Source: Bacteroidota bacterium (GTDB lineage Bacteria > Bacteroidota > Bacteroidia > UKL13-3). From it: a DNA stretch of 64,000 nucleotides. The notes beneath the pieces were generated by a model. It searched no databases. It was not told the DNA's origin and worked only from the letters and a program-made list of their open reading frames with translations. How positions within the stretch are numbered: position 1 is the stretch's first letter; each line of letters opens with the position of its first letter. The position numbers and the translations under genes were made by a program. The stretch lies in NCBI GenBank assembly GCA_040388375.1, contig JAZKBU010000006.1, forward strand, positions 1 to 64,000, given 5' to 3'. This document shows positions 1 to 64,000 of the stretch, one piece after another.

Positions 1-1090
1 AATAATCCACACGTTTACCTAATAAGTTTTGACGGAAACGACCTTGTTTACCTTTTAGCATATCGCTTAAAGATTTTAAAGGACGGTTACCTTCTGTTTT
101 AACAGCACTTACTCTTCTTGTATTATCAAATAATGAATCTACCGCTTCTTGTAACATACGTTTTTCATTACGTAAAATCACTTCAGGAGCTTTTATTTCC
201 ATTAATCGTTTCAAACGGTTGTTACGGATAATAACACGTCTGTATAAATCATTTAAATCAGAAGTTGCAAATCTTCCACCTTCCAATGGAACTAAAGGAC
301 GTAATTCTGGTGGAATAACTGGTAATATTTTTACCACCATCCACTCAGGGCGATTTTCACCGTTTTCTTGAGCAGAACGGAATCCTTCAATAACTTTTAA
401 GCGTTTCAAAGCTTCTGCTTTACGTTGTTGACTAGTTTCGTTGCTAGCTTTATTACGTAAACCAAAACTCAATGAATCTAAATCAACTCTGCTTAATAAG
501 AACCAAAGTGCATCACCACCCATTTTAGCGATGAATTTGTTTGGATCGTTATCGTCTAAATATTGATTATCTTTTGGTAACGAATCAAGAATATCTAAAT
601 ACTCTTCTTCCGTTAACAAATCGTTCATTTGAACACCATCGTTTGATTTAAGACCCGGTTGGCAAACTACGTAACGCTCGTAATAAACAACCATGTCTAA
701 TTTTTTAGTAGGCATACCCAATACATAACCTATTTTATTAGGTAATGAACGGAAATACCAAATATGTGCAACAGGAACCACTAAATTAATGTGTCCCATG
801 CGCTCACGTCTAACTTTCTTTTCAGTTACTTCTACCCCACAACGGTCACAAACAATACCTTTGTAACGGATACGTTTGTATTTACCACAATGGCATTCGT
901 AATCTTTTATTGGCCCGAAAATACGTTCACAAAACAAACCACCCATTTCTGGTTTAAACGAGCGATAGTTTATGGTTTCAGGCTTTGTTACTTCACCATG
1001 CGATCTTTGTAAAATTGATTCAGGCGAGGCCAAACCAATTCTGATTTTGGTGAAATTGCTTTTTAATTTTTGATCTTTTTTGAAAGACAT
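1..1090 (-). CDS. rpoC: RNA polymerase beta' subunit, N-terminal part (cut by window edge)
   Basis: This is the largest catalytic subunit of RNA polymerase, which forms the clamp and most of the active site. About 363 codons are in the window and the frame is open to base 1, so the gene continues outside. The start is ATG at 1090 ([13 protein letters not shown]), 95 nt after the rpoB stop. The zinc-ribbon region reads [20 protein letters not shown], with the four cysteines in the usual spacing. Further on, [20 protein letters not shown] and the run ending [14 protein letters not shown] are hallmark beta' segments. The catalytic NADFDGD motif lies beyond the edge. It is the last visible gene of the rpl-rpo operon. 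Identification is certain; only the C-terminus is unseen. Confidence 0.98.
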
Positions 1091-1185
1091 ATATTTTGAT
1101 TGATACGCGTTTATTTATTGAAAACTAGTTATTAAATATTGATTGGTTGTAAGAAATAAATCTTACAACCAATTTTAATAACTTC

Positions 1186-4100
1186 TTATTCTAAGGTTAC
1201 ATCTAAGCACAATCCTCTTAACTCGTGCAACAATACATTGAACGATTCAGGAATACCTGGTTGTGGTAAGTTATCACCTTTTACAATTGCCTCGTAAGCT
1301 TTAGCTCTACCAATTATATCATCCGATTTAATGGTTAAGATTTCTTGTAAGATATTTGATGCACCATAAGCCTCCAAAGCCCATACCTCCATCTCACCAA
1401 AACGCTGACCTCCAAATTGAGCTTTACCACCCAATGGTTGTTGTGTAATTAATGAGTATGGTCCGATAGAACGAGCATGCATCTTATCATCCACCATGTG
1501 ACCTAATTTAATCATATAAATTACACCCACTGTAGTTGGCTGATCAAAACGCTCACCTGTTAAACCATCGTACAAATATGTTTTACCCCAATCAGGAATA
1601 CCTGCTTTGCGGGTATATTCTAATACATCATCATCATTAGCTCCATCAAAAATTGGTGTAGCAAATTTTAAACCTAATTCAATACCTGCCCATCCTAAAA
1701 CAGTTTCGTAAATCTGTCCTAAGTTCATACGAGAAGGTACACCTAAAGGATTTAAAACAATATCAACCGGTCTTCCATCTTCTTGGAAAGGTAAATCCTC
1801 GTCACGTACAATACGCGCAACGATACCTTTATTTCCATGGCGACCCGCCATTTTATCACCTACTTTTAATTTACGTTTTTGAGCAATGTAAACTTTAGCT
1901 AATTTTAAAATACCATTCGGTAATTCATCACCAACACTAATAGCATACTCTTTACGTCTGTATTCAGCTAACTCTTGGTTTACTCTGTTTTTGTAGTTAG
2001 ATAAAATTTGTTTGATTAAATCATTTTTATCTGAATCAGTACTCCAGTTGTTTGCGTTTACATTGGTAAAATCAACTTCACCTAAGTTTTTCATAGTGAA
2101 TTTAGTTCCTTTAGGAATCATTTCTTCACCATAAACATTCATTACACCTTGGCTTGTTTTACCTGATAATATGCTGAATAATTTTTCAACTAATACTGAC
2201 TTAATACCTGCAGCATTTTTCTCATGCTCTTCAGTTAATTTAGCAATTTTAGTTTTATCGTCAGCCTTGTTGTTTTTATCTTTTTTAGCGCGTGCAAATA
2301 ATTTTTTCTCTATTACCACACCTGCAGTTGAAGGAGATGCTTTTAAAGATGCATCTTTTACATCACCAGCTTTATCACCAAAAATAGCACGTAATAATTT
2401 CTCTTCTGGCGAAGGTTCAGTTTCTCCTTTTGGAGTAATTTTACCTATTAAAATATCACCATCAAATACTTCACATCCAACTCTTATTAAACCATTCTCA
2501 TCCAAGTTACGTGTTGCATCTTCGCTTACGTTTGGAATATCATTGGTTAATTCTTCTTCACCACGTTTAGTATCACGAACTTCTAATTCATATTCAGTAA
2601 CATGAATTGAAGTGAAAATATCTTCTTTTACAACTCTTTCGCTAATTACAATCGCATCCTCAAAGTTGTTTCCTTGCCAAGGCATGAAAGCTACTTTTAA
2701 GTTTCTACCAATTGCAAGCTCGCCACCTTGAGTAGCATAACCTTCACATAATACAGTGCCTTTAGTAACTTTTTGACCTTTTTTAACAATTGGTTTTAAG
2801 TTGATACAAGTATTTTGATTGGTACGTAAGAATTTAGTTAATTTATAAATTTTAGTATCTGTTCCGAAGCTAACCAATTTATCAGTTTCAGTTTGTTCGT
2901 AACGAATACGTACTTCATTACCGTCAACATACTCCACAACACCGTTACCTTCAGCTACTATTAAATTACGACTATCACGTGCAATTTTTCCTTCTAATCC
3001 TGTTCCAACAACCGGAGCTTCAGGACGTAATAAAGGAACTGCCTGACGTTGCATGTTCGATCCCATCAACGCACGATTCGCATCATTATGTTCCAAGAAA
3101 GGAATCATACTTGCAGCAATCGATACAATTTGATTAGGAGCAATATCCATAAATTGCAGTTTCTCTGGCTCCACCATTGGGAAATCACCTTCGTAACGTG
3201 CTTTTACTTTTAAATCTTGAAACTCACCTGATACTTCATTGTATTTAGCATCAGACTGAGCAATAACCATTCCTTCTTCATCCTCAGCACTTAAGTAAGT
3301 TACCGGTTGACCAACCGATACTTTACCGTTTTCAACTTTTAAGTAAGGAGTTTCAATAAAGCCCATGCTATTAATTTTTGCATGAACACATAGAGATGAA
3401 ATCAATCCGATATTTGGTCCCTCAGGAGTTTCAATAGTACACAAACGACCGTAGTGAGTGTAATGTACGTCACGAACCTCGAAACCAGCTCTTTCACGAG
3501 AAAGACCACCTGGCCCTAGGGCAGACATTCTTCTTTTGTGCGTAATCTCAGCCAATGGATTGGTTTGATCCATGAATTGAGATAACTGATTGGTACCGAA
3601 AAATGAATTAATTACTGAAGATAATGTTTTAGCATTAATCAAATCTTGTGGCGTAAAAACTTCGTTATCGCGAATGTTCATACGCTCACGGATTGTTCTG
3701 CTCATACGAGCTAAACCAACACCAAATTGAGAATATAATTGCTCACCTACTGTTCTTACACGTCTGTTACTTAAATGGTCAATATCATCCACATCTGCAC
3801 GTGAATTCGATAACTCAATTAAGTATTTTATAATTGAAACGATATCATCTTTTGATAATACACGATTATCCAATGACTCGTTTTTGTTTAATTTACGGTT
3901 GATACGGTAACGACCTACTTCACCTAAATCATAACGTTTGTCAGAGAAGAATAATTTTTCAATTACCCCACGTGCTGTTTCTTCATCAGGTGGATCTGCG
4001 TTACGTAACTGGCGATAGATATGCTCATGAGCTTCTTTAGCACTATTTGAAGTATCTTTTTGTAAAGTATTTAAAATAGTAGCAAACTCATTGTGGTTTG

Positions 4101-5004
4101 ATTCATTTTTGTGAAGAATAATGGTTTTAACATCTGCTTCTAATATTAAATCAACGTGGCTATCTTCAATAGTCGTATCGCGCTCAATGATTACTTCATT
4201 ACGCTCAATTGAAACTACTTCACCGGTATCTTCATCCACAAAATCCTCTACCCATGTTCTTAAAACACGTGCAGCTAATTTGCGGCCTAATACTTTTTTC
4301 AAACCTGCTTTGCTTACTTTAATTTCTTCAGCTAAGTCAAACAAGTTTAATATATCTTTATCAGATTCGAATCCAATAGCACGTAATAACGTAGTTACCG
4401 GAAACTTTTTCTTTCTATCAATGTAAGCATACATTACGTTGTTTACATCTGTTGCAAATTCAATCCAACTTCCTTTAAAAGGAATTACCCTTGCAGAGTA
4501 AAGTTTTGTTCCATTGGTGTGGTACGATTGACCAAAAAACACACCTGGCGAACGGTGTAATTGAGAAACAATTACGCGCTCCGCTCCATTGATACAGAAA
4601 GTACCGCTTGGAGTCATATATGGAATTGTTCCTAAGTAAACATCTTGAACAATGGTTTGGAAATCCTCATGTTCAGGATCGTTACAGCTCAGTTTTAATT
4701 TAGCCTTTAAAGGAACACTATAAGTTAAACCACGCTCAATACACTCTTCAATTGAGTAACGAGGGGGATCAACAAAATAATCTAAAAATTCTAACGTAAA
4801 TATGTTTCTGGTATCGCTAATAGGAAAATTTTCCTGAAACACTTTGAAAAGCCCTTCGTTAGCTCTACTTTCCGAAGTAGTATCTAACTGAAAAAACTCT
4901 CTAAAAGATTCTAATTGAACATCCAAAAAATCTGGATAATCAATGACTGGTTTTACCGATGCGAAGGAGATTCTTCCCTCTGGTGTTATAGTTCTGTTAG
5001 TCAA
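1186..5004 (-). CDS. rpoB: RNA polymerase beta subunit
   Basis: This is the second catalytic subunit of RNA polymerase, 1272 residues, a normal length for Bacteroidota. The rifampicin-binding cluster reads [20 protein letters not shown] followed by [14 protein letters not shown]. It has the wild-type Asp, His and Ser at the positions equivalent to E. coli 516, 526 and 531, so sensitivity is expected. The C-terminal part has [14 protein letters not shown] and [20 protein letters not shown], which are universal in beta. The start [16 protein letters not shown] is supported by conserved sequence beginning within about 15 residues. It lies 208 nt downstream of rplL and 95 nt upstream of rpoC, in the same direction, as expected for one transcript with an internal leader. 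Confidence 0.99.
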
Positions 5005-5160
5005 TGTAATAATTTTTTTTAAATTGAAAATACCTCAATTTACTAGTAATTCATTTTAATTAAGAATGGTTGAATAAAACCAAAAAACTCATAAACAATT
5101 ATTTATTGCTAAATTCCTGTTTAGTAGAAAAACATTTTAGTGCTTTTTTTAAATGCAGAA

Positions 5161-5188
5161 TTGACCCGCGGCAATTTGCCGGGGTCAA
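5161..5188 (-). other. Hairpin in the rplL-rpoB spacer
   Basis: Arms TTGACCC and GGGTCAA pair perfectly. A single G-G mismatch is followed by a second four-pair stem (CGGC/GCCG) closing a four-base loop. On the transcribed (minus) strand it is not followed by a T run (the next bases are mixed, then an A run), so it does not look like an intrinsic terminator. It could be a processing or attenuation element between the ribosomal and polymerase parts of the operon; E. coli has an RNase III site in the same spacer. The hairpin is seen directly; the role is inferred. Confidence 0.55.
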
Positions 5189-5212
5189 GCCTGCTTATTT
5201 TGCTAAAAGCAA

Positions 5213-5587
5213 TTATTTTACTTCAACTTCAGCACCTGCTTCTTCAAGCTTAGCTTTTAAGCTTTCAGCTTCAGTTTTGTCAACACCTTCTTTGATAGGT
5301 TTTGGAGCACCATCAACTAATTCTTTAGCTTCTTTCAAACCTAAACCTGTTAAGTCTTTTACAACTTTAACTACGTTTAATTTTGCTGCACCAGCACTTT
5401 TCAATATTACGTTGAAAGATGTTTGTTCAGCAGCAGCTTCACCAGCTGCAGCAGGAGCAGCAGCAACAGCAACAGCTGCAGCAGCAGGCTCTATGCCGTA
5501 CTCATCTTTTAAAATTTTTGCTAATTCGTTAACGTCTTTTACTGAAAGGTTAACTAATTGTTCTGCGAACGCTTTTAAATCTGCCAT
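5213..5587 (-). CDS. rplL: 50S ribosomal protein L7/L12
   Basis: This is the ribosomal stalk protein that recruits the translational GTPases. It has 124 residues, the usual length. The N-terminal dimerisation segment ([20 protein letters not shown]) leads into the Ala-rich hinge at about residues 35-55. The C-terminal domain follows, with [20 protein letters not shown] and the ending [12 protein letters not shown]. Pure Ala/Pro/Val/Glu composition in the hinge is diagnostic. It follows rplJ by 51 nt and precedes rpoB, the standard arrangement in which L10 and L12 are made in a 1:4 or 1:6 ratio. An overlapping plus-strand frame at 5070-5618 is a shadow of this gene. Confidence 0.98.
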
Positions 5588-5638
5588 GATTGTATTGTTT
5601 TTTTTTGTTTTTAATTAATAAATGTGATTTTATCTGAA

Positions 5639-6163
5639 TTATTCAGGACGCTCAGATAACGTTTTTACTAAGCCTGCAATTTTACCTCCACCTGAAGCTT
5701 GTAATGCACTAATAACATTTTGAGCTGGGCTTTGTAATAAACCGATAATTTCACCGATAAGCTCATTTTTCGTTTTAAGAGCCATTAATGCATCTAATTG
5801 ATCATCTCCGATAAAAATATCGACATCAATACATGCACCTTTTAAGCGAGGTATTTGTGTTTTTTTACGAAATGCTTTGATAACCTTAGCAGGTTCCTTC
5901 ATTTCGTGGCTAAACATAAGCGCAGTATTTCCTACTAATGTTTCTGATAACTGACCAAAATCTCTGCCACTACGTTCCATTGCTTTTTCAACCAAAGTAT
6001 TTTTAGCCACTTGCATGGTAATACCTGCTTTGAATAACTCTCTACGTAATTGGCTAGTTTGTTGAGCATTTAAACTGGCCACATCAGTTACATAAATATT
6101 CTTGTACTCGTTTAATAAACCAGCCAAGCTATCTATCACTTCGTTTTTTTCGTGTTTTGTCAT
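5639..6163 (-). CDS. rplJ: 50S ribosomal protein L10
   Basis: This is the base of the ribosomal stalk: it binds 23S rRNA near L11 and carries L7/L12 dimers on its C-terminal helix. It has 174 residues, the normal length. The N-terminal segment (LAGLLNEYKNIYVTDVASLN, then LRRELFKAGITMQVAKNTLV) is characteristic, and the C-terminal helix (LLQSPAQNVISALQASGGG) is the L12-binding part. It lies 18 nt downstream of rplA, too close for its own promoter. L10-L12 usually represses its own mRNA by binding a leader; no long leader exists here, so any control would have to use the upstream coding region. That last point is inference. Confidence 0.97.
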   Translation of the reverse strand: MTKHEKNEVIDSLAGLLNEYKNIYVTDVASLNAQQTSQLRRELFKAGITMQVAKNTLVEKAMERSGRDFGQLSETLVGNTALMFSHEMKEPAKVIKAFRKKTQIPRLKGACIDVDIFIGDDQLDALMALKTKNELIGEIIGLLQSPAQNVISALQASGGGKIAGLVKTLSERPE

Positions 6164-6181
6164 AACTGTTGCTTAAAATTA

Positions 6182-6880
6182 TTAAATGCCCGGAACCGAT
6201 TTTGTATCTACAGAAATGCCCGGACTCATTGTACTACTTATACTAATGCCTTTAAGGTAAGTTCCTTTAGCAGCAGAAGGTTTAAGTTTGTTTATTGTTT
6301 GGATAAGCTCCACTGCATTTTCAAATAATTTTTGAGGCTCCATAGAAACTTTTCCGATTGATGTATGGATTGCTCCTTCTTTATCAACTTTAAAGTCAAT
6401 TTTACCTGCTTTTACTTCTTTTACAGTTTTACCAATTTCCATTGTAACGGTTCCTGATTTAGGATTTGGCATTAAGTTACGAGGGCCTAATATTTTACCC
6501 AATTTACCTAATTTAGCCATTACCGCAGGCATTGTTACAATGATATCAATGTCAACCCATCCTTGCTCAATCTTTTGGATAAATTCATCCAAACCTACGT
6601 GGTCTGCACCTGCTTCACGAGCTTCAGCTTCCTTATCAGGAGTAACTAAAGCTAAAACGCGAACGTCTTTGCCGGTACCATGTGGTAAACTAACCACACC
6701 ACGAACCATTTGATTGGCTTTTTTAGGGTCAACTCCCAATCGTACATCAATATCTACCGATGAATCAAATTTAGTGTAAGAAATTTCTTTCACTAATTTA
6801 GATGCGTCAGACAAAGTGTAGTTTTTGCTTGCCTCAATTTTCTTGAGTACTTCTTTTCTTTTTTTGCTGATCCTTGCCAT
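6182..6880 (-). CDS. rplA: 50S ribosomal protein L1
   Basis: This is the L1-stalk protein, involved in release of E-site tRNA. It has 232 residues, the family's usual length. Diagnostic runs are [20 protein letters not shown] and [20 protein letters not shown], the rRNA-binding loop, followed by the C-terminal [15 protein letters not shown]. The start [16 protein letters not shown] is the typical basic N-terminus. It sits 18 nt after rplK and 18 nt before rplJ in the operon. L1 commonly autoregulates the rplK-rplA mRNA; no clear copy of the target could be picked out by eye. Confidence 0.98.
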
Positions 6881-6898
6881 TGTTTTACAATCTAAAAA

Positions 6899-7342
6899 TT
6901 AATTTTGAAATGGACTATCACCCGTAACAGTAATACCCATAGAGCGAGCTGAACCTGCTACCATTTTCATGGCTGATTCTACTTTAAAGCAGTTCATATC
7001 TTGCATTTTATCAGCCGCAATTGCTCTCACCTGATCCCAAGTTACTGTTCCAACTTTTTTACGGTTAGATTCAGCAGAACCAGCTTTGATTTTTGCAGCT
7101 TCCAGCAGTTGAGAGGCTACTGGTGGTGTTTTAATAATAAAGTCGAAAGACTTATCACTATATACCGAAATTACTACCGGTAAAATTTTACCAGCTTTAT
7201 CCTGAGTTCTAGCATTAAATTGCTTACAAAACTCCATGATATTTATACCTTTTGAACCTAAAGCCGGTCCAATTGGTGGTGCAGGGTTAGCGGCTCCGCC
7301 TTTTACCTGCAATTTTACAAATCCTGTTAATTCTTTTGCCAT
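6899..7342 (-). CDS. rplK: 50S ribosomal protein L11
   Basis: This protein binds the GTPase-associated centre of 23S rRNA with L10. It has 147 residues, the usual length. The N-terminal domain contains [20 protein letters not shown] and [15 protein letters not shown], with the proline-rich switch region. The C-terminal rRNA-binding domain ends [10 protein letters not shown]. It starts at the ATG at 7342, 93 nt after the nusG stop, and is followed at 18 nt by rplA. The rplK-rplA pairing behind nusG is the universal order. Confidence 0.98.
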
Positions 7343-7435
7343 TTTATTTATTTATTAATAGCCGTTTTTGGCGTTCTATATTTAATCAGTGGAAAGCAGC
7401 ATTAAATATAAATAACCAATTGTTGGCTTTCAATT

Positions 7436-7996
7436 CTATTTTTCTTTTTCTACCTGAACAAAGTTTAACTCTAAAGGAGTTCTTCTTCCAAATATTTTTA
7501 CCATTACTTTTAGCTTTTTCTTTTCTTCACTCACCTCTTCTATCAACCCATCAAATCCGCTAAAAGGACCATCTATAACTTTTACTGTTTCGCCAACAAT
7601 AAAAGGCTCTGACATTACTTCTCCTTGTTCACCAATAGCATCAACGTTACCTAAAATACGGGCAACTTCTGATTGACGCAAAGGAACCGGAGTTGATTTG
7701 CCACCTAAAAATCCAACTACTCCGTTTACAGAATTAATAATGTGGCCAACTTCGCCCACTATTTCCGCCTGTATTAAAATATAACCTGGTAAATACGCTT
7801 TTTCTTTAGCTATTTTTTTACCATTTTTTACGGTGTATACTTTTTCCGTAGGAATTAAAATTTGGGGTACAAAAGCGCTTAAGCCAGCTCTTTCAAGCTC
7901 AACTTCTATTTGTGCCTTTACCTTTTTTTCTTGTCCGGTAATTGCTCTGGCTACATACCACTTAAATTGTTGTTCCTGTGTCATTATAATACTCAA
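7436..7996 (-). CDS. nusG: Transcription termination/antitermination factor NusG
   Basis: NusG binds RNA polymerase and links it to ribosomes or Rho. It has 186 residues from the first ATG. The NGN domain (WYVARAITGQEKKVKAQIEV) and the linker GYILIQAEIVGEVGHIINSV are clear. The KOW domain near residue 130 onward reads VGETVKVIDGPFSGFDGLIE and ends FVQVEKEK. Two starts are possible: ATG at 7996 or ATG at 7984 (MTQEQQFKWYV). Either leaves only a few bases after secE (stop at 8002), so the two are co-translated neighbours. It has no long insertion domain. Confidence 0.97.
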   Translation of the reverse strand: MSIIMTQEQQFKWYVARAITGQEKKVKAQIEVELERAGLSAFVPQILIPTEKVYTVKNGKKIAKEKAYLPGYILIQAEIVGEVGHIINSVNGVVGFLGGKSTPVPLRQSEVARILGNVDAIGEQGEVMSEPFIVGETVKVIDGPFSGFDGLIEEVSEEKKKLKVMVKIFGRRTPLELNFVQVEKEK

Positions 7997-8001
7997 ATTT
8001 T

Positions 8002-8196
8002 TTACTTAAATATTTGGTAAAAAAATCCTAATCCACCATTGCTTATTAAATCCATTATAAAAATAACGAAGGCAATTAATAAGGTAGCTATCATTACTAT
8101 AATAGTGCTTTCTTGTAATTCACCCCAAGTAGGCCAAGTTACTTTATTTAGCAATTCATCGTATGATAATTTAACGTACTCTTTAATTTTATTCAT
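8002..8196 (-). CDS. secE: Preprotein translocase subunit SecE
   Basis: This is the small clamp subunit of the SecYEG channel in the inner membrane. I place the start at the ATG at 8196, giving 64 residues beginning MNKIKEYVKLSYDELLNKV. The amphipathic segment KVTWPTWGELQEST is the SecE signature, followed by one membrane span at about residues 32-53 (IVMIATLLIAFVIFIMDLI). A longer reading frame to 8274 exists, but it would run into the tRNA-Trp gene and adds non-conserved sequence, so it is rejected. Position between tRNA-Trp and nusG is the conserved one. Confidence 0.95.
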   Translation of the reverse strand: MNKIKEYVKLSYDELLNKVTWPTWGELQESTIIVMIATLLIAFVIFIMDLISNGGLGFFYQIFK

Positions 8197-8244
8197 ATCA
8201 ACTTTGAGAGGTAAGCTTAATTGCTTTTTACTCTTATATTTTAG

Positions 8245-8315
8245 CAGGAGTGGAGAGATTCGAACTCCCATCAACGGTTTTGGAGACCGCTATTCTACCC
8301 TTGAACTACACTCCT
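8245..8315 (-). tRNA. tRNA-Trp (CCA anticodon)
   Basis: The reverse complement starts AGGAGTG, and this acceptor arm pairs with CACTCCT at the 3' end. The T arm has GTTCGAATC, and the anticodon loop CTCCAAA sits on a CGGT/ACCG stem, giving anticodon CCA. The discriminator base is G and the CCA tail is not encoded. The gene lies between tuf and secE on the same strand, so it is probably cut out of the operon transcript. Confidence 0.96.
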
Positions 8316-8383
8316 AAATTAGACACTAAATGTTGGCTAAGCGAACTTAACCAACATTCGGTATCTAATGGTATTTGTTTAAA

Positions 8384-9571
8384 TTATTTTATAATTTCAG
8401 TAACCTGACCAGCACCTACTGTACGACCACCTTCACGAATAGCAAAACGTAAGTTTTTTTCCATTGCGATTGGGTTGATTAATTTTACAGTAATAGTTAC
8501 GTTATCACCAGGCATAACCATTTCCATTCCTTCAGGTAATACTACTTCACCTGTAACGTCTGTTGTACGGAAGTAGAATTGAGGACGGTATTTGTTAAAG
8601 AATGGAGTGTGACGTCCACCTTCGTCTTTTGATAAAACGTAGATTTCTGCTTTGAATTCAACGTGAGGCATTACTGAACCTGGTTTGCAAATAACCATAC
8701 CTCTACGGATTGATTCTTTGTCAACACCACGTAATAATAAACCTACGTTATCACCAGCTTCACCTCTGTCTAATATTTTACGGAACATTTCAACACCTGT
8801 AACTGTAGAAGTTAATTTCTCAGCACCTAAACCAATAATTTCTACTGGATCATTTGAGTTGATAACACCACGCTCGATACGACCTGTAGCAACTGTACCA
8901 CGACCAGTAATTGAGAATACGTCTTCAACCGGCATTAAGAAAGGTAACTCAGTTAAACGTGGAGGAACCGGGATATAAGAATCTACAGCATCCATTAATT
9001 CCATGATTTTAGCAACCCATTTAGCATCTCCGTTTAATCCACCTAAAGCAGATCCTTGGATAACTGGAATTTCATCACCAGGGAATTCATATTTGTTTAA
9101 TAATTCACGGATTTCCATTTCAACGATTTCTAATAACTCAGAATCGTCAACCATATCAACCTTGTTCATGAATACAACAATACGAGGTACACCTACCTGA
9201 CGAGCTAAAAGGATATGCTCGCGAGTTTGAGGCATAGGACCATCTGTAGATGCAACCACTAGGATAGCACCATCCATTTGTGCAGCACCCGTAACCATGT
9301 TTTTAACATAATCCGCGTGACCTGGACAATCTACGTGAGCGTAGTGACGGTTAGCTGTAGCATACTCAACGTGTGCTGTGTTAATTGTAATACCTCTTTC
9401 TTTTTCTTCTGGAGCTGAGTCGATAGAGTCAAAAGAACGAGCTTCTGATAAACCTGCATCCGATAATACTTTAGTAATCGCTGCAGTTAAAGTTGTTTTA
9501 CCGTGATCTACGTGACCAATTGTACCAATGTTAACATGTGGTTTACTGCGGTCAAATTTTTCTTTAGCCAT
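8384..9571 (-). CDS. tuf: Translation elongation factor Tu
   Basis: EF-Tu delivers aminoacyl-tRNA to the ribosome as a GTP complex. It has 395 residues, the standard length. The P-loop is in [20 protein letters not shown] (residues about 15-34), switch II includes [12 protein letters not shown], and NKVD sets guanine specificity. Domains 2 and 3 follow, with [14 protein letters not shown] and the C-terminal [20 protein letters not shown]. It is flanked by tRNA-Thr(GGT) upstream and tRNA-Trp downstream, an arrangement equivalent to the tufB locus of enterobacteria. Confidence 0.99.
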
Positions 9572-9642
9572 GATGTTTTATTTTTTTATTTTATTGTTTT
9601 TTAAATGCACCAAAAGCCCCCTAGGGAGCTATTATTTTTTTG

Positions 9643-9714
<72 letters not shown>

Positions 9715-9748
9715 TTGTTTTTTTTATATTATGTTGTAGTTCTTTATA

Positions 9749-9868
9749 AATTTAACACTTCGTTAAATTGAACTTCTAAACGCTTTATTTACAAAATCAA
9801 ACAAACACTTGCAAATGCTTGCTTAATTCAAATTGTTTTATTCTTCGATACACTCTATAAAACAATTT
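9749..9868 (-). repeat. Two perfect inverted repeats in the tRNA-Gly/tRNA-Thr spacer
   Basis: Within the 160-nt spacer, AATTTAAC (9749-9756) pairs with GTTAAATT (9762-9769) over a five-base loop. AAATTGTTTTAT (9830-9841) pairs perfectly with ATAAAACAATTT (9857-9868) over a 15-base loop. Both would form in the precursor transcript. They are A+T rich and lack a classical terminator tail; processing or folding insulation between tRNAs is a guess. Confidence 0.5.
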
Positions 9869-9874
9869 TACTAG

Positions 9875-9947
9875 AGCGAGAGACGAGGCTCGAACCCGCG
9901 ACCTACAGCTTGGAAGGCTGTCGCTCTACCAACTGAGCTACTCTCGC
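9875..9947 (-). tRNA. tRNA-Gly (TCC anticodon)
   Basis: The acceptor GCGAGAG pairs with CTCTCGC, the D arm is AGCTCAGTTGGTAGAGC, and the anticodon stem ACAGC/GCTGT closes loop CTTCCAA, giving anticodon TCC. The T arm GCGGGTTCGAGCC is standard. The discriminator base is U. It lies 12 nt downstream of tRNA-Tyr on the same strand. Confidence 0.96.
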
Positions 9948-9959
9948 TTATTATGTTTG

Positions 9960-10040
9960 TGGGGAGAGAAGGATTCGAACCTTCGTAGATTTCTCAACGG
10001 ATTTACAGTCCGTCCCATTTGGCCGCTCTGGTATCTCCCC
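9960..10040 (-). tRNA. tRNA-Tyr (GTA anticodon)
   Basis: This is a class II tRNA of about 81 nt with a long variable arm. The acceptor GGGGAGA pairs with TCTCCCC, the anticodon stem ACGGA/TCCGT closes CTGTAAA, giving anticodon GTA, and the T loop is GTTCGAATC. The discriminator base is A. It is transcribed between tRNA-Thr(TGT) and tRNA-Gly. Confidence 0.96.
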
Positions 10041-10063
10041 TATTATTACTTACGTAATAAATG

Positions 10064-10136
10064 AGCCACTTGCCGGAATCGAACCAGCGACCTACTGATT
10101 ACAAATCAGTTGCTCTACCAGCTGAGCTAAAGTGGC
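10064..10136 (-). tRNA. tRNA-Thr (TGT anticodon)
   Basis: The acceptor GCCACTT pairs with AAGTGGC, the D arm is AGCTCAGCTGGTAGAGC, and the anticodon stem ACTGA/TCAGT closes TTTGTAA, giving anticodon TGT (ACA codons). The T loop is GTTCGATTC. It is the first gene of the tRNA-tuf-rpl-rpo series, about 180 nt downstream of the candidate promoter at 10320-10349. Confidence 0.96.
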
Positions 10137-10319
10137 TTTTACTTGTGTTTTGTTTATTAATTAAGAGCAGGTAAGTTAATAATTAACTTGATTGGCATCG
10201 TTTCTTTCGAAATAATACAAATCAATTAGATAGTAAAAATATAAGTGGTAGTTATATTTTCCGTGATTTAACACTAGTTTACTAATAAAAGAACTGCCCT
10301 TTCTTTGATTTTGGGACTG

Positions 10320-10349
10320 CAAATGTAGGAGTTTAAAGCAATTTTCAAA
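10320..10349 (-). promoter_or_regulatory. Candidate promoter of the tRNA-tuf-rpl-rpo operon
   Basis: On the minus strand, TTTG (10349-10346) is followed after 18 nt by TACATTTG (10327-10320), a full match to the Bacteroidota -7 box TAnnTTTG. The spacer is one base shorter than the usual 19-21. The predicted start of transcription is near 10313. The rest of the gene-free stretch 10137-10476 is A+T rich leader sequence plus the hpf terminator; I see no gene in it. Confidence 0.55.
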
Positions 10350-10419
10350 TACCTTTTCAAAAAAAATTTAAAGTTTTTTCATAAATATAGTATTCCGGAG
10401 CGATTATCTATTTATAAAA

Positions 10420-10454
10420 ATAAAAAAGCCAGCTACTTATGTGGCTGACTTTTC
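10420..10454 (-). terminator. Intrinsic terminator after hpf
   Basis: Eleven-position stem AAGCCAGCTAC/GTGGCTGACTT (10426-10451) with one mismatch and one G-T pair around a TTAT loop, flanked by an A run on the plus strand that gives a T run on the minus strand. It closes the Xer-hpf unit before the tRNA operon promoter. Confidence 0.75.
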
Positions 10455-10476
10455 TACAATTTATTTTTCTGTTTTT

Positions 10477-10779
10477 TTAAATTTTTGCTTGAAGCTTTTC
10501 TTTGTACTTCCTCACCTGAGCATTTACTTTGTCTAACACTAAATCGGTAGCGGCTTCAAATGTACTGCTGTGTTCTTTTGCAAAAACTTCATAGCCACCT
10601 GCATTTAACTTTACTTCTACCGTTTTATTTTCTCCCTGGGCGTCTTTTTCAAGCCTTAAATATACCATTGCTTTATCTATGCCTTCATAAAATGTTTGTG
10701 TTTTCTCTACTTTCTTGGTAATAAAATCAAGCAGTTTCTTATCTGCGTCAAAATGAATAGATTGAATGTCGACTTTCAT
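10477..10779 (-). CDS. hpf: Short-form ribosome hibernation promoting factor (HPF/RaiA family)
   Basis: This is a 100-residue beta-alpha-beta protein of the sigma-54 modulation / HPF / YfiA family, which binds idle 30S subunits and promotes dimerisation or protection of ribosomes in slow growth. Visible family features are the N-terminal IQSIHFDADKKLLDFITKKV, the acidic-to-basic strand VYLRLEKDAQGENKTVEVKL and the C-terminal helix with many lysines (VNAQVRKYKEKLQAKI). It lacks the extra C-terminal dimerisation domain of long-form HPF, so it is the short type. It follows the Xer recombinase by 46 nt and precedes the tRNA-tuf locus. A cytoplasmic role in stationary phase is inferred from the family. 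Confidence 0.88.
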   Translation of the reverse strand: MKVDIQSIHFDADKKLLDFITKKVEKTQTFYEGIDKAMVYLRLEKDAQGENKTVEVKLNAGGYEVFAKEHSSTFEAATDLVLDKVNAQVRKYKEKLQAKI

Positions 10780-10825
10780 ACTTTTAATTTATTTTTAGGT
10801 TGAATAATTTAATTTAACTAATTGA

Positions 10826-11746
10826 TTAATTTCTAGGGTGTTTATCTTTATATACTTCTTTGAGTCTTTCTATACTGTTGTGGGTATAAACTTGTGTGGC
10901 AGCTAAACTTGCATGGCCTAATAGTTCTTTTATTGCATTCAAATCAGCTCCTTTGTTTAACAAATGGGTTGCATAGGTGTGCCTTAACACGTGTGGGCTT
11001 CTTTTAGTAATGGAGGTTACCTGACTTAAATAAAGCTTTACGGTATTGTAAATGAACTTGGGATACAGTTTTTCGCCTGTATTGGTTACAAGCAGATAAT
11101 CGTTTTGAGTAAAGCCTTCCATTACTTTAGCCGTGTTATATTCTACTATTTGTGTAATTAAGTCGTTAGTAATAGGAATAATGCGTTCTTTATTACGTTT
11201 TCCCAAAACTTTTATTTGGCGTTTATACTGATCTATATTGCTATTTACAAGATTTTGTAACTCTGATAACCTAATACCCGTTGTATAAAACAAATTCATC
11301 ATTAGTTTATCTCTTTGCCCTTTAAAATCTTTAGTAAACAACTCTTTAGATTTACTGGTTAATGAATCTTTTTCATTTAATAAGCTATCCATTCCGTGTT
11401 GCTCAACAAACTCCGGTAATCTTTTTTCAATTTTTGGCGCTTGCACCTTACTGATTGGATTGTAGCTTATGAGTTGTTCCTTCTGTAAGAATTTATAAAA
11501 TGATCTTAGCGTAGATAGTTTTCGTACAACGGACCTGTTTTTTAGTTCTTCGTTCATCATGTGTACCAACCAGCTTCTGATATGCTGGTGGTTGATGGCT
11601 TCTACATTATTTATCTGATAAGTAATTTGAAGAAATGTTTCGAACTGCAATAAGTCGGTTTGGTAACTTGTGAGGGTGTGGATTGATTGCTTTTTCTCAA
11701 ACTCAACATATTGTAAAAACTGTTGTATGGCTGCCCCCAAAATCAT
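10826..11746 (-). CDS. XerC/XerD-type tyrosine recombinase
   Basis: This is a site-specific recombinase with an N-terminal SAM-like core-binding domain and a C-terminal catalytic domain. Counting from an upstream ATG at 11785, the catalytic set is Arg172 (TTGIRLSEL), Lys196 (VLGKRNKER), His265 and Arg268 (HVLRHTYATHLL), His291 (LLGHASLAATQVY) and Tyr300, all present. The start preferred here is the ATG at 11746 (MILGAAIQQFLQYVEF), because a promoter-like element lies over the upstream codons and those residues look non-conserved; the protein is then 306 residues. Length and domain order fit chromosome-dimer resolution XerC/D, although assignment to C or D, or to a dif site, cannot be made here. 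It is the first gene of a unit with hpf. Confidence 0.88.
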   Translation of the reverse strand: MILGAAIQQFLQYVEFEKKQSIHTLTSYQTDLLQFETFLQITYQINNVEAINHQHIRSWLVHMMNEELKNRSVVRKLSTLRSFYKFLQKEQLISYNPISKVQAPKIEKRLPEFVEQHGMDSLLNEKDSLTSKSKELFTKDFKGQRDKLMMNLFYTTGIRLSELQNLVNSNIDQYKRQIKVLGKRNKERIIPITNDLITQIVEYNTAKVMEGFTQNDYLLVTNTGEKLYPKFIYNTVKLYLSQVTSITKRSPHVLRHTYATHLLNKGADLNAIKELLGHASLAATQVYTHNSIERLKEVYKDKHPRN

Positions 11747-11751
11747 ATTAA

Positions 11752-11782
11752 CGAATGTAGCATAATTGATATGAATATCAAA
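11752..11782 (-). promoter_or_regulatory. Candidate promoter of the xer-hpf unit
   Basis: On the minus strand, TTTG (11782-11779) stands 19 nt before TACATTCG (11759-11752), a close variant of TAnnTTTG. Transcription would begin near 11745, essentially at the ATG at 11746, so the mRNA may be leaderless or start at a later codon. This argues against the ATG at 11785. Confidence 0.45.
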
Positions 11783-11828
11783 CAAATTATGTTATTTATT
11801 TTTGACGGTAATTTATTGTTTTAAACTA

Positions 11829-11862
11829 AAAGAGCTTCGAGGTTAAAACCCCGAAGCTCTTT
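11829..11862 (-). terminator. Intrinsic terminator after the TPR gene
   Basis: An 11-pair stem AAAGAGCTTCG/CGAAGCTCTTT around an inner GGTT/AACC stem, followed by T residues on either strand. It lies 24 nt downstream of the TPR gene stop and upstream of the xer promoter. Confidence 0.85.
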
Positions 11863-11885
11863 GTAATTAGGAATTGATTGGTATG

Positions 11886-13517
11886 TTACTTCAATTGTTT
11901 TAAAACTTCAATTGCATTTTTATTATTAGGGTCATATTCTAATGCTTTTCTGTACATAGCTTTACATTCATTTTTCATGTCTTTTTGCAAGAAATAAAAA
12001 CCTAAATAATCATAAGCGGAAGCAATACTTTTTGATAATGCTACTTTTTGTTTGTTGAAGTTAGCTGTATCGGCTAATGTTAATTCAATGTACTTTTCGT
12101 ATAGTGTTTTAGCAATAGTTGTTTTTAACAGGGTATCGATAGCAGCATTTGCATTGGCTCTTTGTAAATATGCATCAGCATAGTCTGGTTTTGCTTCGTT
12201 TACTTTTGCAAAAGCTGAATCTGCCTTAACAAACATTTTAGCATTGTAATAATATTTACCTATTGTATAATTATCTAACAGGGTAACTTTTTTAGCTAAG
12301 CCTGTATATGTTTCATAAGCTGTTACTGCCTCGGTATATTTACGTTGTTTAAAATAAATTTTAGCCAGTTCTTGGTATAACTCTATTTTGTTAGGGTCCA
12401 TAGTAACGGCTTTGTTTATATTCACTATTCCTATACTATCTTTTCCGGGTATTTTTGATTGTAATTTACCTAAGTATTCGTAATCGGTAGCACTTACTTT
12501 TTCGGGTGCAATATTAGCTAACAATGTTTCTAATGCACTTAATCCTTTTTTAAATGTTTCCTGATCGTTTTTTAAATTACCTGCTTCGTAGCTTGAGTAG
12601 GCTAATAATCGGTTCAAATAAATATTATTTGATTTATCACTTTTAATGGCTTCTTGCACGTAAATTAAGGCTTCTGCATATTCTTTTGATTTGTATAAAA
12701 TTTGTGCATAACGTAATTGATTGGCTGAACTTACTTCTGAGTTTAACAAATAGTTTTTATACGACTCTTTTGCTTTATCGAATTTACGTAACAATGAATA
12801 ATACTCTGCTTGGTTTTTAAAGGCTGTAGCATAGTTAGGGTCTTTAGCAAAAGCTGTATCTAAAGCTTCTTTGGCTACCGCTAAATTTCTTACTCTTATC
12901 CATATTAGAGCAATTTTTGCAAATGCTTTAGGGTTGTTTGGATTTAATACGGTGGCTCTATTATAAAAAGTGGCTGCTTTACTTCCATCTTGCATTTCTA
13001 AAAACACATCACCGGCAGTGGTTAATACATCATAATCGGTTTTAGTCACTTTATAGGCTTCTTCCATTAAAGCGGAAGCTTGTGCTAACATTTTATTTTC
13101 ACCTGTTATCATAGCACTTGCTACGGCAATCATTCCTTTTGCATTTACATAATCTCCCTGTTTGTTTCTACAAAGTGCTAATGCTTTGTCGAATTGTGCC
13201 TGAGCTTCCATTACTTTATTATCTTCTAATAACAACTCTCCAACACCAGCATATAAACCGGGGTAATTAGGTGCATTTTGTAAGCCTTTTTTATAACTAA
13301 TTAAAGCTGAATCGGGCTTATATAAATTATTGTATGATTGGCCTAATAAATAATAATTTTCGCCATTGGCCGGTTCTTTTTCTGTTAATGCTAAAAATAT
13401 GTTTCGTGCATGTTCATATTTTTCAAAATCAATTGCTTTTAAACCCTCACTTAATGATTGTGCTTGGATTGAAAATGCTACTAACAATAGCTGTGCAAAT
13501 AATACTAATCTTTTCAT
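11886..13517 (-). CDS. Secreted tetratricopeptide-repeat protein
   Basis: This 543-residue protein has a Sec signal peptide (MKRLVLFAQLLLVAFSIQAQ) and is otherwise made of TPR units. Repeats are seen from about residue 25 (EKYEHARNIFLALTEKEPAN) to the end (CKAMYRKALEYDPNNKNAIE), with typical A..Y..A..L..DP spacing. It has no enzymatic domain and no type IX sorting tail. It is likely periplasmic and probably a scaffold for an envelope complex; the family in Bacteroidota is broad and the partner cannot be named from context. It stands alone, with its own terminator and 150 nt to the next gene. A shadow frame on the other strand was ignored. Confidence 0.85.
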   Translation of the reverse strand: MKRLVLFAQLLLVAFSIQAQSLSEGLKAIDFEKYEHARNIFLALTEKEPANGENYYLLGQSYNNLYKPDSALISYKKGLQNAPNYPGLYAGVGELLLEDNKVMEAQAQFDKALALCRNKQGDYVNAKGMIAVASAMITGENKMLAQASALMEEAYKVTKTDYDVLTTAGDVFLEMQDGSKAATFYNRATVLNPNNPKAFAKIALIWIRVRNLAVAKEALDTAFAKDPNYATAFKNQAEYYSLLRKFDKAKESYKNYLLNSEVSSANQLRYAQILYKSKEYAEALIYVQEAIKSDKSNNIYLNRLLAYSSYEAGNLKNDQETFKKGLSALETLLANIAPEKVSATDYEYLGKLQSKIPGKDSIGIVNINKAVTMDPNKIELYQELAKIYFKQRKYTEAVTAYETYTGLAKKVTLLDNYTIGKYYYNAKMFVKADSAFAKVNEAKPDYADAYLQRANANAAIDTLLKTTIAKTLYEKYIELTLADTANFNKQKVALSKSIASAYDYLGFYFLQKDMKNECKAMYRKALEYDPNNKNAIEVLKQLK

Positions 13518-13667
13518 GTATCTGTTTTTATTGTTTTGATAGATTGGCTCTTTTGAAGCTAAATCTTAAATCTATTTATTTTGTTTTCAAATTAAATGCC
13601 AAATGCCTCAATTAACTAAATTTTGTTATTATGTAACCTTAATTTAACATTTGTATTGAACTTAATG

Positions 13668-14666
13668 TTATAAACCCAACCACTCTTTGGCCGTTTTATT
13701 TAGTACTTGTTCTTTTTGTGCAGGTGTTAAATCTTTCATTTGTTCAATAAATTTCCCATGTTCTAAATCACCCAAAGGGAAAGGAAAATCGCTGCCTAAG
13801 GCAATTTTATTGGCACCAAATAATTGAACTAAAAATTTAAAGGTATCATCATCGTGTACTAAGCTATCTATATAAAATTTATCTAAATACGTTCTGGGGT
13901 CACTTATTTTATGTACGTTACACAAATCAGGTCGGGCATGGTAAGCATGACTTATTCGCCCTAATGTTTGAGGAAAGCATCCTCCCCCATGTGCAAATAA
14001 AACTCTTAATTTAGGATACTTATCGAATATACCACCAAATATAAAACTACAAATAGCTAATGATGTTTCGGCAGGCATACCAACTAACCAAGGTAAAAAG
14101 TATTTTGGCATTCGGTCTTGTCCCATCATATCCCAAGGATGAACGAATATGGCCATTCCTTCTCTTTCTGCTGCTTCGTAAAACGGATAATAGTATTCAT
14201 CATCTAAATTACGGTGTTCTATATGAGTTCCTATTTCTACTCCTTTTAAACCTAGTTCGTTTTTACAACGTATTAATTCTTGCACCGCTAATTCAATATC
14301 TTGCATAGGTAAAGTAGCTAAACCTAATAATCTATCGGGGTACTTTTGTTGAATTTCGGATAGGTAATTATTATAGTATTGTGCCCACTCTAAAGTATGC
14401 TTAGGCTCTGCCCAATAATAAAACAATACAGGTATGGGCGAAAGTGCCATTATTTGCACTTCATGTTGATCCATGTGTTCAATTATTTTTTCCGGGTTCC
14501 AACATAATTCGTCAATGGTTCTGAAAAAAGTACCATCGGCTTTCATCATATGGGCTTTGCCTTCTTCAAAATGATCTAAGTAAATAAATTCATCGCCATA
14601 TCCATATTTAGTTTTTAAATTGGGCATAAACTGTGGCAAAATATGGGCGTGAACGTCTATTTTCAT
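13668..14666 (-). CDS. 2-amino-3-carboxymuconate-6-semialdehyde decarboxylase (ACMSD family)
   Basis: This is a metal-dependent amidohydrolase-fold decarboxylase of 332 residues. From memory of the animal enzyme, the match runs end to end: MKIDVHAHILP at the N-terminus, GLATLPMQDIELAVQE, FVHPWDMMGQDRMPKYFLPW, LVGMPAETSLAICS, FAHGGGCFPQTLGRISH, RPDLCNVHKISDP and LGSDFPFPLGDLEHGKFIEQ. The metal-binding His-x-His is at residues 6-8, with further His in the HPWD and AHGGG blocks and the catalytic Asp in GSDFPFPLG. The reaction removes CO2 from ACMS in the tryptophan / 3-hydroxyanthranilate route, diverting it from quinolinate and NAD. No other kynurenine gene is in the window. It is transcribed alone, divergent from the next gene. 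Confidence 0.9.
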   Translation of the reverse strand: MKIDVHAHILPQFMPNLKTKYGYGDEFIYLDHFEEGKAHMMKADGTFFRTIDELCWNPEKIIEHMDQHEVQIMALSPIPVLFYYWAEPKHTLEWAQYYNNYLSEIQQKYPDRLLGLATLPMQDIELAVQELIRCKNELGLKGVEIGTHIEHRNLDDEYYYPFYEAAEREGMAIFVHPWDMMGQDRMPKYFLPWLVGMPAETSLAICSFIFGGIFDKYPKLRVLFAHGGGCFPQTLGRISHAYHARPDLCNVHKISDPRTYLDKFYIDSLVHDDDTFKFLVQLFGANKIALGSDFPFPLGDLEHGKFIEQMKDLTPAQKEQVLNKTAKEWLGL

Positions 14667-14823
14667 GATTAATATGGCAATAAATAATCCCGCAATAATA
14701 TCAATTTATAATTAAAGTTTTAATAACAAACTGGAACCGCTCATAATATTTTTGTAAAATTAACGTGGTAACTTTTCTTATTATTTTTAAATAAACTATT
14801 ATCGCAAACACTTAAAAATATAT

Positions 14824-15675
14824 ATGAAAAAAATAATTACAATTATTGCGGGTATTGCAATCACTTTATCGGCTAACGCACAGGTTATTCCAAATGGCGA
14901 TTTTGAAAATTGGACTCAAACTGGTTCAGGCTTTTCTTTAAACAATTGGCAAATATTTACTGCAGGTGTTACTAGGATTGCTTCTCCAATTAGTGGGTCG
15001 TACATGTTGCAAATAGGAACTGCTGGTTTACCAACTCAATTAGGAACTGCTTTTGCTTCAACAAACCGTCCTACTTCAATTCGTTTTGTTTCTGGTTTTG
15101 CTAAACAATTGTCAACTGATTTTGCTGTTATTTTAGTTACTATGACTAAATGGAACTCAACTACAAGTACCAGAGATACTATTTTAAGTAATCCTATTAT
15201 AATTAACGTAAATACTGCAACTGGTAGTTCTGTTGCTCTTGCTGACCAATCTATTAACTTAACTTACCGTACTAATACAACTGACAATCCTGATAGTGCA
15301 AGAATAACTATTATAAATGCTTTACCTTCTTCGGGTTCATCGGTTGGACAAAACACTACTTTAATTATTGATAATATCCGTTTCAGCGAGTGGGGAACTT
15401 CTGTTCAACCTGTACCTGTTGGAACTATTGATATTGGAAGTGTTAAGGTATTCCCTAATCCTGCTAAATCAATTGTTAACTTTACAACTGAAAATGTATT
15501 GGCCAGAACAATTGCTATTTATGACATTACAGGACGTTTAATTGAAAACATAAACTTACAAAACAAGGAAGCTAAATTAAATGTAGAAGACTATAGCAAT
15601 GGTATTTACATTTACAGCATTTGCAACGAAAACGGCCAAGCTGTTTCTTCTGGTAAATTCAGTGTAAGCAAGTAA
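14824..15675 (+). CDS. Secreted protein with type IX (Por) C-terminal sorting domain
   Basis: This 283-residue protein has a signal peptide (MKKIITIIAGIAITLSANAQ) and then VIPNGDFENWTQTGSG, a common start of jelly-roll carbohydrate-binding-like domains in this phylum. The last 75 residues are a type A sorting domain: VFPNPAKSIVNFTTENV, IYDITGRLIENI, YSNGIYIYSI and the final GKFSVSK. It should be exported by Sec, cross the outer membrane by the type IX system and be anchored or released at the surface. No catalytic motif is seen. A TATTTTTG box at 14747-14754 may be its -7 element, but no good -33 was found. A strong terminator follows. Confidence 0.85.
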   Translation: MKKIITIIAGIAITLSANAQVIPNGDFENWTQTGSGFSLNNWQIFTAGVTRIASPISGSYMLQIGTAGLPTQLGTAFASTNRPTSIRFVSGFAKQLSTDFAVILVTMTKWNSTTSTRDTILSNPIIINVNTATGSSVALADQSINLTYRTNTTDNPDSARITIINALPSSGSSVGQNTTLIIDNIRFSEWGTSVQPVPVGTIDIGSVKVFPNPAKSIVNFTTENVLARTIAIYDITGRLIENINLQNKEAKLNVEDYSNGIYIYSICNENGQAVSSGKFSVSK

Positions 15676-15698
15676 TATCTTATTTAAAACCTATTCAT

Positions 15699-15734
15699 TA
15701 AAACTGCTTTACGTAAATGTAAAGCAGTTTTTTT
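15699..15734 (+). terminator. Intrinsic terminator
   Basis: AAAACTGCTTTAC pairs with GTAAAGCAGTTTT apart from a short loop, followed by a T run at 15727-15734. It ends the gene at 14824-15675. Confidence 0.9.
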
Positions 15735-15841
15735 ATGCCCTAAAATGGGTAAAATATAAAAATCATGTGGTGATGTATTTTTTTGATAGGTGAAATCAAT
15801 ACTTTTGAAAACTACTTGAACTATAAAATTACTCAGTATAA

Positions 15842-17527
15842 ATGACTAAACATACAGATTTACATGCAGCAACCGGCAATACATTAAGTTGTAAAGGTTG
15901 GGTACAGGAGGCTGCATTGCGCATGCTTCATAATAATTTGGATCCAGATGTAGCTGAAAGGCCTGACGATTTGGTGGTATATGGCGGAATAGGCAAAGCG
16001 GCCCGTAATTGGGAAAGTTTTGATTTAATAGTTAAGGCTTTACAGGATTTGGAAGAGGATGAAACGCTTTTAATTCAAAGTGGTAAACCTGTTGGTATTT
16101 TACCTACGCATAAGGATGCTCCGCGTGTTTTAATTTCAAATTCTATGTTGGTTCCTAAGTGGGCTAACTGGGAAACTTTTCATGAGCTGGATAAAAAAGG
16201 ACTGATGATGTACGGCCAAATGACTGCGGGAAGTTGGATTTATATCGGCTCGCAAGGTATAGTGCAGGGAACTTATGAAACTTTTGCTGAAGCTGCCCGC
16301 CAACACTTTAACGGTACTTTAAAAGGAACGTTAACGGTAACTGCCGGTTTAGGTGGTATGGGTGGTGCTCAACCACTTTCGGTTACTATGTGCGATGGTG
16401 TTTGCCTAGCTGCTGAAATGGTGGAATGGCGAATTAAAAAACGTATTGAAACACGTTACCTGGATGTAATGAGCCGTGATATTGACCAGGCTATTGATAT
16501 GGCTTTAAAGGCCAAAGCGGAAGGTAAGCGTTTATCAATTGGCGTGCTTTGTAATGTTATTGATTTATTGGAACGTTTAATTGAACGTAATATAACACCT
16601 GATTTATTAACGGATCAAACTTCAGCTCACGACCCTTTAAACGGATATTATCCAGAAGGCATAGCTGAAGAGGTGGCTGACCATATGCGTAAAACGGAGC
16701 CTGAAAAGTATACTGAAAAATCGTTGGATACCATGGCTCACCATGTAAAATTGATGTTGGAACTGCAAAAGCGTGGTGCTATTACTTTTGATTATGGTAA
16801 TAACTTGCGTGGACAAGCAAAAGACCAACGTGGTGTGCAAAACGCATTTGATTTCCCGGGTTTTGTACCTGCTTATATTCGCCCTTTATTTTGCGAAGGT
16901 AAAGGTCCTTTCCGTTGGGTAGCTTTAAGTGGCGACCCTAATGATATTTATGTAACGGATCAGGTAATGAAGGATTTGTTTCCTGAAAATGAATCGTTAC
17001 ACCGTTGGTTGGATATGGCCCAAGAGCGTATTGCTTTTCAAGGATTGCCTGCACGTATTTGCTGGATAGGCCAGGGCGATAGGGAAAAAGCAGCTTTGGC
17101 TTTTAATGAACTGGTAAAAACAGGTAAAGTAAAAGGCCCTATTGTAATTGGTCGTGACCACTTGGATACGGGTTCTGTAGCTAGTCCAAACCGTGAAACG
17201 GAAGCGATGAAGGATGGCAGTGATGCGGTAGCTGATTGGCCTATACTGAATTCATTGATTAATACGGCTGGTGGTGCCAGCTGGGTTTCTATTCACCATG
17301 GTGGTGGCGTTGGTATGGGTTATAGTATTCATGCAGGAATGGTTATAGTAGCTGATGGTACTGAAGATGCTGCACGCAGGTTAAAACGTGTATTGCATAA
17401 CGACCCCGCTATGGGTGTTATTCGTCATGCTGATGCGGGTTATGATATAGCTATTGATACGGCCAGAAAACACCGTTTGGATATTAAGGAAAGATTGAAG
17501 GACAAAGTGGATAAACCTGGTTATTAA
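15842..17527 (+). CDS. hutU: Urocanate hydratase
   Basis: This is the second enzyme of histidine degradation, adding water to urocanate to give imidazolone propionate with tightly bound NAD. It has 561 residues, close to the 550-560 of the family. The NAD-binding block [20 protein letters not shown] is clear, and WISIHHGGG-like sequence is present as [20 protein letters not shown] near the C-terminus. Other family blocks are [20 protein letters not shown] and [20 protein letters not shown]. The start is the ATG at 15842, just before conserved sequence. No hutH, hutI or hutG is adjacent, so the pathway is scattered or its other genes lie elsewhere. A TACTTTTG box at 15800-15807 may be its -7 element. 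Confidence 0.97.
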
Positions 17528-17531
17528 TAAA

Positions 17532-17572
17532 TGTCAAAAAACTTGACAAAAAATAATAATTTAATACTTTCG
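17532..17572 (+). promoter_or_regulatory. Promoter with overlapping inverted repeat
   Basis: CTTG (17542-17545), 19 nt, then TACTTTCG (17565-17572) fits the Bacteroidota promoter with one mismatch in each box. The inverted repeat TGTCAA-N5-TTGACA (17532-17548) lies across the -33 element, as an operator would. It would serve the barrel gene beginning at 17595. Confidence 0.4.
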
Positions 17573-17594
17573 TATTTCTTATGAAAAAAAATAT

Positions 17595-18122
17595 ATGAAA
17601 AAAATTATTACAACAGTAGCTTTGACCGTAGCATTAATGTTTGGAGCTAAAGCACAACAAGGAGAAATTTTAGGAGGTGTTAATTTAGGCTACTTGTTAC
17701 CAATGGGTAAATTTGGTGATGCCGTAGATGGTGGTTTAGGTTATGGTATTTCGGGTAAATACTTCTTAACTGACAACTTATCTGCAGGTATTAATGCCAA
17801 TTATTTTTCACTAGCCTTGAAATCGGCCTCTTCTTATTCGGTTAGTTCAACTCAATTCCATTTAAGTGGAGACTACTTTTTCATGACTGATGAAGTTAGA
17901 CCCTATGCAGGAATTGATTTTGGTATGACTCAATATACATTTGATTTTTTTGGTGGTGAGGTTAAAGAAAATTACTTGAGTTATGGTCTTGGAGCAGGTT
18001 TAATGTACTTCTTTAACGATAATTTCGCTGGAAATGGTATGGTTAGATTTAATTCAATTAATGCAGAAGAAGCATCTAACTATCTTTCTATAGGTTTAGG
18101 AGTTACTTATAAACTTCATTAA
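17595..18122 (+). CDS. Small outer-membrane beta-barrel protein
   Basis: This 175-residue protein has signal peptide MKKIITTVALTVALMFGAKA followed by repeated amphipathic strands with alternating hydrophobic and polar residues: GGVNLGYLLPMGKFGDAVDG, LGYGISGKYFLTDNLSAGIN, RPYAGIDFGMTQYTF and YLSIGLGVTYKLH at the end. This is the layout of eight-stranded OmpX/OmpA-like barrels (outer membrane protein beta-barrel domain family). It has no plug or peptidoglycan-binding domain. The function is unknown; such proteins are often stress- or adhesion-related. It is monocistronic, with a bidirectional terminator behind it. Confidence 0.82.
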   Translation: MKKIITTVALTVALMFGAKAQQGEILGGVNLGYLLPMGKFGDAVDGGLGYGISGKYFLTDNLSAGINANYFSLALKSASSYSVSSTQFHLSGDYFFMTDEVRPYAGIDFGMTQYTFDFFGGEVKENYLSYGLGAGLMYFFNDNFAGNGMVRFNSINAEEASNYLSIGLGVTYKLH

Positions 18123-18150
18123 TCAGTAGAAATACTCTTATCTTTTTAAC

Positions 18151-18185
18151 AAAAAATCCCGTTCAAAATTGAACGGGATTTTTTT
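18151..18185. terminator. Bidirectional intrinsic terminator
   Basis: AAAAATCCCGTTCAA pairs with TTGAACGGGATTTTT around a short AAA-type loop, with A run before and T run after. It serves the converging genes ending at 18122 (plus) and 18201 (minus). Confidence 0.92.
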
Positions 18186-18200
18186 ATGGATTTTATTGTA

Positions 18201-19073
18201 TTAATGTACAATCTGAATTTTCTGTTTGTGTAATATTGTTCCTTCCTGGTTTTTAAATGATACAATGTATAAACCTTCTTTCCATTCTGCTGTACTGATG
18301 GTATTGTTAGCTATGACTTGTATAGCTACTTCTTTCCCTGTCATATCAGTTACAGTTACTTGTTTTATTGCTGTGTTGCCTGTAACTACTATACTATTAT
18401 TGGCAGGATTTGGATATACGGTGTATGTTTCTTCTTTTACTTCGGGTACCGCATTGGCATTAGCGGTGTATTTGTAATCAAACTCAAAATATACATTATC
18501 ATTACCTCCGCTTGGCGGACCTGCAGGTATTTGTACTTTGGTACACTTTAACATAACGTATAGATTGCTTTGTCTTATTCTGCCAATATATACTTCGTCT
18601 GTTTTCACCTCGGCAATGGCTAAGGTAGCTCTAGTTGAATTATATTTACTGCTTATATCGGTATTGGCAGTGGCTGCATTGTATATGGTTAATCCATTAT
18701 CTAGTTTATGCCATTTTGTAGTGCTATTGCCTTTAATGGAACCGCCCCATATGGTACTTATACCTGAAGTAAAACCTAAATAAAAAGAAGCACCACTGGT
18801 TCCAAATGGGCCATTGTGTTCTACCATGTCTATATTATTTTCTTCAGCATTGGCATAAGCGCCAAATGTATTTTGATCGAAGCTCCAATAGTATTGGTTA
18901 CTTACAAAATTGTATCCTGATTTTGAACCATTGGCACCATTTCCAAAGGGTGTACCTGTCATGTCTGAACTATGGTGTTCGTAAAAACGTAATCCTTTTA
19001 CTTCTTTAACGGTTTGTGATTGAATACTGGTAGTGTAAATAAGGCAAGCTAATACTGTAATTTTTTTTATCAT
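18201..19073 (-). CDS. Secreted protein with type IX C-terminal sorting domain
   Basis: This 290-residue protein has a signal peptide (MIKKITVLACLIYTTSIQSQ). A central domain of about 180 residues is rich in Asn, Thr and aromatic residues (YEHHSSDMTGTPFGNGANGS, YYWSFDQNTFGAYANAEENN) with no motif I recognise. The tail is a type A sorting domain: YTVYPNPANNSIVVTGN, VTVTDMTGKEV, WKEGLYIVSF and final HKQKIQIVH. It is expected at the cell surface or in the medium. It is monocistronic between two terminators. The YPNP-x-GLYIV pattern makes the sorting call firm; the rest is unknown. Confidence 0.82.
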   Translation of the reverse strand: MIKKITVLACLIYTTSIQSQTVKEVKGLRFYEHHSSDMTGTPFGNGANGSKSGYNFVSNQYYWSFDQNTFGAYANAEENNIDMVEHNGPFGTSGASFYLGFTSGISTIWGGSIKGNSTTKWHKLDNGLTIYNAATANTDISSKYNSTRATLAIAEVKTDEVYIGRIRQSNLYVMLKCTKVQIPAGPPSGGNDNVYFEFDYKYTANANAVPEVKEETYTVYPNPANNSIVVTGNTAIKQVTVTDMTGKEVAIQVIANNTISTAEWKEGLYIVSFKNQEGTILHKQKIQIVH

Positions 19074-19175
19074 ATATGTGTTGTTAAAATTTATGTACTG
19101 ATATTGCTTTCACCTGTGTGGTTGCATAAATCAATGTCATATTTAGTATAAGCTACACTATCAGCATTCTAAAAG

Positions 19176-19210
19176 AAAAGCCCGCTTTCATTCATTGAAA
19201 GCGGGCTTTT
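19176..19210. terminator. Intrinsic terminator after the giant gene
   Basis: AAAAGCCCGCTTTCA pairs with TGAAAGCGGGCTTTT around a short loop. It lies 23 nt past the stop of the giant minus-strand gene and upstream of the type IX cargo gene, and closes the 18.6-kb transcript. Confidence 0.92.
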
Positions 19211-19232
19211 ACTTTGTTATGGTTTAATTAAC

Positions 19233-22200
19233 TTATTCTGCTTTTACTACTTTTCTAGCGGTTAGTTTATTACCATGTAATACATGTATTAAATAAACGC
19301 CTGATTTCATATCGCTTAAATCAATTACCTGACCATCTATTCTATCGGCTTTGCCTAGAACTATTTGTGTTATTTGTTTACCTGACATATCGTAAACTGA
19401 AACAACTGTTTCATCGCTATTGGTAAACTTCGCTGTTAATTGTACTGAACTTGAAGTTGGATTTGGAGCCAACTGAACGAAGTCATTAGCAACAACATCT
19501 TTGATACCTAAACTTGTTACAGCAAACACATCGGATGTATTTTGACAACCGAGGCTATCAACTGTTACTATATAGTTTCCTGTTTGTTTTGCTTTGTGCT
19601 TGTTATTGGTAGCACCAGGAATTTCTATATTGTTTACATACCATTGGAATGTGCTTGTTGTAGCAGCAGTCATTAAGCTATCGCCTACTCTGGTAATTAT
19701 TGGTTTAGCCGGAAGGCGTTTAATCAATAATGCTGCAGTGGCGGTATCTTTTGGTTTGGTTGTACAATTAGCGGTGCTGGTCAATATACATTTAATTTCA
19801 TCACCGTAATTTACCGGTGTGGTATATTTAATGCTATCTGACCCAACTACTGTTCCATTTTTCAACCAAATGTGAGATGGTGTTGTTCCTCCATTGGCAT
19901 CGGTTGCTGTAAATACAATTGTTGTACCACTACAAACGTTATTAGCTGATTGTGTTACTGTAACTGCCGGTGTTACTGTTGGCAAAATAAATACTCTGAT
20001 TTTATTTGAAGTAACAACAGTTGGTGCAGCACAAGCTGCTGATGATGTCATTTGAACGCTTATTGAATCGTTATCGGTTAATGATGTTGAAGTGAATACT
20101 CCATTATTGGTACCTATATCTAATCCATTGCGTTTCCATTGGTATTGAGGAGTTGTTCCACCATTAACAGGAGTTGCTGTAAACTCCATTAACGCACCAA
20201 CACAAGCAGTATTAACACTTACTGTAATGTTTACTGTTGGTATTACGTTTGGCGATACAGTCATAACCACTTTATTTGATACTACTGTAGCCGGTGAAGC
20301 ACAAGCTGCTGACGAAATCATTTGTACACTAATTGAATCGTTATTGGCAATTAATGATGTAGTAAGTACTGCATTATTGGTACCTACATTCAATCCATTA
20401 CGTTTCCATTGGTATTGTACGCCTGTTCCTCCGTTGGTAGGAGTTGCTGTAAATGTAACTGGCGAGTTAACACAAACTGAAGTAGCGCTTGCAGTAATAC
20501 TTACTGTTGGTGTTACTGTTGGTGTTACTGTCATACGTATTTTGTTTGATACTACTACTGCAGGTGAAGCACAAGCTGCTGACGAAGTCATTTGTACACT
20601 GATTGAATCGTTATCAGTAAGTGATGATGTAACAAATGAAGCATTGTCAGTACCCACATCTACTCCATTACGTTTCCATTGGTACTGTACACCTGTTCCA
20701 CCATTTAATGAACTGGCAGTAAATGTAACTGACGCACCTGAACAAATTGAACTATTGCTTGCTGCAATACTTACAACCGGAACAACGGTAGTTGTTACAT
20801 TCATAACTGTTTTATTTGATACTATGTTGTTAGCACTTAAACAACCTGCGTTGCTTGTAAGTACTACATAAATGGTATCGTTATTAGCCAATGTAGTGCT
20901 TGCAAATGCTACTGAATCTGTACCAACGGTCACGCCATTTTTCTTCCATACATAATGTGGTGTGGTACCTCCATTGGTTATACTTGTATTAAACACAACG
21001 TTGGTTCCACTACAAATAGTGGTTTGGCTGGCAGTAACTGCTACTGTAGCAGTAAGAATCGGATTGATAATTAGCTTAACGCTTGCTGATGTATCTAACT
21101 GTCTGCTGATACATGTTGCATTTGAAGTTAATATAACTGTTATGCTGTCACCATCTGCAAAGGTACTTGATGTGTACTTAGCACTATCTGTACCGGCAGC
21201 TACTCCATTTTTATACCATTGGTAATGTGGTGTAGCTCCTCCGTTTACAGGAGTTGCAGTAAATTGTATTGAGGTACCTGCACAAACATTGTTTACACTA
21301 GCCGCTATAGTTACATCTGGTGCTACTATAGGGTTTACTGTAATTACTTTTTTGTTTGATACGATTGATGTTGGTACTGCACATGTTGCATTTGAAGTGT
21401 ACTCTACATAAACGGTATCGTTGTTTGTAAGTGCTGATGTAATAACGCTATCTACATTGGTAGCTATTGTTACTCCATTTTTCTTCCACAACAAGTTTGG
21501 CGTTGTTCCTCCGTTGGTAGTAGCTACGTTAAACTGAATAGCATCGCCTGCACAGATGGTTGTAGTTGCTGAAGTAACTACTGCTGTTGGCACTACTGAT
21601 GGTATAACGGTAACTCCTATTTTGTTAGAGGTAGCTGTAGTTGGTGATGGACAAACTGCGTTACTTGTAATTACTACATAAACTGAATCGTTATCTGACA
21701 AATTAGAAACAATTAATTTATCGCTATTGGTACCAATGTTTATACCTGCATTTTTCTTCCATTGGAAACTTGGTGCGGTACCTGCATTCACCGGAATTGC
21801 TGTAAAGGTATCAACTGTGCTTGCACAGAATGTTGTAGCAAAAGCGGTGATGCTTACTGATGGTGTAATAAGCGGATTAACTGTCATCTTAATTGAGTTT
21901 GATGTATCCTTACTAGGAATAGCACAACCTAAACTTGATGTTAACACTACTGTGAATGAATCGTTATGGCTGATAGTTGCAGGTGTAAATACATTGGTAT
22001 CGGTACCTACATTTACGCCATTTTGTTTCCACTGATAGCTTGGTGTTAATCCACCATTTACCGGTGTAGCTGTGAATGAAACTAAGTTACCTGCGCATAT
22101 TGTTGTAGCAGTTGTAGCAATGTTTACATCCGGTACTATTGATATACCAACATTCATTTTAACATGGTTTGAAACCACGTTGACTACTGTTGCACACAAT

Positions 22201-25200
22201 GCAGATGAACTTAAAATACAAATAACTGAATCGCCATGTGCCAGTGTAGTGCTGGTAAATGTATTGCTATTGCTTCCTACGGTAAGTCCATTGATACGCC
22301 ATTGGTATGTTGGTGTTAAACCTCCGTTGGTAGCAGTTGCAGTGAAGGTAACTGACATGCCTGAACAAATACTCGAATTGGTAGCAACCATACTTATTGT
22401 TGGTGTTACCGAACCTGTTACATTGATAGTTGAATTGGCAGTATCGTTGTTGGCATTGATATCGGTAGTTGAATTTGGCGATGCTGAGAATGCACTAATA
22501 GCAAATGTACCACCAGTAGTAAAGTTATAATTACCCAATACTATCTGTGCACTGGTATTACCTGATGTTAATGTGCCTGTCCAAGAATATGTTGGTTGAC
22601 TAACACCATTAATGGTCCAATAAATAACAGCATTGTTTACGGTTTGATTACCATAGTTTTTCAATTTTACCACTATGTTTTTAGTTGTACCACAGAAATT
22701 GGTTGTTGGTGAATCAACACTTAACACACCAATATCCATAGATGAGAAGTATTCATCAGCTCCAATATCTGGAGGTGAAAGACGTGTTTCTCCATCTATA
22801 TCTGTAGTAACTGCTGGTATAGCTATTCCTTTACTTGTGCTGTTAGTTAAATGTAAATCTTTTGTAGACGTAAACGGAATGCTTACGTTGTATGAGTTAG
22901 CATTGTAACCTCCTCCTCCTACATAGGTACCAGTAGTGTAAGTTGTTCCATTCAGGTTAATTAAGTTAGCAGCAGCTCCGTTATAGAAGTTATTGTAATT
23001 AAATGTTGCAATGGTTGCTGTTCCTCCTAAATAGAATGGAATACCTGTTCCTGTTGTAGCGGTGTAGTTAAAGATATTATTTCTGATATCTAAAGTCAAG
23101 TTAGTGTAATAGTACAAACTAGCTGCAGCGTATTGTGCATTGTTAGTTGCAAAATCTAAGTTCACTGTGTTATTGAAGATATTCCAGAAATCGCTGTACT
23201 GCCAGTATAAACCTGATGCAGCTGTGCTTCTGAATCCGCCTCCGATCATATTGTTTACAAAACGGCTACGATTAGCTGATGATGTGCCACTGGCAAAATA
23301 TAAATATGCTCCATACTGACCAGCTCCTGATATTCTGTTGTTACTAATATCGTGGAAGTTGATGCCTGTATTGTAGCAATTGTTCAAACTTAAACCTGAT
23401 GAACCAGTTGTTCCGTTTATTCTTACATTAACTGTATTATTCAAAAATTTAAATCCTTCTGCATAGTAAGCATATACGGCTGTGTAATATGAACTGTCTA
23501 TGCTATTCAGTCTGAATTTATTATTTTGTGAATAAGGAGTTGAAGTACGACCGTAATAGTAAACTGAATAGTAACCTGAATAAATTCTGTTACTGTCAAT
23601 TTCTATATTACTAATACTAGTTCCATTTTGTGTTAAGTTGGTTAAATCACTGCTACCATTAATCAATAACGGAATAAAGTATTGCGAAGTTCCATTGGCT
23701 CCTGTTCCGTTTATTCTGATATTACAGTTTTTAATTTTAACAACATTACTTGCTCCTAATAAATGAACAGCTACACCATAAGTTGTACCTGCAGTTTGGA
23801 TGGTCATATTGTAGAAGTTAATGTATGGAGAAGAGTTTAATCTAAGTGTATGTGCATTGGTAGTTGTAGTTGCGTTATAGGTTAATACAACTCCAGTTCT
23901 AGATTGTCCTATAAAGGTTACGGTAGTACTATCGTTTACACCATTGATAGCGTTGATATTTACCTGCTCATTATAGGTACCATCAGCAACTGTAAATGTA
24001 ACCGGTGCAACTATTCCTCCACACTGTAATGCACTTGCAGCTGCAGTAAATGAAGTAAAGTTACTTGCACCACTACCAGCAGCATCAATAGTATAGCTAC
24101 CTGCCATAGCCGGACAAAGCGGTCCTACTGTTAATGTATCGTCTAAGTTGTTTCCATCGGTTGTTCCATTTGGCAACGAAGTGTACGCTTTAACTGTATA
24201 AGCTGTTCCTATTGCAATGTTAAAGGTTGTAGTAAATGTTACCAATGTAGTATCGCAAGGGTTTAACGTACCTGACCAACTTTGTGTTACCGGTATATCA
24301 CCGTTTACGCTGTAGTTAATATCGGCACTTGTTACAATGGTATTTCCTAAATTAGAAATAATAACTGAAACGGTTTGTGCTCCTGCTGTAATTGGAGATA
24401 ATGGTGATAACATAGCGGCAACACCAATATTGTTGTTAACACCTCCTGTTACTTCATCGGCTCCCATATCTGGCGGATTGTTTCTTACGTTACCGTCTAT
24501 ATCTGTCGTAACGGTAGCTATTGCAATACCATTGTTACAACCATTGCCTACATGTAAATCTCTTTTCGAGGTAAACAATGGATCTCTGTTAATAGAGTTG
24601 GCATTATAACCACCACCACCTACAAATGTTGCAGGGCTGTAATTTGAACCAATAGTAATTAGGGTTGAAGGACTACCTGCTTTGTAGTAATTATTATAGT
24701 TTACTGTTGCTACGTTTGTTGCAGTAGGCACATTTAAAGCAATGGCTTGCGAAGCAGCGTCAGTAATGCTAAATATATTATTACGAACATTGATAGCTGA
24801 TGAATTGGTTATGTTTAACAATCCGGTAGCTGCTGATATGGCTGTATCTGAATTTATTGAGTTATGATCAATATTCAAATAATTACCATAGTCTAAATAA
24901 ATACCATTGTGTGAAGATGTATTTCTAAATCCACCACCTATCATATTATTGTTTATACGTGAAGGATTACTAAACGAACCGTATACAAAGTAGTTATAAA
25001 TTCCATACTGGCCCATATCATATATTTTATTGCCGGTAACTTCATGTAACATACTACCTGAAGTAAGACAGAAATACAAGTAGATACCAGTAGATGTATT
25101 TGGACCTAATGGCCACATGTTAATGATATTGTTTTGTACTTTAACTTCTGTATTGTTATAAATATAGATACCATAATTGGTCGGATTGTTTAAAGTATTA

Positions 25201-28200
25201 CCTCTAAATCTATTAGCGGTACCATTGTTATTATAATCCCAGATTGAAGCATAACTTCCATTGATTACGCTACTGTCTATTTCAATACTATCAACCAAGG
25301 TGTTTGATGTAGATGAATTTAATGCACCTGAAACAACCACATTGATATAATTAGCTGAATTTGATGTAGCACCCACTCCAGTAACTTCTATAATAGAATT
25401 TTTAATTTTTATATTGTTACTGTTTCCATAAATATGGACTGGCCAAGCATATGTTGCATTTGTATTGCGAACGGTCAAGTTTCTAAACTGTATAAATGAA
25501 GTATTATCAAATCTTACAGTATGACGTGAGTTGGCAGTAGTAGTACCGTTTACTAATATCCTGGTTGCAGCATTTCCTATACCACCATCAAATACAACGG
25601 TGTTGGTAACAGAAGCTCCCGGAATGGTTGGTATAACTATTTGCTCGTTATAAGTAGCTGCAGCCACATCAAATGTAACCGGACCGCTTATTCCACCACA
25701 TAATAAAGCTGTTATAGCATTACCAAATGAAGTATAGTTAGTTGCACCACTTCCTGTAGGATTAATAGTATAAGCACCAGCCATTCCCACACAAATTGGA
25801 GGTATTACTAAAGTGTCGTTTACGTTATATACATCAGGATTACCATTTGGTGTTTCTGTGTATACTTTAATACCGTATGTGCTTCCGCCAACAAAATTAA
25901 ATTGGTTTGCGCCTGTAAATGTAACGGTATCAAAACCACAAGGTAAAATAGTATCTGGGAAAGTTACACTAACTGGAGCACCATTATTAATTGAATATTT
26001 AACGGTTCCACCTATTACGGTATTTGAGCCATAATTTTTAACTATTACTATAATGTCTGATAAACCTGAAACAATAGGTATACTAGGTTGTAACATAGCT
26101 TTTACACCTATATCATCAACACCTGAAGGTAATTCATCAGCTCCTATATCGGCAAAACTAGCACGTACGTGACCGTCAATATCCATTGTTACACCAAGAC
26201 TATCTCCGTTGTAGCAACCATCTACTATATGTAAGTTTCTGGCTCCTAAAAATAACGGATTTCTAGAAATAGAGCTGTTATTATAAGATCCGCTTGTAAA
26301 GTTGGTTAAGTTGTAGTTACCTGCTAAATACAATAATGTATTGGTACCTGTTAAACCTGCTTTATAGTAGTTGTTGTAGTTAATTGAACCTGCTCCTGCA
26401 ACGTAAGTGGTACTTGGTATATACATTGGTAAACCTGTTCCGCTTGTTGCAGTGTATGCTAATACATTATTCTTAATAGCATTGTTACTACCTGAATTTA
26501 TGAATAAGGCTGCATACTGTGCATTGTTAGTTGAAGCATCTAAGCTTACTGAGTTTTGGAAAATATCCCAAGTATTTCCTGATAAGAATATACCGTAACT
26601 GTTAGATGAAGTAAAGCCTCCGCCTACCATGTTGTTCCAAATACGTGAACGGCTGCTTGATGAGCTTGAGTTATTAATATAAATACCAGACTGTGTAGCA
26701 TCGGTAATTTTGTTACCATTAATTTCATGGAAATTAGTAGTGGTGGCAATACAGTTATTAATGTATAAACCGTTACCGTTTTGCGAAGCATTTACACCAG
26801 TTCTGTTAACTACAGTATTATTGTTTAAAACAAATCCATCCTGGCTATATAAATACACGCCATAGTAGTATGCTCCGTTAACGTTGTTACCTCTTACCAA
26901 TGTTCCAGTGCTTTGTGTAGTACTGTTACCATATAACATAATACCGTAATATCCATTGTTAATGGTATTAGAATCTATTACGACATTCTGCAATAATAAT
27001 TGTGTTGTTTCGTTTGTTGCAGAACCGCTTCCAACTATACCAATAAATGTGTTATTAGTACTACTTGCAGCATTAACGCCTGCAATATCAACAATACAAT
27101 TTTTAACGCTATTGTTATGTGCTGCACCGAAGTAATGAACACCCCAACCGTATGATGCACCTGTTGTTTGAATAGTTAAGTTTCTGAAGTTAACATACTG
27201 ACAAGCGTTGAATCTTACTGTGTGACGCAAGTTGTTAATAGATGCGCCATAAGTTAAAATACGTGTTGCAGCATTGTTTGTTCCTCCATCAAACGTAATG
27301 GTATTAATAGCGCTTGTACCTGTTATATTGGTAATATCCAATTGCTCGGTATAAGTACCTGCTGCTACGTTAAAGGTAACAGGGCCCGTAATACCTGCAC
27401 AAACCATACTGCTTAATGCTGCACCAAATGATGTAAAGTTACTAGCACCACTTCCTGTTGCATTAATAGTATACACACCATTTAAAGGACCACATAAGCT
27501 TGGGTTAATGGTATCGTTTCCTTTAAAGTTATCGCTTACTCCGTTTGGTAACGATGTATAAACAATAGCATTGGTAACTCCACCAAAATTAAATTGTTGT
27601 GCTCCTGTAAACGTAACTGTTTGTGTGCTACAAGGCAACAATGTTATACCTGTTAAGGCTTGTGTTACCGGACCTAAGCCGTTAATATTATAAGTTACAT
27701 TTAACGAAGTAATAGTATTTGTACCAAAGTTTTTAACCACTACTGTTATGTTTTGTAAACCTGGAGTAATTGGTTGTGTTGGTGCCGTTAAAGCTACTAC
27801 ACCTGCATCGTTAGTTAATGCTTCGTCCGCTCCAATATCTGGTGGTGTATTTCTTGTATCACCATCAATATCAGTAGGAACACCAGCTATAGCAACACCT
27901 TTCATACAACCACCAGTTCTTAAGTTAAATTTACTTGCAAACTGTGGATTTACATTTAATGAATTGGCATTCATACTACCTCCACCTACAAAGGTTGATG
28001 TAGTATAGGTTGCAGAATTATAATACAACAAATTGTTTGTTGCTGCATTGAAATAGTTATTGTAGTTTAATGCAACAGCACTGTTACTTAAATAGAAAGG
28101 TAAACCTGTTCCTGTAGCTGCACTATAAACAAAATGATTATTTCTGATATCAAGTGTTGAGTAATTGGCACTGAACGCTGACAGGGTATTAGATGTTGTT

Positions 28201-31200
28201 GCAAAATCTAAATTAACACTGTTGTTCCAAACATCCCAATAGTCGCCATAGTATAAATATAAACCGGTAGAACTTGGCGATCTGAATCCGCCACCAATCA
28301 TATTATTTACAATTTTACCTCTTGAACCTGTTACGTTATTACTAAAGTAAATATACATTCCATACTGGCCTGCATTGATTACTTTATTATTAGATATTTC
28401 ATGGAAGTTACTACCTGTACTGTTACTTACGTATAAATAAACACCTGTTGAGTTAACTGATCCGTTTACACGAATATTAATGGTGTTGTTTTTAACTTTA
28501 ACCCCATCTTGGTAGTAAGCATAGAATCCATAGTAATAAGAGCTATCTATTTTATTAAATCTATAGTTGTTATTAGATGAAAGCGGAGTATTTGAAGCAC
28601 CAAACACTAGTATTCCGTAGTAACCGTAACTAATTTTATTACTGTCTATTTCTAATCCGGTAATATAGTTTCCGTTAGTTGTAGGTGATTGTACGTTGTT
28701 AAATCCATTTACCAATATACCTATATAAGCACTTCCTGTACTTGTTTGTCCGGCACTACCAAAAGTAATAATACAATTTTTTACTTTACTTGAGTTACTT
28801 CCGCCAAACACATGAACCGGATTACCAAATGTAGCACCATTTGATATAATGGTTAAGTTTAATATGCTTACAAATGGTGAGCTGTTTAACTGAATAGTAT
28901 GAGCTGATGTATTAACAGTTGGTGTAAATGTTACTGTTCTTGTTGCTGCACTACCTCCGTCAAACACAACTGTGTTAACAGCGCTTGCTCCCGCTATGCT
29001 ATTAATAGTAACTTGTTCGTTGTAAGTACCCGGAGCAATATTAAATACTACCGGTCCTACTACGCCACCACATGAAATAGCATTGGCTGCTGCACTGATT
29101 GAAGTAAAGTTACTTGCACCACTTCCACTTGGGTTAATGGTATAAACACCACTAAATGCAGTACAGAAAGTTGATGTAGTAGTATCGTTTACTCTATTAG
29201 CATCAGTAACACTATTAGGTTGCTCTGAATATGCTTTTAAAACATATGAAGTACCAAAAGCAAAAGTAAACTGGTTGCTTCCTGTAAATACTATCGATGT
29301 AGTATCGCATGGAGCTAATGAACCTGTCCAGTTAATTGTTTTTAATGAGCCTCCGTTTACTGTATATTTTATGTTAGCTGATGTAATGGTGTTAGCACCA
29401 AAATTATTCAGTCTTACACGTACATCTTGTGTACCGGCAGTAAATGGTAATTGAGGAGCCATTATAAATGATACACCTATGTCATTGTTAATTGAACCAA
29501 TATATTCATCGGCTCCTATATCTGGAGGAGTACTTCTAAAGTGTCCGTCAATATCAGTTGTTACACTGGCTAATGCCGTTCCGTTTATACAACCTGAGCC
29601 AATATGTAAATCGGTAGTTGAGGTAAATCCAGGATTTTGATTACGTGACCCTGCATTGTATCCACCTCCGCCTATAAAGTTACTCGATGTATAAGTTGTT
29701 GTTCCAACTGTTACTAAGTTACTGCTTGCATTGTTAACGTAATTGTTAAAATCAAGTGTAGTTAATACAGAACCGGCTGAAGCATTGAAAGCCATTCCAG
29801 CTCCTGAAGCAGCCGAATATACAAGCATGTTATTTCTTATATCGTGTGTACCACCTGCTTGTACATACATAGCTGATGAAGTAGCTGTAGTAGTAGGGTA
29901 ATCAAGATTTACTGAGTTATTGAAAATATCCCAATAGTTTAAGTTACTGCAATACAAACCAACAGCAGAAGCATTTCTAAATGTACCACCAATCATATTA
30001 TTAGCACATAAAGAACGGTAAGCTGAACTTGATGAATAGGTATAATATAAATACATACCATATTGTCCTGCATTGCTAATTTTATTGTTTGTTACTGTAA
30101 ATGCATTGGTTCCTTGTCCAAAGTTAAAGTATAAATATACTCCTTGTGAATTAGCCGAACCATTGATACGCATATTTACAGTATTGTTATGGAAAGTTAA
30201 TCCGTTGTTGTAATAAGTGTAAATACCATAATAATAAGCACTATCAATAGTATTTTTTCTCATTAACGTATTGGTTAAATAAGGGCTACCTGTATTACTG
30301 CTTAATACTATACCATAGTATCCGTTTACTAAACGATTACTGTCTATTTCAAGTCCACTTGCTTGCGAACCTGAAGCTGTTATGTTATTACCATCAGCAT
30401 TGTTGTTTACAACAATTGGTGCATAAGAACCCGAAGCTGAAGTAGCAGCAGCACCTGTAATCTGAACAATACAGTTTTTAATTTTAATATTGCTGGCAGC
30501 ACCCATTATATGGACACCACTACCGTAGCTTGTACCATTATTCTGAATATTTAAATTTCTGAAAATAATGTTCGAAGCACCATTTATCCTGATAGTATGA
30601 TACTCTGTATTTACTGTAGGAGCAAAAGTAATTATCCTGTTTGCAGCACTATCACCATCAAAAGTAATGGTGTTTGTTAAGCTTGAACCGGCAATAGCAG
30701 GTAATGTTATTTGCTCAGTATAAGTACCGGCAGCTACTGTAAATTTAACAGGACCACTAATTCCACCACACGTTAAAGCATTGGCAGCAGTAGTAAACGA
30801 AGTAAAATTGTTTACACCTGATCCGGTTGCATTGATAGTATAATTTCCGTTTAAGAAAACACAACTTGGTCCTAAAATTATGGTATCGTTTGATGTTTTA
30901 GGATCTGCAGTTAAGTTTGGATTAGAAGTATAAGCTGTAATTTGATAAGCTGTACCCATAGCAAAGTTATACTGATTAGCTCCGGTAAATGAAACACTCA
31001 CAGTATCGCATGGAGCCAATGTACCGCTCCAAGCAATTGTTTTAGCTAAACTTCCATTTACACTATAACTTACGTTGGCTGATGTAATAGCATTTGAGCC
31101 AAAGTTTTTAAGCACAACGCGTATATCTTGTAAACCAACGGTAAAAGGAGCAATGCTTACTAATCCTACATCGTTATTAGCACCAGCAAACTCATCAGCA

Positions 31201-34200
31201 CCAACGTTTGGAATACCGGCACGTGTTTGTCCGTCTATATCATCAACCAAACCTAAGTTAGTACCTTTTGTACAACCTTCTAAAACGTGTAAATCAGTTG
31301 CTGAAACCCAGTTAGGATTTTTGTTAAACGAAGCAGTATTAAAACCTCCTCCATTTAAATAATTGTTGGCATTATAGTAAGTACCGGCTAAGTAAACCAG
31401 GTTATTACTAGCAGCATTAGCTCTGTAATAGTTATTATTATCTAACCTGAAAATACCACTTGGCAATGCACCAACATATACCGGCAAACCAATATTTGTT
31501 GGACCACCAGTAGTGGCAAAAATATTGTTTCTTACATCAATACTTGCACCACTGTATAAGTATAATGCTGCATATTGTTCGCTACCGGTTTGTAAAAAGT
31601 CTACATTCACCGAGTTATTAAATACATCAACATTATTACTGTATTGTAAGCTAATTCCATAGCTTCCGTTTACTTTAAAACCACCCGCAAGCATATTGTT
31701 TGCTATACTATGGCGAGCATTGCTACTTCCAAAGTAATAAGCATAAATACCATAATTACCTGCGTTTGTTATTTTATTTGCATTTACCGTATGGAAATTA
31801 GTACCTGTTGTGTAGCAGAAATATAAATACAATCCGTATGAACTAACACCAGTTACACTACGCATGTTAATGTTGTTATTGCTTATATTCATTCCATCCT
31901 GGTAATAAAAATAACCACCGGTGTTATAAGCATTCACAATATTGTTTCTTCTGAATTTATTATTGAAAGCATAAGGAGTACCGGTAACACTATAAGCATA
32001 AATACCATAGTATCCATTATTAATGGTATTACTGTCAAACTCTAAATTGTTTACCTGCGAACCGGTGGTTAACGAAGTAATTGAAGTTGAGTTATTGATA
32101 ATTACAGGAACATAATTAGCAGAAGTACTGGTAGCTCCAGTTCCTGTAATTTCCATCACACAATTTTTAAATTTACTAAAATTACTGTTACCTAATACAT
32201 GTACCGCAGCAGCATAAGTTGCACCGCCTGCACGTATAGTTAAGTTTCTGAAAATAATATTAGAAGCAACGTTTAATCTTACCGTCCAGAAATTAGTTGT
32301 TGTATTAGCAGCAGTATCTATAATTCTTGTTGCTGCATTTCCTGCACCACCATCAAACGTAATAGTATTGATATTGCTATTACCTGTAACATTGGTAATA
32401 TTAACCTGCTCGTTATAAGTAGCAGCAGATACTACAAAAGTAACTGCGCCAGATACACCGGCTGTGTTTAATGCATTAACTGCAGCTCTGAAACTGGTAA
32501 AGTTAGTTCCACCGCTACCACCACTTGGGTTAATAGTATAAATTCCTTTTAACGAAGTAATTTTAGGCCCAACATTAACAGTATCGTTTATTAAATTGTC
32601 ATCGTTACTGCTATTTGGTTGGTGTATATATACTTTAAATGTAGTTAATACGGCAGGTAATATATTAGCTCTTTTCGATCCGTCCAATACAATTTGCATC
32701 ACATCATTAGTAGCTAAACTTAATCCGCTAAATAATGAATCTTGCATATTTGCACCGTTCACGGTGTGGCGAAGGTTAAAGCTGTTAATAGTAGTAGCTC
32801 CAAAGTTTTTAACCGTTAATACCACATTTTGTAAACCGGCTGACAAGAAAGTATCAGGTGACATTACAGAAACAATTCCTAAGTCGGTAGTAGCACTTGA
32901 AGCTTTTTCATAAGCACCGATAGTAGGTGGGTTATTACGTTGTACGTTTAAAATATCAGTAGGCACTGCTGCCAGTAAAATACCATTAAGAGCAACTGTT
33001 GGTAATAGGTCTCTGGTAGCTGTATAAAGAGGATTGATACGAGAAGAATTTAATCCTCCAGAAGTAGCTGTGTTATAGGCTAAAGTATCATAGTTAGTTC
33101 CATTTACCTGAATATGTTGTAAACCCAATACTGTTTTATGATAGTTGTTGTAATTAAGTGCACTAAATGTTACACCAGAAACAGCACGGAAAGGATACAT
33201 GTTAATACTAGCCGATGGATGCGTAATAGCAAAATTGTTATTTCTACAATCGTTAACAGTACTACCTGTAAAATAAATAGCCGATGCGGTACCTGTAGCA
33301 GCATTGTCAATATTTACAGAGTTATTCCAAATATTCCAGTAATTTGATGAAGTAAAATACATACCGTAAGGAGTTGCATTTCTGAATCCTCCACCAAAAC
33401 TATTGTTAATCATTTGCGAACGCGAAGCTGCAATACCCGAGCTACCTGTAACATAAATACCATACAAAGCAGCATCGGTAATTTTGTTTCTGTTTATTTC
33501 AGCCGTTGAAGTTGCATTACTGCTAATAGTAGCCAAATAAATACCTTGACTGGTTGTAGAAGCCGCAACTGTACGCATCTCAACCAAGTTGTTGTTAATT
33601 TTAGGAGCTATAATATTGCTCACATAAATACCATTTAAGTTAGCACTATCAGCAATATTGTATCTATAAGCAATACCTGTATTGGTTCCATTACCCATTA
33701 AATAAGTAGAAGTATGTCCACCTACAATACGGTTACTGTCTATTTCAATATTGCTTGATGCACTTGTTCCACTCGTAGCATTAGGAGCAGAAGCAAAATT
33801 GTTCAATACAATACCTACATAATTATCACTTGTTCCAGTTAAACCATTTCCACCCACAAAATCAATTACACAATTTTTAACTTTAATAGTATTACATGTT
33901 CCAAAAATATGTAATGGCCAGGCAGTTGTTGTTCCACTTCCTCTTATGGTTAAGTTATTTAAAGTAACAAACTGCGTGTTGTTTAAACGTAAAGTATAAG
34001 GTAAAGCAGTTGTTGTTGCTGCAAAGTTAACAATACATGTTGGAGCATTACCCGCACCACCATCAAAAGTAATAGTATTAACCGCACTTGCACCATTTAC
34101 AGTCGTTAAATCTAACTGTCCTGTATAAGTTCCCGGCATTACATTAAACACTACTGGCCCGCTTATTCCACCACAAGTTAATGCAGTAACAGCCGATGTA

Positions 34201-37200
34201 AATGAAGTAAATGTAGTAGCACTTGGAGTACCTGCAGCATCAATTGTAAAATTACCTGATAAGCCTGTACATACATTGCTTATTCTCGCAGTATCGTTTA
34301 TTGGCACTAAATCAGTAGAGCTATTAGGTAAAGAAGTATATGCAGTAATAGTATATACTATGCCTGGTAAAAAAGTTACCCTTTGGTCGCTTGAACTAGC
34401 TCCACTGGTAGCATTAAATTCTACCGTTTGTGTATCGCAGGCATTCAATGATCCCGTCCAATAAATAGTTTGTACAGCACCACCATTAACCTGGTAATTT
34501 ACCTCTGCCGAAGTAATGGTTGAAGTTCCATTATTTCTAAGCACTACACGTACATTTTGTGTACCAATAGCTATAGGCAATGTTGGACCAGTAATAGCCG
34601 ACACTGATAAATCAAGTGGAGAAGCTGTTATGTTTTCATCACATCCAATATCAGGAGGATTGTTTCTTATGTCTCCTTCAAAATCAGTAGTAACTCCGCT
34701 TATAGCCACACCATTGTTACAAATCAATGACGTTCTTAAATTTTTATTGGTAGTATAAGTAGGATCAATACTAACCGAATTAACATTATATCCTAAAGCA
34801 CCTTTGTAGTTAGCCAATGAATAATTGATACCATTTAAAAACACAAAACGTGAAGTAGGGTTACCTACTTTGTAATAGTTATTGTAATTTAAACTGGTAA
34901 AACCACTACTTGTTGCATCAGCATATAAAATATATGTATTGGCACTGGCATTGTTCGATACAAAATTGTTGTTACGTACATCAAAATTGCTGCAACTATT
35001 CATGAATTTAACAACCGAGCTTTGCGCTCCGCTGGTTGCATTATCCACTACTAAGCTATTAAACCATAAGTTTACATATTGGCAATTTTGATTAAAATAC
35101 ATAGCAGCAGGGTCAGTACTTCTAAAAGTTCCACCAATCATGTTATTGATAATACGGGCAGGATTTGTTGAACCTCCCTGCATATAATAAAACTGTACCC
35201 CATATTGACCTGCATCAGTAATAACATTGTTCATTAACTCATACTGGTAACTGTTGTTCAACGTAAAATTAGAGTAAATTCCGTTTGAAGCAGCATTACC
35301 TGTAACACGCATGTTAATGGTATTATTATTACATTTATAACCATACAAATAATACATATATATACCATAGTAATTGGCATTGGTAATCGTATTATAACGC
35401 ATGTTTAAATTATATGAACCTTGGCTATAAACATAAATACCATTGTTACCACCGGTTATCTGGTTACTATCCAAGTCAATATTATTAGGTGTTGAATTGG
35501 TACTTATACTGGCCGAACCTCCGTTTACTACTATACCTGTAAAAGCATCAGTAGTTGCGTTCACACCACCACCCGTTGCAAAATCAATAATACAATTACG
35601 CACTTGCGTATTAGATGCATTACCTAATAGATGAACAGGCCATGCAAAACTTGCACCTGAACCACGGATGGTTAAATTTTTTATTCTTACCCATTGTGTA
35701 TTATCAACACGAATGGTATAACTGGCTGCTTGTGTAGCAGCAGCAAAATTTATTATCCTAGTGGCCGCATTACCCACACCACCATCAAACGTAATGGTAT
35801 TGGTTGCCGAAACACCTTGCACATTTGATAAAGCCATTTGCTCCACATAAGGAGTTGAACCCAATACTGTAAATACTACAGGGCCATTAATACCTCCATT
35901 ATTTAAAGCTAAAGCGGCTGCACTAAATGATACAAAATTGGTAGTACTTGCCGGGCTTGATTGATCAATAGTGTAGTTACCAGACAAAGCAGGAAACACA
36001 ACCGGTATAATTGTAGTATCATTTACATTATTAGCATCGGTGGTGCTGTTAGGATAATCACTATATGCTTTTATGCTATACTGTGTATTTGGCATAAAGT
36101 TATATTGATTAGCTCCTGAAAAAGTAACCGTAGTAGTTGCACATGAAGCTAAACTACCTGACCATGTAGTAAAAATAGGGCCGGCACTATTAACATCATA
36201 ATAAGCATTAGCTGATGTAACCACATTGCTACCATAGTTACGTAACAATAACGATACATTTTGTGTACCAGCAGTAAAAGGTAAAACAGGTGCTGTTATT
36301 CTTTCAATACCAATATCATCAGTTAGCGGGGTTACTTCGTAAGCTCCAATATCAGGTGGATTGGTACGTGGTATACCATTAATAGATGTAGTAACCGCTG
36401 TAATTTGTACACCATTATTACAAGGTGTAATAGGTTTCAAATTTTTAGCGCTCGTAAACATTGGATTGGCAGCAAACGAATTAGCATTATAAGAGCTATT
36501 GTTTACAAAATTGGCCATTGTTAAAATAGTACCTCCACTGTAAAGGAAAGGATCATTATTACTTGCACCCTGTTTAAAATATATATTATTATTTAATGAA
36601 GCAGTATTTGCTACCGCATAATTATATCCATTAGGCATGTACATAACGTAAGCAGAACTGCCTGCTGCAGTTATGGCAAAAATATTATTTCTAATATCCA
36701 ATAAAGTAGCTCCTGTTGTACAGCAGCTACCCAAATAAATAGGTGTTGCCGATGTTCCGGTTGCAACCACATCTATATTCACACTATTGTGAAACACATC
36801 CCATGAGTAGGTTGAATTAAAATAAATACCTACTGGATTAGTCAATGTTCTGAAACCTCCGCCAATAGCATTATTAAATAATTGACTGCGAAGAGCAGCT
36901 TGTCCGTTAGAAGAATTTATATAAATGCCGGTTAAACCACAGTTAATAATTTTATTATTGCTTATTTCATGAAAATTTCCGCTTGAAGCATTGCTGGTAG
37001 TAAAGTATATTCCATAAGAAGATACATTACCTGTTGTTTTCATATTAAAGTTATTATTTACAACTTTAGCCTGAACAGATCCATAAAGATATAATCCATA
37101 ATAATCAGTACTATCAAAACTGTTTCCTCTAAAATAAATACCCGTGTTAGAAGAAGCACCATAAAAATAATTAGCATAACCACCAATAAAGCGATTACTG

Positions 37201-37841
37201 TCAACTTCTAAATTAACCAATGAGGTAGTACCAGTTGTAGGACTGGTTGTACTATTATTAACAACCAATGCACAAAAATTATTGTTGGTATGAAGTGTAA
37301 GCGATGATGTAAATTCAATAATACAGTTTTTAACTTTTACGTTACTTGAAACATTAAATATATGTAAAGGCCAACCAACAGTAGTTCCTGCCGCCCTAAT
37401 AGTTATGTTTCGTAAATTAATGTACTGTGCATTGTTAATTTTAATTGTAAATGCAGTAGCTAAAGCAGTTGGTGCTGCTTGTACAACACAGTTGGCAGCG
37501 TTTCCAACTCCACCATCAAAAGTAATAGTGTTGGTTGCACTTGCACCTGTTATGGCCGTAATGTCTAATTGGCCAACAAAAGTTCCGGCAGCTACGTTAA
37601 AAAGTACTGCGCCTGTTACCCCCGCTCCGTTTGGAGTCCCCCCGTCACTTCTTGTTCCTAACTTTAAATCACTTACAGCCGAAACAAAGTCCCGGTAATT
37701 GGTTGGACTTGCGGCCAACGAAGAGTCAATAGTGTACGTGCCATTTAAGGCCGCCATTGCTTTTGACGAACTGAGCATTAAGAATAATGCGGTAATAAAT
37801 AGAAAGAGAAAATTTTTTGATTGTAGAAGTGTTTTGACCAT
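19233..37841 (-). CDS. Giant surface protein: nine beta-helix/CARDB-like modules, ten Ig-like repeats, type IX sorting domain
   Basis: This is one open frame of 6202 residues without interruption. A signal peptide spans residues 1-30 (hydrophobic core FLFLFITALFLMLSSS, cleavage after AMA). Nine modules of about 560-590 residues follow. Each opens with a G-x-YTI...NFTSF signature, goes through parallel-beta-helix sequence full of Asn/Ser/Gly ladders (NLTIRxxGxxxxWPVHI, KVKNCII, YGIYxYY, NNSVNxD), reaches a block like DIDGDTRNTPPDIGADE, and ends in an about 110-residue domain resembling CARDB (AGTQNVRVVLxNFGTNTITS). After them come ten Ig-like repeats of about 90 residues (ICSGxxVxFTA...YQWKRNG...DNDSISVQM), a partial eleventh, and a sorting tail (QLAPNPTSSSVQ, SVYDMSGKQI, SGVYLIHVL, KVVKAE). 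Likely a fibrous adhesin or surface filament secreted by the type IX system; binding target unknown. No protease or hydrolase motif is seen. It is transcribed alone. Confidence 0.88.
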   Translation of the reverse strand: MVKTLLQSKNFLFLFITALFLMLSSSKAMAALNGTYTIDSSLAASPTNYRDFVSAVSDLKLGTRSDGGTPNGAGVTGAVLFNVAAGTFVGQLDITAITGASATNTITFDGGVGNAANCVVQAAPTALATAFTIKINNAQYINLRNITIRAAGTTVGWPLHIFNVSSNVKVKNCIIEFTSSLTLHTNNNFCALVVNNSTTSPTTGTTSLVNLEVDSNRFIGGYANYFYGASSNTGIYFRGNSFDSTDYYGLYLYGSVQAKVVNNNFNMKTTGNVSSYGIYFTTSNASSGNFHEISNNKIINCGLTGIYINSSNGQAALRSQLFNNAIGGGFRTLTNPVGIYFNSTYSWDVFHNSVNIDVVATGTSATPIYLGSCCTTGATLLDIRNNIFAITAAGSSAYVMYMPNGYNYAVANTASLNNNIYFKQGASNNDPFLYSGGTILTMANFVNNSSYNANSFAANPMFTSAKNLKPITPCNNGVQITAVTTSINGIPRTNPPDIGAYEVTPLTDDIGIERITAPVLPFTAGTQNVSLLLRNYGSNVVTSANAYYDVNSAGPIFTTWSGSLASCATTTVTFSGANQYNFMPNTQYSIKAYSDYPNSTTDANNVNDTTIIPVVFPALSGNYTIDQSSPASTTNFVSFSAAALALNNGGINGPVVFTVLGSTPYVEQMALSNVQGVSATNTITFDGGVGNAATRIINFAAATQAASYTIRVDNTQWVRIKNLTIRGSGASFAWPVHLLGNASNTQVRNCIIDFATGGGVNATTDAFTGIVVNGGSASISTNSTPNNIDLDSNQITGGNNGIYVYSQGSYNLNMRYNTITNANYYGIYMYYLYGYKCNNNTINMRVTGNAASNGIYSNFTLNNSYQYELMNNVITDAGQYGVQFYYMQGGSTNPARIINNMIGGTFRSTDPAAMYFNQNCQYVNLWFNSLVVDNATSGAQSSVVKFMNSCSNFDVRNNNFVSNNASANTYILYADATSSGFTSLNYNNYYKVGNPTSRFVFLNGINYSLANYKGALGYNVNSVSIDPTYTTNKNLRTSLICNNGVAISGVTTDFEGDIRNNPPDIGCDENITASPLDLSVSAITGPTLPIAIGTQNVRVVLRNNGTSTITSAEVNYQVNGGAVQTIYWTGSLNACDTQTVEFNATSGASSSDQRVTFLPGIVYTITAYTSLPNSSTDLVPINDTARISNVCTGLSGNFTIDAAGTPSATTFTSFTSAVTALTCGGISGPVVFNVMPGTYTGQLDLTTVNGASAVNTITFDGGAGNAPTCIVNFAATTTALPYTLRLNNTQFVTLNNLTIRGSGTTTAWPLHIFGTCNTIKVKNCVIDFVGGNGLTGTSDNYVGIVLNNFASAPNATSGTSASSNIEIDSNRIVGGHTSTYLMGNGTNTGIAYRYNIADSANLNGIYVSNIIAPKINNNLVEMRTVAASTTSQGIYLATISSNATSTAEINRNKITDAALYGIYVTGSSGIAASRSQMINNSFGGGFRNATPYGMYFTSSNYWNIWNNSVNIDNAATGTASAIYFTGSTVNDCRNNNFAITHPSASINMYPFRAVSGVTFSALNYNNYHKTVLGLQHIQVNGTNYDTLAYNTATSGGLNSSRINPLYTATRDLLPTVALNGILLAAVPTDILNVQRNNPPTIGAYEKASSATTDLGIVSVMSPDTFLSAGLQNVVLTVKNFGATTINSFNLRHTVNGANMQDSLFSGLSLATNDVMQIVLDGSKRANILPAVLTTFKVYIHQPNSSNDDNLINDTVNVGPKITSLKGIYTINPSGGSGGTNFTSFRAAVNALNTAGVSGAVTFVVSAATYNEQVNITNVTGNSNINTITFDGGAGNAATRIIDTAANTTTNFWTVRLNVASNIIFRNLTIRAGGATYAAAVHVLGNSNFSKFKNCVMEITGTGATSTSANYVPVIINNSTSITSLTTGSQVNNLEFDSNTINNGYYGIYAYSVTGTPYAFNNKFRRNNIVNAYNTGGYFYYQDGMNISNNNINMRSVTGVSSYGLYLYFCYTTGTNFHTVNANKITNAGNYGIYAYYFGSSNARHSIANNMLAGGFKVNGSYGISLQYSNNVDVFNNSVNVDFLQTGSEQYAALYLYSGASIDVRNNIFATTGGPTNIGLPVYVGALPSGIFRLDNNNYYRANAASNNLVYLAGTYYNANNYLNGGGFNTASFNKNPNWVSATDLHVLEGCTKGTNLGLVDDIDGQTRAGIPNVGADEFAGANNDVGLVSIAPFTVGLQDIRVVLKNFGSNAITSANVSYSVNGSLAKTIAWSGTLAPCDTVSVSFTGANQYNFAMGTAYQITAYTSNPNLTADPKTSNDTIILGPSCVFLNGNYTINATGSGVNNFTSFTTAANALTCGGISGPVKFTVAAGTYTEQITLPAIAGSSLTNTITFDGDSAANRIITFAPTVNTEYHTIRINGASNIIFRNLNIQNNGTSYGSGVHIMGAASNIKIKNCIVQITGAAATSASGSYAPIVVNNNADGNNITASGSQASGLEIDSNRLVNGYYGIVLSSNTGSPYLTNTLMRKNTIDSAYYYGIYTYYNNGLTFHNNTVNMRINGSANSQGVYLYFNFGQGTNAFTVTNNKISNAGQYGMYLYYTYSSSSAYRSLCANNMIGGTFRNASAVGLYCSNLNYWDIFNNSVNLDYPTTTATSSAMYVQAGGTHDIRNNMLVYSAASGAGMAFNASAGSVLTTLDFNNYVNNASSNLVTVGTTTYTSSNFIGGGGYNAGSRNQNPGFTSTTDLHIGSGCINGTALASVTTDIDGHFRSTPPDIGADEYIGSINNDIGVSFIMAPQLPFTAGTQDVRVRLNNFGANTITSANIKYTVNGGSLKTINWTGSLAPCDTTSIVFTGSNQFTFAFGTSYVLKAYSEQPNSVTDANRVNDTTTSTFCTAFSGVYTINPSGSGASNFTSISAAANAISCGGVVGPVVFNIAPGTYNEQVTINSIAGASAVNTVVFDGGSAATRTVTFTPTVNTSAHTIQLNSSPFVSILNLTIISNGATFGNPVHVFGGSNSSKVKNCIITFGSAGQTSTGSAYIGILVNGFNNVQSPTTNGNYITGLEIDSNKISYGYYGILVFGASNTPLSSNNNYRFNKIDSSYYYGFYAYYQDGVKVKNNTINIRVNGSVNSTGVYLYVSNSTGSNFHEISNNKVINAGQYGMYIYFSNNVTGSRGKIVNNMIGGGFRSPSSTGLYLYYGDYWDVWNNSVNLDFATTSNTLSAFSANYSTLDIRNNHFVYSAATGTGLPFYLSNSAVALNYNNYFNAATNNLLYYNSATYTTSTFVGGGSMNANSLNVNPQFASKFNLRTGGCMKGVAIAGVPTDIDGDTRNTPPDIGADEALTNDAGVVALTAPTQPITPGLQNITVVVKNFGTNTITSLNVTYNINGLGPVTQALTGITLLPCSTQTVTFTGAQQFNFGGVTNAIVYTSLPNGVSDNFKGNDTINPSLCGPLNGVYTINATGSGASNFTSFGAALSSMVCAGITGPVTFNVAAGTYTEQLDITNITGTSAINTITFDGGTNNAATRILTYGASINNLRHTVRFNACQYVNFRNLTIQTTGASYGWGVHYFGAAHNNSVKNCIVDIAGVNAASSTNNTFIGIVGSGSATNETTQLLLQNVVIDSNTINNGYYGIMLYGNSTTQSTGTLVRGNNVNGAYYYGVYLYSQDGFVLNNNTVVNRTGVNASQNGNGLYINNCIATTTNFHEINGNKITDATQSGIYINNSSSSSSRSRIWNNMVGGGFTSSNSYGIFLSGNTWDIFQNSVSLDASTNNAQYAALFINSGSNNAIKNNVLAYTATSGTGLPMYIPSTTYVAGAGSINYNNYYKAGLTGTNTLLYLAGNYNLTNFTSGSYNNSSISRNPLFLGARNLHIVDGCYNGDSLGVTMDIDGHVRASFADIGADELPSGVDDIGVKAMLQPSIPIVSGLSDIIVIVKNYGSNTVIGGTVKYSINNGAPVSVTFPDTILPCGFDTVTFTGANQFNFVGGSTYGIKVYTETPNGNPDVYNVNDTLVIPPICVGMAGAYTINPTGSGATNYTSFGNAITALLCGGISGPVTFDVAAATYNEQIVIPTIPGASVTNTVVFDGGIGNAATRILVNGTTTANSRHTVRFDNTSFIQFRNLTVRNTNATYAWPVHIYGNSNNIKIKNSIIEVTGVGATSNSANYINVVVSGALNSSTSNTLVDSIEIDSSVINGSYASIWDYNNNGTANRFRGNTLNNPTNYGIYIYNNTEVKVQNNIINMWPLGPNTSTGIYLYFCLTSGSMLHEVTGNKIYDMGQYGIYNYFVYGSFSNPSRINNNMIGGGFRNTSSHNGIYLDYGNYLNIDHNSINSDTAISAATGLLNITNSSAINVRNNIFSITDAASQAIALNVPTATNVATVNYNNYYKAGSPSTLITIGSNYSPATFVGGGGYNANSINRDPLFTSKRDLHVGNGCNNGIAIATVTTDIDGNVRNNPPDMGADEVTGGVNNNIGVAAMLSPLSPITAGAQTVSVIISNLGNTIVTSADINYSVNGDIPVTQSWSGTLNPCDTTLVTFTTTFNIAIGTAYTVKAYTSLPNGTTDGNNLDDTLTVGPLCPAMAGSYTIDAAGSGASNFTSFTAAASALQCGGIVAPVTFTVADGTYNEQVNINAINGVNDSTTVTFIGQSRTGVVLTYNATTTTNAHTLRLNSSPYINFYNMTIQTAGTTYGVAVHLLGASNVVKIKNCNIRINGTGANGTSQYFIPLLINGSSDLTNLTQNGTSISNIEIDSNRIYSGYYSVYYYGRTSTPYSQNNKFRLNSIDSSYYTAVYAYYAEGFKFLNNTVNVRINGTTGSSGLSLNNCYNTGINFHDISNNRISGAGQYGAYLYFASGTSSANRSRFVNNMIGGGFRSTAASGLYWQYSDFWNIFNNTVNLDFATNNAQYAAASLYYYTNLTLDIRNNIFNYTATTGTGIPFYLGGTATIATFNYNNFYNGAAANLINLNGTTYTTGTYVGGGGYNANSYNVSIPFTSTKDLHLTNSTSKGIAIPAVTTDIDGETRLSPPDIGADEYFSSMDIGVLSVDSPTTNFCGTTKNIVVKLKNYGNQTVNNAVIYWTINGVSQPTYSWTGTLTSGNTSAQIVLGNYNFTTGGTFAISAFSASPNSTTDINANNDTANSTINVTGSVTPTISMVATNSSICSGMSVTFTATATNGGLTPTYQWRINGLTVGSNSNTFTSTTLAHGDSVICILSSSALCATVVNVVSNHVKMNVGISIVPDVNIATTATTICAGNLVSFTATPVNGGLTPSYQWKQNGVNVGTDTNVFTPATISHNDSFTVVLTSSLGCAIPSKDTSNSIKMTVNPLITPSVSITAFATTFCASTVDTFTAIPVNAGTAPSFQWKKNAGINIGTNSDKLIVSNLSDNDSVYVVITSNAVCPSPTTATSNKIGVTVIPSVVPTAVVTSATTTICAGDAIQFNVATTNGGTTPNLLWKKNGVTIATNVDSVITSALTNNDTVYVEYTSNATCAVPTSIVSNKKVITVNPIVAPDVTIAASVNNVCAGTSIQFTATPVNGGATPHYQWYKNGVAAGTDSAKYTSSTFADGDSITVILTSNATCISRQLDTSASVKLIINPILTATVAVTASQTTICSGTNVVFNTSITNGGTTPHYVWKKNGVTVGTDSVAFASTTLANNDTIYVVLTSNAGCLSANNIVSNKTVMNVTTTVVPVVSIAASNSSICSGASVTFTASSLNGGTGVQYQWKRNGVDVGTDNASFVTSSLTDNDSISVQMTSSAACASPAVVVSNKIRMTVTPTVTPTVSITASATSVCVNSPVTFTATPTNGGTGVQYQWKRNGLNVGTNNAVLTTSLIANNDSISVQMISSAACASPATVVSNKVVMTVSPNVIPTVNITVSVNTACVGALMEFTATPVNGGTTPQYQWKRNGLDIGTNNGVFTSTSLTDNDSISVQMTSSAACAAPTVVTSNKIRVFILPTVTPAVTVTQSANNVCSGTTIVFTATDANGGTTPSHIWLKNGTVVGSDSIKYTTPVNYGDEIKCILTSTANCTTKPKDTATAALLIKRLPAKPIITRVGDSLMTAATTSTFQWYVNNIEIPGATNNKHKAKQTGNYIVTVDSLGCQNTSDVFAVTSLGIKDVVANDFVQLAPNPTSSSVQLTAKFTNSDETVVSVYDMSGKQITQIVLGKADRIDGQVIDLSDMKSGVYLIHVLHGNKLTARKVVKAE
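19650..22420 (-). repeat. Ten tandem Ig-like repeats with about 270-nt period
   Basis: The W-K-x-N-G codons (plus strand ccat...ttccattgg) recur near 19860, 20131, 20401, 20671, 20941, 21209, 21479, 21750, 22020 and 22290, so the period is 270 nt with one unit about a codon longer. Each unit has a Cys in an ICSG/VCAG motif and another near its end. The units around 20131, 20401 and 20671 are the most alike. Confidence 0.85.
22420..37750 (-). repeat. Nine tandem beta-helix modules of about 1.7 kb
   Basis: The module starts, marked by the YTI...TNF/SNF signature, fall near 37750, 35989, 34264, 32550, 30853, 29157, 27486, 25784 and 24110, giving unit lengths of about 1.67-1.76 kb. The first three open TIDxS/TIDAA, whereas modules 4-8 open YTINPSGSG or YTINATGSG. 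The closing block changes from GIPRTNPPDIGAYE in module 1 to the uniform DIDGxxRxxPPDIGADE later on. Boundaries are read by eye and good to about 30 nt. Confidence 0.85.
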
Positions 37842-38218
37842 AATTAATAATAAATAGTTTAAATTTTTTTTGATAGGTTAAAAAGACTAACTTACATCAA
37901 TGTTTAAAATTTATTTTGATAAATCAAAACTTTTAACATGTAAAACTTTATTAATCTAATTTTAATGTTCGATAAAACAACAATAAAAAAGGAGCCCTAA
38001 TCAATGTTTAGACCTCCTTTCATAAAGCATATGCTGGCAGTATAAAAATCTAAAAAATTACCCACATATTAAAAATTTTACTCATTTTATTAAAATAAGC
38101 ATAAAATTTTCTACTAAAACCCAAAATAGCCAAAAACAAAACGGGCTGTTTTTTTACTAAAAATTTCATCAAAAAACGTTGTTATAACAACTACAAAAAA
38201 AAAAGTATAAAAAACAGG
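37842..38218. other. Gene-free stretch upstream of the giant gene
   Basis: This is 377 nt of A+T-rich sequence. It contains a terminator-like hairpin at 37988-38020 and the 11-base repeat ATCAATGTTTA twice (around 37896 and 38000). It must also hold the giant gene's promoter, but I could not find a convincing TAnnTTTG box on the minus strand. No small gene is evident. Confidence 0.5.
37988..38020 (-). terminator. Probable terminator of the thioesterase-ppx-paaG unit
   Basis: AAAGGAG pairs with CTCCTTT, a two-by-two internal loop follows, then CTAA with TTAG. On the minus strand it is followed by a run of six T. It is nearly 200 nt from the last gene stop, which is longer than usual. Confidence 0.55.
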
Positions 38219-38653
38219 TTAAAACACTTTTTTACCACTGCTTACTACATTGGAGGTGGCCTTTACCAGCAGCTTATTACGCTTATATATAAATGCTTCA
38301 ATATGAATAACAGCAATTCCTTTGCGTACTACCCTGGCCTCTACAGTAATAGTATCGCCTGCTAAGGCAAACGATAAATAATCAAGGTTTAAATTAACTG
38401 TTGAGTAAAATATTTCGCTGCCTAAACTGTAAATGGTTACACCCATTACATCATCTATTAAAGTAGCAGCCATTCCACCATGAAATGTTTTAGCAGGATT
38501 AAGCCATGTTTCTTCTACCACAAAGGCAAACTTCAAGTGTCCTTCTTCAGCAAATAGTAAAGTACCGTTAATCCATTTGCTTACCGCACCCATTCCTTTG
38601 TCGCTGGTACTGCTGCCAATACATTCCTGTAAAAATGCTAAATGTTTATTCAT
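38219..38653 (-). CDS. Hotdog-fold thioesterase (PaaI/4HBT type)
   Basis: This 144-residue acyl-CoA thioesterase has a single hotdog domain. The helix block TFHGGMAATLIDDVMGVTIY holds HGG at about residues 58-60 and Asp67, the positions of the catalytic and substrate-contact residues in PaaI-type enzymes. The strand region STVNLNLDYLSFALAGDTIT and the GxxxxxEARVV pattern complete the fold. It would hydrolyse an aryl- or acyl-CoA in the cytoplasm; the substrate cannot be read from sequence. It begins 6 nt after the Ppx/GppA gene, and with the PaaG-like gene forms one minus-strand unit, which weakly suggests phenylacetyl- or fatty-acyl-CoA metabolism. Confidence 0.85.
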   Translation of the reverse strand: MNKHLAFLQECIGSSTSDKGMGAVSKWINGTLLFAEEGHLKFAFVVEETWLNPAKTFHGGMAATLIDDVMGVTIYSLGSEIFYSTVNLNLDYLSFALAGDTITVEARVVRKGIAVIHIEAFIYKRNKLLVKATSNVVSSGKKVF

Positions 38654-38659
38654 GAAGTG

Positions 38660-39535
38660 CTAATAATATTTTTCGTATAACTCATTGAGCATACCATCTT
38701 TTAAACCGGCATTAGGTGCATGTATAGTTTCAATATTACACCAGTTTAAAATGCGTAAATAAATATCGGCCGATATATCAATAATATCAGCCCTGTCAGG
38801 ATTTAACTTTAATTGATCCATGCGTTCCTCAATGCTCATTTTACTTACCTTTCTATGAAAATCCTTTAACTGCTTACGGGTAAAATACTCAGGGTCGGCA
38901 GGGTTTAACATATTGGATATTTTATTAATAGTACCACTGGTTACTACTGCCTCTAAATTAGGAATTTCGGCTGTTTTATGTTTTACCCAATGCTCAATAG
39001 TTTGCCATGTTTTTTCTTTTACAGCGCCATCAACCATACGTACCGTACCAATATCAAAACTCACGGAATTAACCGGTTTACCTTTCACTATTACAGTCAT
39101 TTCAGTACTGCCCCCTCCTACATCAATAGTTAAATAATTTTGCTCCGGTTTAAAATAAGTTTTTATAGAGTTCAGTATTATTTCACTCTCTCTTACACCA
39201 GAAATAATATTTATTTTTAAGTTATACTTATCATAAACTTTATCTACTATTTTTTGTCCATTTTTAGCTTCGCGCATGGCACTGGTAGCACAGGCCATGT
39301 AGTAATCCACACCAAAAGCATCCATGACCAGTTTAAAGGCCGCCATAGATTTCATGAAAATTTTGCGTTTCTCTTTGCTTATCTTTTTATGTTTAAACGC
39401 ATCATCACCTAACCGTATAGGTACACGTATAAACTCTAGTTTTTTATAAACATCAAGGTCGTTTGTATTTTCATTTACGCGTACTATTTGCAAGCGCACC
39501 GCATTTGAACCAATATCAATAGCACCAAATTTCAT
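38660..39535 (-). CDS. Ppx/GppA-family phosphatase (exopolyphosphatase or pppGpp phosphatase)
   Basis: This is a 291-residue ASKHA-fold enzyme. The phosphate-binding loops FGAIDIGSNAVRLQIV at the N-terminus and LTIDVGGGSTEMTVI at about residues 136-150 are both intact, with the ACATSAMREAKNG block between them. It has only the two-lobed N-terminal core of about 300 residues and lacks the C-terminal HD-type domain of long Ppx enzymes. Such short forms hydrolyse polyphosphate or pppGpp, and the choice between them is unresolved here. It lies 38 nt after the PaaG-like gene and 6 nt before the thioesterase, in one transcription unit. Confidence 0.9.
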   Translation of the reverse strand: MKFGAIDIGSNAVRLQIVRVNENTNDLDVYKKLEFIRVPIRLGDDAFKHKKISKEKRKIFMKSMAAFKLVMDAFGVDYYMACATSAMREAKNGQKIVDKVYDKYNLKINIISGVRESEIILNSIKTYFKPEQNYLTIDVGGGSTEMTVIVKGKPVNSVSFDIGTVRMVDGAVKEKTWQTIEHWVKHKTAEIPNLEAVVTSGTINKISNMLNPADPEYFTRKQLKDFHRKVSKMSIEERMDQLKLNPDRADIIDISADIYLRILNWCNIETIHAPNAGLKDGMLNELYEKYY

Positions 39536-39573
39536 AGCAATAATTGTATTAAATGAGTGAGTTTAAATAATAT

Positions 39574-40356
39574 CTATTCACCGGTAAAGTTAGGTTTACG
39601 CTTTTCAATAAAAGCCTTCACCCCTTCTTTATTGTCTTTGCTGCGGCCCGCTATTTCCTGGCAATAAGCCTCATATTCAAGCATAGTATCTAAATCACTG
39701 TTAAACGATTTGTTCAACATTTTTTTCATTAACCCTATAGCTTTAGTAGGTGCTGCTGCATAATAATCCGTTATCTTTTTTACTTCAACATCCAGTTCTT
39801 CTAACTTACAAATACGGTTAACCATACCCCAATCAAAAGCTTGTTGTGCAGTTACTTTAGTACCCATGGTACTTAATTCAAATGCCCTGGCCGAACCAAC
39901 TAAACGTGGTAAGAAATACGATGAGCCTGAATCCAATACCAAACCTACATTGATAAATACTTCAATTAAAGTAGCATTTTCACTGGCTACAATCATATCG
40001 CAAGCCAAAGCCAATGAGCAACCTGCTCCGGCAGCTACACCATTTAGCCTGCAAATTACCGGGATAGGTAAATTGCGAATGGCTTTAATCATTGGATTAT
40101 AACGTTTATCTATACTCTCGCGTAAGCTACGGTTTTCAGCACCCGCTATTGATTTTAAATCTTGGCCGCTACAAAAAGCTTTGCCTGCTCCTGTAATTAC
40201 TAATACCCTAATTGTTTTATCTTTAGCACATTTTTTCAATGCATCAATTACATCAAAACTTTGTTGTTCATTAAAAGCATTAAACACATCAGGTCTGTTT
40301 AATGTTAACGTAGCCACACCCTCGTTTTGCTCAAATAAAATTGTTTCGTAACTCAT
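39574..40356 (-). CDS. Enoyl-CoA hydratase/isomerase family protein, PaaG-like
   Basis: This is a 260-residue crotonase-fold enzyme. Family blocks are LNRPDVFNAFN, GAGKAFCSGQDLKSIAG, CRLNGVAAGAGCSLALACDM (oxyanion hole) and GLVLDSGSSYFLPRLVGSAR. The GLVxDSGxSYFLPRLVG run is typical of PaaG (ring-1,2-epoxyphenylacetyl-CoA isomerase) rather than ordinary hydratases, which have a Glu pair in this region. The C-terminus KEGVKAFIEKRKPNFTGE also fits. No paaABCDE, paaZ or paaH is in the window, so a role in fatty-acid isomerisation is equally possible. It is the first gene of a unit with Ppx/GppA and the hotdog thioesterase. Confidence 0.85.
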   Translation of the reverse strand: MSYETILFEQNEGVATLTLNRPDVFNAFNEQQSFDVIDALKKCAKDKTIRVLVITGAGKAFCSGQDLKSIAGAENRSLRESIDKRYNPMIKAIRNLPIPVICRLNGVAAGAGCSLALACDMIVASENATLIEVFINVGLVLDSGSSYFLPRLVGSARAFELSTMGTKVTAQQAFDWGMVNRICKLEELDVEVKKITDYYAAAPTKAIGLMKKMLNKSFNSDLDTMLEYEAYCQEIAGRSKDNKEGVKAFIEKRKPNFTGE

Positions 40357-40572
40357 GGTTCAATTCTAAATAAAATATGGCTGAATACAAGGAATAATTT
40401 ATTTTTTAGCCGTAATTTTTGTTTAACTTCACATTAATTTAATCAGTGATTTAGGCACTTTTCACCAATAGGAATAAAACACACTCAATAGCAAAACATT
40501 ATAATAATTTGGTAAAATAATTAAAATTGCATTTCGTTATCCATTATAAAAATTACCAAACAAAATTAACCG

Positions 40573-41847
40573 GTGTATAAATCGCTTTTACATATCATTG
40601 TTATGCTCTTATTTTTTATAAGCAGTAAAAGTCAGAATTTAATACCAAACCCCGGTTTTGAAAACCGCCTTAAAGATGGCACACCAAGCCACTGGACACA
40701 ACCCAAAGAAGATTTTTACCACTACGAGTTACAACGTATTGATACCAACGGAACAGTAATACCCAACTATGTACATGGGCTTTGCACCATTATGCCTTTG
40801 CCCAGTGAGTACCTTTGCGTTAAGTTGAAAAAGCCCGTAGAAGCAGGCAAAACATACCACATGCGTGTAAAAACATATGTAAAAAACGAATCGTGGAATA
40901 AAATAGAACAACTACGTTATTTTGAGTGTGCTGTTTTACCTTATTACGAACAAGTAAGTCCAGTAAGAATACGCATTAAAGCAGAGCCTTTAGCCAGTTT
41001 TACTATTGATACCAATCCGGAGCGTTTACGTCCTTTTTGGCAATACCATTACCTTACTTTTACTGCTAAAACTTCCGGTGATTATTTTTATTTAGGGCGT
41101 TTTCATAACGAGTTTTCTTATAGCTTATATGATAGTTTAGTAAATATAAAAACGCGTTTAATTAAAGAACGCGATTCATTAATAGCCTATGTTAAAGATA
41201 CTTTTGCTCACCGTAAACTGGAACTCCCTGAGCCAACGGAAAACAGGCGGGAATTAAAAAAACAAAAACGTTTGATGTTTAATTTTATTGCTACTAACCG
41301 AAAAGAACAACAGCAAATTATTACCCAAATACACAAAGATTTAAATGCCGTTTTCGACACCATCAATCAAACCTATCTCGATCCCTATTATTTTCATGTC
41401 CGTTTGTATTACGATGATTTGTGTTTAGCCGAAGTACGTAATGATAGTAGCTGTGACTGTAAGGATACCATGTATAATTACAAGCCTGTATTTGAAGTAG
41501 GTAAAACGTATGCTTTACGCAATATCAATTTTGAATTAGATAAATCAATACTCCTGAAACAATCGTACACCGAGTTGAATAATCTATTGAATATTATGCG
41601 TGAGTATCCCAAAATGATTATAAAAATAATGGGCCATACTGACAACCAAAACTCCGATCACTACAATATAAAACTATCCAATAATCGTGCTAAAGCTTGT
41701 GTGAATTACTTAATACAAAAAGGCATTAAACCCAACAGGCTACAATGGCAAGGTTATGGCGAGCGTTTACCCATAGCTACCAACGATACAGAAACAGGTA
41801 AAGCCGCTAACCGAAGAGTAGAATTTAAAGTATTAAAAGTAGAGTAA
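40573..41847 (+). CDS. Secreted protein with C-terminal OmpA peptidoglycan-binding domain
   Basis: This 424-residue protein begins at a GTG (40573) because the signal peptide MYKSLLHIIVMLLFFISSKS starts there. The segment NLIPNPGFENRLKDGTPSHW resembles a jelly-roll carbohydrate-binding-like domain, and a coiled stretch with charged residues follows at about 200-260. The OmpA domain occupies the last 110 residues or so: RNINFELDKSILLKQSYTEL, IKIMGHTDNQNSDHYN, LSNNRAKACVNYLIQKGI and RLQWQGYGERLPIA, ending NRRVEFKVLKV. The Asp and Arg that bind diaminopimelate are present (GHTDN, NRAKA). It tethers something to the cell wall from the outer membrane or periplasm. It is monocistronic, divergent from the PaaG-like gene. 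Confidence 0.85.
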   Translation: MYKSLLHIIVMLLFFISSKSQNLIPNPGFENRLKDGTPSHWTQPKEDFYHYELQRIDTNGTVIPNYVHGLCTIMPLPSEYLCVKLKKPVEAGKTYHMRVKTYVKNESWNKIEQLRYFECAVLPYYEQVSPVRIRIKAEPLASFTIDTNPERLRPFWQYHYLTFTAKTSGDYFYLGRFHNEFSYSLYDSLVNIKTRLIKERDSLIAYVKDTFAHRKLELPEPTENRRELKKQKRLMFNFIATNRKEQQQIITQIHKDLNAVFDTINQTYLDPYYFHVRLYYDDLCLAEVRNDSSCDCKDTMYNYKPVFEVGKTYALRNINFELDKSILLKQSYTELNNLLNIMREYPKMIIKIMGHTDNQNSDHYNIKLSNNRAKACVNYLIQKGIKPNRLQWQGYGERLPIATNDTETGKAANRRVEFKVLKVE

Positions 41848-41856
41848 AAGCTGATG

Positions 41857-43266
41857 TTATTTCAGTTCCAACAAAGTAACACATTCCACATGGTGCGTAT
41901 GCGGAAACATATCAACCGCCTGTACTTTTTTCACTTCATACACATCCTGCATCATAGCAATATCGCGAGCCTGACTGGCCGGATTACAACTCACATAAAC
42001 AATACGTGCCGCCTTTACAGCCAGTAACTGTGTGATTACATCAGGGTGCATACCAGCACGTGGCGGATCGGTTATAATTACATTCGGCTGGCCATGTTTG
42101 GCAATTAACTCATCGGTTAAAATATCCTTCATATCGCCTGCATAAAAATGCGTATTAGTAATATTGTTTATAGCAGCATTTTCTTTGGCATCAACAATAG
42201 CTTGTTCTACATACTCTATACCGATTACCGATTTAGCTTGTCGGGCTACAAAGTTTGCTATAGAACCAACTCCGGTATATAAATCGTACACTATTTCATT
42301 GCCTTGTAAGTTGGCCATTTTACGGGCTTCATTATACAAGTTAAATGTTTGTTCTGTATTGGTTTGAAAAAACGATTTAGGTTGCACATTGAATTTTAAA
42401 TCTTCCAGCTGCTCTACCATGCAAGGTTTACCTGCATATAGCTTTACTTCTAAATCATGAATGGTATCGTTCATTTTACCATTAACCACATATAGCAAAG
42501 AAGTAATTTGAGGAAAAGTATTTTTCAAAAATTCCATCAATAAATTAATCTTCTCTTCCTCGTATTGCTTAAAAATAACAATCAACATCCATTCACCCAA
42601 ACTAGTATTACGCAAAATCATATTGCGCATAAAACCTTCTTGGCTGCGGGCATTGAAAAAATCAAATTCGTTGGTTACACAAAATGCTTTGATACTGTTT
42701 CTTATTTCATTGTGCAAATCGTCCATTAAATAACATTTTTGTACATCTAAAATCTTATCGAATTTACCCGGCATATGAAAGCCCAAACCTTTGTGTTCAG
42801 CTACACTTAAATCATCTTTATTATCCAGTGTTTCCAACCACTTTTTATCAGTAAAACTAAACTCTAATTTATTTCTATAATACTGTGTTTTATCAGAGCC
42901 TATAATTTTTTCAGGAGTAGGAAAAGGAAACTTACCTATACGTTCAAAAGCATCAATAACCTGTTGCTGCTTGTACTTAAGCTGCGTGTCGTAGCCCATG
43001 TGCTGCCACTTACAACCACCACATATACCAAAGTGTGAGCAAAATGGCTCAATACGTTCAGGCGAAGGGGTATTTATTTTTTCAATACGGGCAAATGAAT
43101 GCGTTTTCTTTTTTTGATGTACGTATAAATCTACCACATCACCGGGCACGGCAAAATCAACAAATATAACTTGCCCCTCATGCCTCGCTATAGCCTTGCC
43201 TTCGCTGCCTGCACTTACTATTTCAATGTTTTCTAAAACGTATGGTTTAAATTTTCTTTTACCCAA
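41857..43266 (-). CDS. rlmD: 23S rRNA (uracil-5-)-methyltransferase RlmD/RumA
   Basis: This SAM-dependent enzyme makes m5U in 23S rRNA (position 1939 in E. coli). It has 469 residues. A TRAM domain spans about residues 8-65 (GSEGKAIARHEGQVIFVDFA), and an iron-sulfur site is formed by Cys76, Cys82, Cys85 and Cys178 (CSHFGICGGCKWQHM and VQKC). The methyltransferase core contains VYDLYTGVGSIANFVARQAK, TDPPRAGMHPDV and the catalytic Cys427 in IVYVSCNPASQARD. All expected cysteines are present. The product could in principle be a RumB or TrmA relative, but the TRAM plus Fe-S arrangement favours RlmD. A palindrome lies 20 nt upstream of its start. Confidence 0.9.
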   Translation of the reverse strand: MGKRKFKPYVLENIEIVSAGSEGKAIARHEGQVIFVDFAVPGDVVDLYVHQKKKTHSFARIEKINTPSPERIEPFCSHFGICGGCKWQHMGYDTQLKYKQQQVIDAFERIGKFPFPTPEKIIGSDKTQYYRNKLEFSFTDKKWLETLDNKDDLSVAEHKGLGFHMPGKFDKILDVQKCYLMDDLHNEIRNSIKAFCVTNEFDFFNARSQEGFMRNMILRNTSLGEWMLIVIFKQYEEEKINLLMEFLKNTFPQITSLLYVVNGKMNDTIHDLEVKLYAGKPCMVEQLEDLKFNVQPKSFFQTNTEQTFNLYNEARKMANLQGNEIVYDLYTGVGSIANFVARQAKSVIGIEYVEQAIVDAKENAAINNITNTHFYAGDMKDILTDELIAKHGQPNVIITDPPRAGMHPDVITQLLAVKAARIVYVSCNPASQARDIAMMQDVYEVKKVQAVDMFPHTHHVECVTLLELK

Positions 43267-43286
43267 TGTATTTATTCTTTAAGCTG

Positions 43287-43300
43287 CCACAAATTTGTGG
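43287..43300. promoter_or_regulatory. Perfect 14-bp palindrome upstream of rlmD
   Basis: CCACAAATTTGTGG is perfectly symmetric and stands 20 nt upstream of the rlmD start codon, where an operator could block transcription or an mRNA element could cover the ribosome-binding region. No protein that binds it can be named. Confidence 0.35.
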
Positions 43301-43320
43301 TATTATTATTTAACTATAAT

Positions 43321-43354
43321 AAAAAAGTTCAACCGTAATTGGTTGAACTTTTTT
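43321..43354 (-). terminator. Intrinsic terminator after etfA
   Basis: AAAAAAGTTCAACC pairs with GGTTGAACTTTTTT around a GTAATT loop. It separates the etfBA unit (ending at 43407) from rlmD. It is symmetric enough to work in both directions. Confidence 0.9.
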
Positions 43355-43406
43355 ATTTATATTTTAATTTATATCTATGGTCCATAGACCAAAAGCTATT
43401 AAACTA

Positions 43407-44378
43407 TTAGCTATTCTTAAAAGCTTTAGCTGCTTCAATAATTTTAGGCATAATTTCAAAAGCATCGCCTACTATACCGTAGTCAGCCGCTTTAAAGAAA
43501 GGAGCTTCAGGATCTTTGTTAATAGCTACAATTACTTTACTTGAGCTAACTCCGGCTAAATGCTGAATAGCACCTGAAATACCAATAGCAAAATATAAAT
43601 TAGGCTTAATGGTAATACCTGTTTGACCAACGTGTTCGCTATGTGGTCTCCAGTGCATATCGCTCACCGGTTTGCTACAAGCAGTAGCTGCGCCTAAAGC
43701 AGTAGCTAAATCTTCTACTAAATGCCAGTTTTCAGGACCTTTTAAACCACGGCCACCACTTACTACTATTTCAGCTTCAGTTAAAGGTATTTTACCGGTA
43801 ACCCTGTTTATTTCTACTGATTGTGTTGTAAAATCAGTATCAGCTAAACCTGATTCAGCATTGATAATATTAACTGCTTGTTTGTTTTCAATAGTATTAA
43901 AAGTATTAGGTGTAATAGCCAATACTTTTACATCAGTTGTTAAGTTTACATCAGCAAAAGCTTTTCCTGAAAACACACCTCTGCGTACTACAAAACCATT
44001 GCTTGTATTAGGCATTGAAATAACCCCACTGGCTATGCCTGCTTTTAAGCGGGCAGCTACACGTGGCGCAACTGATTTACCTGAATAGGTATTTGAAATA
44101 ACTACTATACCTGAGTTTTCACTTGTTGCTGTATTGCAAATTACTTTTGCATACGTTTCAGCGTTAAAACCGTTTAATTTATCGTGTTTAATACTTACTA
44201 TTTTGCTTGCACCAAAATTGGCTAATTCCGCTAATTTATCATCAGCTACATTACCCGGCACCACAGCAGTAACATTTCCACTATGTGCTTGTGCTATTTG
44301 GCTGGCATAACTTACTGCTTCAAAAGCCGATTTTTTAAAGCTACCATCAATTTGTTCTGCAAATACTAATATATTCAT
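43407..44378 (-). CDS. etfA: Electron transfer flavoprotein, alpha subunit
   Basis: This is the FAD-binding subunit of ETF, which passes electrons from acyl-CoA and other dehydrogenases to the quinone pool. It has 323 residues. The N-terminal adenine-nucleotide-like domain (LVFAEQIDGSFKKSAFEAVS) is followed by the C-terminal FAD site VVSGGRGLKGPENWHLVEDL and WRPHSEHVGQTGITIKPNLY, then FAIGISGAIQHLAGVSSSKV and AINKDPEAPFFKAADYGIVG, the ETF-alpha signature. It lies 110 nt behind etfB, in the normal order. The two are co-transcribed and make a heterodimer in the cytoplasm. Confidence 0.97.
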   Translation of the reverse strand: MNILVFAEQIDGSFKKSAFEAVSYASQIAQAHSGNVTAVVPGNVADDKLAELANFGASKIVSIKHDKLNGFNAETYAKVICNTATSENSGIVVISNTYSGKSVAPRVAARLKAGIASGVISMPNTSNGFVVRRGVFSGKAFADVNLTTDVKVLAITPNTFNTIENKQAVNIINAESGLADTDFTTQSVEINRVTGKIPLTEAEIVVSGGRGLKGPENWHLVEDLATALGAATACSKPVSDMHWRPHSEHVGQTGITIKPNLYFAIGISGAIQHLAGVSSSKVIVAINKDPEAPFFKAADYGIVGDAFEIMPKIIEAAKAFKNS

Positions 44379-44386
44379 ACTTTTAT

Positions 44387-44479
44387 GCTGCTAGCTTCTG
44401 GCCACTAGCAATTTTTTATAATTGTTAAACTTAATCTTTCTTTTTCAACTTTAGTTGCCAGTAGCCAGGGGCTAGCTGC
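44387..44479 (-). repeat. Imperfect inverted repeat between etfB and etfA
   Basis: Arms of 25 nt (44387-44411 and 44455-44479) match at 20 of 25 positions by eye and could fold into a long hairpin in the etfBA mRNA. They contain CTAGC and GGCCA steps unlike the surrounding A+T-rich sequence. It resembles a small interspersed palindromic element. Confidence 0.5.
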
Positions 44480-44488
44480 CAACTTTTA

Positions 44489-45226
44489 TTAAATAATCTT
44501 CGCTTCGTTATGTAAAATGCCAATAATTGAACCGGCATCTTCTACTGATATTAACTTTACTGAACCTTTTGGAGCAGGTAATTCGAAACCAACAGTTGCA
44601 CTGGTAGCGGCTACACCTGCAGGCTCAACTACTTTTAATGGTTTGGTACGGGCGGCCATAATACCACGCATATTAGGGATACGAGGCTCTGTTAGTTCTT
44701 TTTGAGCACTTACTACCAAGGGTAAATTAGCGCTTACTTTTTCTTTTCCACCATCAATATCGCGCTCCATAGTAGCTTTTCCACCTTCAACTTCAATACT
44801 TGTAATAACATTTACCGAAGGTAAACCAAGCATTTCAGCCAATAAGCCACAAACCTGACCACCATTGTAATCAATACTTTCGCGGCCTGTAAATATCAAA
44901 TCAAAATTTTCGGCTTTAGCGTAAGCCGCAATTTGCTCGGCCACAAAATAAGCATCGGTTGGTGCTGCGTTAATTCTAACAGCATCGTTAGCACCAATAG
45001 CCAGAGCTTTACGAATACTTGCTTCCGTATCGGCTAAACCTACAGTAACAGTTGTTACAGTTCCACCTTGTTTTTCAGTTATTTCTAAAGCACGTGTTAA
45101 TGAAAGTTCATCATAAGGATTTATAATAAACTGAACTCCTCCTGTATTAAATTGGGTATTATTTTCAGTAAACGTTACTTTTGTTGTGGTGTCAGGCACA
45201 TTGCTTACACAAACCAATATCTTCAT
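44489..45226 (-). CDS. etfB: Electron transfer flavoprotein, beta subunit
   Basis: This is the AMP-binding partner of etfA. It has 245 residues, the usual length. Features are LVCVSNVPDTTTKVTF at the N-terminus, FIINPYDELSLTRALEITEK, LAIGANDAVRINAAPTDAYF, DLIFTGRESIDYNGGQVCGL and the C-terminal LPLVVSAQKELTEPRIPNMR with GIMAARTKPLKV. The last segment carries the recognition loop for dehydrogenase partners. The start MKILVCVSNVP at 45226 is 62 nt from the divergent TPR gene. A TATTTTTG box at 45266-45259 may be its -7 element. Confidence 0.97.
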   Translation of the reverse strand: MKILVCVSNVPDTTTKVTFTENNTQFNTGGVQFIINPYDELSLTRALEITEKQGGTVTTVTVGLADTEASIRKALAIGANDAVRINAAPTDAYFVAEQIAAYAKAENFDLIFTGRESIDYNGGQVCGLLAEMLGLPSVNVITSIEVEGGKATMERDIDGGKEKVSANLPLVVSAQKELTEPRIPNMRGIMAARTKPLKVVEPAGVAATSATVGFELPAPKGSVKLISVEDAGSIIGILHNEAKII

Positions 45227-45288
45227 ATAATGATAATTTTGTTGTTTAAAAAGAGCAGCAAAAATATCTAAAAAATGTTTTTAGCCTA

Positions 45289-45606
45289 ATGCAAAATAAC
45301 AGATTATTAAAACTGCAGGAAATGCTGGCAGAAATGCCTGATGATATTTTTTTAAATTACGCTTTGGCTATGGAGTATAAAGGCCTGAACGAAGCTCAAA
45401 AAGCCATTCATCAATTGGAAAAGGTATTGCTGCTTGACGAAAATCATGTAGCTTCGCTATACCAAATGGGCGTTTTAATGAGCGAAAACAATGAAAACGA
45501 AAAGGCTATATTATTTTTAGAAAAAGGATTAAACTTGGCTAAACAAAATAAAGACTTGAAAACAGCCAATGAATTTAAAGCTTTGTTAGATGAAATAATG
45601 TATTAA
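45289..45606 (+). CDS. Small tetratricopeptide-repeat protein
   Basis: This 105-residue soluble protein has three TPR-like helix pairs: LQEMLAEMPDDIFLNYALAM, EAQKAIHQLEKVLLLDENHV and NEKAILFLEKGLNLAKQNKD. It has no signal peptide or membrane span. It overlaps no gene, and its stop is 2 nt before the rnhB ATG, so the two are translated from one message. Its function is unknown; pairing with rnhB is the only clue. It is divergent from etfB. Confidence 0.8.
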   Translation: MQNNRLLKLQEMLAEMPDDIFLNYALAMEYKGLNEAQKAIHQLEKVLLLDENHVASLYQMGVLMSENNENEKAILFLEKGLNLAKQNKDLKTANEFKALLDEIMY

Positions 45607-45608
45607 AA

Positions 45609-46208
45609 ATGGCCCTAACCAAATTTTACCAAACTGACGTTTTAGAAGCAGGCTGCGATGAAGCGGGCCGTGGTTGCTTAGCAGGACCTGTATATGCAGC
45701 GGCTGTAATTTTAGATAAAAACAAACGCATTAAATACCTTGACGACTCAAAAAAACTAACCCATGTACAACGCGAAGAAATACGTTTTGAAATTGAAGAA
45801 AAAGCGCTAGCCTGGGCTGTAGCAAGCTTTACTATTGAGCAAATAGACGAAGTAAATATTTTAAAAGCTTCATTTTTAAGCATGCACAAAGCCATTGATA
45901 TTTTAACAGTAAAACCTGAACATTTAATTATTGATGGCAACCGCTTTATTCCTTACCAAAACATAAAACATACTTGTATTGTAAAAGGGGATGCAAAGTT
46001 TCAAAGCATAGCCGCTGCATCTATTTTAGCTAAAACACACCGCGATGAATTAATGCTCAAATACCACCATGAATTTCCGCATTATGCATGGAACGAAAAC
46101 AAAGGCTACCCTACTATAAAACACCGTACAGCTATTGAAAAACATGGCATTACGCCATACCATAGAAAAACATTCAGGTTGCTAAAAGAACAATTAGAGT
46201 TGTTTTAA
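45609..46208 (+). CDS. rnhB: Ribonuclease HII
   Basis: This enzyme cuts the RNA strand of RNA-DNA hybrids and removes single ribonucleotides from DNA. It has 199 residues. The catalytic acidic residues are Asp17 and Glu18 (AGCDEAGRGCLAGPVYAAAV), Asp109 (EHLIIDGNRFIP) and Asp128 (VKGDAKFQSIAAASILAKTH). The GRG motif that recognises the ribonucleotide is at residues 20-22. The N-terminus MALTKFYQTDVLEAGCDE is compact, supporting this start. Confidence 0.96.
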   Translation: MALTKFYQTDVLEAGCDEAGRGCLAGPVYAAAVILDKNKRIKYLDDSKKLTHVQREEIRFEIEEKALAWAVASFTIEQIDEVNILKASFLSMHKAIDILTVKPEHLIIDGNRFIPYQNIKHTCIVKGDAKFQSIAAASILAKTHRDELMLKYHHEFPHYAWNENKGYPTIKHRTAIEKHGITPYHRKTFRLLKEQLELF

Positions 46209-46214
46209 ATCTAT

Positions 46215-46613
46215 CTATAAACTCTTAATTACTTCCAACAGTTTATCTTTGGTAATAGGTTTAACTATATAGTCAGAAACAGCGGTAATTGATTTTGCGC
46301 GTGCCACATCTGCAGGTGATATGGATGAAGAACAAATATAAATGAGAATTTTTTTTCCTACAAAAGGGTTTAGCATGGTGTACTCTTCTAAAAACTGCCA
46401 ACCATCCATTATAGGCATACTTAAGTCTAGCAAAATAACTTCAGGAAGAGCCTCTACATTACCTTTATTTTCTTTTAAAAAATTAATCGCATCTAAACCA
46501 TTGCCAAAAACTTTTATAAGATCAACTAAGTTCGTTTGTTCAATAATTTTTTTGGTTAAAAAAACAAAAACTTCATCATCGTCTATCAGGGTAAGTCTTT
46601 TAATTGGTTTCAT
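46215..46613 (-). CDS. Single-domain response regulator (CheY-like)
   Basis: This is a receiver domain of 132 residues using the ATG at 46613 (MKPIKRLTLIDDDEVFVFLT). The longer frame up to 46685 would run inside the kinase gene and adds non-family sequence. Asp63 in VILLDLSMPIMDGWQFL is the phosphorylation site, and the acidic pocket is DDDE at residues 11-14. Thr/Lys switch residues follow (YICSSSISPADVARA, YIVKPITKDKL). There is no output domain, so it must signal by protein contact. It overlaps the histidine kinase stop by 14 nt and is surely its partner. Confidence 0.9.
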   Translation of the reverse strand: MKPIKRLTLIDDDEVFVFLTKKIIEQTNLVDLIKVFGNGLDAINFLKENKGNVEALPEVILLDLSMPIMDGWQFLEEYTMLNPFVGKKILIYICSSSISPADVARAKSITAVSDYIVKPITKDKLLEVIKSL

Positions 46614-47688
46614 AATTATGTGTTTTAAATTCAACAAAAAATGTGGTGCCTTTTTCCACTTCACTTTCCACCCATATTTCTCCACCCATTGCTTCCACCT
46701 GGGTTTTAATCATAAACAAACCAAACCCTTTGGCATCAGGGTGCCTGTGAAAAGTTTTACGTATTTTAAATACATGGTTTTTGTGCATGGCTAAATCTAT
46801 TCCTAAACCATTATCGGCAACGGTTAACAAAACAGCATGGCTTCTTTTTTCGGTTTTTACATGAATAATTGGTTTACGCTCACTTGCTTTATATTTTAAA
46901 GCATTGCTAATTAAATTGGTCAATATACTATCAATATATTTTTGAGGGAAATTTATAACAGGAGCCTCCTCAAAGTTAGCCGTTATGGTGGCATCATAAT
47001 CTTTTATTTGTGTTTCAAATCCAATCAATGTATGTTTCAAACAACTGGCTAAATCAATTTGAGTTTGTTCTATTGCTGTATCCTGTTTTACTTGTATTGA
47101 TTCAACCAATTCATTAAACACTTCCAGTAAATGGTTGATTACGGGTTTTATTTTAGCCTGACCTTCTGCCCTATCCTCTTCGGTTTTACATTGTTCAATA
47201 AAATCAATAAGCATGGAGATATTGATTAATGGCGCCCTTAAATTATGAGAAACAATATTGCAAAAATCAACCAATTGGGTATTTTTAAATTCCAGGGCAT
47301 TGGAGTATTTTAATAATTTTTCTTCTCCTTGTTTACGCAGGGTTATATCAGAGCGAATAGCCACATATTGGTAAGGCTTACCTTCTTGGTTTAAAAAAGG
47401 AACAATAGTAGTATCAACCCAATATACACTGCCATCCTTTGCTTTGTTTTTTAACTCGCCTCTCCAAATTTTACCATTGGCTATGGTTACCCATAAGTCT
47501 CGTATCATTTCTTTTGGATGGTAGCCTGAATTGATAATACGGTGGTCTTGGCCTAATAACTCTTCACGGCTATATTTAGAAATTTTACAAAAATTATCGT
47601 TGGCATGTATAATAATACCCTTAGGGTCAGTTATGGCCACAATAGCCGATTCATCCAATGCATATTTATAGTCGGCAAGTTCTTTCAT
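46600..47688 (-). CDS. Soluble PAS-domain sensor histidine kinase
   Basis: This is a 362-residue kinase without membrane spans. The PAS domain is at residues 5-115 (YALDESAIVAITDPKGIIIH, IRSDITLRKQGEEKLL at its C-cap). The dimerisation and phosphotransfer helix has His148 (DFCNIVSHNLRAPLINISML), with an NLRAP variant of the usual ELRTP. The ATPase domain shows the N-box (DSILTNLISNALKYKA), DNGLGIDL and the G2 box GFGLFMIKTQVEAMGGEIW. The cytoplasmic PAS suggests a redox, oxygen or small-ligand signal, which cannot be specified. The gene is followed by and overlaps its response regulator. A hairpin or operator-like repeat lies upstream at 47726-47749. Confidence 0.92.
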   Translation of the reverse strand: MKELADYKYALDESAIVAITDPKGIIIHANDNFCKISKYSREELLGQDHRIINSGYHPKEMIRDLWVTIANGKIWRGELKNKAKDGSVYWVDTTIVPFLNQEGKPYQYVAIRSDITLRKQGEEKLLKYSNALEFKNTQLVDFCNIVSHNLRAPLINISMLIDFIEQCKTEEDRAEGQAKIKPVINHLLEVFNELVESIQVKQDTAIEQTQIDLASCLKHTLIGFETQIKDYDATITANFEEAPVINFPQKYIDSILTNLISNALKYKASERKPIIHVKTEKRSHAVLLTVADNGLGIDLAMHKNHVFKIRKTFHRHPDAKGFGLFMIKTQVEAMGGEIWVESEVEKGTTFFVEFKTHNYETN

Positions 47689-48208
47689 AATGCTTTTAAT
47701 AATACCTTACTTATCTCAAATAAAACAAAATGAGTACCCCCTCATTTTGCTCATATTCCATTTTATTTTGAAATTTTAGTTCCCAAAAATCAAGTTTAGT
47801 GATTATAAGCTATAAAATCAAGCTTTTATAACATTGATTCATTTAAAGAAAATACATCATCAGTACATAAAAAAACATTTAAGAACCTAACAATGACAAC
47901 ACAATAGAATAAAAACACATCAATTCCACCTATAGCTACGCACGAAAAAAGGTAGTTATACTAAAAAAAAGAGTAGTTTCACAGGAAAAGTACTCTTTTG
48001 TATCATAATTCATTGTTTGTCCCCCATAGGAGATTAAAACATTTTTTGTTTGTTTAACTTTTGGTCCACAAGACCTCTCTAATAGCATGCTTTCCAGTTT
48101 ATCTGTAAGATTTCATTGTCTGCGTACTTCCGAAAAGCAATAGCCTAATAAAATTCAGTATATCAATTTCTTTTATTTTTTGTCCGATTATAATAAATTG
48201 CCCAACTT
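47689..48208. other. Gene-free 520-nt stretch between kinase and DUF6029 gene
   Basis: This divergent region holds the dyad at 47726-47749. It also holds two A6-RRGTA direct repeats at 47945-47985 followed by the inverted repeat AAAAGAGTA (47967-47975)/TACTCTTTT (47991-47999), and a small GGTC-CACAA-GACC hairpin near 48063. No ORF with coding character is seen. No exact TAnnTTTG box was found just upstream of 48209. Confidence 0.5.
47726..47749. promoter_or_regulatory. Nine-bp inverted repeat upstream of the PAS kinase
   Basis: CAAAATGAG-TACCCC-CTCATTTTG is a perfect 9-bp dyad with a 6-nt loop, 37 nt before the kinase start codon. It may be an operator or a leader hairpin; it lacks the T run expected of a terminator. 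Confidence 0.4.
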
Positions 48209-49894
48209 ATGAATAAATATTTACTTACTACAATCAGTTTACTATTTTGTATAAGCCTATCATTTGCACAGGAAACGGATGACAAAAAAGACAAGGGTGA
48301 ATTTTCCGGTAATTTCCAAAACACCAACCAATTCTATGTTCGCGATAGTACCATTGGTGCCACCACAACCCAATACCAACGGCAGCTTTCGAGTAGCGAT
48401 GCATGGTTATTTTTAAGTTATAAATACAAAGGTTTTAAGTTTAATGTACGTTACGATGTATTCAACAACTCACCTTTGTTTGACCCGCAACAAGCCTTTA
48501 CCCAAAGTGGTATTGGAATGTGGAATATCAGCAAGGACATTGATAAGTTTAACGTGACGGTTGGTTATTTTTACGACCAGTTTGGAACAGGAATGGTATT
48601 CAGAGCCTTTGAGGACAGAAACTTAGGACTTGACTTTGCCATTAATGGCGCACGCGTTATATGGACACCCAGTACCAATACTACTATTAAAGCCTTTACT
48701 GGTTTACAAAAATTCAGGTTTGATATAAGGCCTGAAGTAATAAAAGGAATAAATGCCGAACACCGCATAGAGTTTACCGAGAATTTTAATATAGAACCGG
48801 GTGCCAGTATTGTAAACAGAACCATTGACCCTAATACTATGAACAGCATTACAGGTGCTATTAACAGCTATAAACTGGAAGATCGGTTTGTACCTACTTA
48901 CAATGTGTTTTTAGGCAACGTTTACACTACTTTAAACTACAAAGACTTCAGTTGGTACGTGGAGTACTGTCAAAAGAGCAAAGAAGCTTTTAACAACCAG
49001 AAAACAGGCTTAATGGAATTGCGCGATGGAAGAGTGTATTATACCAGCATGTCTTACTCAACCAAAGGTTTGGGTATTAACGCGCAATACAAACGCATCG
49101 AATCTTTCTCATTCAGAACCTCGCCATTGGAAAATTTGAATTTAGGTATGATAGCTTACCTGCCTAGCTTAACTCGTCAAAACACCTATAGACTATTGGC
49201 CCGCTACAATGCAGTGGTGCAGGAGTTAGGCGAAAATGCATTAGGCTTAGAGTTTACTATAAAACCACAAGCTGAATTCTTTAAAAAGCACCAAACCACT
49301 ATAAACATTAACACCAGTATAGTAACAGGTAAGGATGCTTTTAGCTTAAGCCGTATCAATCCATTCGATACTCAAACCGACACAGCCCGTTATTTCAGGG
49401 AACATTATATTGATATCTCGCACAAGTTTAATAAAAAATTCAAAGCCATGTTAGGCTTTCAATACATTAACTACAACCAACAATTATTTGAGTTAAAAGA
49501 CAACAGTTACGACTACGTTACAGCTAAAACTTATTTTGGCGAAATGACTTATAAACTAACACCTACCAAATCAGTAAGAGTAGAAGCACAATACTTGCAA
49601 ACAAAACAAGACTTGGGTAGTTTTATTAATGGTACTGTTGAGTTAAATATTGCTCCGCATTACTCATTTAGTATAGGCGACATGGTGAATGTAGACAGGG
49701 TACAGCGTAATACACAAGCCAGTAGTACTGACCTGGTACATTACTGGAATGTATTCAGCAGTTATACTTATAAAACAACCCGTTTAACTGCCGGTTATAT
49801 TAAACAGGTAGAAGGTGTAAACTGTACAGGTGGTGTGTGCCGCGTAGAGCCGGCATTTAGTGGAGTTAGAGTAACATTACAAACCAATTTTTAA
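48209..49894 (+). CDS. Outer-membrane beta-barrel protein, DUF6029 family
   Basis: This 561-residue protein has a signal peptide (MNKYLLTTISLLFCISLSFA). The mature part is a long string of amphipathic strands ending in an aromatic residue (RVTLQTNF), as in outer-membrane barrels. Characteristic runs are FSGNFQNTNQFYVRDSTIGA, AWLFLSYKYKGFKFNVRYDV and VTVGYFYDQFGTGMVFRAFE. From memory this is the DUF6029 family of Bacteroidota, with no assigned function. It precedes the Omp28-like gene by 10 nt, and a DUF1684 gene follows, so the three probably form an envelope operon. Confidence 0.8.
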   Translation: MNKYLLTTISLLFCISLSFAQETDDKKDKGEFSGNFQNTNQFYVRDSTIGATTTQYQRQLSSSDAWLFLSYKYKGFKFNVRYDVFNNSPLFDPQQAFTQSGIGMWNISKDIDKFNVTVGYFYDQFGTGMVFRAFEDRNLGLDFAINGARVIWTPSTNTTIKAFTGLQKFRFDIRPEVIKGINAEHRIEFTENFNIEPGASIVNRTIDPNTMNSITGAINSYKLEDRFVPTYNVFLGNVYTTLNYKDFSWYVEYCQKSKEAFNNQKTGLMELRDGRVYYTSMSYSTKGLGINAQYKRIESFSFRTSPLENLNLGMIAYLPSLTRQNTYRLLARYNAVVQELGENALGLEFTIKPQAEFFKKHQTTININTSIVTGKDAFSLSRINPFDTQTDTARYFREHYIDISHKFNKKFKAMLGFQYINYNQQLFELKDNSYDYVTAKTYFGEMTYKLTPTKSVRVEAQYLQTKQDLGSFINGTVELNIAPHYSFSIGDMVNVDRVQRNTQASSTDLVHYWNVFSSYTYKTTRLTAGYIKQVEGVNCTGGVCRVEPAFSGVRVTLQTNF

Positions 49895-49904
49895 AAAAAC
49901 GATT

Positions 49905-50840
49905 ATGAAAAAACTAAGCTTATTTATCCATGCCATAATCATTGTATTACTTGCTTCTTCGTGCGAAGAGAGCGGGCCATATATTAATTTTACGCCTGAA
50001 AGATCGGTATCAGATACAACTTATGTGACTACTACAATTCCGGCAGCGCAACCAACCAATGTGTTAATTGAAGACTTTACAGGCGTTAAATGCCCTAATT
50101 GTCCAAAGGCGCAACAAACGGCCAAAACCCTTGCTGACAATAACCTGAACAGAGTTTATGTGATGGCTATTCATCCAAAAGGATACTTAAATTCATTAAC
50201 ACGCCCTTTTCAACAACCTGGTGATGACCACACCAGTCATTATGATTTCAGAACGGACGAAGGTGGGCAAATTTTTGACTTTTTAGGTGTTTCACAATCT
50301 TTACCTAAAGGTGCTATTAACCGTACACAGTTTGGCAGTGAAACAGCTATTTTAGTAGATGAAGGAAAATGGAGTAATTATACCAATACCAAATTGCTCA
50401 ATACATCAACTGTAAACATAGATACATTCGGAACAAAAGGTGTTTATTTTAGCAGTGCCAATACCATACGCTTCAATGTTAAATTAACTTATACTGATAA
50501 TGTAACCGATTCGCAATACATAAGCATTGCCATTATTGAAGATGGTTTATTGGATTACCAGGAAAAATCGAACACATCAACTGGCCTTACTGATATCATA
50601 GAAAACTATGAGCACAACCATATTTTAAGAAGAATGGTTACGGCTTCGACAGGGGAGAAATTAAATGCACCATGTGTAAAAGGCAGAGTATTTGAAAAAG
50701 CATACGAGTACGAGCTTAAAGCAACTGATACATGGAACAGAAATAATATTTCAGCCATAGTATTTGTACATAACGGGTCAAGTAGTAATACCGCTACCAG
50801 CAAAAATATTTTACAGGTAAAAGAATACAAAATAAACTAA
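49905..50840 (+). CDS. Omp28-related lipoprotein with thioredoxin-like CxxC
   Basis: This 311-residue lipoprotein has lipobox LASSC at residues 16-20 (Cys20). The run VLIEDFTGVKCPNCPKAQQT has Cys63 and Cys66 in a CPNC thioredoxin-like motif, and NRVYVMAIHPKGYLN and LPKGAINRTQF match the Omp28-related family of Bacteroidota. A C-terminal domain of beta character (YSYA/VFVHNGSSSNT) follows. It may carry out thiol chemistry or act as a partner for the DUF6029 barrel; redox activity is inferred from CxxC only. It lies 10 nt behind the DUF6029 gene. Confidence 0.82.
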   Translation: MKKLSLFIHAIIIVLLASSCEESGPYINFTPERSVSDTTYVTTTIPAAQPTNVLIEDFTGVKCPNCPKAQQTAKTLADNNLNRVYVMAIHPKGYLNSLTRPFQQPGDDHTSHYDFRTDEGGQIFDFLGVSQSLPKGAINRTQFGSETAILVDEGKWSNYTNTKLLNTSTVNIDTFGTKGVYFSSANTIRFNVKLTYTDNVTDSQYISIAIIEDGLLDYQEKSNTSTGLTDIIENYEHNHILRRMVTASTGEKLNAPCVKGRVFEKAYEYELKATDTWNRNNISAIVFVHNGSSSNTATSKNILQVKEYKIN

Positions 50841-50860
50841 GGTTTTTGGCTCCATACAAA

Positions 50861-51454
50861 ATGAAATTGCAACGCATAATAGTTTGTTTTACCACCCTGT
50901 TTTTAATAGCCTGTAATGGCATTGACCAACAGTATATTGACAGTATTGCTGCCCACAGAACAAGCTTAAACCATACTTTTTTTAATGCACAAACTACACC
51001 ACTTGATACTGCTAAACTTAAAACATTTACCGGGCTTCATTTTTTTGAAATAAACCAGGATTATAAAGTAAAGGCAACATTGACCAAATATGCTGATATG
51101 CCTAGTTTTGAATTGCCTCATTCGCATAATGCAACGAAGCCTTATAAACAATATGGGGAACTTACCTTTACCTTAAAAGGAACTGATTACAAACTAACGG
51201 TATTGGAAGCGGTGAATAAAAAAGAAGCATATAAAAACTACTTGCTGGTTTGCTTTACTGATTTAACAACAGGAAAAGAAACTTATGGAGCAGGAAGATA
51301 TATTGATATAGAAATACCTAAATCAAATTTAATTGATATTGACTTTAACTTAGCCTACTTCCCTTATTGTGCTTATAACAGCAGCTACACATGCCCTATT
51401 CCACCTAAAGAAAACTTTATAAATTATAAAATAGAAGCCGGAGAAAAATTGTAG
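50861..51454 (+). CDS. DUF1684-family lipoprotein
   Basis: This is a lipoprotein of 197 residues from ATG 50861 (MKLQRIIVCFTTLFLIAC, lipid-modified Cys18). A frame starting at 50846 adds five residues and is less likely. The C-terminal half carries the DUF1684 blocks: LVCFTDLTTGKETYGAGRYI and DFNLAYFPYCAYNSSYTCPI, then PPKENFINYKIEAGEKL. The function of the family is unknown. It is 20 nt downstream of the Omp28-like gene and in the same direction, so it is probably part of the same operon; the next gene is on the other strand. Confidence 0.85.
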   Translation: MKLQRIIVCFTTLFLIACNGIDQQYIDSIAAHRTSLNHTFFNAQTTPLDTAKLKTFTGLHFFEINQDYKVKATLTKYADMPSFELPHSHNATKPYKQYGELTFTLKGTDYKLTVLEAVNKKEAYKNYLLVCFTDLTTGKETYGAGRYIDIEIPKSNLIDIDFNLAYFPYCAYNSSYTCPIPPKENFINYKIEAGEKL

Positions 51455-51456
51455 TA

Positions 51457-52038
51457 TCAGCTTATAGGAATCCAGCGTTTAGCTGTATTTAAACTATAAG
51501 TTAAAAAGTCTGATAAGCCTTTGTTGTACATTTCGTTGTCGTTGATATTTCCATTTTCGTCCAACACTTCTTTGGTAAAATGCGATTCGAAAATTTTAGG
51601 TGATACCACTGAATAACTGTTGGTAAAACTTACCAGCTTACCCAATACCTGTATTAAAGTAAGGCAAGGCATTTTACCTCCTTTACCTGTAGAAACACCT
51701 ACGAATGAAAACACTTTATTGTCGAACAAATGCCTGAACTCAAGTGTACCCAGCACATTGTACATGTTTAATAATTCAGGCGTAGTAGTCCAGTTGTATT
51801 CAGGAGAAATAGTAATTATTAATTGCGATTCGGCCCAACTATTAATCAACTGCGATTGAAAAGCAGTTAAATTATTGGCATCAATTTTTGCCTGATTGCT
51901 GAGAGGTAAATCGTATACAGTAAAATCAATAATGGTTGAAGTATAACCAAGTGCATCTAATTTGTTTTTTAAAGCCCTGGCAGCCCTTATGGTATTGTTA
52001 TTTGTTCTTGCTGAACCGCTGAGTATAGCTACTTTCAT
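51457..52038 (-). CDS. NAD(P)H-dependent FMN reductase
   Basis: This flavodoxin-like oxidoreductase has 193 residues. The FMN phosphate loop is VAILSGSARTNNNTIRAARA at the N-terminus, and ITISPEYNWTTTPELLNMYN contains the usual PEYN sequence. FSFVGVSTGKGG is the third conserved block. It probably reduces FMN, quinones or azo compounds with NAD(P)H in the cytoplasm. It starts 12 nt after meaB and may share its transcript with pyrH-meaB. Confidence 0.88.
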   Translation of the reverse strand: MKVAILSGSARTNNNTIRAARALKNKLDALGYTSTIIDFTVYDLPLSNQAKIDANNLTAFQSQLINSWAESQLIITISPEYNWTTTPELLNMYNVLGTLEFRHLFDNKVFSFVGVSTGKGGKMPCLTLIQVLGKLVSFTNSYSVVSPKIFESHFTKEVLDENGNINDNEMYNKGLSDFLTYSLNTAKRWIPIS

Positions 52039-52050
52039 TTAAATAATATT

Positions 52051-52950
52051 TCAAATATATTTCTTAACATATCTATATATATTAAAGTTTTGCATTTGAC
52101 TTATTTCTTTCAGCTCCTCAAAAATAACATCAAAACGAATATCTTTAACTCTTTGGTTTTTAATAAGCATAATGGCTTTTTCGGCTAATAATAATTGTTT
52201 TTTCTTTGACTGAATATTGGCTGCCTGGTATTTCAGTATCGCTTCATTCAGTAAATCTAAACCTTCATATTTGCTGGCTACTGTTTTTATAACGGGTGTT
52301 TCCCAGTTTTCAGTAGCATTGTTATGAGCCAATGCGCACAGGTTTTTATAGAATATATCAGCCCCACTCCTATCCGCTTTATTCAATACATATACATCAG
52401 CTATTTCCATTACACCACTCTTAATGGTTTGAATATCGTCACCGGCTTCGGGTACCAATACCAAAACGGTAGTGTCAGCTAAACTCGCTATTTCCACTTC
52501 GCTTTGCCCAACGCCAACCGTTTCTATAATGATGTAATCAAATTGTGCTGCTTTCAATAAATCAGCTACCTCAAATATTTTAGGAGCAAGACCACCCAAG
52601 CTTCCGCGGCTGGCCATGCTTCTTATGAAAATATTGGGATTGAGAAAATGCTCACTCATACGCAACCTGTCGCCCATGAGTGAGCCTTTATTAAATGGGG
52701 AACTTGGGTCGATAGCAATAATGGCTACCTTTTTATTTTGTTCCGTTAAATACTTAGCAAAAGCATTAATTAGAGTGCTTTTACCTGCACCGGGTGGGCC
52801 TGTAATACCTATTAATGGAATTGTTTTTGAAAATGTTAATTCTTCTAATAAACTCTCGTATCCAGTACTATCGTTTTCAACCAAAGAAATAGCACGGGCT
52901 AAAGCCTTTTTACTCCCTTGTTGTAAATCATGTAGTAATTGACTAAACAT
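52051..52950 (-). CDS. meaB: Methylmalonyl-CoA mutase-associated GTPase MeaB
   Basis: This G3E/MeaB-family GTPase protects and reloads methylmalonyl-CoA mutase with its B12 cofactor. It has 299 residues, a little shorter than the 320-330 of many homologues. The P-loop is GITGPPGAGKST (residues 48-59), followed by AIIAIDPSSPFNKGSLMGDR and IRSMASRGSLGGLA, which are MeaB signatures; VLNKADRSGAD gives guanine specificity. The mutase genes are not in the window. It begins 11 nt after pyrH and is co-transcribed with it. Confidence 0.94.
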   Translation of the reverse strand: MFSQLLHDLQQGSKKALARAISLVENDSTGYESLLEELTFSKTIPLIGITGPPGAGKSTLINAFAKYLTEQNKKVAIIAIDPSSPFNKGSLMGDRLRMSEHFLNPNIFIRSMASRGSLGGLAPKIFEVADLLKAAQFDYIIIETVGVGQSEVEIASLADTTVLVLVPEAGDDIQTIKSGVMEIADVYVLNKADRSGADIFYKNLCALAHNNATENWETPVIKTVASKYEGLDLLNEAILKYQAANIQSKKKQLLLAEKAIMLIKNQRVKDIRFDVIFEELKEISQMQNFNIYRYVKKYI

Positions 52951-52961
52951 GGTAAACTTAT

Positions 52962-53669
52962 CTAGCTAACTAAAGTTCCAATGTTTTCACCTTGGCAAAT
53001 TTTAACAAAATTGCCTTCTTTGTTCATATCAAAAACAACAATGGCTAGTTTATTTTCCTGGCATAAAGTAATAGCTGTTAAATCCATTACGTTTAAACCT
53101 TTTTCATATACCTCCTGATACGAAATTTTATCGTAACGTGTAGCCGTAGGATCCTTTTCCGGGTCAGCAGTATAAATACCATCTACACGGGTACCTTTTA
53201 ATACCAATTGCGCTTCAATTTCTACTGCACGCAATGAAGCCGCTGTATCCGTTGTAAAATACGGATTACCTGTACCAGCTCCAAATATAACTACGCGGCC
53301 TTTTTCCATGTGGCGCATAGCACGTCTGCGAATAAAAGGCTCGCAAATTTGCTCCATTTTTATAGCTGATAACAAACGTGTCTTTATACCATATTTTTCA
53401 AAAGCACCTTGCAAAGCCATGGCATTTATAACCGTAGCTAACATACCCATATAATCACCTTGTGCCCTGTCAACAATTCCTCCTGAAACACCTTGCACAC
53501 CTCTAAAAATATTACCACCACCTATTACAACTGCCACTTCTATTCCTGCATCAACAGCTACTTTCACTTCGCGTGCATATTGTTCTAAAATTTTGGGGTC
53601 AATACCATATTGTTGGCTTCCCATTAAGGCTTCGCCACTTAATTTTAAGAGTACTCGTTTGTAAATCAT
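52962..53669 (-). CDS. pyrH: Uridylate kinase
   Basis: This phosphorylates UMP to UDP, an essential step in pyrimidine synthesis. It has 235 residues. Features: [13 protein letters not shown] at the N-terminus, [11 protein letters not shown] (UMP-binding Gly loop), [20 protein letters not shown] and [20 protein letters not shown]. The GTP-sensing region of the bacterial hexamer is present. It lies downstream of tsf with a terminator between them, while the classical order rpsB-tsf-pyrH is kept. Confidence 0.97.
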
Positions 53670-53718
53670 ATATATTCTATTGTATAAGGGGTATTATAAA
53701 TTATTGGCAATATAAGGC

Positions 53719-53748
53719 AAAAAAAAAGTCCCTTTAAAGGGACTTTTA
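53719..53748 (-). terminator. Intrinsic terminator after tsf
   Basis: AAAAGTCCCTTT pairs with AAAGGGACTTTT without a large loop, with an A run on the plus strand that gives a T run on the minus strand. It partially insulates pyrH from tsf. Confidence 0.9.
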
Positions 53749-53757
53749 AATATTTTA

Positions 53758-54588
53758 TTAACCAAGTGCTACGCGCTTAAAAGCAGTAACAGTTAATCCT
53801 TTTTCTACTCCATCAAGCATTTGAATAATGGTTTTTGAACCATCTTTTACAAACTCCTGATTTAATAAAGTATTCTCTTTGTAGAATTTACCCAATTTAC
53901 CTTGAGCAATTTTTTCTAACATAGCTTCCGGTTTACCTTCTGCTAATGCTTGGTCTTTACCAATTTGAATTTCGCGTTCAATAGTAGCAGCATCAACATC
54001 ACCTTTATCTAATGCAACAGGGTTCATTGCTGCAATTTGCATTGCTACGTCTTTACCAGCTACAAAATTAGCTTCGCTAGCTGGATTGTTTAATGAAACC
54101 AATACACCTAATCTGTTAGCAGCGTGAATATAAGGAACTATGTTTTCACCTTCCATGATTACGTAATTGATAACATCAATTTTTTCACCAATTTTACCTA
54201 CTTGCTCAATTAATTTTTCTGATAATGGTAAACCATCTAACTCTAATGCTTTTAAAGCATCAGCATTAGGAGCTTTGTTAGCTAAAGCTAAATCAGCAAT
54301 CTTATTTGCGAAAGCAACGAAATCTTCGTTTTTAGCAACGAAATCAGTTTCGCAGGTTAATTGAATAATAACACCTAGTTTTTTATCAGCGCTGGTTTTG
54401 GCTATAACAGCACCTTCTTTAGCTTCTCTGTCAGCGCGAGCTGCTGAAACTTTTGCTCCTTTTTTACGCAAAAAATCAACCGCTGCTTCAAAATCGCCAT
54501 TGGTTTCAGTTAATGCTTTTTTGCAATCCATCATACCTGCACCAGTCATTTGGCGCAATTTATTTACATCTGCTGCTGTAATTGACAT
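53758..54588 (-). CDS. tsf: Translation elongation factor Ts
   Basis: EF-Ts is the nucleotide exchange factor for EF-Tu. I start it at the ATG at 54588 (MSITAADVNKLRQMTGAGMM), giving 276 residues, because the longer frame to 54684 adds a non-family tail that begins inside the hairpin after rpsB. The N-terminal UBA-like helix and the signature LRQMTGAGMMDCKKALTET are present, followed by LTCETDFVAKNEDFVAFANK and VAMQIAAMNPVALDKGDVDA. It follows rpsB by 134 nt, with a strong hairpin between. Confidence 0.97.
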   Translation of the reverse strand: MSITAADVNKLRQMTGAGMMDCKKALTETNGDFEAAVDFLRKKGAKVSAARADREAKEGAVIAKTSADKKLGVIIQLTCETDFVAKNEDFVAFANKIADLALANKAPNADALKALELDGLPLSEKLIEQVGKIGEKIDVINYVIMEGENIVPYIHAANRLGVLVSLNNPASEANFVAGKDVAMQIAAMNPVALDKGDVDAATIEREIQIGKDQALAEGKPEAMLEKIAQGKLGKFYKENTLLNQEFVKDGSKTIIQMLDGVEKGLTVTAFKRVALG

Positions 54589-54658
54589 AATTATATTTTT
54601 GTTTTTATTAGTTTTTTTGAAATGGTTGTTAGGTTTTAACAACACTGAATTTTTATAA

Positions 54659-54694
54659 AAAAGAGAACTTGAAACTGAATTCAAATTCTCTTTT
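54659..54694 (-). terminator. Terminator after rplM-rpsI-rpsB
   Basis: Nine perfect pairs AAAAGAGAA/TTCTCTTTT, one mismatch and five more pairs TTGAA/TTCAA around a six-base loop, with a T run on the minus strand. It stands between rpsB and tsf, so the usual rpsB-tsf readthrough may be partial. Confidence 0.85.
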
Positions 54695-54722
54695 CAATTT
54701 ATTAATACTTAAGCAAATTTAA

Positions 54723-55478
54723 TTATGCTTCAGGCGTATTTTCTACAACTGCTACTACTTCTTCTTTGTCGGTTTCAACTTCTTTATCGCGTTTGCGTTC
54801 AGCCATACCTTCAACAATAGCATCAGTTAAATATTTAGTGATTAAAGCAATTGATTTTGCTGCATCATCATTTGCAGGGATTGGGTAGTCAATATTGTTT
54901 GGATCAGTATTGGTATCAACCATTGCAAAAGTTGGAATATTTAAGCGCATAGCTTCTGCTACTGCTAAATGTTCTCTTTTTGCATCAACAATAATTAATG
55001 CAGCAGGAGTACGGTTCATTTCAGCAATACCACCAACTAATCTACGTAGTTTGTCTTTTTCTCTATCAAGCATTAAACGCTCTTTTTTATTGATATTAGT
55101 GTATGTTCCGTCCATACCCATTTTCTCAATAGTTTGCATTTTTTTGATTGATTTACGAACAGTTTGGAAATTAGTTAGCATACCACCTAACCAACGCTCA
55201 GTAACATAAGGCATGTTAACACGTTTAGCTTCTGCTTCAATAATTTCTTTAGCCTGTTTTTTAGTAGCCACAAACATTACTTTGCGACCTGAGCGAATAA
55301 TATTTTTTAAAGCTGAAGCAGCTTCATCTAATTTTACCGCTGTTTTATTTAAGTCAATTAAGTGGATACCGTTCTTTTCCATGAAAATGTACGGTGCCAT
55401 CTTAGGACTCCACTTACGGGTAAGGTGACCAAAATGTACACCTGCCTCCAATAATTCTTCTTGAGTAATTCTTGCCAT
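54723..55478 (-). CDS. rpsB: 30S ribosomal protein S2
   Basis: S2 bridges the head and body of the small subunit. It has 251 residues. Signature blocks: [80 protein letters not shown] and [13 protein letters not shown]. The acidic C-terminal extension ([20 protein letters not shown]) is typical for the phylum. It is 18 nt behind rpsI in the rplM-rpsI-rpsB unit. Confidence 0.97.
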
Positions 55479-55496
55479 TTTTTGTGTACCTTTTGA

Positions 55497-55883
55497 TTAA
55501 CGTTTAACAAATTGGAAACGCTTGCGAGCTTTTTTCTGACCTGGTTTTTTACGTTCAACCATACGAGGGTCACGAGTAGTTAAGCCAACTGCTTTCATAG
55601 CTGGTTTTAACTCTGCGTTAAACTTCACAAGTGCTCTTGTAATTCCTAAACTAACTGCTTCGGACTGGCCTGATGTTCCACCACCATCTACACGAACCAT
55701 TACATCGAACTGACCTAAAGTATTTGTTACTTCAAAAGGTTTCAATGCTGCATTTTGCAAGGCTATTGTAGGAAAGTAGGTTTTGAATTCTTTACCGTTT
55801 ACCGTGATATTGCCCGTCCCTGTAGTTAGGTACACGCGAGCAACAGCAGTTTTTCTTCTTCCTAGTGCGTTATTCACTTCCAT
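55497..55883 (-). CDS. rpsI: 30S ribosomal protein S9
   Basis: S9 has 128 residues and its C-terminal tail reaches the P-site tRNA. Features: NALGRRKTAVARVYLTTGTG, VRVDGGGTSGQSEAVSLGIT, and the C-terminus RMVERKKPGQKKARKRFQFV ending KR, where the last Arg contacts tRNA. It starts 2 nt after rplM, so translation is coupled. Confidence 0.98.
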   Translation of the reverse strand: MEVNNALGRRKTAVARVYLTTGTGNITVNGKEFKTYFPTIALQNAALKPFEVTNTLGQFDVMVRVDGGGTSGQSEAVSLGITRALVKFNAELKPAMKAVGLTTRDPRMVERKKPGQKKARKRFQFVKR

Positions 55884-55885
55884 TA

Positions 55886-56329
55886 TTAAAATTTGAGTTC
55901 TTTTGGTTGTTGAGCAGCATGCGGATGTTCTGCACCTTGGTATACATATAAGTTACGGAATAATTCCGCACCCAATCTGTTTTTAGGTAACATACCTTTT
56001 ATTGCATGTTCTACTACGTAAGTTGGTCTGCGAACAAGTAATTGTTTTGCAGTTTCTGTTCTTAATCCTCCAGGAAATCCTGAATAGAATTTATATTCTT
56101 TATCGTTTAACTTGTTACCGGTAAAACGAACTTTTTCAGCGTTGACAATAATAATATTATCACCACAATCAACATTTGGGGTAAAATTGGTTTTGTTTTT
56201 ACCGCGTAGCATGTTAGCTATTTTGGTAGAAAAACGACCTACAGTTTGTCCCTCAGCATCAAATACATACCACTCTTTGTTAACAGTAGCTTTATTTGCT
56301 GATATTGTTTTGTAACTCAATGAATCCAC
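55886..56329 (-). CDS. rplM: 50S ribosomal protein L13
   Basis: L13 is an early-assembly protein of the large subunit, 147 residues. Signature blocks: KEWYVFDAEGQTVGRFSTKI, LRGKNKTNFTPNVDCGDNII, KVRFTGNKLNDKEYKFYSGF and AIKGMLPKNRLGAELFRNLY. It is the first gene of the rplM-rpsI-rpsB unit and lies just downstream of an almost perfect promoter at 56355-56386. Confidence 0.98.
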   Translation of the reverse strand: MDSLSYKTISANKATVNKEWYVFDAEGQTVGRFSTKIANMLRGKNKTNFTPNVDCGDNIIIVNAEKVRFTGNKLNDKEYKFYSGFPGGLRTETAKQLLVRRPTYVVEHAIKGMLPKNRLGAELFRNLYVYQGAEHPHAAQQPKELKF

Positions 56330-56354
56330 AGTATATTCTTTTTTTTAGGGGTGG

Positions 56355-56386
56355 CAAAAGTATAGCATTCTGTTTTAATTAACAAA
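56355..56386 (-). promoter_or_regulatory. Promoter of rplM-rpsI-rpsB
   Basis: On the minus strand, TTTG (56386-56383), 20 nt, then TACTTTTG (56362-56355). Both boxes and the spacing match the Bacteroidota sigma-ABfr consensus exactly. The predicted start is about 7 nt beyond, giving a leader of about 19 nt before the rplM ATG at 56329. This is the best promoter match in the window. Confidence 0.75.
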
Positions 56387-56532
56387 CACTTGTACATTTT
56401 TTTGTAAAAAATATATAAAAATGTTCATTTAACTATTAAGCAGCTAATAATCAATTGCAACCGTGGTTTTTTAAATAAGGGTGCAATGATACTTTTTTTC
56501 GGGTAAAATAAAATGTTAAATCTTTTTTTAGG

Positions 56533-57507
56533 TTAAAATTTATCTAAAAGCGACCATTTTGTTCCAAAACCTATTCCAATACCCAAATTAACAAAAAAGG
56601 TTTCGCTTCTATTTCCCGGTTGTTGCCCAATTTCCATTTTTGTGGTAAAAGCTACTTTTCTACCTAAGGCAGCCTGCCAACCAAAACGCCATCCTAAATA
56701 ACTGGGTTTGTTTTCGCTAATGTTCAAATCGGCATCTTTCAAATAAGCTTGGTTACTGTTAGGTTTAATATCGTAACTTACCAAAGGGCAAAATAGTACA
56801 TCGGCATAAAAATCGCTTAATACGGAGCGGCCTTTTTTACCCCACGACTCTGCATCTATTATAATATTACATATTGATTTGTAACTTAAACCACCATAAA
56901 TACCAAATGTGTTTACGGTATAATTTACGGTTTCAAAATTATTAGGGTCGGTTAACACCACTACCTGCCCATTTATTTTAGCACGCATATCATCATCGTT
57001 GGCAGCACGTGAATTATTAGCTCCATTATCGGTTCTGCAATTATTATAAAAATATTGTAACCCTCCTCTTACAGCAAAAATACGTCTAAAATTAGCCGGA
57101 ACGCTTATAAAAGTAGTATGCGTAAAACCTCCTGATGAAAAAGATGATAATACCACACGGGCATTTTTCCTTGCTAATTTATTCACTAAATTAAACTGTC
57201 CGCCCAATCTGATTTGAAAATTCTTTGTTAAATCCTTTGGCGAAAAAATACCTATTCCGGCATCGTTATACGCTTTTCTATAATCAACATCGGCTTGGAA
57301 ACGTTTTCCTAAAAATGCATTGGCATAAATATTATAACCAAGACTCATATTGGCCATATATGCATTGATGTCAAAAACATTGGCAGCGATAAATATATTC
57401 TTTGTATCGGGATCGTCTTCCAACACTTTATAACTTACATTTTGTGCATTTAGTTGACCCAACTGCGTAATAAATAAAATAGCAACAATGAATAGATTTG
57501 TTTTCAT
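56533..57507 (-). CDS. Predicted outer-membrane barrel protein of unknown function
   Basis: This 324-residue protein has a signal peptide (MKTNLFIVAILFITQLGQLNA). The mature part shows alternating-hydrophobic strands (QIRLGGQFNLVNKL, RRIFAVRGGLQYFYNN, YTVNTFGIYGGLSYKSICNI, WRFGWQAALGRKVAFTTKME) and ends with IGIGFGTKWSLLDKF, an aromatic terminus typical of barrels. I do not recognise the family. It is transcribed divergently from the LuxR-type regulator, with a TACTTTTG -7 box at 57540-57533, so the regulator might also act on it. Confidence 0.65.
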   Translation of the reverse strand: MKTNLFIVAILFITQLGQLNAQNVSYKVLEDDPDTKNIFIAANVFDINAYMANMSLGYNIYANAFLGKRFQADVDYRKAYNDAGIGIFSPKDLTKNFQIRLGGQFNLVNKLARKNARVVLSSFSSGGFTHTTFISVPANFRRIFAVRGGLQYFYNNCRTDNGANNSRAANDDDMRAKINGQVVVLTDPNNFETVNYTVNTFGIYGGLSYKSICNIIIDAESWGKKGRSVLSDFYADVLFCPLVSYDIKPNSNQAYLKDADLNISENKPSYLGWRFGWQAALGRKVAFTTKMEIGQQPGNRSETFFVNLGIGIGFGTKWSLLDKF

Positions 57508-57532
57508 ATAGTAGTTTTTAATTTGTGTAGGA

Positions 57533-57563
57533 CAAAAGTAAAAGCCGCATTAATTCTGGTAAA
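57533..57563 (-). promoter_or_regulatory. Promoter of the barrel gene at 56533-57507
   Basis: On the minus strand, TTTA (57563-57560), 19 nt, then TACTTTTG (57540-57533). The -7 box is exact and the -33 has one mismatch. It abuts the dyad region of the divergent regulator gene. Confidence 0.55.
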
Positions 57564-57627
57564 TACCGCTATGCGGGTAATTTTGTATCCGTGTTATTGG
57601 GTATACTCAATGTAAAACTTATGTTTG
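57564..57627 (+). promoter_or_regulatory. Dyads and promoter of the LuxR-type regulator
   Basis: Three elements in order: TACCGCTATGCGGGTA (57564-57579, TACC-N8-GGTA dyad with one mismatch in the 5+5 form), TATCCGTGTTATTGGGTA (57586-57603, TAYCC-N8-GGGTA) and a promoter with ATTG (57596-57599), 20 nt, TATGTTTG (57620-57627). The second dyad overlaps the -33 box. The gene starts at 57647. Confidence 0.5.
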
Positions 57628-57646
57628 TTGCATTAAGGCTACTTTT

Positions 57647-58297
57647 ATGAGTATTGAAAGAAAAAAAGTTTTTATCGTTGATGACCATCAAATAATGATT
57701 GACGGTATCAAATCATTACTTAAAATTAAAAACCAGTTTGATGTAGTGGGCAGTACTATGAACCCGCTTGAAGCGCTTGAATTAATTGAAAAAACAAATC
57801 CTCATATTGTAATTACCGACATTAATATGGAAGCGCTTTCAGGCATCGAACTGAGTAAAAAAATAAAGAAACAGTTTCCTGCTATAAAAATACTCGCACT
57901 GACCATGTTTAGCGACAAGACAACGATTAACGAAATGATTGATGCGGGTGTGGAAGGCTATATTTTAAAAAATACGGGTACTGATGAGCTGCAACTGGCT
58001 TTACAAAAAATTGCCGATGGCCATTTGTTTTTTAGCAACGAAGTAACGCAGGAATTGATTAATACGATTAAAAACAAATCCAATATAAGCAGTACGGAAG
58101 AAGAGGCTAAATTAACACCACGCGAAATAGAAATTACCAAACTTATTGCTGATGAATATACCAATGAAAAAATAGGTGAAAAGTTATTTATAAGCGAACG
58201 TACTGTGGAGACTCATCGCAAAAATATTTTCCGTAAAACAAATACCAAAAGCGTGGCAGGCTTAATAAAATATGCCATTAACAATAAAATAGTTTAG
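57647..58297 (+). CDS. NarL/LuxR-type response regulator
   Basis: This 216-residue DNA-binding response regulator has a receiver domain at residues 5-122 with acidic pocket VDDH, Asp58 in VITDINMEALSGIE, and switch Thr/Lys (ALTMFSD, YILKNTG). The LuxR HTH is at about 152-212: LTPREIEITKLIADEYTNEK, then LFISERTVETHRKNIFRKTN. The probable partner is the HisKA_3-type kinase at 59494-61440, which has the matching Asp-binding helix class. The dyads in front of its own promoter point to autoregulation. Confidence 0.95.
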   Translation: MSIERKKVFIVDDHQIMIDGIKSLLKIKNQFDVVGSTMNPLEALELIEKTNPHIVITDINMEALSGIELSKKIKKQFPAIKILALTMFSDKTTINEMIDAGVEGYILKNTGTDELQLALQKIADGHLFFSNEVTQELINTIKNKSNISSTEEEAKLTPREIEITKLIADEYTNEKIGEKLFISERTVETHRKNIFRKTNTKSVAGLIKYAINNKIV

Positions 58298-58335
58298 TTT
58301 TTATGCGCTATCCGTGCTAACACTGAGTAGTAAAT

Positions 58336-58382
58336 TACCCTTGCAAGGGTATTGAGCTTACGTTGTTAATCGGGCAGTTTTG
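58336..58382 (+). promoter_or_regulatory. Perfect 16-bp dyad and promoter of the lipoprotein gene
   Basis: TACCCTTGCAAGGGTA (58336-58351) is a perfect palindrome that abuts a promoter: ATTG (58351-58354), 20 nt, CAGTTTTG (58375-58382). The 5+5 half-sites TACCC and GGGTA and their N6 spacing repeat those in front of the regulator. The word TATCCGTGCTA (58309-58319) also repeats TATCCGTGTTA at 57586. Confidence 0.55.
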
Positions 58383-58403
58383 TTCATCAATAAAATTATT
58401 ATT

Positions 58404-59432
58404 ATGAACACAACATCAAAACTAAGTAAAGTAATTGCTGCACTATTAATTACAAGTATATTGGTAAGCTCATGCAGTCCTCCAAAACTTTCATCTTACG
58501 CTACTGAAACCAATTTAAGTGGTAAAGCTAAATTTGATTTTAACCAATCGAAAATAAGGGCTAACGGTAAAGGCTTTTCTATTGACATGAAAGCCCTTGG
58601 TAAAATGCCAAAAAGAATTGCCTTGGTTAGCTTTTATGTAGACGATCCGGGTATTACTGTAGTGTCAGGCTCAAACTACACAGGTAAAACTTATAACACC
58701 ACCAATACAGGCTCTACCAATGCGCAGTTTTATGCTAACTACTTTTTAAATGCAAGCATTCAAAACATAAAAGAGGGATTTGGTAAATATGGTATGGAGG
58801 TATTGTTACCCAATGAGTTTTTAACCAGCCAGGAAAAAAAAGATGCTTACAATAACTTTGTAGTAAAGCATACTACCATAAACAAAATAGGCCAAAGCTT
58901 AAGCAAGTTTGCTAAAAACATGGGTAACCTTTCAACCAGCATTGAAACAGATGAAACTGCTGACGGGTATAAACTGGTAAAAATAAACAACAGGGAAACG
59001 AGTGATGCAAAAAAAGTAACCGTTCAAGGTAATAACTTAAGTGGTTGTTTTGATGGACAAATGATAGAGTCAGTTGGTTACGAACTGGCACAAGCGCTTG
59101 ATGTAGATGCAGTATTGATTATTTATAACAGCCAGCTAGCTAATGAAAGATGGGGCAAAAGCAGGTTTTACTTATGTGCTTTAAACATGCATTTATTTGG
59201 CCCCAATCCTACTCCATTAAAAGAAGGTAAAAGAGATGGAAATGGTTACAGCAAAGGATTATTTTACTGTGGTGTGCGCATGCCTTTCAAAAAAGGATTA
59301 CTTATTAACCCTAAACTGAAAGATGAGAAAGAAAAAGAAACTAACGATAATTTAAATATTACAGCTTACCAGAATATGGTAAATGGATGTGTTAAAAAAA
59401 TGGGCGATTACTTAAAAAAGGAGCTTAACTAA
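58404..59432 (+). CDS. Lipoprotein of unknown function within the two-component set
   Basis: This is a 342-residue lipoprotein from ATG 58404 (MNTTSKLSKVIAALLITSIL, lipobox VSSC, Cys24). An earlier in-frame TTG at 58380 is unlikely. The mature part has SFYVDDPGITVVSGSNYTGK, an Asn/Thr-rich stretch, an amphipathic region near residues 155-180, and DVDAVLIIYNSQLANERWGK. I recognise no domain. It sits between the response regulator and the sensor kinase, and its promoter has the same dyad, so it may be a target or accessory of that system. It lies 61 nt before the kinase start. Confidence 0.7.
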   Translation: MNTTSKLSKVIAALLITSILVSSCSPPKLSSYATETNLSGKAKFDFNQSKIRANGKGFSIDMKALGKMPKRIALVSFYVDDPGITVVSGSNYTGKTYNTTNTGSTNAQFYANYFLNASIQNIKEGFGKYGMEVLLPNEFLTSQEKKDAYNNFVVKHTTINKIGQSLSKFAKNMGNLSTSIETDETADGYKLVKINNRETSDAKKVTVQGNNLSGCFDGQMIESVGYELAQALDVDAVLIIYNSQLANERWGKSRFYLCALNMHLFGPNPTPLKEGKRDGNGYSKGLFYCGVRMPFKKGLLINPKLKDEKEKETNDNLNITAYQNMVNGCVKKMGDYLKKELN

Positions 59433-59493
59433 TTTATTAGGACAAAGTAATTCTTATTGTTTTCACTTCATTTAATTCATCATACTTATTGTT

Positions 59494-61440
59494 ATGTTAA
59501 AAAAACTAACACTGTTACTTTTTATTTTAATTGCAAAGCTCTCCAACAGTATGGCTCAGGTTGATAGTATTGAACAAATACTATCAACTACCAAGATTGA
59601 TACGGTTAAATTAAAAGCTTACAGTGATTTAAACTGGCTACTATTAAGGAGCAATAGTGCCAAAGCCAAACAATATGCTTTTGATGAATTATTACTGGCA
59701 CAAAAAATAAACAATAGAAAGTATATAGCACAGGGATATAACGATATTGGTATTTCATTAATTGCTGAAAGTAATTTTAAAGAAAGCTTAAAGTATCACG
59801 CCCTGGCATTAGCCATTCGCTTATCGTTAGGCGACCAAAAAGACATTGCTTCTTCGTACAGCAAAATTGGCTATTGTTATTCGGAAATGGACCAATATAA
59901 AAATGCTTTGGCTGTTCAGTTAAAAGCGTTATTTATTTATAAGCAGCTAAAGGAAAATCAAAACATCACCTATACTTTAAACAATATTTGCTATTTATAT
60001 AGCGGCTTAAAAAATTATGATAAGGTGGTTGAGTTTGCATCCCAAGCTTATAAACTGGCAGTAGCTGAAAACGATTCTTTCAGTATTGCCAATGCCCTGC
60101 ATAATTTAAGCACATCGTACGAAAAAAAGAATGACTTTAACGAGGCCATTAACAATGAAAAAAAGGCATTACAAATATTTTCTTTGCTTAACGATAGTAT
60201 TCAGGTGGGTGCTACGCTAAACAACCTGGGTTATTATTATAGGCAACTATACCGCGATGAAATAGCACTTGATTATTATTTAAAAGCCCTGAAAATTGCA
60301 GAGCTGACACATGATAAAAACAGCATTGGCCTTTACCATAATAATGTGGGTAATGTTTATTTAACCAATAAGGATTATACCCATGCTTTATACCATTTAA
60401 AACTGGCTGAAAAAATTTGTACGGAGCAGGATATGAAAAGTACTTTACTGCTGGTATATAAATCGTTTGGCGATGTATATGCTTTAACGGGTAAAGGCTC
60501 ACTGGCTGTAGAAAACTACAATAAATACACCACTATAAAAGATTCTATTTTTAGTTTGGACATGGCGGAGCAGTTTAGCACCCTGCAAACCAAGTATGAA
60601 ATAAAGGAAAAGGAAGCCACTAATTTATTGCTGCAAAAAGAAAATGAACTAACACAAGCGGAACTTTCTAAAAGCAATATTATTAAATGGTCTTTAGCTG
60701 TTACCTTGCTTTTATGTGTTCCGTTGGTTTATTTGTTTTACAATAGCTTTAAACTAAAACAGCAACGTTTACTCGATAGCCAATTACACAAGCAACAGGA
60801 GGAAAATGCAAAAGCCATTATAGACGCGGAAGAGAATGAAAGAACACGCATAGCCCGTGATTTGCACGATGGTATTGGCCAACAATTAAGTGCTGCTAAA
60901 TTAAACTTATCGGGTCTTAAAAGTGTACTGGAACCAACGGCCAATTTTAATAAGGATATGTTGGACAATGCCATTGAACTGGTTGACGAATCTATTCAGG
61001 AAATACGCACGGTAAGCCATAATATGATGCTGGATTCATTGGTTAAAATTGGGCTGATAACGGCTGTTAAAAACTTTATAAACAAACTAAACAATACGGA
61101 TAAAATAAAAATAAACATTGAAACCTTTGGCATTCATCAACGGCTGGACAATGTAGTTGAAACGGTTGTTTTCAGGATATTGCAGGAACTGATGAATAAT
61201 ATTATTAAACATGCTAGTGCAACGGAAGTAAGTATCCAGATAATTAAACACGATAATGAACTGAGCCTATTAATTGACGACAATGGAAATGGATTTGACA
61301 CCACCAAAATGGGTTCGTTTGAGGGTATTGGACTCAAGAATATTTTAACCCGTGTAAACTATATTAACGGAAAGGTTTTTTTCGATTCGTTTGTAGGCAG
61401 AGGGACTACAGTCACTGTTGAAATTCCTTTAAATACGTAG
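59494..61440 (+). CDS. TPR-containing sensor histidine kinase (HisKA_3 type)
   Basis: This 648-residue protein has a signal peptide (MLKKLTLLLFILIAKLSNSM). About 350 residues of periplasmic TPR units follow (AKQYAFDELLLAQKINNRKY, ESLKYHALALAIRLSLGDQK, EIALDYYLKALKIAELTHDK). One membrane span lies near residues 393-418 (WSLAVTLLLCVPLVYLFY). The cytoplasmic part has the HisKA_3 helix with His458 (TRIARDLHDGIGQQLSAAKL) and an ATPase domain (ELMNNIIKHASATEVSIQII, IDDNGNGFD, FEGIGLKNILTRVNYINGKV). This is a NarX/DegS-class kinase with a TPR sensor, which is common in Bacteroidota. The partner is the LuxR-type regulator upstream. Confidence 0.95.
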   Translation: MLKKLTLLLFILIAKLSNSMAQVDSIEQILSTTKIDTVKLKAYSDLNWLLLRSNSAKAKQYAFDELLLAQKINNRKYIAQGYNDIGISLIAESNFKESLKYHALALAIRLSLGDQKDIASSYSKIGYCYSEMDQYKNALAVQLKALFIYKQLKENQNITYTLNNICYLYSGLKNYDKVVEFASQAYKLAVAENDSFSIANALHNLSTSYEKKNDFNEAINNEKKALQIFSLLNDSIQVGATLNNLGYYYRQLYRDEIALDYYLKALKIAELTHDKNSIGLYHNNVGNVYLTNKDYTHALYHLKLAEKICTEQDMKSTLLLVYKSFGDVYALTGKGSLAVENYNKYTTIKDSIFSLDMAEQFSTLQTKYEIKEKEATNLLLQKENELTQAELSKSNIIKWSLAVTLLLCVPLVYLFYNSFKLKQQRLLDSQLHKQQEENAKAIIDAEENERTRIARDLHDGIGQQLSAAKLNLSGLKSVLEPTANFNKDMLDNAIELVDESIQEIRTVSHNMMLDSLVKIGLITAVKNFINKLNNTDKIKINIETFGIHQRLDNVVETVVFRILQELMNNIIKHASATEVSIQIIKHDNELSLLIDDNGNGFDTTKMGSFEGIGLKNILTRVNYINGKVFFDSFVGRGTTVTVEIPLNT

Positions 61441-61455
61441 TCAGGAATAAACATA

Positions 61456-61492
61456 AAAACGTCCGCTTAACTATTGCTAAGCGGACGTTTTT
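61456..61492. terminator. Bidirectional intrinsic terminator
   Basis: AAAAACGTCCGCTTA pairs with TAAGCGGACGTTTTT around a short loop, with A and T runs on the two sides. It serves the converging kinase (plus) and prolyl oligopeptidase (minus) genes. Confidence 0.94.
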
Positions 61493-61513
61493 ATAATACA
61501 ACAATGTTCTTTT

Positions 61514-63652
61514 CTATTTCTTTACTTCACTTACACCTAAATTCCACAATACAAAACTCCACATATCAGCAGCATCTTCTATCAGCTTGGTGGTAGGCTT
61601 GCCTGCACCATGTCCTGCTTTGCTATCTATACGAATCAATATGGGGTTTAGGGTATCGGCTTTGGCTTGTAACTCGGCTGCAAATTTAAATGAGTGTGCA
61701 GGTACTACCCTGTCATCGTGGTCTGCTGTCATTATCATAGTAGCCGGGTATTTTACTCCTGGTTTAACATTGTGTAATGGCGAGTATTTTATCAACCATT
61801 GAAAGTCGTCTTTTTTATCGCTGCTACCATACTCTACTGCCCAGCCCCAACCAATGGTAAACTTGTGGTAACGTAACATATCCAATACACCTACTTGCGG
61901 AATAGCTACTTTAAATAATTCAGGGCGTTGGGTCATACAAGCACCAACCAATAATCCACCATTTGAGCCACCATTAATAGCTAACTTGTCGCTGCTGGTA
62001 TATTTTTCTTTTATTAAAAATTCGGCTGCACTAATAAAATCGTCAAATACATTTTGTTTTTTGCCTAACATACCTGCTTTGTGCCAGTCTTCGCCATACT
62101 CTCCACCGCCACGTAAGCTGGCAATAACATACACGCCACCTTGCTCTAAAAACATAATACGGCTTACACTGAACGATGGTGTTAATGATATATTGAATCC
62201 TCCGTAACCATATAACATAGTTGGGTTTGTACCGTCTAGTTTCAAGCCTTTTTTGTGCATAATAAACATAGGTACTTTGGCTCCATCTTTACTGGTATAA
62301 AATACTTGTTTGGTTTCAAAATCGTTGGCATTAAACTTCACTTCTGTTTTGCGGAACAATTCTGATTTGCCTGTTTTTAAATCGTACTTATATATTTCGC
62401 CCGGGTTGGTAAATGAAGTAAAAGTATAAAAGGTTTCGGTATCATCTTTTTTACCACCAATGCCACTGGCTGTACCTATACCTGGTAAAGCAATTTCTTC
62501 TTTGCCTGTTCCATCCGCATTAAAGCGGTATATGCGGGTGCTTGCATCTTTTAAGTAGGTAGCAAATAATTTACCTCCCCAAAGGCTTGCGCCTTCTAAT
62601 AAATCAGTACTTTCTGCAATAACAGTTTTCCAGTTTTTCTCATCTGCATTAGCAGGGTCAATTTCTATTAATTGGTATTTAGCAGCGCCTTTATCGGTAG
62701 TGGCTAAAATTTTATCGCCTATATTATCAACTACAGCATAGTTATTTTCAAAACCTTTGAAAAGGGTTTTAAATGCTTTTTCATTTTTGCTTAAATCTTT
62801 CACCAATATTTCGTTACCGCTTGTTCCTTCGCTTATGTATATAAACATAAAACGTTCGTCTTCGGTAATACCTGCATTGAAATAACGCAACGGATGTTTT
62901 TTGTCTTCATATACCAACTCATCGGTACTTTGTGCCGTACCCATTTTGTGGTAATATATTTTCATATGCTCATTGGCATTGCTGAATGCTTTTCCTTTCA
63001 CTGGTTCATCGTAGCGACTATAGAAAAAGCCATTGCCTTTCCAAGTGGCTCCGCTAAACTTAACCCACTCTATTTTATCAGTTAGCTTTTGTTTGCTGGC
63101 CACATCCATTACAAATATTTCGTTCCAGTCGCTACCACTTTGTGCCACACCAACGGCACATAGCTTATGGTCTTTGCTAAAAGTAAAACTAGCTAATGAA
63201 GCTGTTCCGTCTTCGCTTAGCTTATTCGGGTCTAAAAATACTTCCGGCTCACCTGTTAAACCTTTTTGTCGGTATAAAATACTTTGGTTTTGTAAACCTT
63301 CGTTCTTAAAAAAGTAATACCAATCGCCTTCTTTAAACGGGCTTGAGTATTTGGGGTAATCCCAAATTTCTGTCAATCGGTTTTTTATTTGGGTACGGTA
63401 AGGAATTTGTCCTAAGTAATTTTGGGTTACTTTGTTCTCTTCCTTTACCCAATCTATTACATCAGCAGCGGTGTCGTTTTCTAACCAACGGTAAGGGTCG
63501 GCTATAGCGGTTCCGTGGTAATTATCGGTTTGACTATCTGTTTTGGCTTGAGGATAAGGCAACATGGTTAATTTTTTTTGTTCGTGCTTGGGTGCTTGGT
63601 TACAAGCAAAAGTGGCCACAAACGTAAAGGGTAAAATGTATTTTTTTAGCAT
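61514..63652 (-). CDS. Prolyl oligopeptidase lipoprotein (S9A family)
   Basis: This serine peptidase cleaves after proline in short peptides. It has 712 residues, as in the S9A family. Lipobox ATFAC puts lipid-modified Cys17 after the signal sequence, so it is exported and tethered to a membrane. The N-terminal part (DNYHGTAIADPYRWLENDTA) leads into the seven-bladed propeller. The catalytic Ser563 is in LAINGGSNGGLLVGACMTQR, Asp646 in MTADHDDRVVPAHSFKFA and His681 in DSKAGHGAGKPTT. All three residues are intact. It is transcribed alone. Confidence 0.95.
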   Translation of the reverse strand: MLKKYILPFTFVATFACNQAPKHEQKKLTMLPYPQAKTDSQTDNYHGTAIADPYRWLENDTAADVIDWVKEENKVTQNYLGQIPYRTQIKNRLTEIWDYPKYSSPFKEGDWYYFFKNEGLQNQSILYRQKGLTGEPEVFLDPNKLSEDGTASLASFTFSKDHKLCAVGVAQSGSDWNEIFVMDVASKQKLTDKIEWVKFSGATWKGNGFFYSRYDEPVKGKAFSNANEHMKIYYHKMGTAQSTDELVYEDKKHPLRYFNAGITEDERFMFIYISEGTSGNEILVKDLSKNEKAFKTLFKGFENNYAVVDNIGDKILATTDKGAAKYQLIEIDPANADEKNWKTVIAESTDLLEGASLWGGKLFATYLKDASTRIYRFNADGTGKEEIALPGIGTASGIGGKKDDTETFYTFTSFTNPGEIYKYDLKTGKSELFRKTEVKFNANDFETKQVFYTSKDGAKVPMFIMHKKGLKLDGTNPTMLYGYGGFNISLTPSFSVSRIMFLEQGGVYVIASLRGGGEYGEDWHKAGMLGKKQNVFDDFISAAEFLIKEKYTSSDKLAINGGSNGGLLVGACMTQRPELFKVAIPQVGVLDMLRYHKFTIGWGWAVEYGSSDKKDDFQWLIKYSPLHNVKPGVKYPATMIMTADHDDRVVPAHSFKFAAELQAKADTLNPILIRIDSKAGHGAGKPTTKLIEDAADMWSFVLWNLGVSEVKK

Positions 63653-63963
63653 ACGTTAATAAATTATAAAAACAACATTAGGGTATTTTTACATGCCGTT
63701 TTTTATTTTTTGATAAATGGATTGGGGGGGTATGAATGGTTGATAAGGTTGAATTGTTATATTGTTCTTTACCTCCGTGCTATTGCTTCTACTAACAACA
63801 GGTTCTAGTCCCATAGCTTCCAATAACTATCGGGAAGGACTTGGCCCAAACTAATGTGTTGTTTACATTTATTCAGTAAAAAAAGAGTGTTTTCCTATTT
63901 AAAAAAGAGTGTTTCCCCCTGCTAAAAAAGGGTATTTCTACTCTTGTATTTGCCAAACATATC
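63653..63963. other. Gene-free stretch at the right end
   Basis: This stretch is 311 nt and A+T rich. It contains three degenerate direct repeats at 63879-63946 and a weak hairpin around AGTCC/GGACT near 63807-63840. No ORF with coding character is seen. It probably holds the promoters of the divergent peptidase gene and of the ORF starting at 63964. Confidence 0.45.
63879..63946 (+). repeat. Three degenerate 22-23-nt direct repeats
   Basis: Units start at 63879, 63901 and 63924: AAAAAAGAGTGTTTTCC, AAAAAAGAGTGTTTCCCC and AAAAAAGGGTATTTCTAC, each followed by five or six variable bases. The same core (AAAAAAGGTAGTTATAC, then AAAAAAGAGTAGTTTCAC) occurs twice in tandem at 47945-47985. The period is close to two turns of the helix. 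Confidence 0.55.
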
Positions 63964-64000
63964 ATGGAGTATTGTATTGACAATTGCAACAAATGCAGTG
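63964..64000 (+). CDS. Start of a Cys-rich ORF (cut by window edge)
   Basis: Only 12 codons are visible, MEYCIDNCNKCS, with a C-x3-C-x2-C spacing. This spacing is like the N-terminal segment of four-helix-bundle copper-binding (Csp/DUF326) proteins, but the evidence is too short to decide. The ATG follows the repeat cluster at 63879-63946 by 17 nt. Confidence 0.3.
   Translation, partial: MEYCIDNCNKCS

Follow-up and report, generated by a model that had tools for sequence, protein, structure and literature searches.

A single gene in the window (the whole stretch of DNA analysed, 64,000 nucleotides from an uncultured Bacteroidota bacterium) encodes a giant protein in which nine different beta-helix/CARDB modules keep their identity and order across genera, followed by a stalk of Ig-like repeats of changing number and by a type IX sorting tail. 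We suggest, with about even confidence, that the protein is a multivalent surface fibre exported by the type IX secretion system (T9SS), probably glycan-binding, with a fixed order of modules and a stalk of variable length.

Gene and architecture

The preliminary description of this DNA had reported an 18.6-kb gene in one frame without giving its strand. The frame runs uninterrupted from 37841 to 19233, on the minus strand (Table 1), and the plus strand across the same interval contains many stops. The product is hydrophilic and rich in N (12.5%), T (12.3%), S (9.7%) and G (9.2%). The N-terminus is typical of a signal peptide when read by eye (MVKTLLQSKNFLFLFITALFLMLSSSKAMA, then A). Pfam recognised Beta_helix in 3 and 5 stretches (best E 7e-18), CARDB (PF07705, E 4.7e-6), Ig_3 (E 7.5e-23) and Ig_7 (E 7.4e-19), the protein being scanned in three pieces and each domain exceeding its curated cut-off in at least one piece. 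Weak NCBIfam matches, below the curated score, were found to the Choice-of-anchor Q domain (NF041518; E 6e-5 and 2e-4), which is resembled by a TDIDG..R..PDIGADE stretch after each beta-helix, although here the stretch sits inside each module. Pfam, NCBIfam and profiles all support the nine modules, ten Ig-like repeats and type IX sorting tail that had been read from the sequence.

Table 1. Features of the giant gene and of its immediate downstream region, with positions in the window.
Feature	Residues	Position	Strand	Basis
Giant gene, ATG start	6202 aa	19233..37841	minus	Open frame, no internal stops
Putative signal peptide	1-30	37752..37841	minus	N-terminus, by-eye reading
Module 1 (beta-helix + CARDB)	34-620	35982..37742	minus	Profile; orthologous module 1 in G017, G028, G023, G083 and G082
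Module 2	621-1195	34257..35981	minus	Profile, tree
Module 3	1196-1765	32547..34256	minus	Profile, tree
Module 4	1766-2331	30849..32546	minus	Profile, tree
Module 5	2332-2897	29151..30848	minus	Tree, predicted structure; sole position exchanged in a relative (G017/G028)
Module 6	2898-3454	27480..29150	minus	Tree; co-folded with module 5
Module 7	3455-4021	25779..27479	minus	Profile, tree
Module 8	4022-4580	24102..25778	minus	Profile, tree
Module 9	4581-5137	22431..24101	minus	Profile, tree
Ten Ig-like repeats, ~90 aa each	5144-6040	19722..22412	minus	Pfam Ig_7/Ig_3, profile count, tail alignment
Type A T9SS C-terminal sorting domain	6126-6199	19245..19466	minus	PF18962 (Por_Secre_tail) E 8e-10, TIGR04183 E 7e-11
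Terminator-like hairpin, 15-bp stem, directly past the giant stop codon		19176..19210		Pattern scan and sequence

The modules vary from 550 to 587 aa (~565 aa) and each one scores 760-835 bits against their common profile, a partly circular score since the profile was built from the same modules. Pairs of modules within the gene have protein identities of 35-48% and DNA identities of 48-57%, so that the earlier term "near-repeated" was an overstatement for what are nine different, position-conserved modules. The only tandem repeat at the DNA level is in the Ig units (20001-20774, period 270, 76% matches), and no exact repeat in the 18.6-kb CDS is longer than 24 bp. Because repeats of this length are spanned by ordinary short reads, a wrong module count, a doubt raised by the preliminary description, is very unlikely. 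A repetitive gene in an assembly of 34 contigs might raise the suspicion of an artefact of assembly or annotation, or of a repeat expansion in decay, but the shortness of the exact repeats, the frame without internal stops, three other complete genes from separate assemblies that also carry nine modules and the dN/dS of 0.04-0.09 between two of these relatives (G017 and G028) lead us to practically dismiss it.

Conservation of the modules by position

The three further complete genes with nine modules are in G017 (6032 aa frame), G028 (6032 aa) and G023 (6133 aa); complete nine-module genes of this orthologue group represent only three independent lineages. In a tree of 59 modules (IQ-TREE; G000 is the present genome), positions 1, 2, 3, 4, 6, 7, 8 and 9 form one clade each across genera, with ultrafast bootstrap of 100. 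Position requires 8 changes on this tree, the minimum for nine states, against 36 for genome identity, and the minimum is reached despite the split of position 5 because the outside modules lying between its two parts are unlabelled. The best BLAST match of a module is the same module of the other gene in 9/9 cases for G000-G017, 9/9 for G000-G023, 8/9 for G017-G023 and 6/6 for G000-G083, and mean identity is 51-53% among orthologous modules versus 40% among paralogous modules within the gene. These clades and matches imply that the array in its present order predates the split of the genera or a passage of the gene between them. Judged from sequence comparison, the nine-module array is an old and fixed design, unlike a stutter of copies. 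Recent repeat expansion is ruled out by the divergence of the modules together with the position-wise clades, and recent strong gene conversion between modules by a same-codon share of 0.46-0.58, with 0.47 expected.

Position 5 in G017 and G028 is occupied by a replacement that is closest to module 2 of G027, and the nearest relative of module 5 of G000 is module 4 of G027. The exchange, for a module close to one of another giant protein (that of G027), is evidence that giant genes can acquire entire modules from one another; its loci are G017:C1:116000-135999 (L026) and G028:C7:229000-248999 (L027).

Between G017 and G028, dN/dS (Nei-Gojobori, own script) falls at 0.042-0.077 in all nine modules and at 0.087 in the tail. 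These values are rough, since dS exceeds 1 for several modules, but all are far below 1. By these ratios, every module of this pair is under strong purifying selection. Divergent modules are poor recombination partners, and the fixed count may result partly from a lack of recombination rather than from a need for nine.

The stalk has 10 Ig units in G000, 8 in G017, 8 in G028 and 9 in G023, according to the profile count and tail alignment, each species being represented by a single genome. The units are ~28-69% identical, units 7-9 of G000 being the most alike. Going by these counts, stalk length changes while the number of beta-helix modules stays at nine in this orthologue group. More distant arrays of the family have 2 or 3 modules in short proteins and 5 to 7 in others, G030 has 9 and G022 has 10, and in some of them the N-terminal region is different. 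Strong module matches (E <= 1e-40) were found in 20 of the 159 genomes sampled from the class. The design is not an isolated case, since other members of the family and of the class have related arrays (2 to 10 modules in the genes counted; module-bearing frames up to 9,439 aa). The longest frame, of 9,439 aa and with the same module type, is in another family of the class (G200:C76), with a second frame of 5,487 aa on the same contig. G000 itself has a paralogue with three modules in a 2299-aa frame (C5:108757-113514; L040, G000:C5:104000-120000) and a 3175-aa frame with weak matches to the beta-helix module (L041, G000:C7:386000-402000).

Predicted fold of the modules

Module 5 was modelled by AlphaFold2 from an alignment of 86 modules, also used for column conservation, with mean pLDDT of 95.8 and pTM of 0.89. 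The model starts with a helix cap and continues as a parallel beta-helix to about residue 390, followed by a mostly coil cap to ~450, containing the conserved D432, R438 and E448, and by an Ig-like CARDB sandwich at 457-562. The model agrees with right-handed parallel beta-helix proteins, which have stacked coils of ~22-30 residues with an Asn ladder, and shows an invariant asparagine ladder in the 86-module alignment (N255, N284, N311, N340 and N368, in steps of 27-29 residues) and an Asn autocorrelation peak at lag 30 that exceeds 300/300 shuffles. No contrary fold appeared, and the beta-helix and CARDB/Ig folds proposed beforehand are borne out by the confidence of this model and by its structural matches.

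The best Foldseek match of module 5 in the PDB is the lacto-N-biosidase LnbX (E 3e-8, TM 0.46 on query), followed by other beta-helices such as the pectate lyase Pel9A (TM 0.57 on target), RbmB, phage tailspikes, the pneumococcal adhesin PfbA, PL6 and pectin methylesterase, all with modest TM and 10-15% identity. A viral structure library likewise returned tailspike and pectate-lyase-like beta-helices. The second domain matches the CARDB of PF1109 (3idu, 2kl6) with TM of 0.68-0.73 on target and 23-24% identity, in addition to the PF07705 match given above. A PDB search with the sequence of a single module gave zero matches, and a profile search with the modules reached only CARDB-like and carbohydrate-binding beta-sandwich domains. 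When modules 5 and 6 were co-folded (pLDDT 91.5, pTM 0.61), each was well folded and their relative placing was poorly determined, so the arrangement may be either a rod or beads on a string.

Distribution and genomic context

The giant array is absent from nine congeners, whose listed longest module-bearing frames have at most 2,612 aa (G007 being only 65% complete), and the profile of module 1 has zero matches in two of the nine. The RpoB of eight congeners, where it was found, is 95-96% identical to that of G000. A second, distant RpoB-like sequence in G005 (G005:C191:5214-8375; 37-59% identity in pieces) is probably an assembly contamination. The genes for enoyl-CoA hydratase, Ppx/GppA and thioesterase (38219-40356, minus strand, in G000) keep their order in 8 congeners. 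They are followed by dnaN, directly or past one or two short genes, in G001, G003, G004, G005, G006 and G008, by another gene in G009 and by the contig end in G002. In G000 the giant gene occupies that site. A clean insertion between the thioesterase gene and dnaN was rejected as dnaN is ~263 kb away, which makes the site a rearrangement point. The flanks of the other giant genes compared have nothing in common with those of G000 except generic T9SS tails.

The terminator-like hairpin suggests a single-gene transcript, and the giant gene behaves as an accessory unit of its own. Its presence in G000 could reflect either a gain by transfer or losses in the congeners. Modules 2, 3 and 7 of G000 group with those of G017/G028 in the module tree, and the RpoB tree places G017 with the clade of G023, with very weak support for the inner node. 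The relatives that have names are uncultured Bacteroidia from metagenomes, and their isolate names suggest a freshwater habitat.

Two small secreted proteins with type A T9SS tails are encoded near the giant gene, at 14824-15675 on the plus strand (283 aa) and at 18201-19073 on the minus strand (290 aa). The latter has no full-length match in the nine congeners, only its tail matching. An operon of the giant gene with it was considered and found unsupported, since the hairpin lies between them and the matches are to the generic tail only. A gene for a tyrosine recombinase of the phage integrase family (10826-11785, minus strand) is located beside four tRNA genes (9642-10136), and this cluster adjoins the EF-Tu, nusG, ribosomal protein and rpoB genes.

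Export and possible functions

The sorting tail scores 41.9 bits with TIGR04183 (cut-off 23) and 39.3 bits with PF18962 (cut-off 27). The same genome encodes the translocon protein SprA (2486 bits) and the sortase PorU (1232 bits), which makes T9SS export and sortase processing of type A cargo plausible and agrees with the type IX export proposed in the preliminary description. In Porphyromonas gingivalis, type A cargo is attached to A-LPS (PMC9143113), and by analogy the giant protein may be attached in the same way.

In the mechanism we favour, Sec would export the protein, the type IX machine would carry it over the outer membrane by means of the type A tail, which a PorU-type sortase would then cut off, with the protein becoming tied to surface lipopolysaccharide or released. 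The Ig repeats would form the cell-proximal stalk, of a length differing between species, and the nine modules the outer part, which could measure up to ~90 nm fully extended (estimated from ~6 nm of helix and ~4 nm of CARDB per module). Polysaccharide would most likely be bound, and not cleaved, by the beta-helices, with nine different sites acting jointly on a polymer, cell wall or particle. We infer the anchoring, the outermost end, the extended shape, the binding and carbohydrate as the ligand.

This glycan-binding fibre is supported by the top PDB fold matches, which are carbohydrate-acting or carbohydrate-binding beta-helices. It is also supported by the domains and sorting tail, by SprA and PorU in the genome, by the confident module fold with its asparagine ladder, by the lack of a conserved charged column in the helix part, by the position-wise orthology and low dN/dS of the modules, and by a module number that stays at nine as the Ig number varies. 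On the other hand, beta-helix likeness does not fix function, the best TM is low on the query, most of the matched beta-helices are enzymes, the relative placing of modules is poorly determined, the constant count is partly explicable by poor recombination of divergent modules, and complete nine-module genes come from so few independent lineages. The elongated modular design with its Ig stalk, the N/T/S/G-rich hydrophilic composition and the lack of a catalytic signature would suit a structural fibre or a matrix or coat protein, whose modules bind each other or nothing and whose array is a spacer or a cell-cell or biofilm scaffold in which only length matters. We consider this doubtful, though worth keeping in mind, since a mere spacer should tolerate swap, loss or homogenisation of modules, but 8/9 positions have retained their particular module despite deep divergence and each module is under strong purifying selection. 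A further reading, rather unlikely in our judgement, is an ordered heteropolymer, in which every position would bind a sugar of its own, or its own segment of a single complex polysaccharide, so as to read a defined pattern of surface glycans, with position 5 exchangeable and the Ig stalk setting the reach.

A multi-catalytic polysaccharide degrader, in which every beta-helix would be a lyase or hydrolase of distinct specificity, would fit most of the best fold matches (LnbX of GH136, Pel9A, PL6 and pectin methylesterase), the position-specific conservation and the 3-7 acidic residues that are invariant in the first 395 residues among the orthologues of each position. However, no charged column of the beta-helix part is conserved at >=80% in the 86 modules, as expected from the preliminary description, which saw no enzyme motif; the conserved charged residues are those of the cap past the helix and D549 and D555 in the CARDB. 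Neither Pfam nor NCBIfam enzyme families match the modules, and no polysaccharide-use genes were recognised among the scanned neighbours. From these alignments, an activity common to all modules is unlikely, single positions could still be active, and we find the degrader hard to favour. Adhesion or gliding had also been proposed. In SprB-type adhesins the tail is of type B and an SprF/PorP gene serves as partner (PMC9143113), but the tail here is of type A, the giant protein is not among the 15 matches to the type B tail (TIGR04131) in the genome, the three PorP/SprF-family genes are outside the window (at C1 and C6:289 kb) and the hairpin comes right after the gene. It is thus very improbable that the protein is a gliding adhesin of the SprB kind driven by the T9SS motor, and adhesion is still presumed.

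Comparison with known systems

Large repeat proteins are often interpreted as spacers that vary in length or become homogenised. The big modules of the giant protein show the reverse. All nine are divergent and have retained their identity, order and number across genera at a protein identity of ~50%, while the count of Ig repeats changes, so that why there are nine, and why these nine, can be tested module by module. It suggests that some giant surface proteins of Bacteroidota are ordered multi-site binders. In a limited literature search, with subscription papers and preprints outside its scope, we found no description of a nine-fold beta-helix/CARDB array fixed by position across genera and no work combining CARDB, beta helix and type IX secretion. 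Kinds already known are T9SS surface proteins of giant size, giants with beta-solenoids (PMC12863079) and surface rods that vary in length (PMC8201768).

SprB of Flavobacterium johnsoniae is likewise a surface protein of very large size with repeats that leaves the cell through T9SS. Its tail is of type B, however, and it depends on SprF (PMC9143113), whereas the giant protein combines a type A tail with beta-helix/CARDB modules and has no SprF gene beside its own. Giant1-5 of Apilactobacillus kunkeei, beta-solenoid giants of 3,000-8,000 aa, share with it the asparagine richness, beta-solenoid domains, divergent internal repeats and Ig-like domains (PMC12863079); they differ in being Gram-positive proteins with a single N-terminal beta-solenoid on a repeat stalk, instead of nine beta-helices, and in having no T9SS tail. 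Periscope proteins are length-variable surface rods with highly similar repeats varying in number, in which tandem folded domains project a binding part (PMC8201768), and the Ig stalk of the giant protein likewise differs in number between species. Its nine modules, however, are divergent and constant in number within the orthologue group, and its Ig units are not near-identical, so neither type of repeat forms the highly similar tandem domains of a periscope protein. The first 390 residues of the module share their fold with beta-helix carbohydrate-active proteins (GH136 LnbX, Pel9A, PL6, phage tailspikes) and with the adhesin PfbA, but the giant protein has nine such helices in series with CARDB spacers, and no catalytic residues in common with these proteins were recognised. 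The second domain of each module resembles the CARDB of PF1109 from Pyrococcus furiosus, with the difference that in the giant protein it recurs as a spacer between beta-helices.

Follow-up and report, generated by a model that had tools for sequence, protein, structure and literature searches.

The window analysed here, a stretch of 64,000 nucleotides from contig JAZKBU010000006.1 of a Bacteroidota bacterium, encodes a giant protein of nine beta-helix modules, in each of which a short acidic block follows the helix. This block is probably an old structural end-cap that frames exchangeable helix cores, the units predating the genera that share the protein and the cores having been exchanged near the caps. 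In each unit, the beta-helix core would lie between an N-terminal cap and the block, and a CARDB-like domain would form the link to the next unit. The caps would stay constant because all cores, however their sequences differ, need the same kind of closure. The set of units would have been in place before the split of the genera that share the protein, and whole helix cores would later have been exchanged between units in related giant proteins by crossovers near the caps, so that the block would mark the downstream edge of the exchangeable core. The most likely mechanism is that the caps let any core close and join the CARDB linker, and that crossovers keeping the caps therefore survive.

The giant open reading frame is located on the reverse strand (19233..37841), as are all of its parts described below, and encodes 6202 amino acids. 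As judged by reading the sequence, the protein has a signal-peptide-like start (residues 1-31; 37749..37841). The nine units that follow comprise 557-587 amino acids each and extend from position 37748 down to 22431: module 1 (35988..37748), module 2 (34263..35987), module 3 (32553..34262), module 4 (30855..32552), module 5 (29157..30854), which is the position where orthologues differ in core class, module 6 (27486..29156), for which a structure was modelled, module 7 (25785..27485), module 8 (24108..25784) and module 9 (22431..24107). In all nine, the order is beta-helix, block and CARDB-like domain. Downstream, nine stretches matched the Ig_7 profile of Ig-like repeats (19470..22430), and a type IX secretion sorting domain is present at the end (19242..19469), where the type A tail model TIGR04183 scored 47.2 bits with a cut-off of 23. 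Moreover, the same genome encodes SprA of the type IX translocon (2485.6 bits). With a sorting domain above the cut-off and the translocon in the host, the protein qualifies as type IX secretion cargo. A type IX sorting domain (40.6 bits) is likewise found at the end of the 290-aa protein encoded directly downstream of the giant gene (18201-19073, reverse strand).

A regular expression detected the block in modules 1 (SINGIPRTNPPDIGAYE; 36336..36386), 2 (DFEGDIRNNPPDIGCDE; 34635..34685), 3 (DILNVQRNNPPTIGAYE; 32907..32957), 5 (DIDGHFRSTPPDIGADE; 29505..29555), 6 (DIDGDTRNTPPDIGADE; 27822..27872), 7 (DIDGHVRASFADIGADE; 26133..26183), 8 (DIDGNVRNNPPDMGADE; 24453..24503) and 9 (DIDGETRLSPPDIGADE; 22752..22802), while the copy in module 4 (DIDGQTRAGIPNVGADE; 31191..31241) was found by adding the form PNVGADE. 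The first-pass annotation of this DNA had placed a recognisable block between the helix and the CARDB-like part in eight of the nine modules. The block exists and lies at that place in every module, and the count rises to nine of nine once the variant of module 4 is included. The same annotation was right about the near-invariance in modules 5, 6, 8 and 9 and about the divergent forms that it quoted for modules 1-3.

The block is conserved to a degree that exceeds chance: among 541 windows of 17 residues it ranked fifth in the nine modules of the window protein and second in 91 related modules, which are those covering most of the module profile. The conservation is not unique to the block because stretches near the module start (about residues 1-75) score equally high. 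The best-kept block residues in the 91 modules are D429 (89), R435 (90), G442 (91), A443 (85) and E445 (88). Similar values were obtained for a second set of which 45 modules were kept (D 45, R 45, G 45, E 41), with the second Asp of the block present in 27. The block is also not special to the giant gene. A profile built from 56 of 69 block stretches (A4) detected 28 places in the window's own genome at E <= 0.01, 9 in the window protein and 19 in ten other open reading frames. In those of the other frames that were looked at, what comes after the block is CARDB-like sequence, a PLPVxL stretch of the kind typical of type IX cargo, or something else.

The block resembles a known element, choice-of-anchor Q (NF041518), whose mark is the motif D..G..R....DIGA.E closing a beta-helix, and which usually lies close to the C-terminus and precedes a sorting signal or an anchor to the cell surface. 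The motif, in the same order, is present in the modules as well as in two of six choice-of-anchor Q example loci (L101 and L103), and the structure model described below would place it at the helix end. The choice-of-anchor Q model matched module 5 over the stretch of the block with 25.6 bits in the genome search (cut-off 25) and with 21.7 bits in the protein scan, in which module 1 reached 14.7 bits and the other seven modules of the window protein gave no match at E <= 1. Nine of 69 single modules reached E <= 0.01, and across 58 genomes of the family the model had matches in 39, above the cut-off in 29. Conversely, the block profile matched L103 (1.4e-6) and L101 (3.3e-5) and missed four of the six example loci (L098-L103), the three strongest among them. 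Unlike in choice-of-anchor Q, all nine copies are internal and each is followed by a CARDB-like domain. Because of the nine of 69 modules, the four missed loci and the internal placement, the block is best regarded as an element related to choice-of-anchor Q rather than as a formal member, and the likeness in sequence is weak. A choice-of-anchor Q match within an open reading frame of 7912 aa was also noticed in another genome (G029:C1:913485-913601).

A structure model of module 6, which was calculated from an alignment of 69 sequences (pLDDT 95.3, pTM 0.89), predicts an N-cap with a strand and a helix at residues 3-7 and 20-30, helix strands up to residue 385, a loop region with single bridges at residues 428, 434 and 440 of the block, and, from residue 451 onwards, a beta-sandwich. 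In fold alignments, Pel9A (1ru4) spans residues 1-447 of the model and a rhamnogalacturonan lyase (5olq) residues 2-445, both running through the block region. The simplest reading of the model is that the block would be the closing end-piece of the helix, and the earlier suggestion that it caps the helix fits its predicted place at the closed end. Pfam Beta_helix or NosD matched eight of the nine units at E <= 1. For PF13229 (cut-off 25.9), modules 5 and 6 were above the cut-off with 44.7 and 31 bits, modules 1-4, 7 and 9 were below it (module 7 being above the cut-off of NosD), and module 8 was not listed. Together with the fold of module 6 as obtained by model and aligner, the PF13229 score assigns the units to the right-handed parallel beta-helices. 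Pel9A, 5olq, the AlgE6 epimerase module (5lw3), NosD (7osf) and the adhesin PfbA (3zpp) share the helix fold; however, they are only 13-16% identical to module 6. A search for the block motif by sequence in solved structures, these five included, yielded no credible match; the best hit, a pyruvate dehydrogenase subunit (E 0.0081), covered nine profile positions and was discarded. Residues of about 450-557 of the modules have both profile and fold matches to CARDB (PF07705; 3idu, 2kl6, 2l0d). CARDB was detected at E <= 0.01 in 22 of 69 modules, but modules 2, 3 and 5 of the window protein score below Pfam's cut-off of 22.7 (21.9, 14.4 and 21.2 bits) and the other six were not listed.

The acidic composition of the block has also suggested a calcium site, in which DxDG and the following acidic residues would bind Ca2+ and stiffen the joint between helix and CARDB domain. 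It is consistent with this idea that the solved CARDB domain 3idu is titled as a complex with di-metal ions and that two Asp residues of the CARDB part are conserved across the 91 modules (residue 542 in 89, residue 548 in 90). However, the second Asp of the block is kept in 62 of the 91 modules, D occupies the penultimate position in 55 of them and Y in 29, and Arg, Gly and Ala are among the best-kept residues, next to Asp and Glu. Calcium loops of the DxDxDG type have regular Asp at positions 1, 3 and 5; in the block, position 3 is D in 62 and position 5 in 14 of the 91 modules. Calcium binding, which the first-pass annotation had proposed beside capping, is therefore not favoured and we regard it as unlikely.

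The fold likewise raises the question of whether the units are an array of polysaccharide-acting enzymes, lyases or epimerases, with the block as the end of the catalytic domain. Indeed, the closest folds include AlgE epimerases (Z 31), PL6 and PL9 lyases and tailspike enzymes. Against this, no Lys, Arg or His column of the core reaches 70% across the 91 modules, which argues for a structural or binding role rather than for one shared enzyme activity. The polar or aromatic core columns that do reach 70% are Tyr, C128 and D171, E47 lying just ahead of the core, and the same fold occurs in the non-enzymes NosD and PfbA. An enzyme array is doubtful on these grounds, though position-specific catalytic sites in the cores are possible. 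The protein may be an adhesin or a fibre at the cell surface, with its cores providing binding faces that vary.

The age of the units can be judged from related genomes. The module profile has matches in all 57 relatives searched, and the same nine-unit protein was found in three of them, two of one genus (G017 and G028) and one of another (G023). Together with the window protein (W), these represent four genomes of three genera. Among the matches listed for the nine genomes of the window's own genus (G001-G009), some of which are incomplete, the nine-module protein is absent. A fragment from G009, the one candidate examined, was rejected as a same-genus orthologue since its best match is 39% to G030. 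The best matches between the orthologues go by position for modules 1-4 and 6-9. Likewise, in a tree of 91 modules eight of the nine positions form one clade each across W, G017, G028 and G023 (support 99-100), and a more careful tree of 54 modules, calculated without G028, recovered the eight position clades at 100/98 or better. The modules that group by position across three genera therefore predate those genera.

The first-pass annotation had proposed the opposite history, namely that the C-terminal units were duplicated outwards from an older N-terminal set; on this account, modules 4-9 would be recent copies from the set 1-3, with the near-invariant block as a record of that recency. There are observations in its favour. 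Modules 1, 2 and 3 group with modules from the G013 and G020 giant proteins (97/91) and modules 5, 6 and 9 with module 4 of a G027 protein (99/95). In the window protein, the distance between helices decreases along the chain (rho -0.50, p 0.02), and the distance between whole modules shows a weak increase with their separation (rho 0.33, p 0.035), with a similar separation trend in the orthologues (rho 0.33 and 0.29, p 0.07-0.08). Taken over W, G017 and G023, in which neighbours are slightly closer, the weak relation with separation has rho values of 0.29-0.33 and p values of 0.065-0.078. However, each of the eight positions is a clade across three genera, modules 4-9 do not nest inside modules 1-3, and module 8, which is one of the four with a nearly invariant block, falls outside the group of modules 5, 6 and 9. 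The mean distances between modules within one protein (1.69-2.21) exceed every orthologue distance (0.64-1.31; module 5 left out), which argues against recent duplication. The expected fall of distance with position is a weak trend for the window's own protein (rho -0.41, p 0.07) and is absent in G017 (rho 0.09) and G023 (rho 0.02), and the CARDB parts have no position trend (rho 0.18, p 0.70). Thus, modules 1-3 do stand apart as a group of their own, as had been stated, but not as the older source of modules 4-9.

The block itself points in the same direction. When the proteins of W, G017 and G023 were compared without module 5, identity between orthologous positions and between different positions of one protein was 64.9% and 58.2% for the block, 49.5% and 37.4% for the core and 56.0% and 36.7% for the CARDB part. 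Since the gap is seven points for the block as compared to 12 for the core and 19 for the CARDB part, the near-invariance of the block looks like constraint rather than recent copying. Position clades, distances and block identities together lead us to reject recent outward duplication, which is highly improbable. Strong conservation of a motif at the borders of protein repeats does not by itself imply that the repeats are young, and the conserved-cap reading offers a testable replacement for the duplication story.

Module 5 is the position that breaks the rule, and it is here that core and frame disagree in orthologues. The module 5 of the window protein is nearest to module 4 of the G027 protein (60.6%) in core and frame alike, and no split between core and frame was seen in it. 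In G017 and G028, the core of module 5 (about residues 47/57-415 of 562) matches module 2 of the G027 protein, with 154-160 identities unique to that module as compared to 14-21 unique to module 4. The flanks reverse this relation, with 2-4 versus 11 identities before the core and 7-8 versus 41-42 after it, and the change-over occurs just upstream of the block. In the core tree, a position-5 clade including these modules was rejected (p-AU 3.6e-77), and the 11 rows of core class B form one clade (100/100). In the tree of block and CARDB part, it was the position-5 clade that was not rejected (0.144) and the core-class-B clade that was (1e-5). These AU tests, which followed earlier trees, were performed with 54 of the 91 modules. 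By sequence comparison, module 5 of the two orthologues is a foreign core class within a native block and CARDB part. For the module with the swapped core, modelling predicts an unchanged fold (pLDDT 91.9), with bridges at residues 429, 435 and 441. To the best of our search, this discordance is a new observation.

Two further kinds of block and CARDB part are combined with core class B, one in G020b_m4 and one in G013_m1, G025_m1 and G020b_m5, so that at least three combinations of this core class with frames exist. In ten chosen comparisons, the breakpoint on the C-terminal side always fell at residues 400-428. The breakpoint on the N-terminal side fell at residues 35-65 in seven, and the swapped segment started at residue 7, that is, without an N-side break, in the remaining three. 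The p values of the breakpoint comparisons have to be read with the fact in mind that the comparisons were picked after looking: among nine non-control comparisons, G025_m6 and W_m5 (versus G023_m5) gave p values of about 0.03-0.04 without a core-only segment, the comparison of W_m5 with W_m6 gave a p value of 1.0, and four control comparisons gave p values of 0.16-0.91. Exchange may also take in more than the core, because G013_m6 matches G020a_m1 from residue 67 through the CARDB part and the exchange therefore includes the block. The giant proteins L051 and L052 (G013 and G025, one genus) are 23-44% identical in the middle of module 6 and 46-62% at its ends, and this is a second position at which a module has been replaced, block and CARDB part included.

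To what extent the pattern is general was addressed by scanning for discordance between neighbouring stretches, whereby the counts of modules are not counts of independent events. Among 78 modules, a window of 100 residues revealed discordance of more than 20 points in up to 15 modules at residues 38-58 and up to 7 at residues 398-438, and none at residues 118-378 or with random columns. A window of 60 residues was noisier (6 at residue 68, 3 at 408-418, and also 3 each at 318 and 468; at most 1 with random columns). On the C-terminal side, 13 cases in the first set exceeded 20 points; 8 of them, the top six included, share a single core class, and the window protein contributes no module to the 13. 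The second set of 45 modules, taken from proteins with two or three modules, lacked a peak at the block (0 at residues 390-450, 1 each at 110 and 120), and with residues 416-427 left out one of the 45 modules passed 20 points. Since 28 of the 45 modules had a partner with at least 50% core identity, weak power is not a full excuse for the missing peak. When all 136 modules were pooled (window 100), 10-12 passed at residues 400-430, 10 and 7 at residues 100 and 110, and at most 2 per position at 120-380. The exchange pattern may be particular to the giant proteins or to a single core class.

Breakpoints at or just before the block could also mean that the block is conserved as DNA, as a recombination signal or a homology tract that directs core exchange. 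Modules of one protein do share 15-mers there (39 at residues 420-449). However, DNA identity of the block among the modules of the window protein is 43-75%, and the longest exact direct repeats, of 24 nt, are found where modules 6 and 9 begin and within the Ig part, but not in the block. Shared 15-mers are commoner at residues 40-49 (37) and 60-69 (47) and equally frequent at residues 330-339 and 360-369 (21 each), where the 100-residue window found no breakpoints. DNA homology at the block is the weaker explanation as compared to cap function, and we consider it very unlikely.

Capped and exchangeable beta-helices have precedents. In work on phage depolymerases (DepoCatalog, PMC13385381), cap 1 and cap 2 are defined on either side of a beta-helix core, a beta-sandwich comes next, and domain shuffling is discussed. 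These enzymes are homotrimers with one helix per chain, whereas nine helices are present in one chain here, and in some units here the core alone has been exchanged. According to a study on Porphyromonas gingivalis (PMC5266723), surface proteins with a conserved C-terminal domain vary their modular adhesin domains by rearrangement and allelic exchange; there, whole adhesin domains vary between strains, while helix cores between conserved caps vary here. In one open-access library, searched by titles and the openings of abstracts, we found no description of this nine-module protein family, no paper on choice-of-anchor Q and none on the combination of CARDB, beta-helix and type IX secretion; giant proteins with beta-helices in Bacteroidetes led to work that was unrelated by its titles.

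A broader view, tentative but possible, is that giant type IX surface proteins are a module-exchange system in which N-caps and blocks fit every core to every frame and give rise to combinatorial binding faces. Cores would then move between units and between paralogous giant proteins with the fold intact. If the reading of the blocks as caps holds, the family would be a natural record of which beta-helix interiors suit which end caps, which would be useful for the design of solenoid proteins and would help to explain the diversification of very large surface proteins in bacteria.

The giant proteins of other genera (L049, L050, L051, L052 and L055) have their own extra stretch before the first full module, which is QCY-like in L050, L051, L052 and L055; the window protein lacks such a stretch. 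Another block-bearing open reading frame, of 3570 aa, is located near the giant gene just outside the window (G000:C6 66337-75273, forward strand). Finally, the window contains a full-length DUF6029 protein (48209-49894, forward strand; 423.9 bits).
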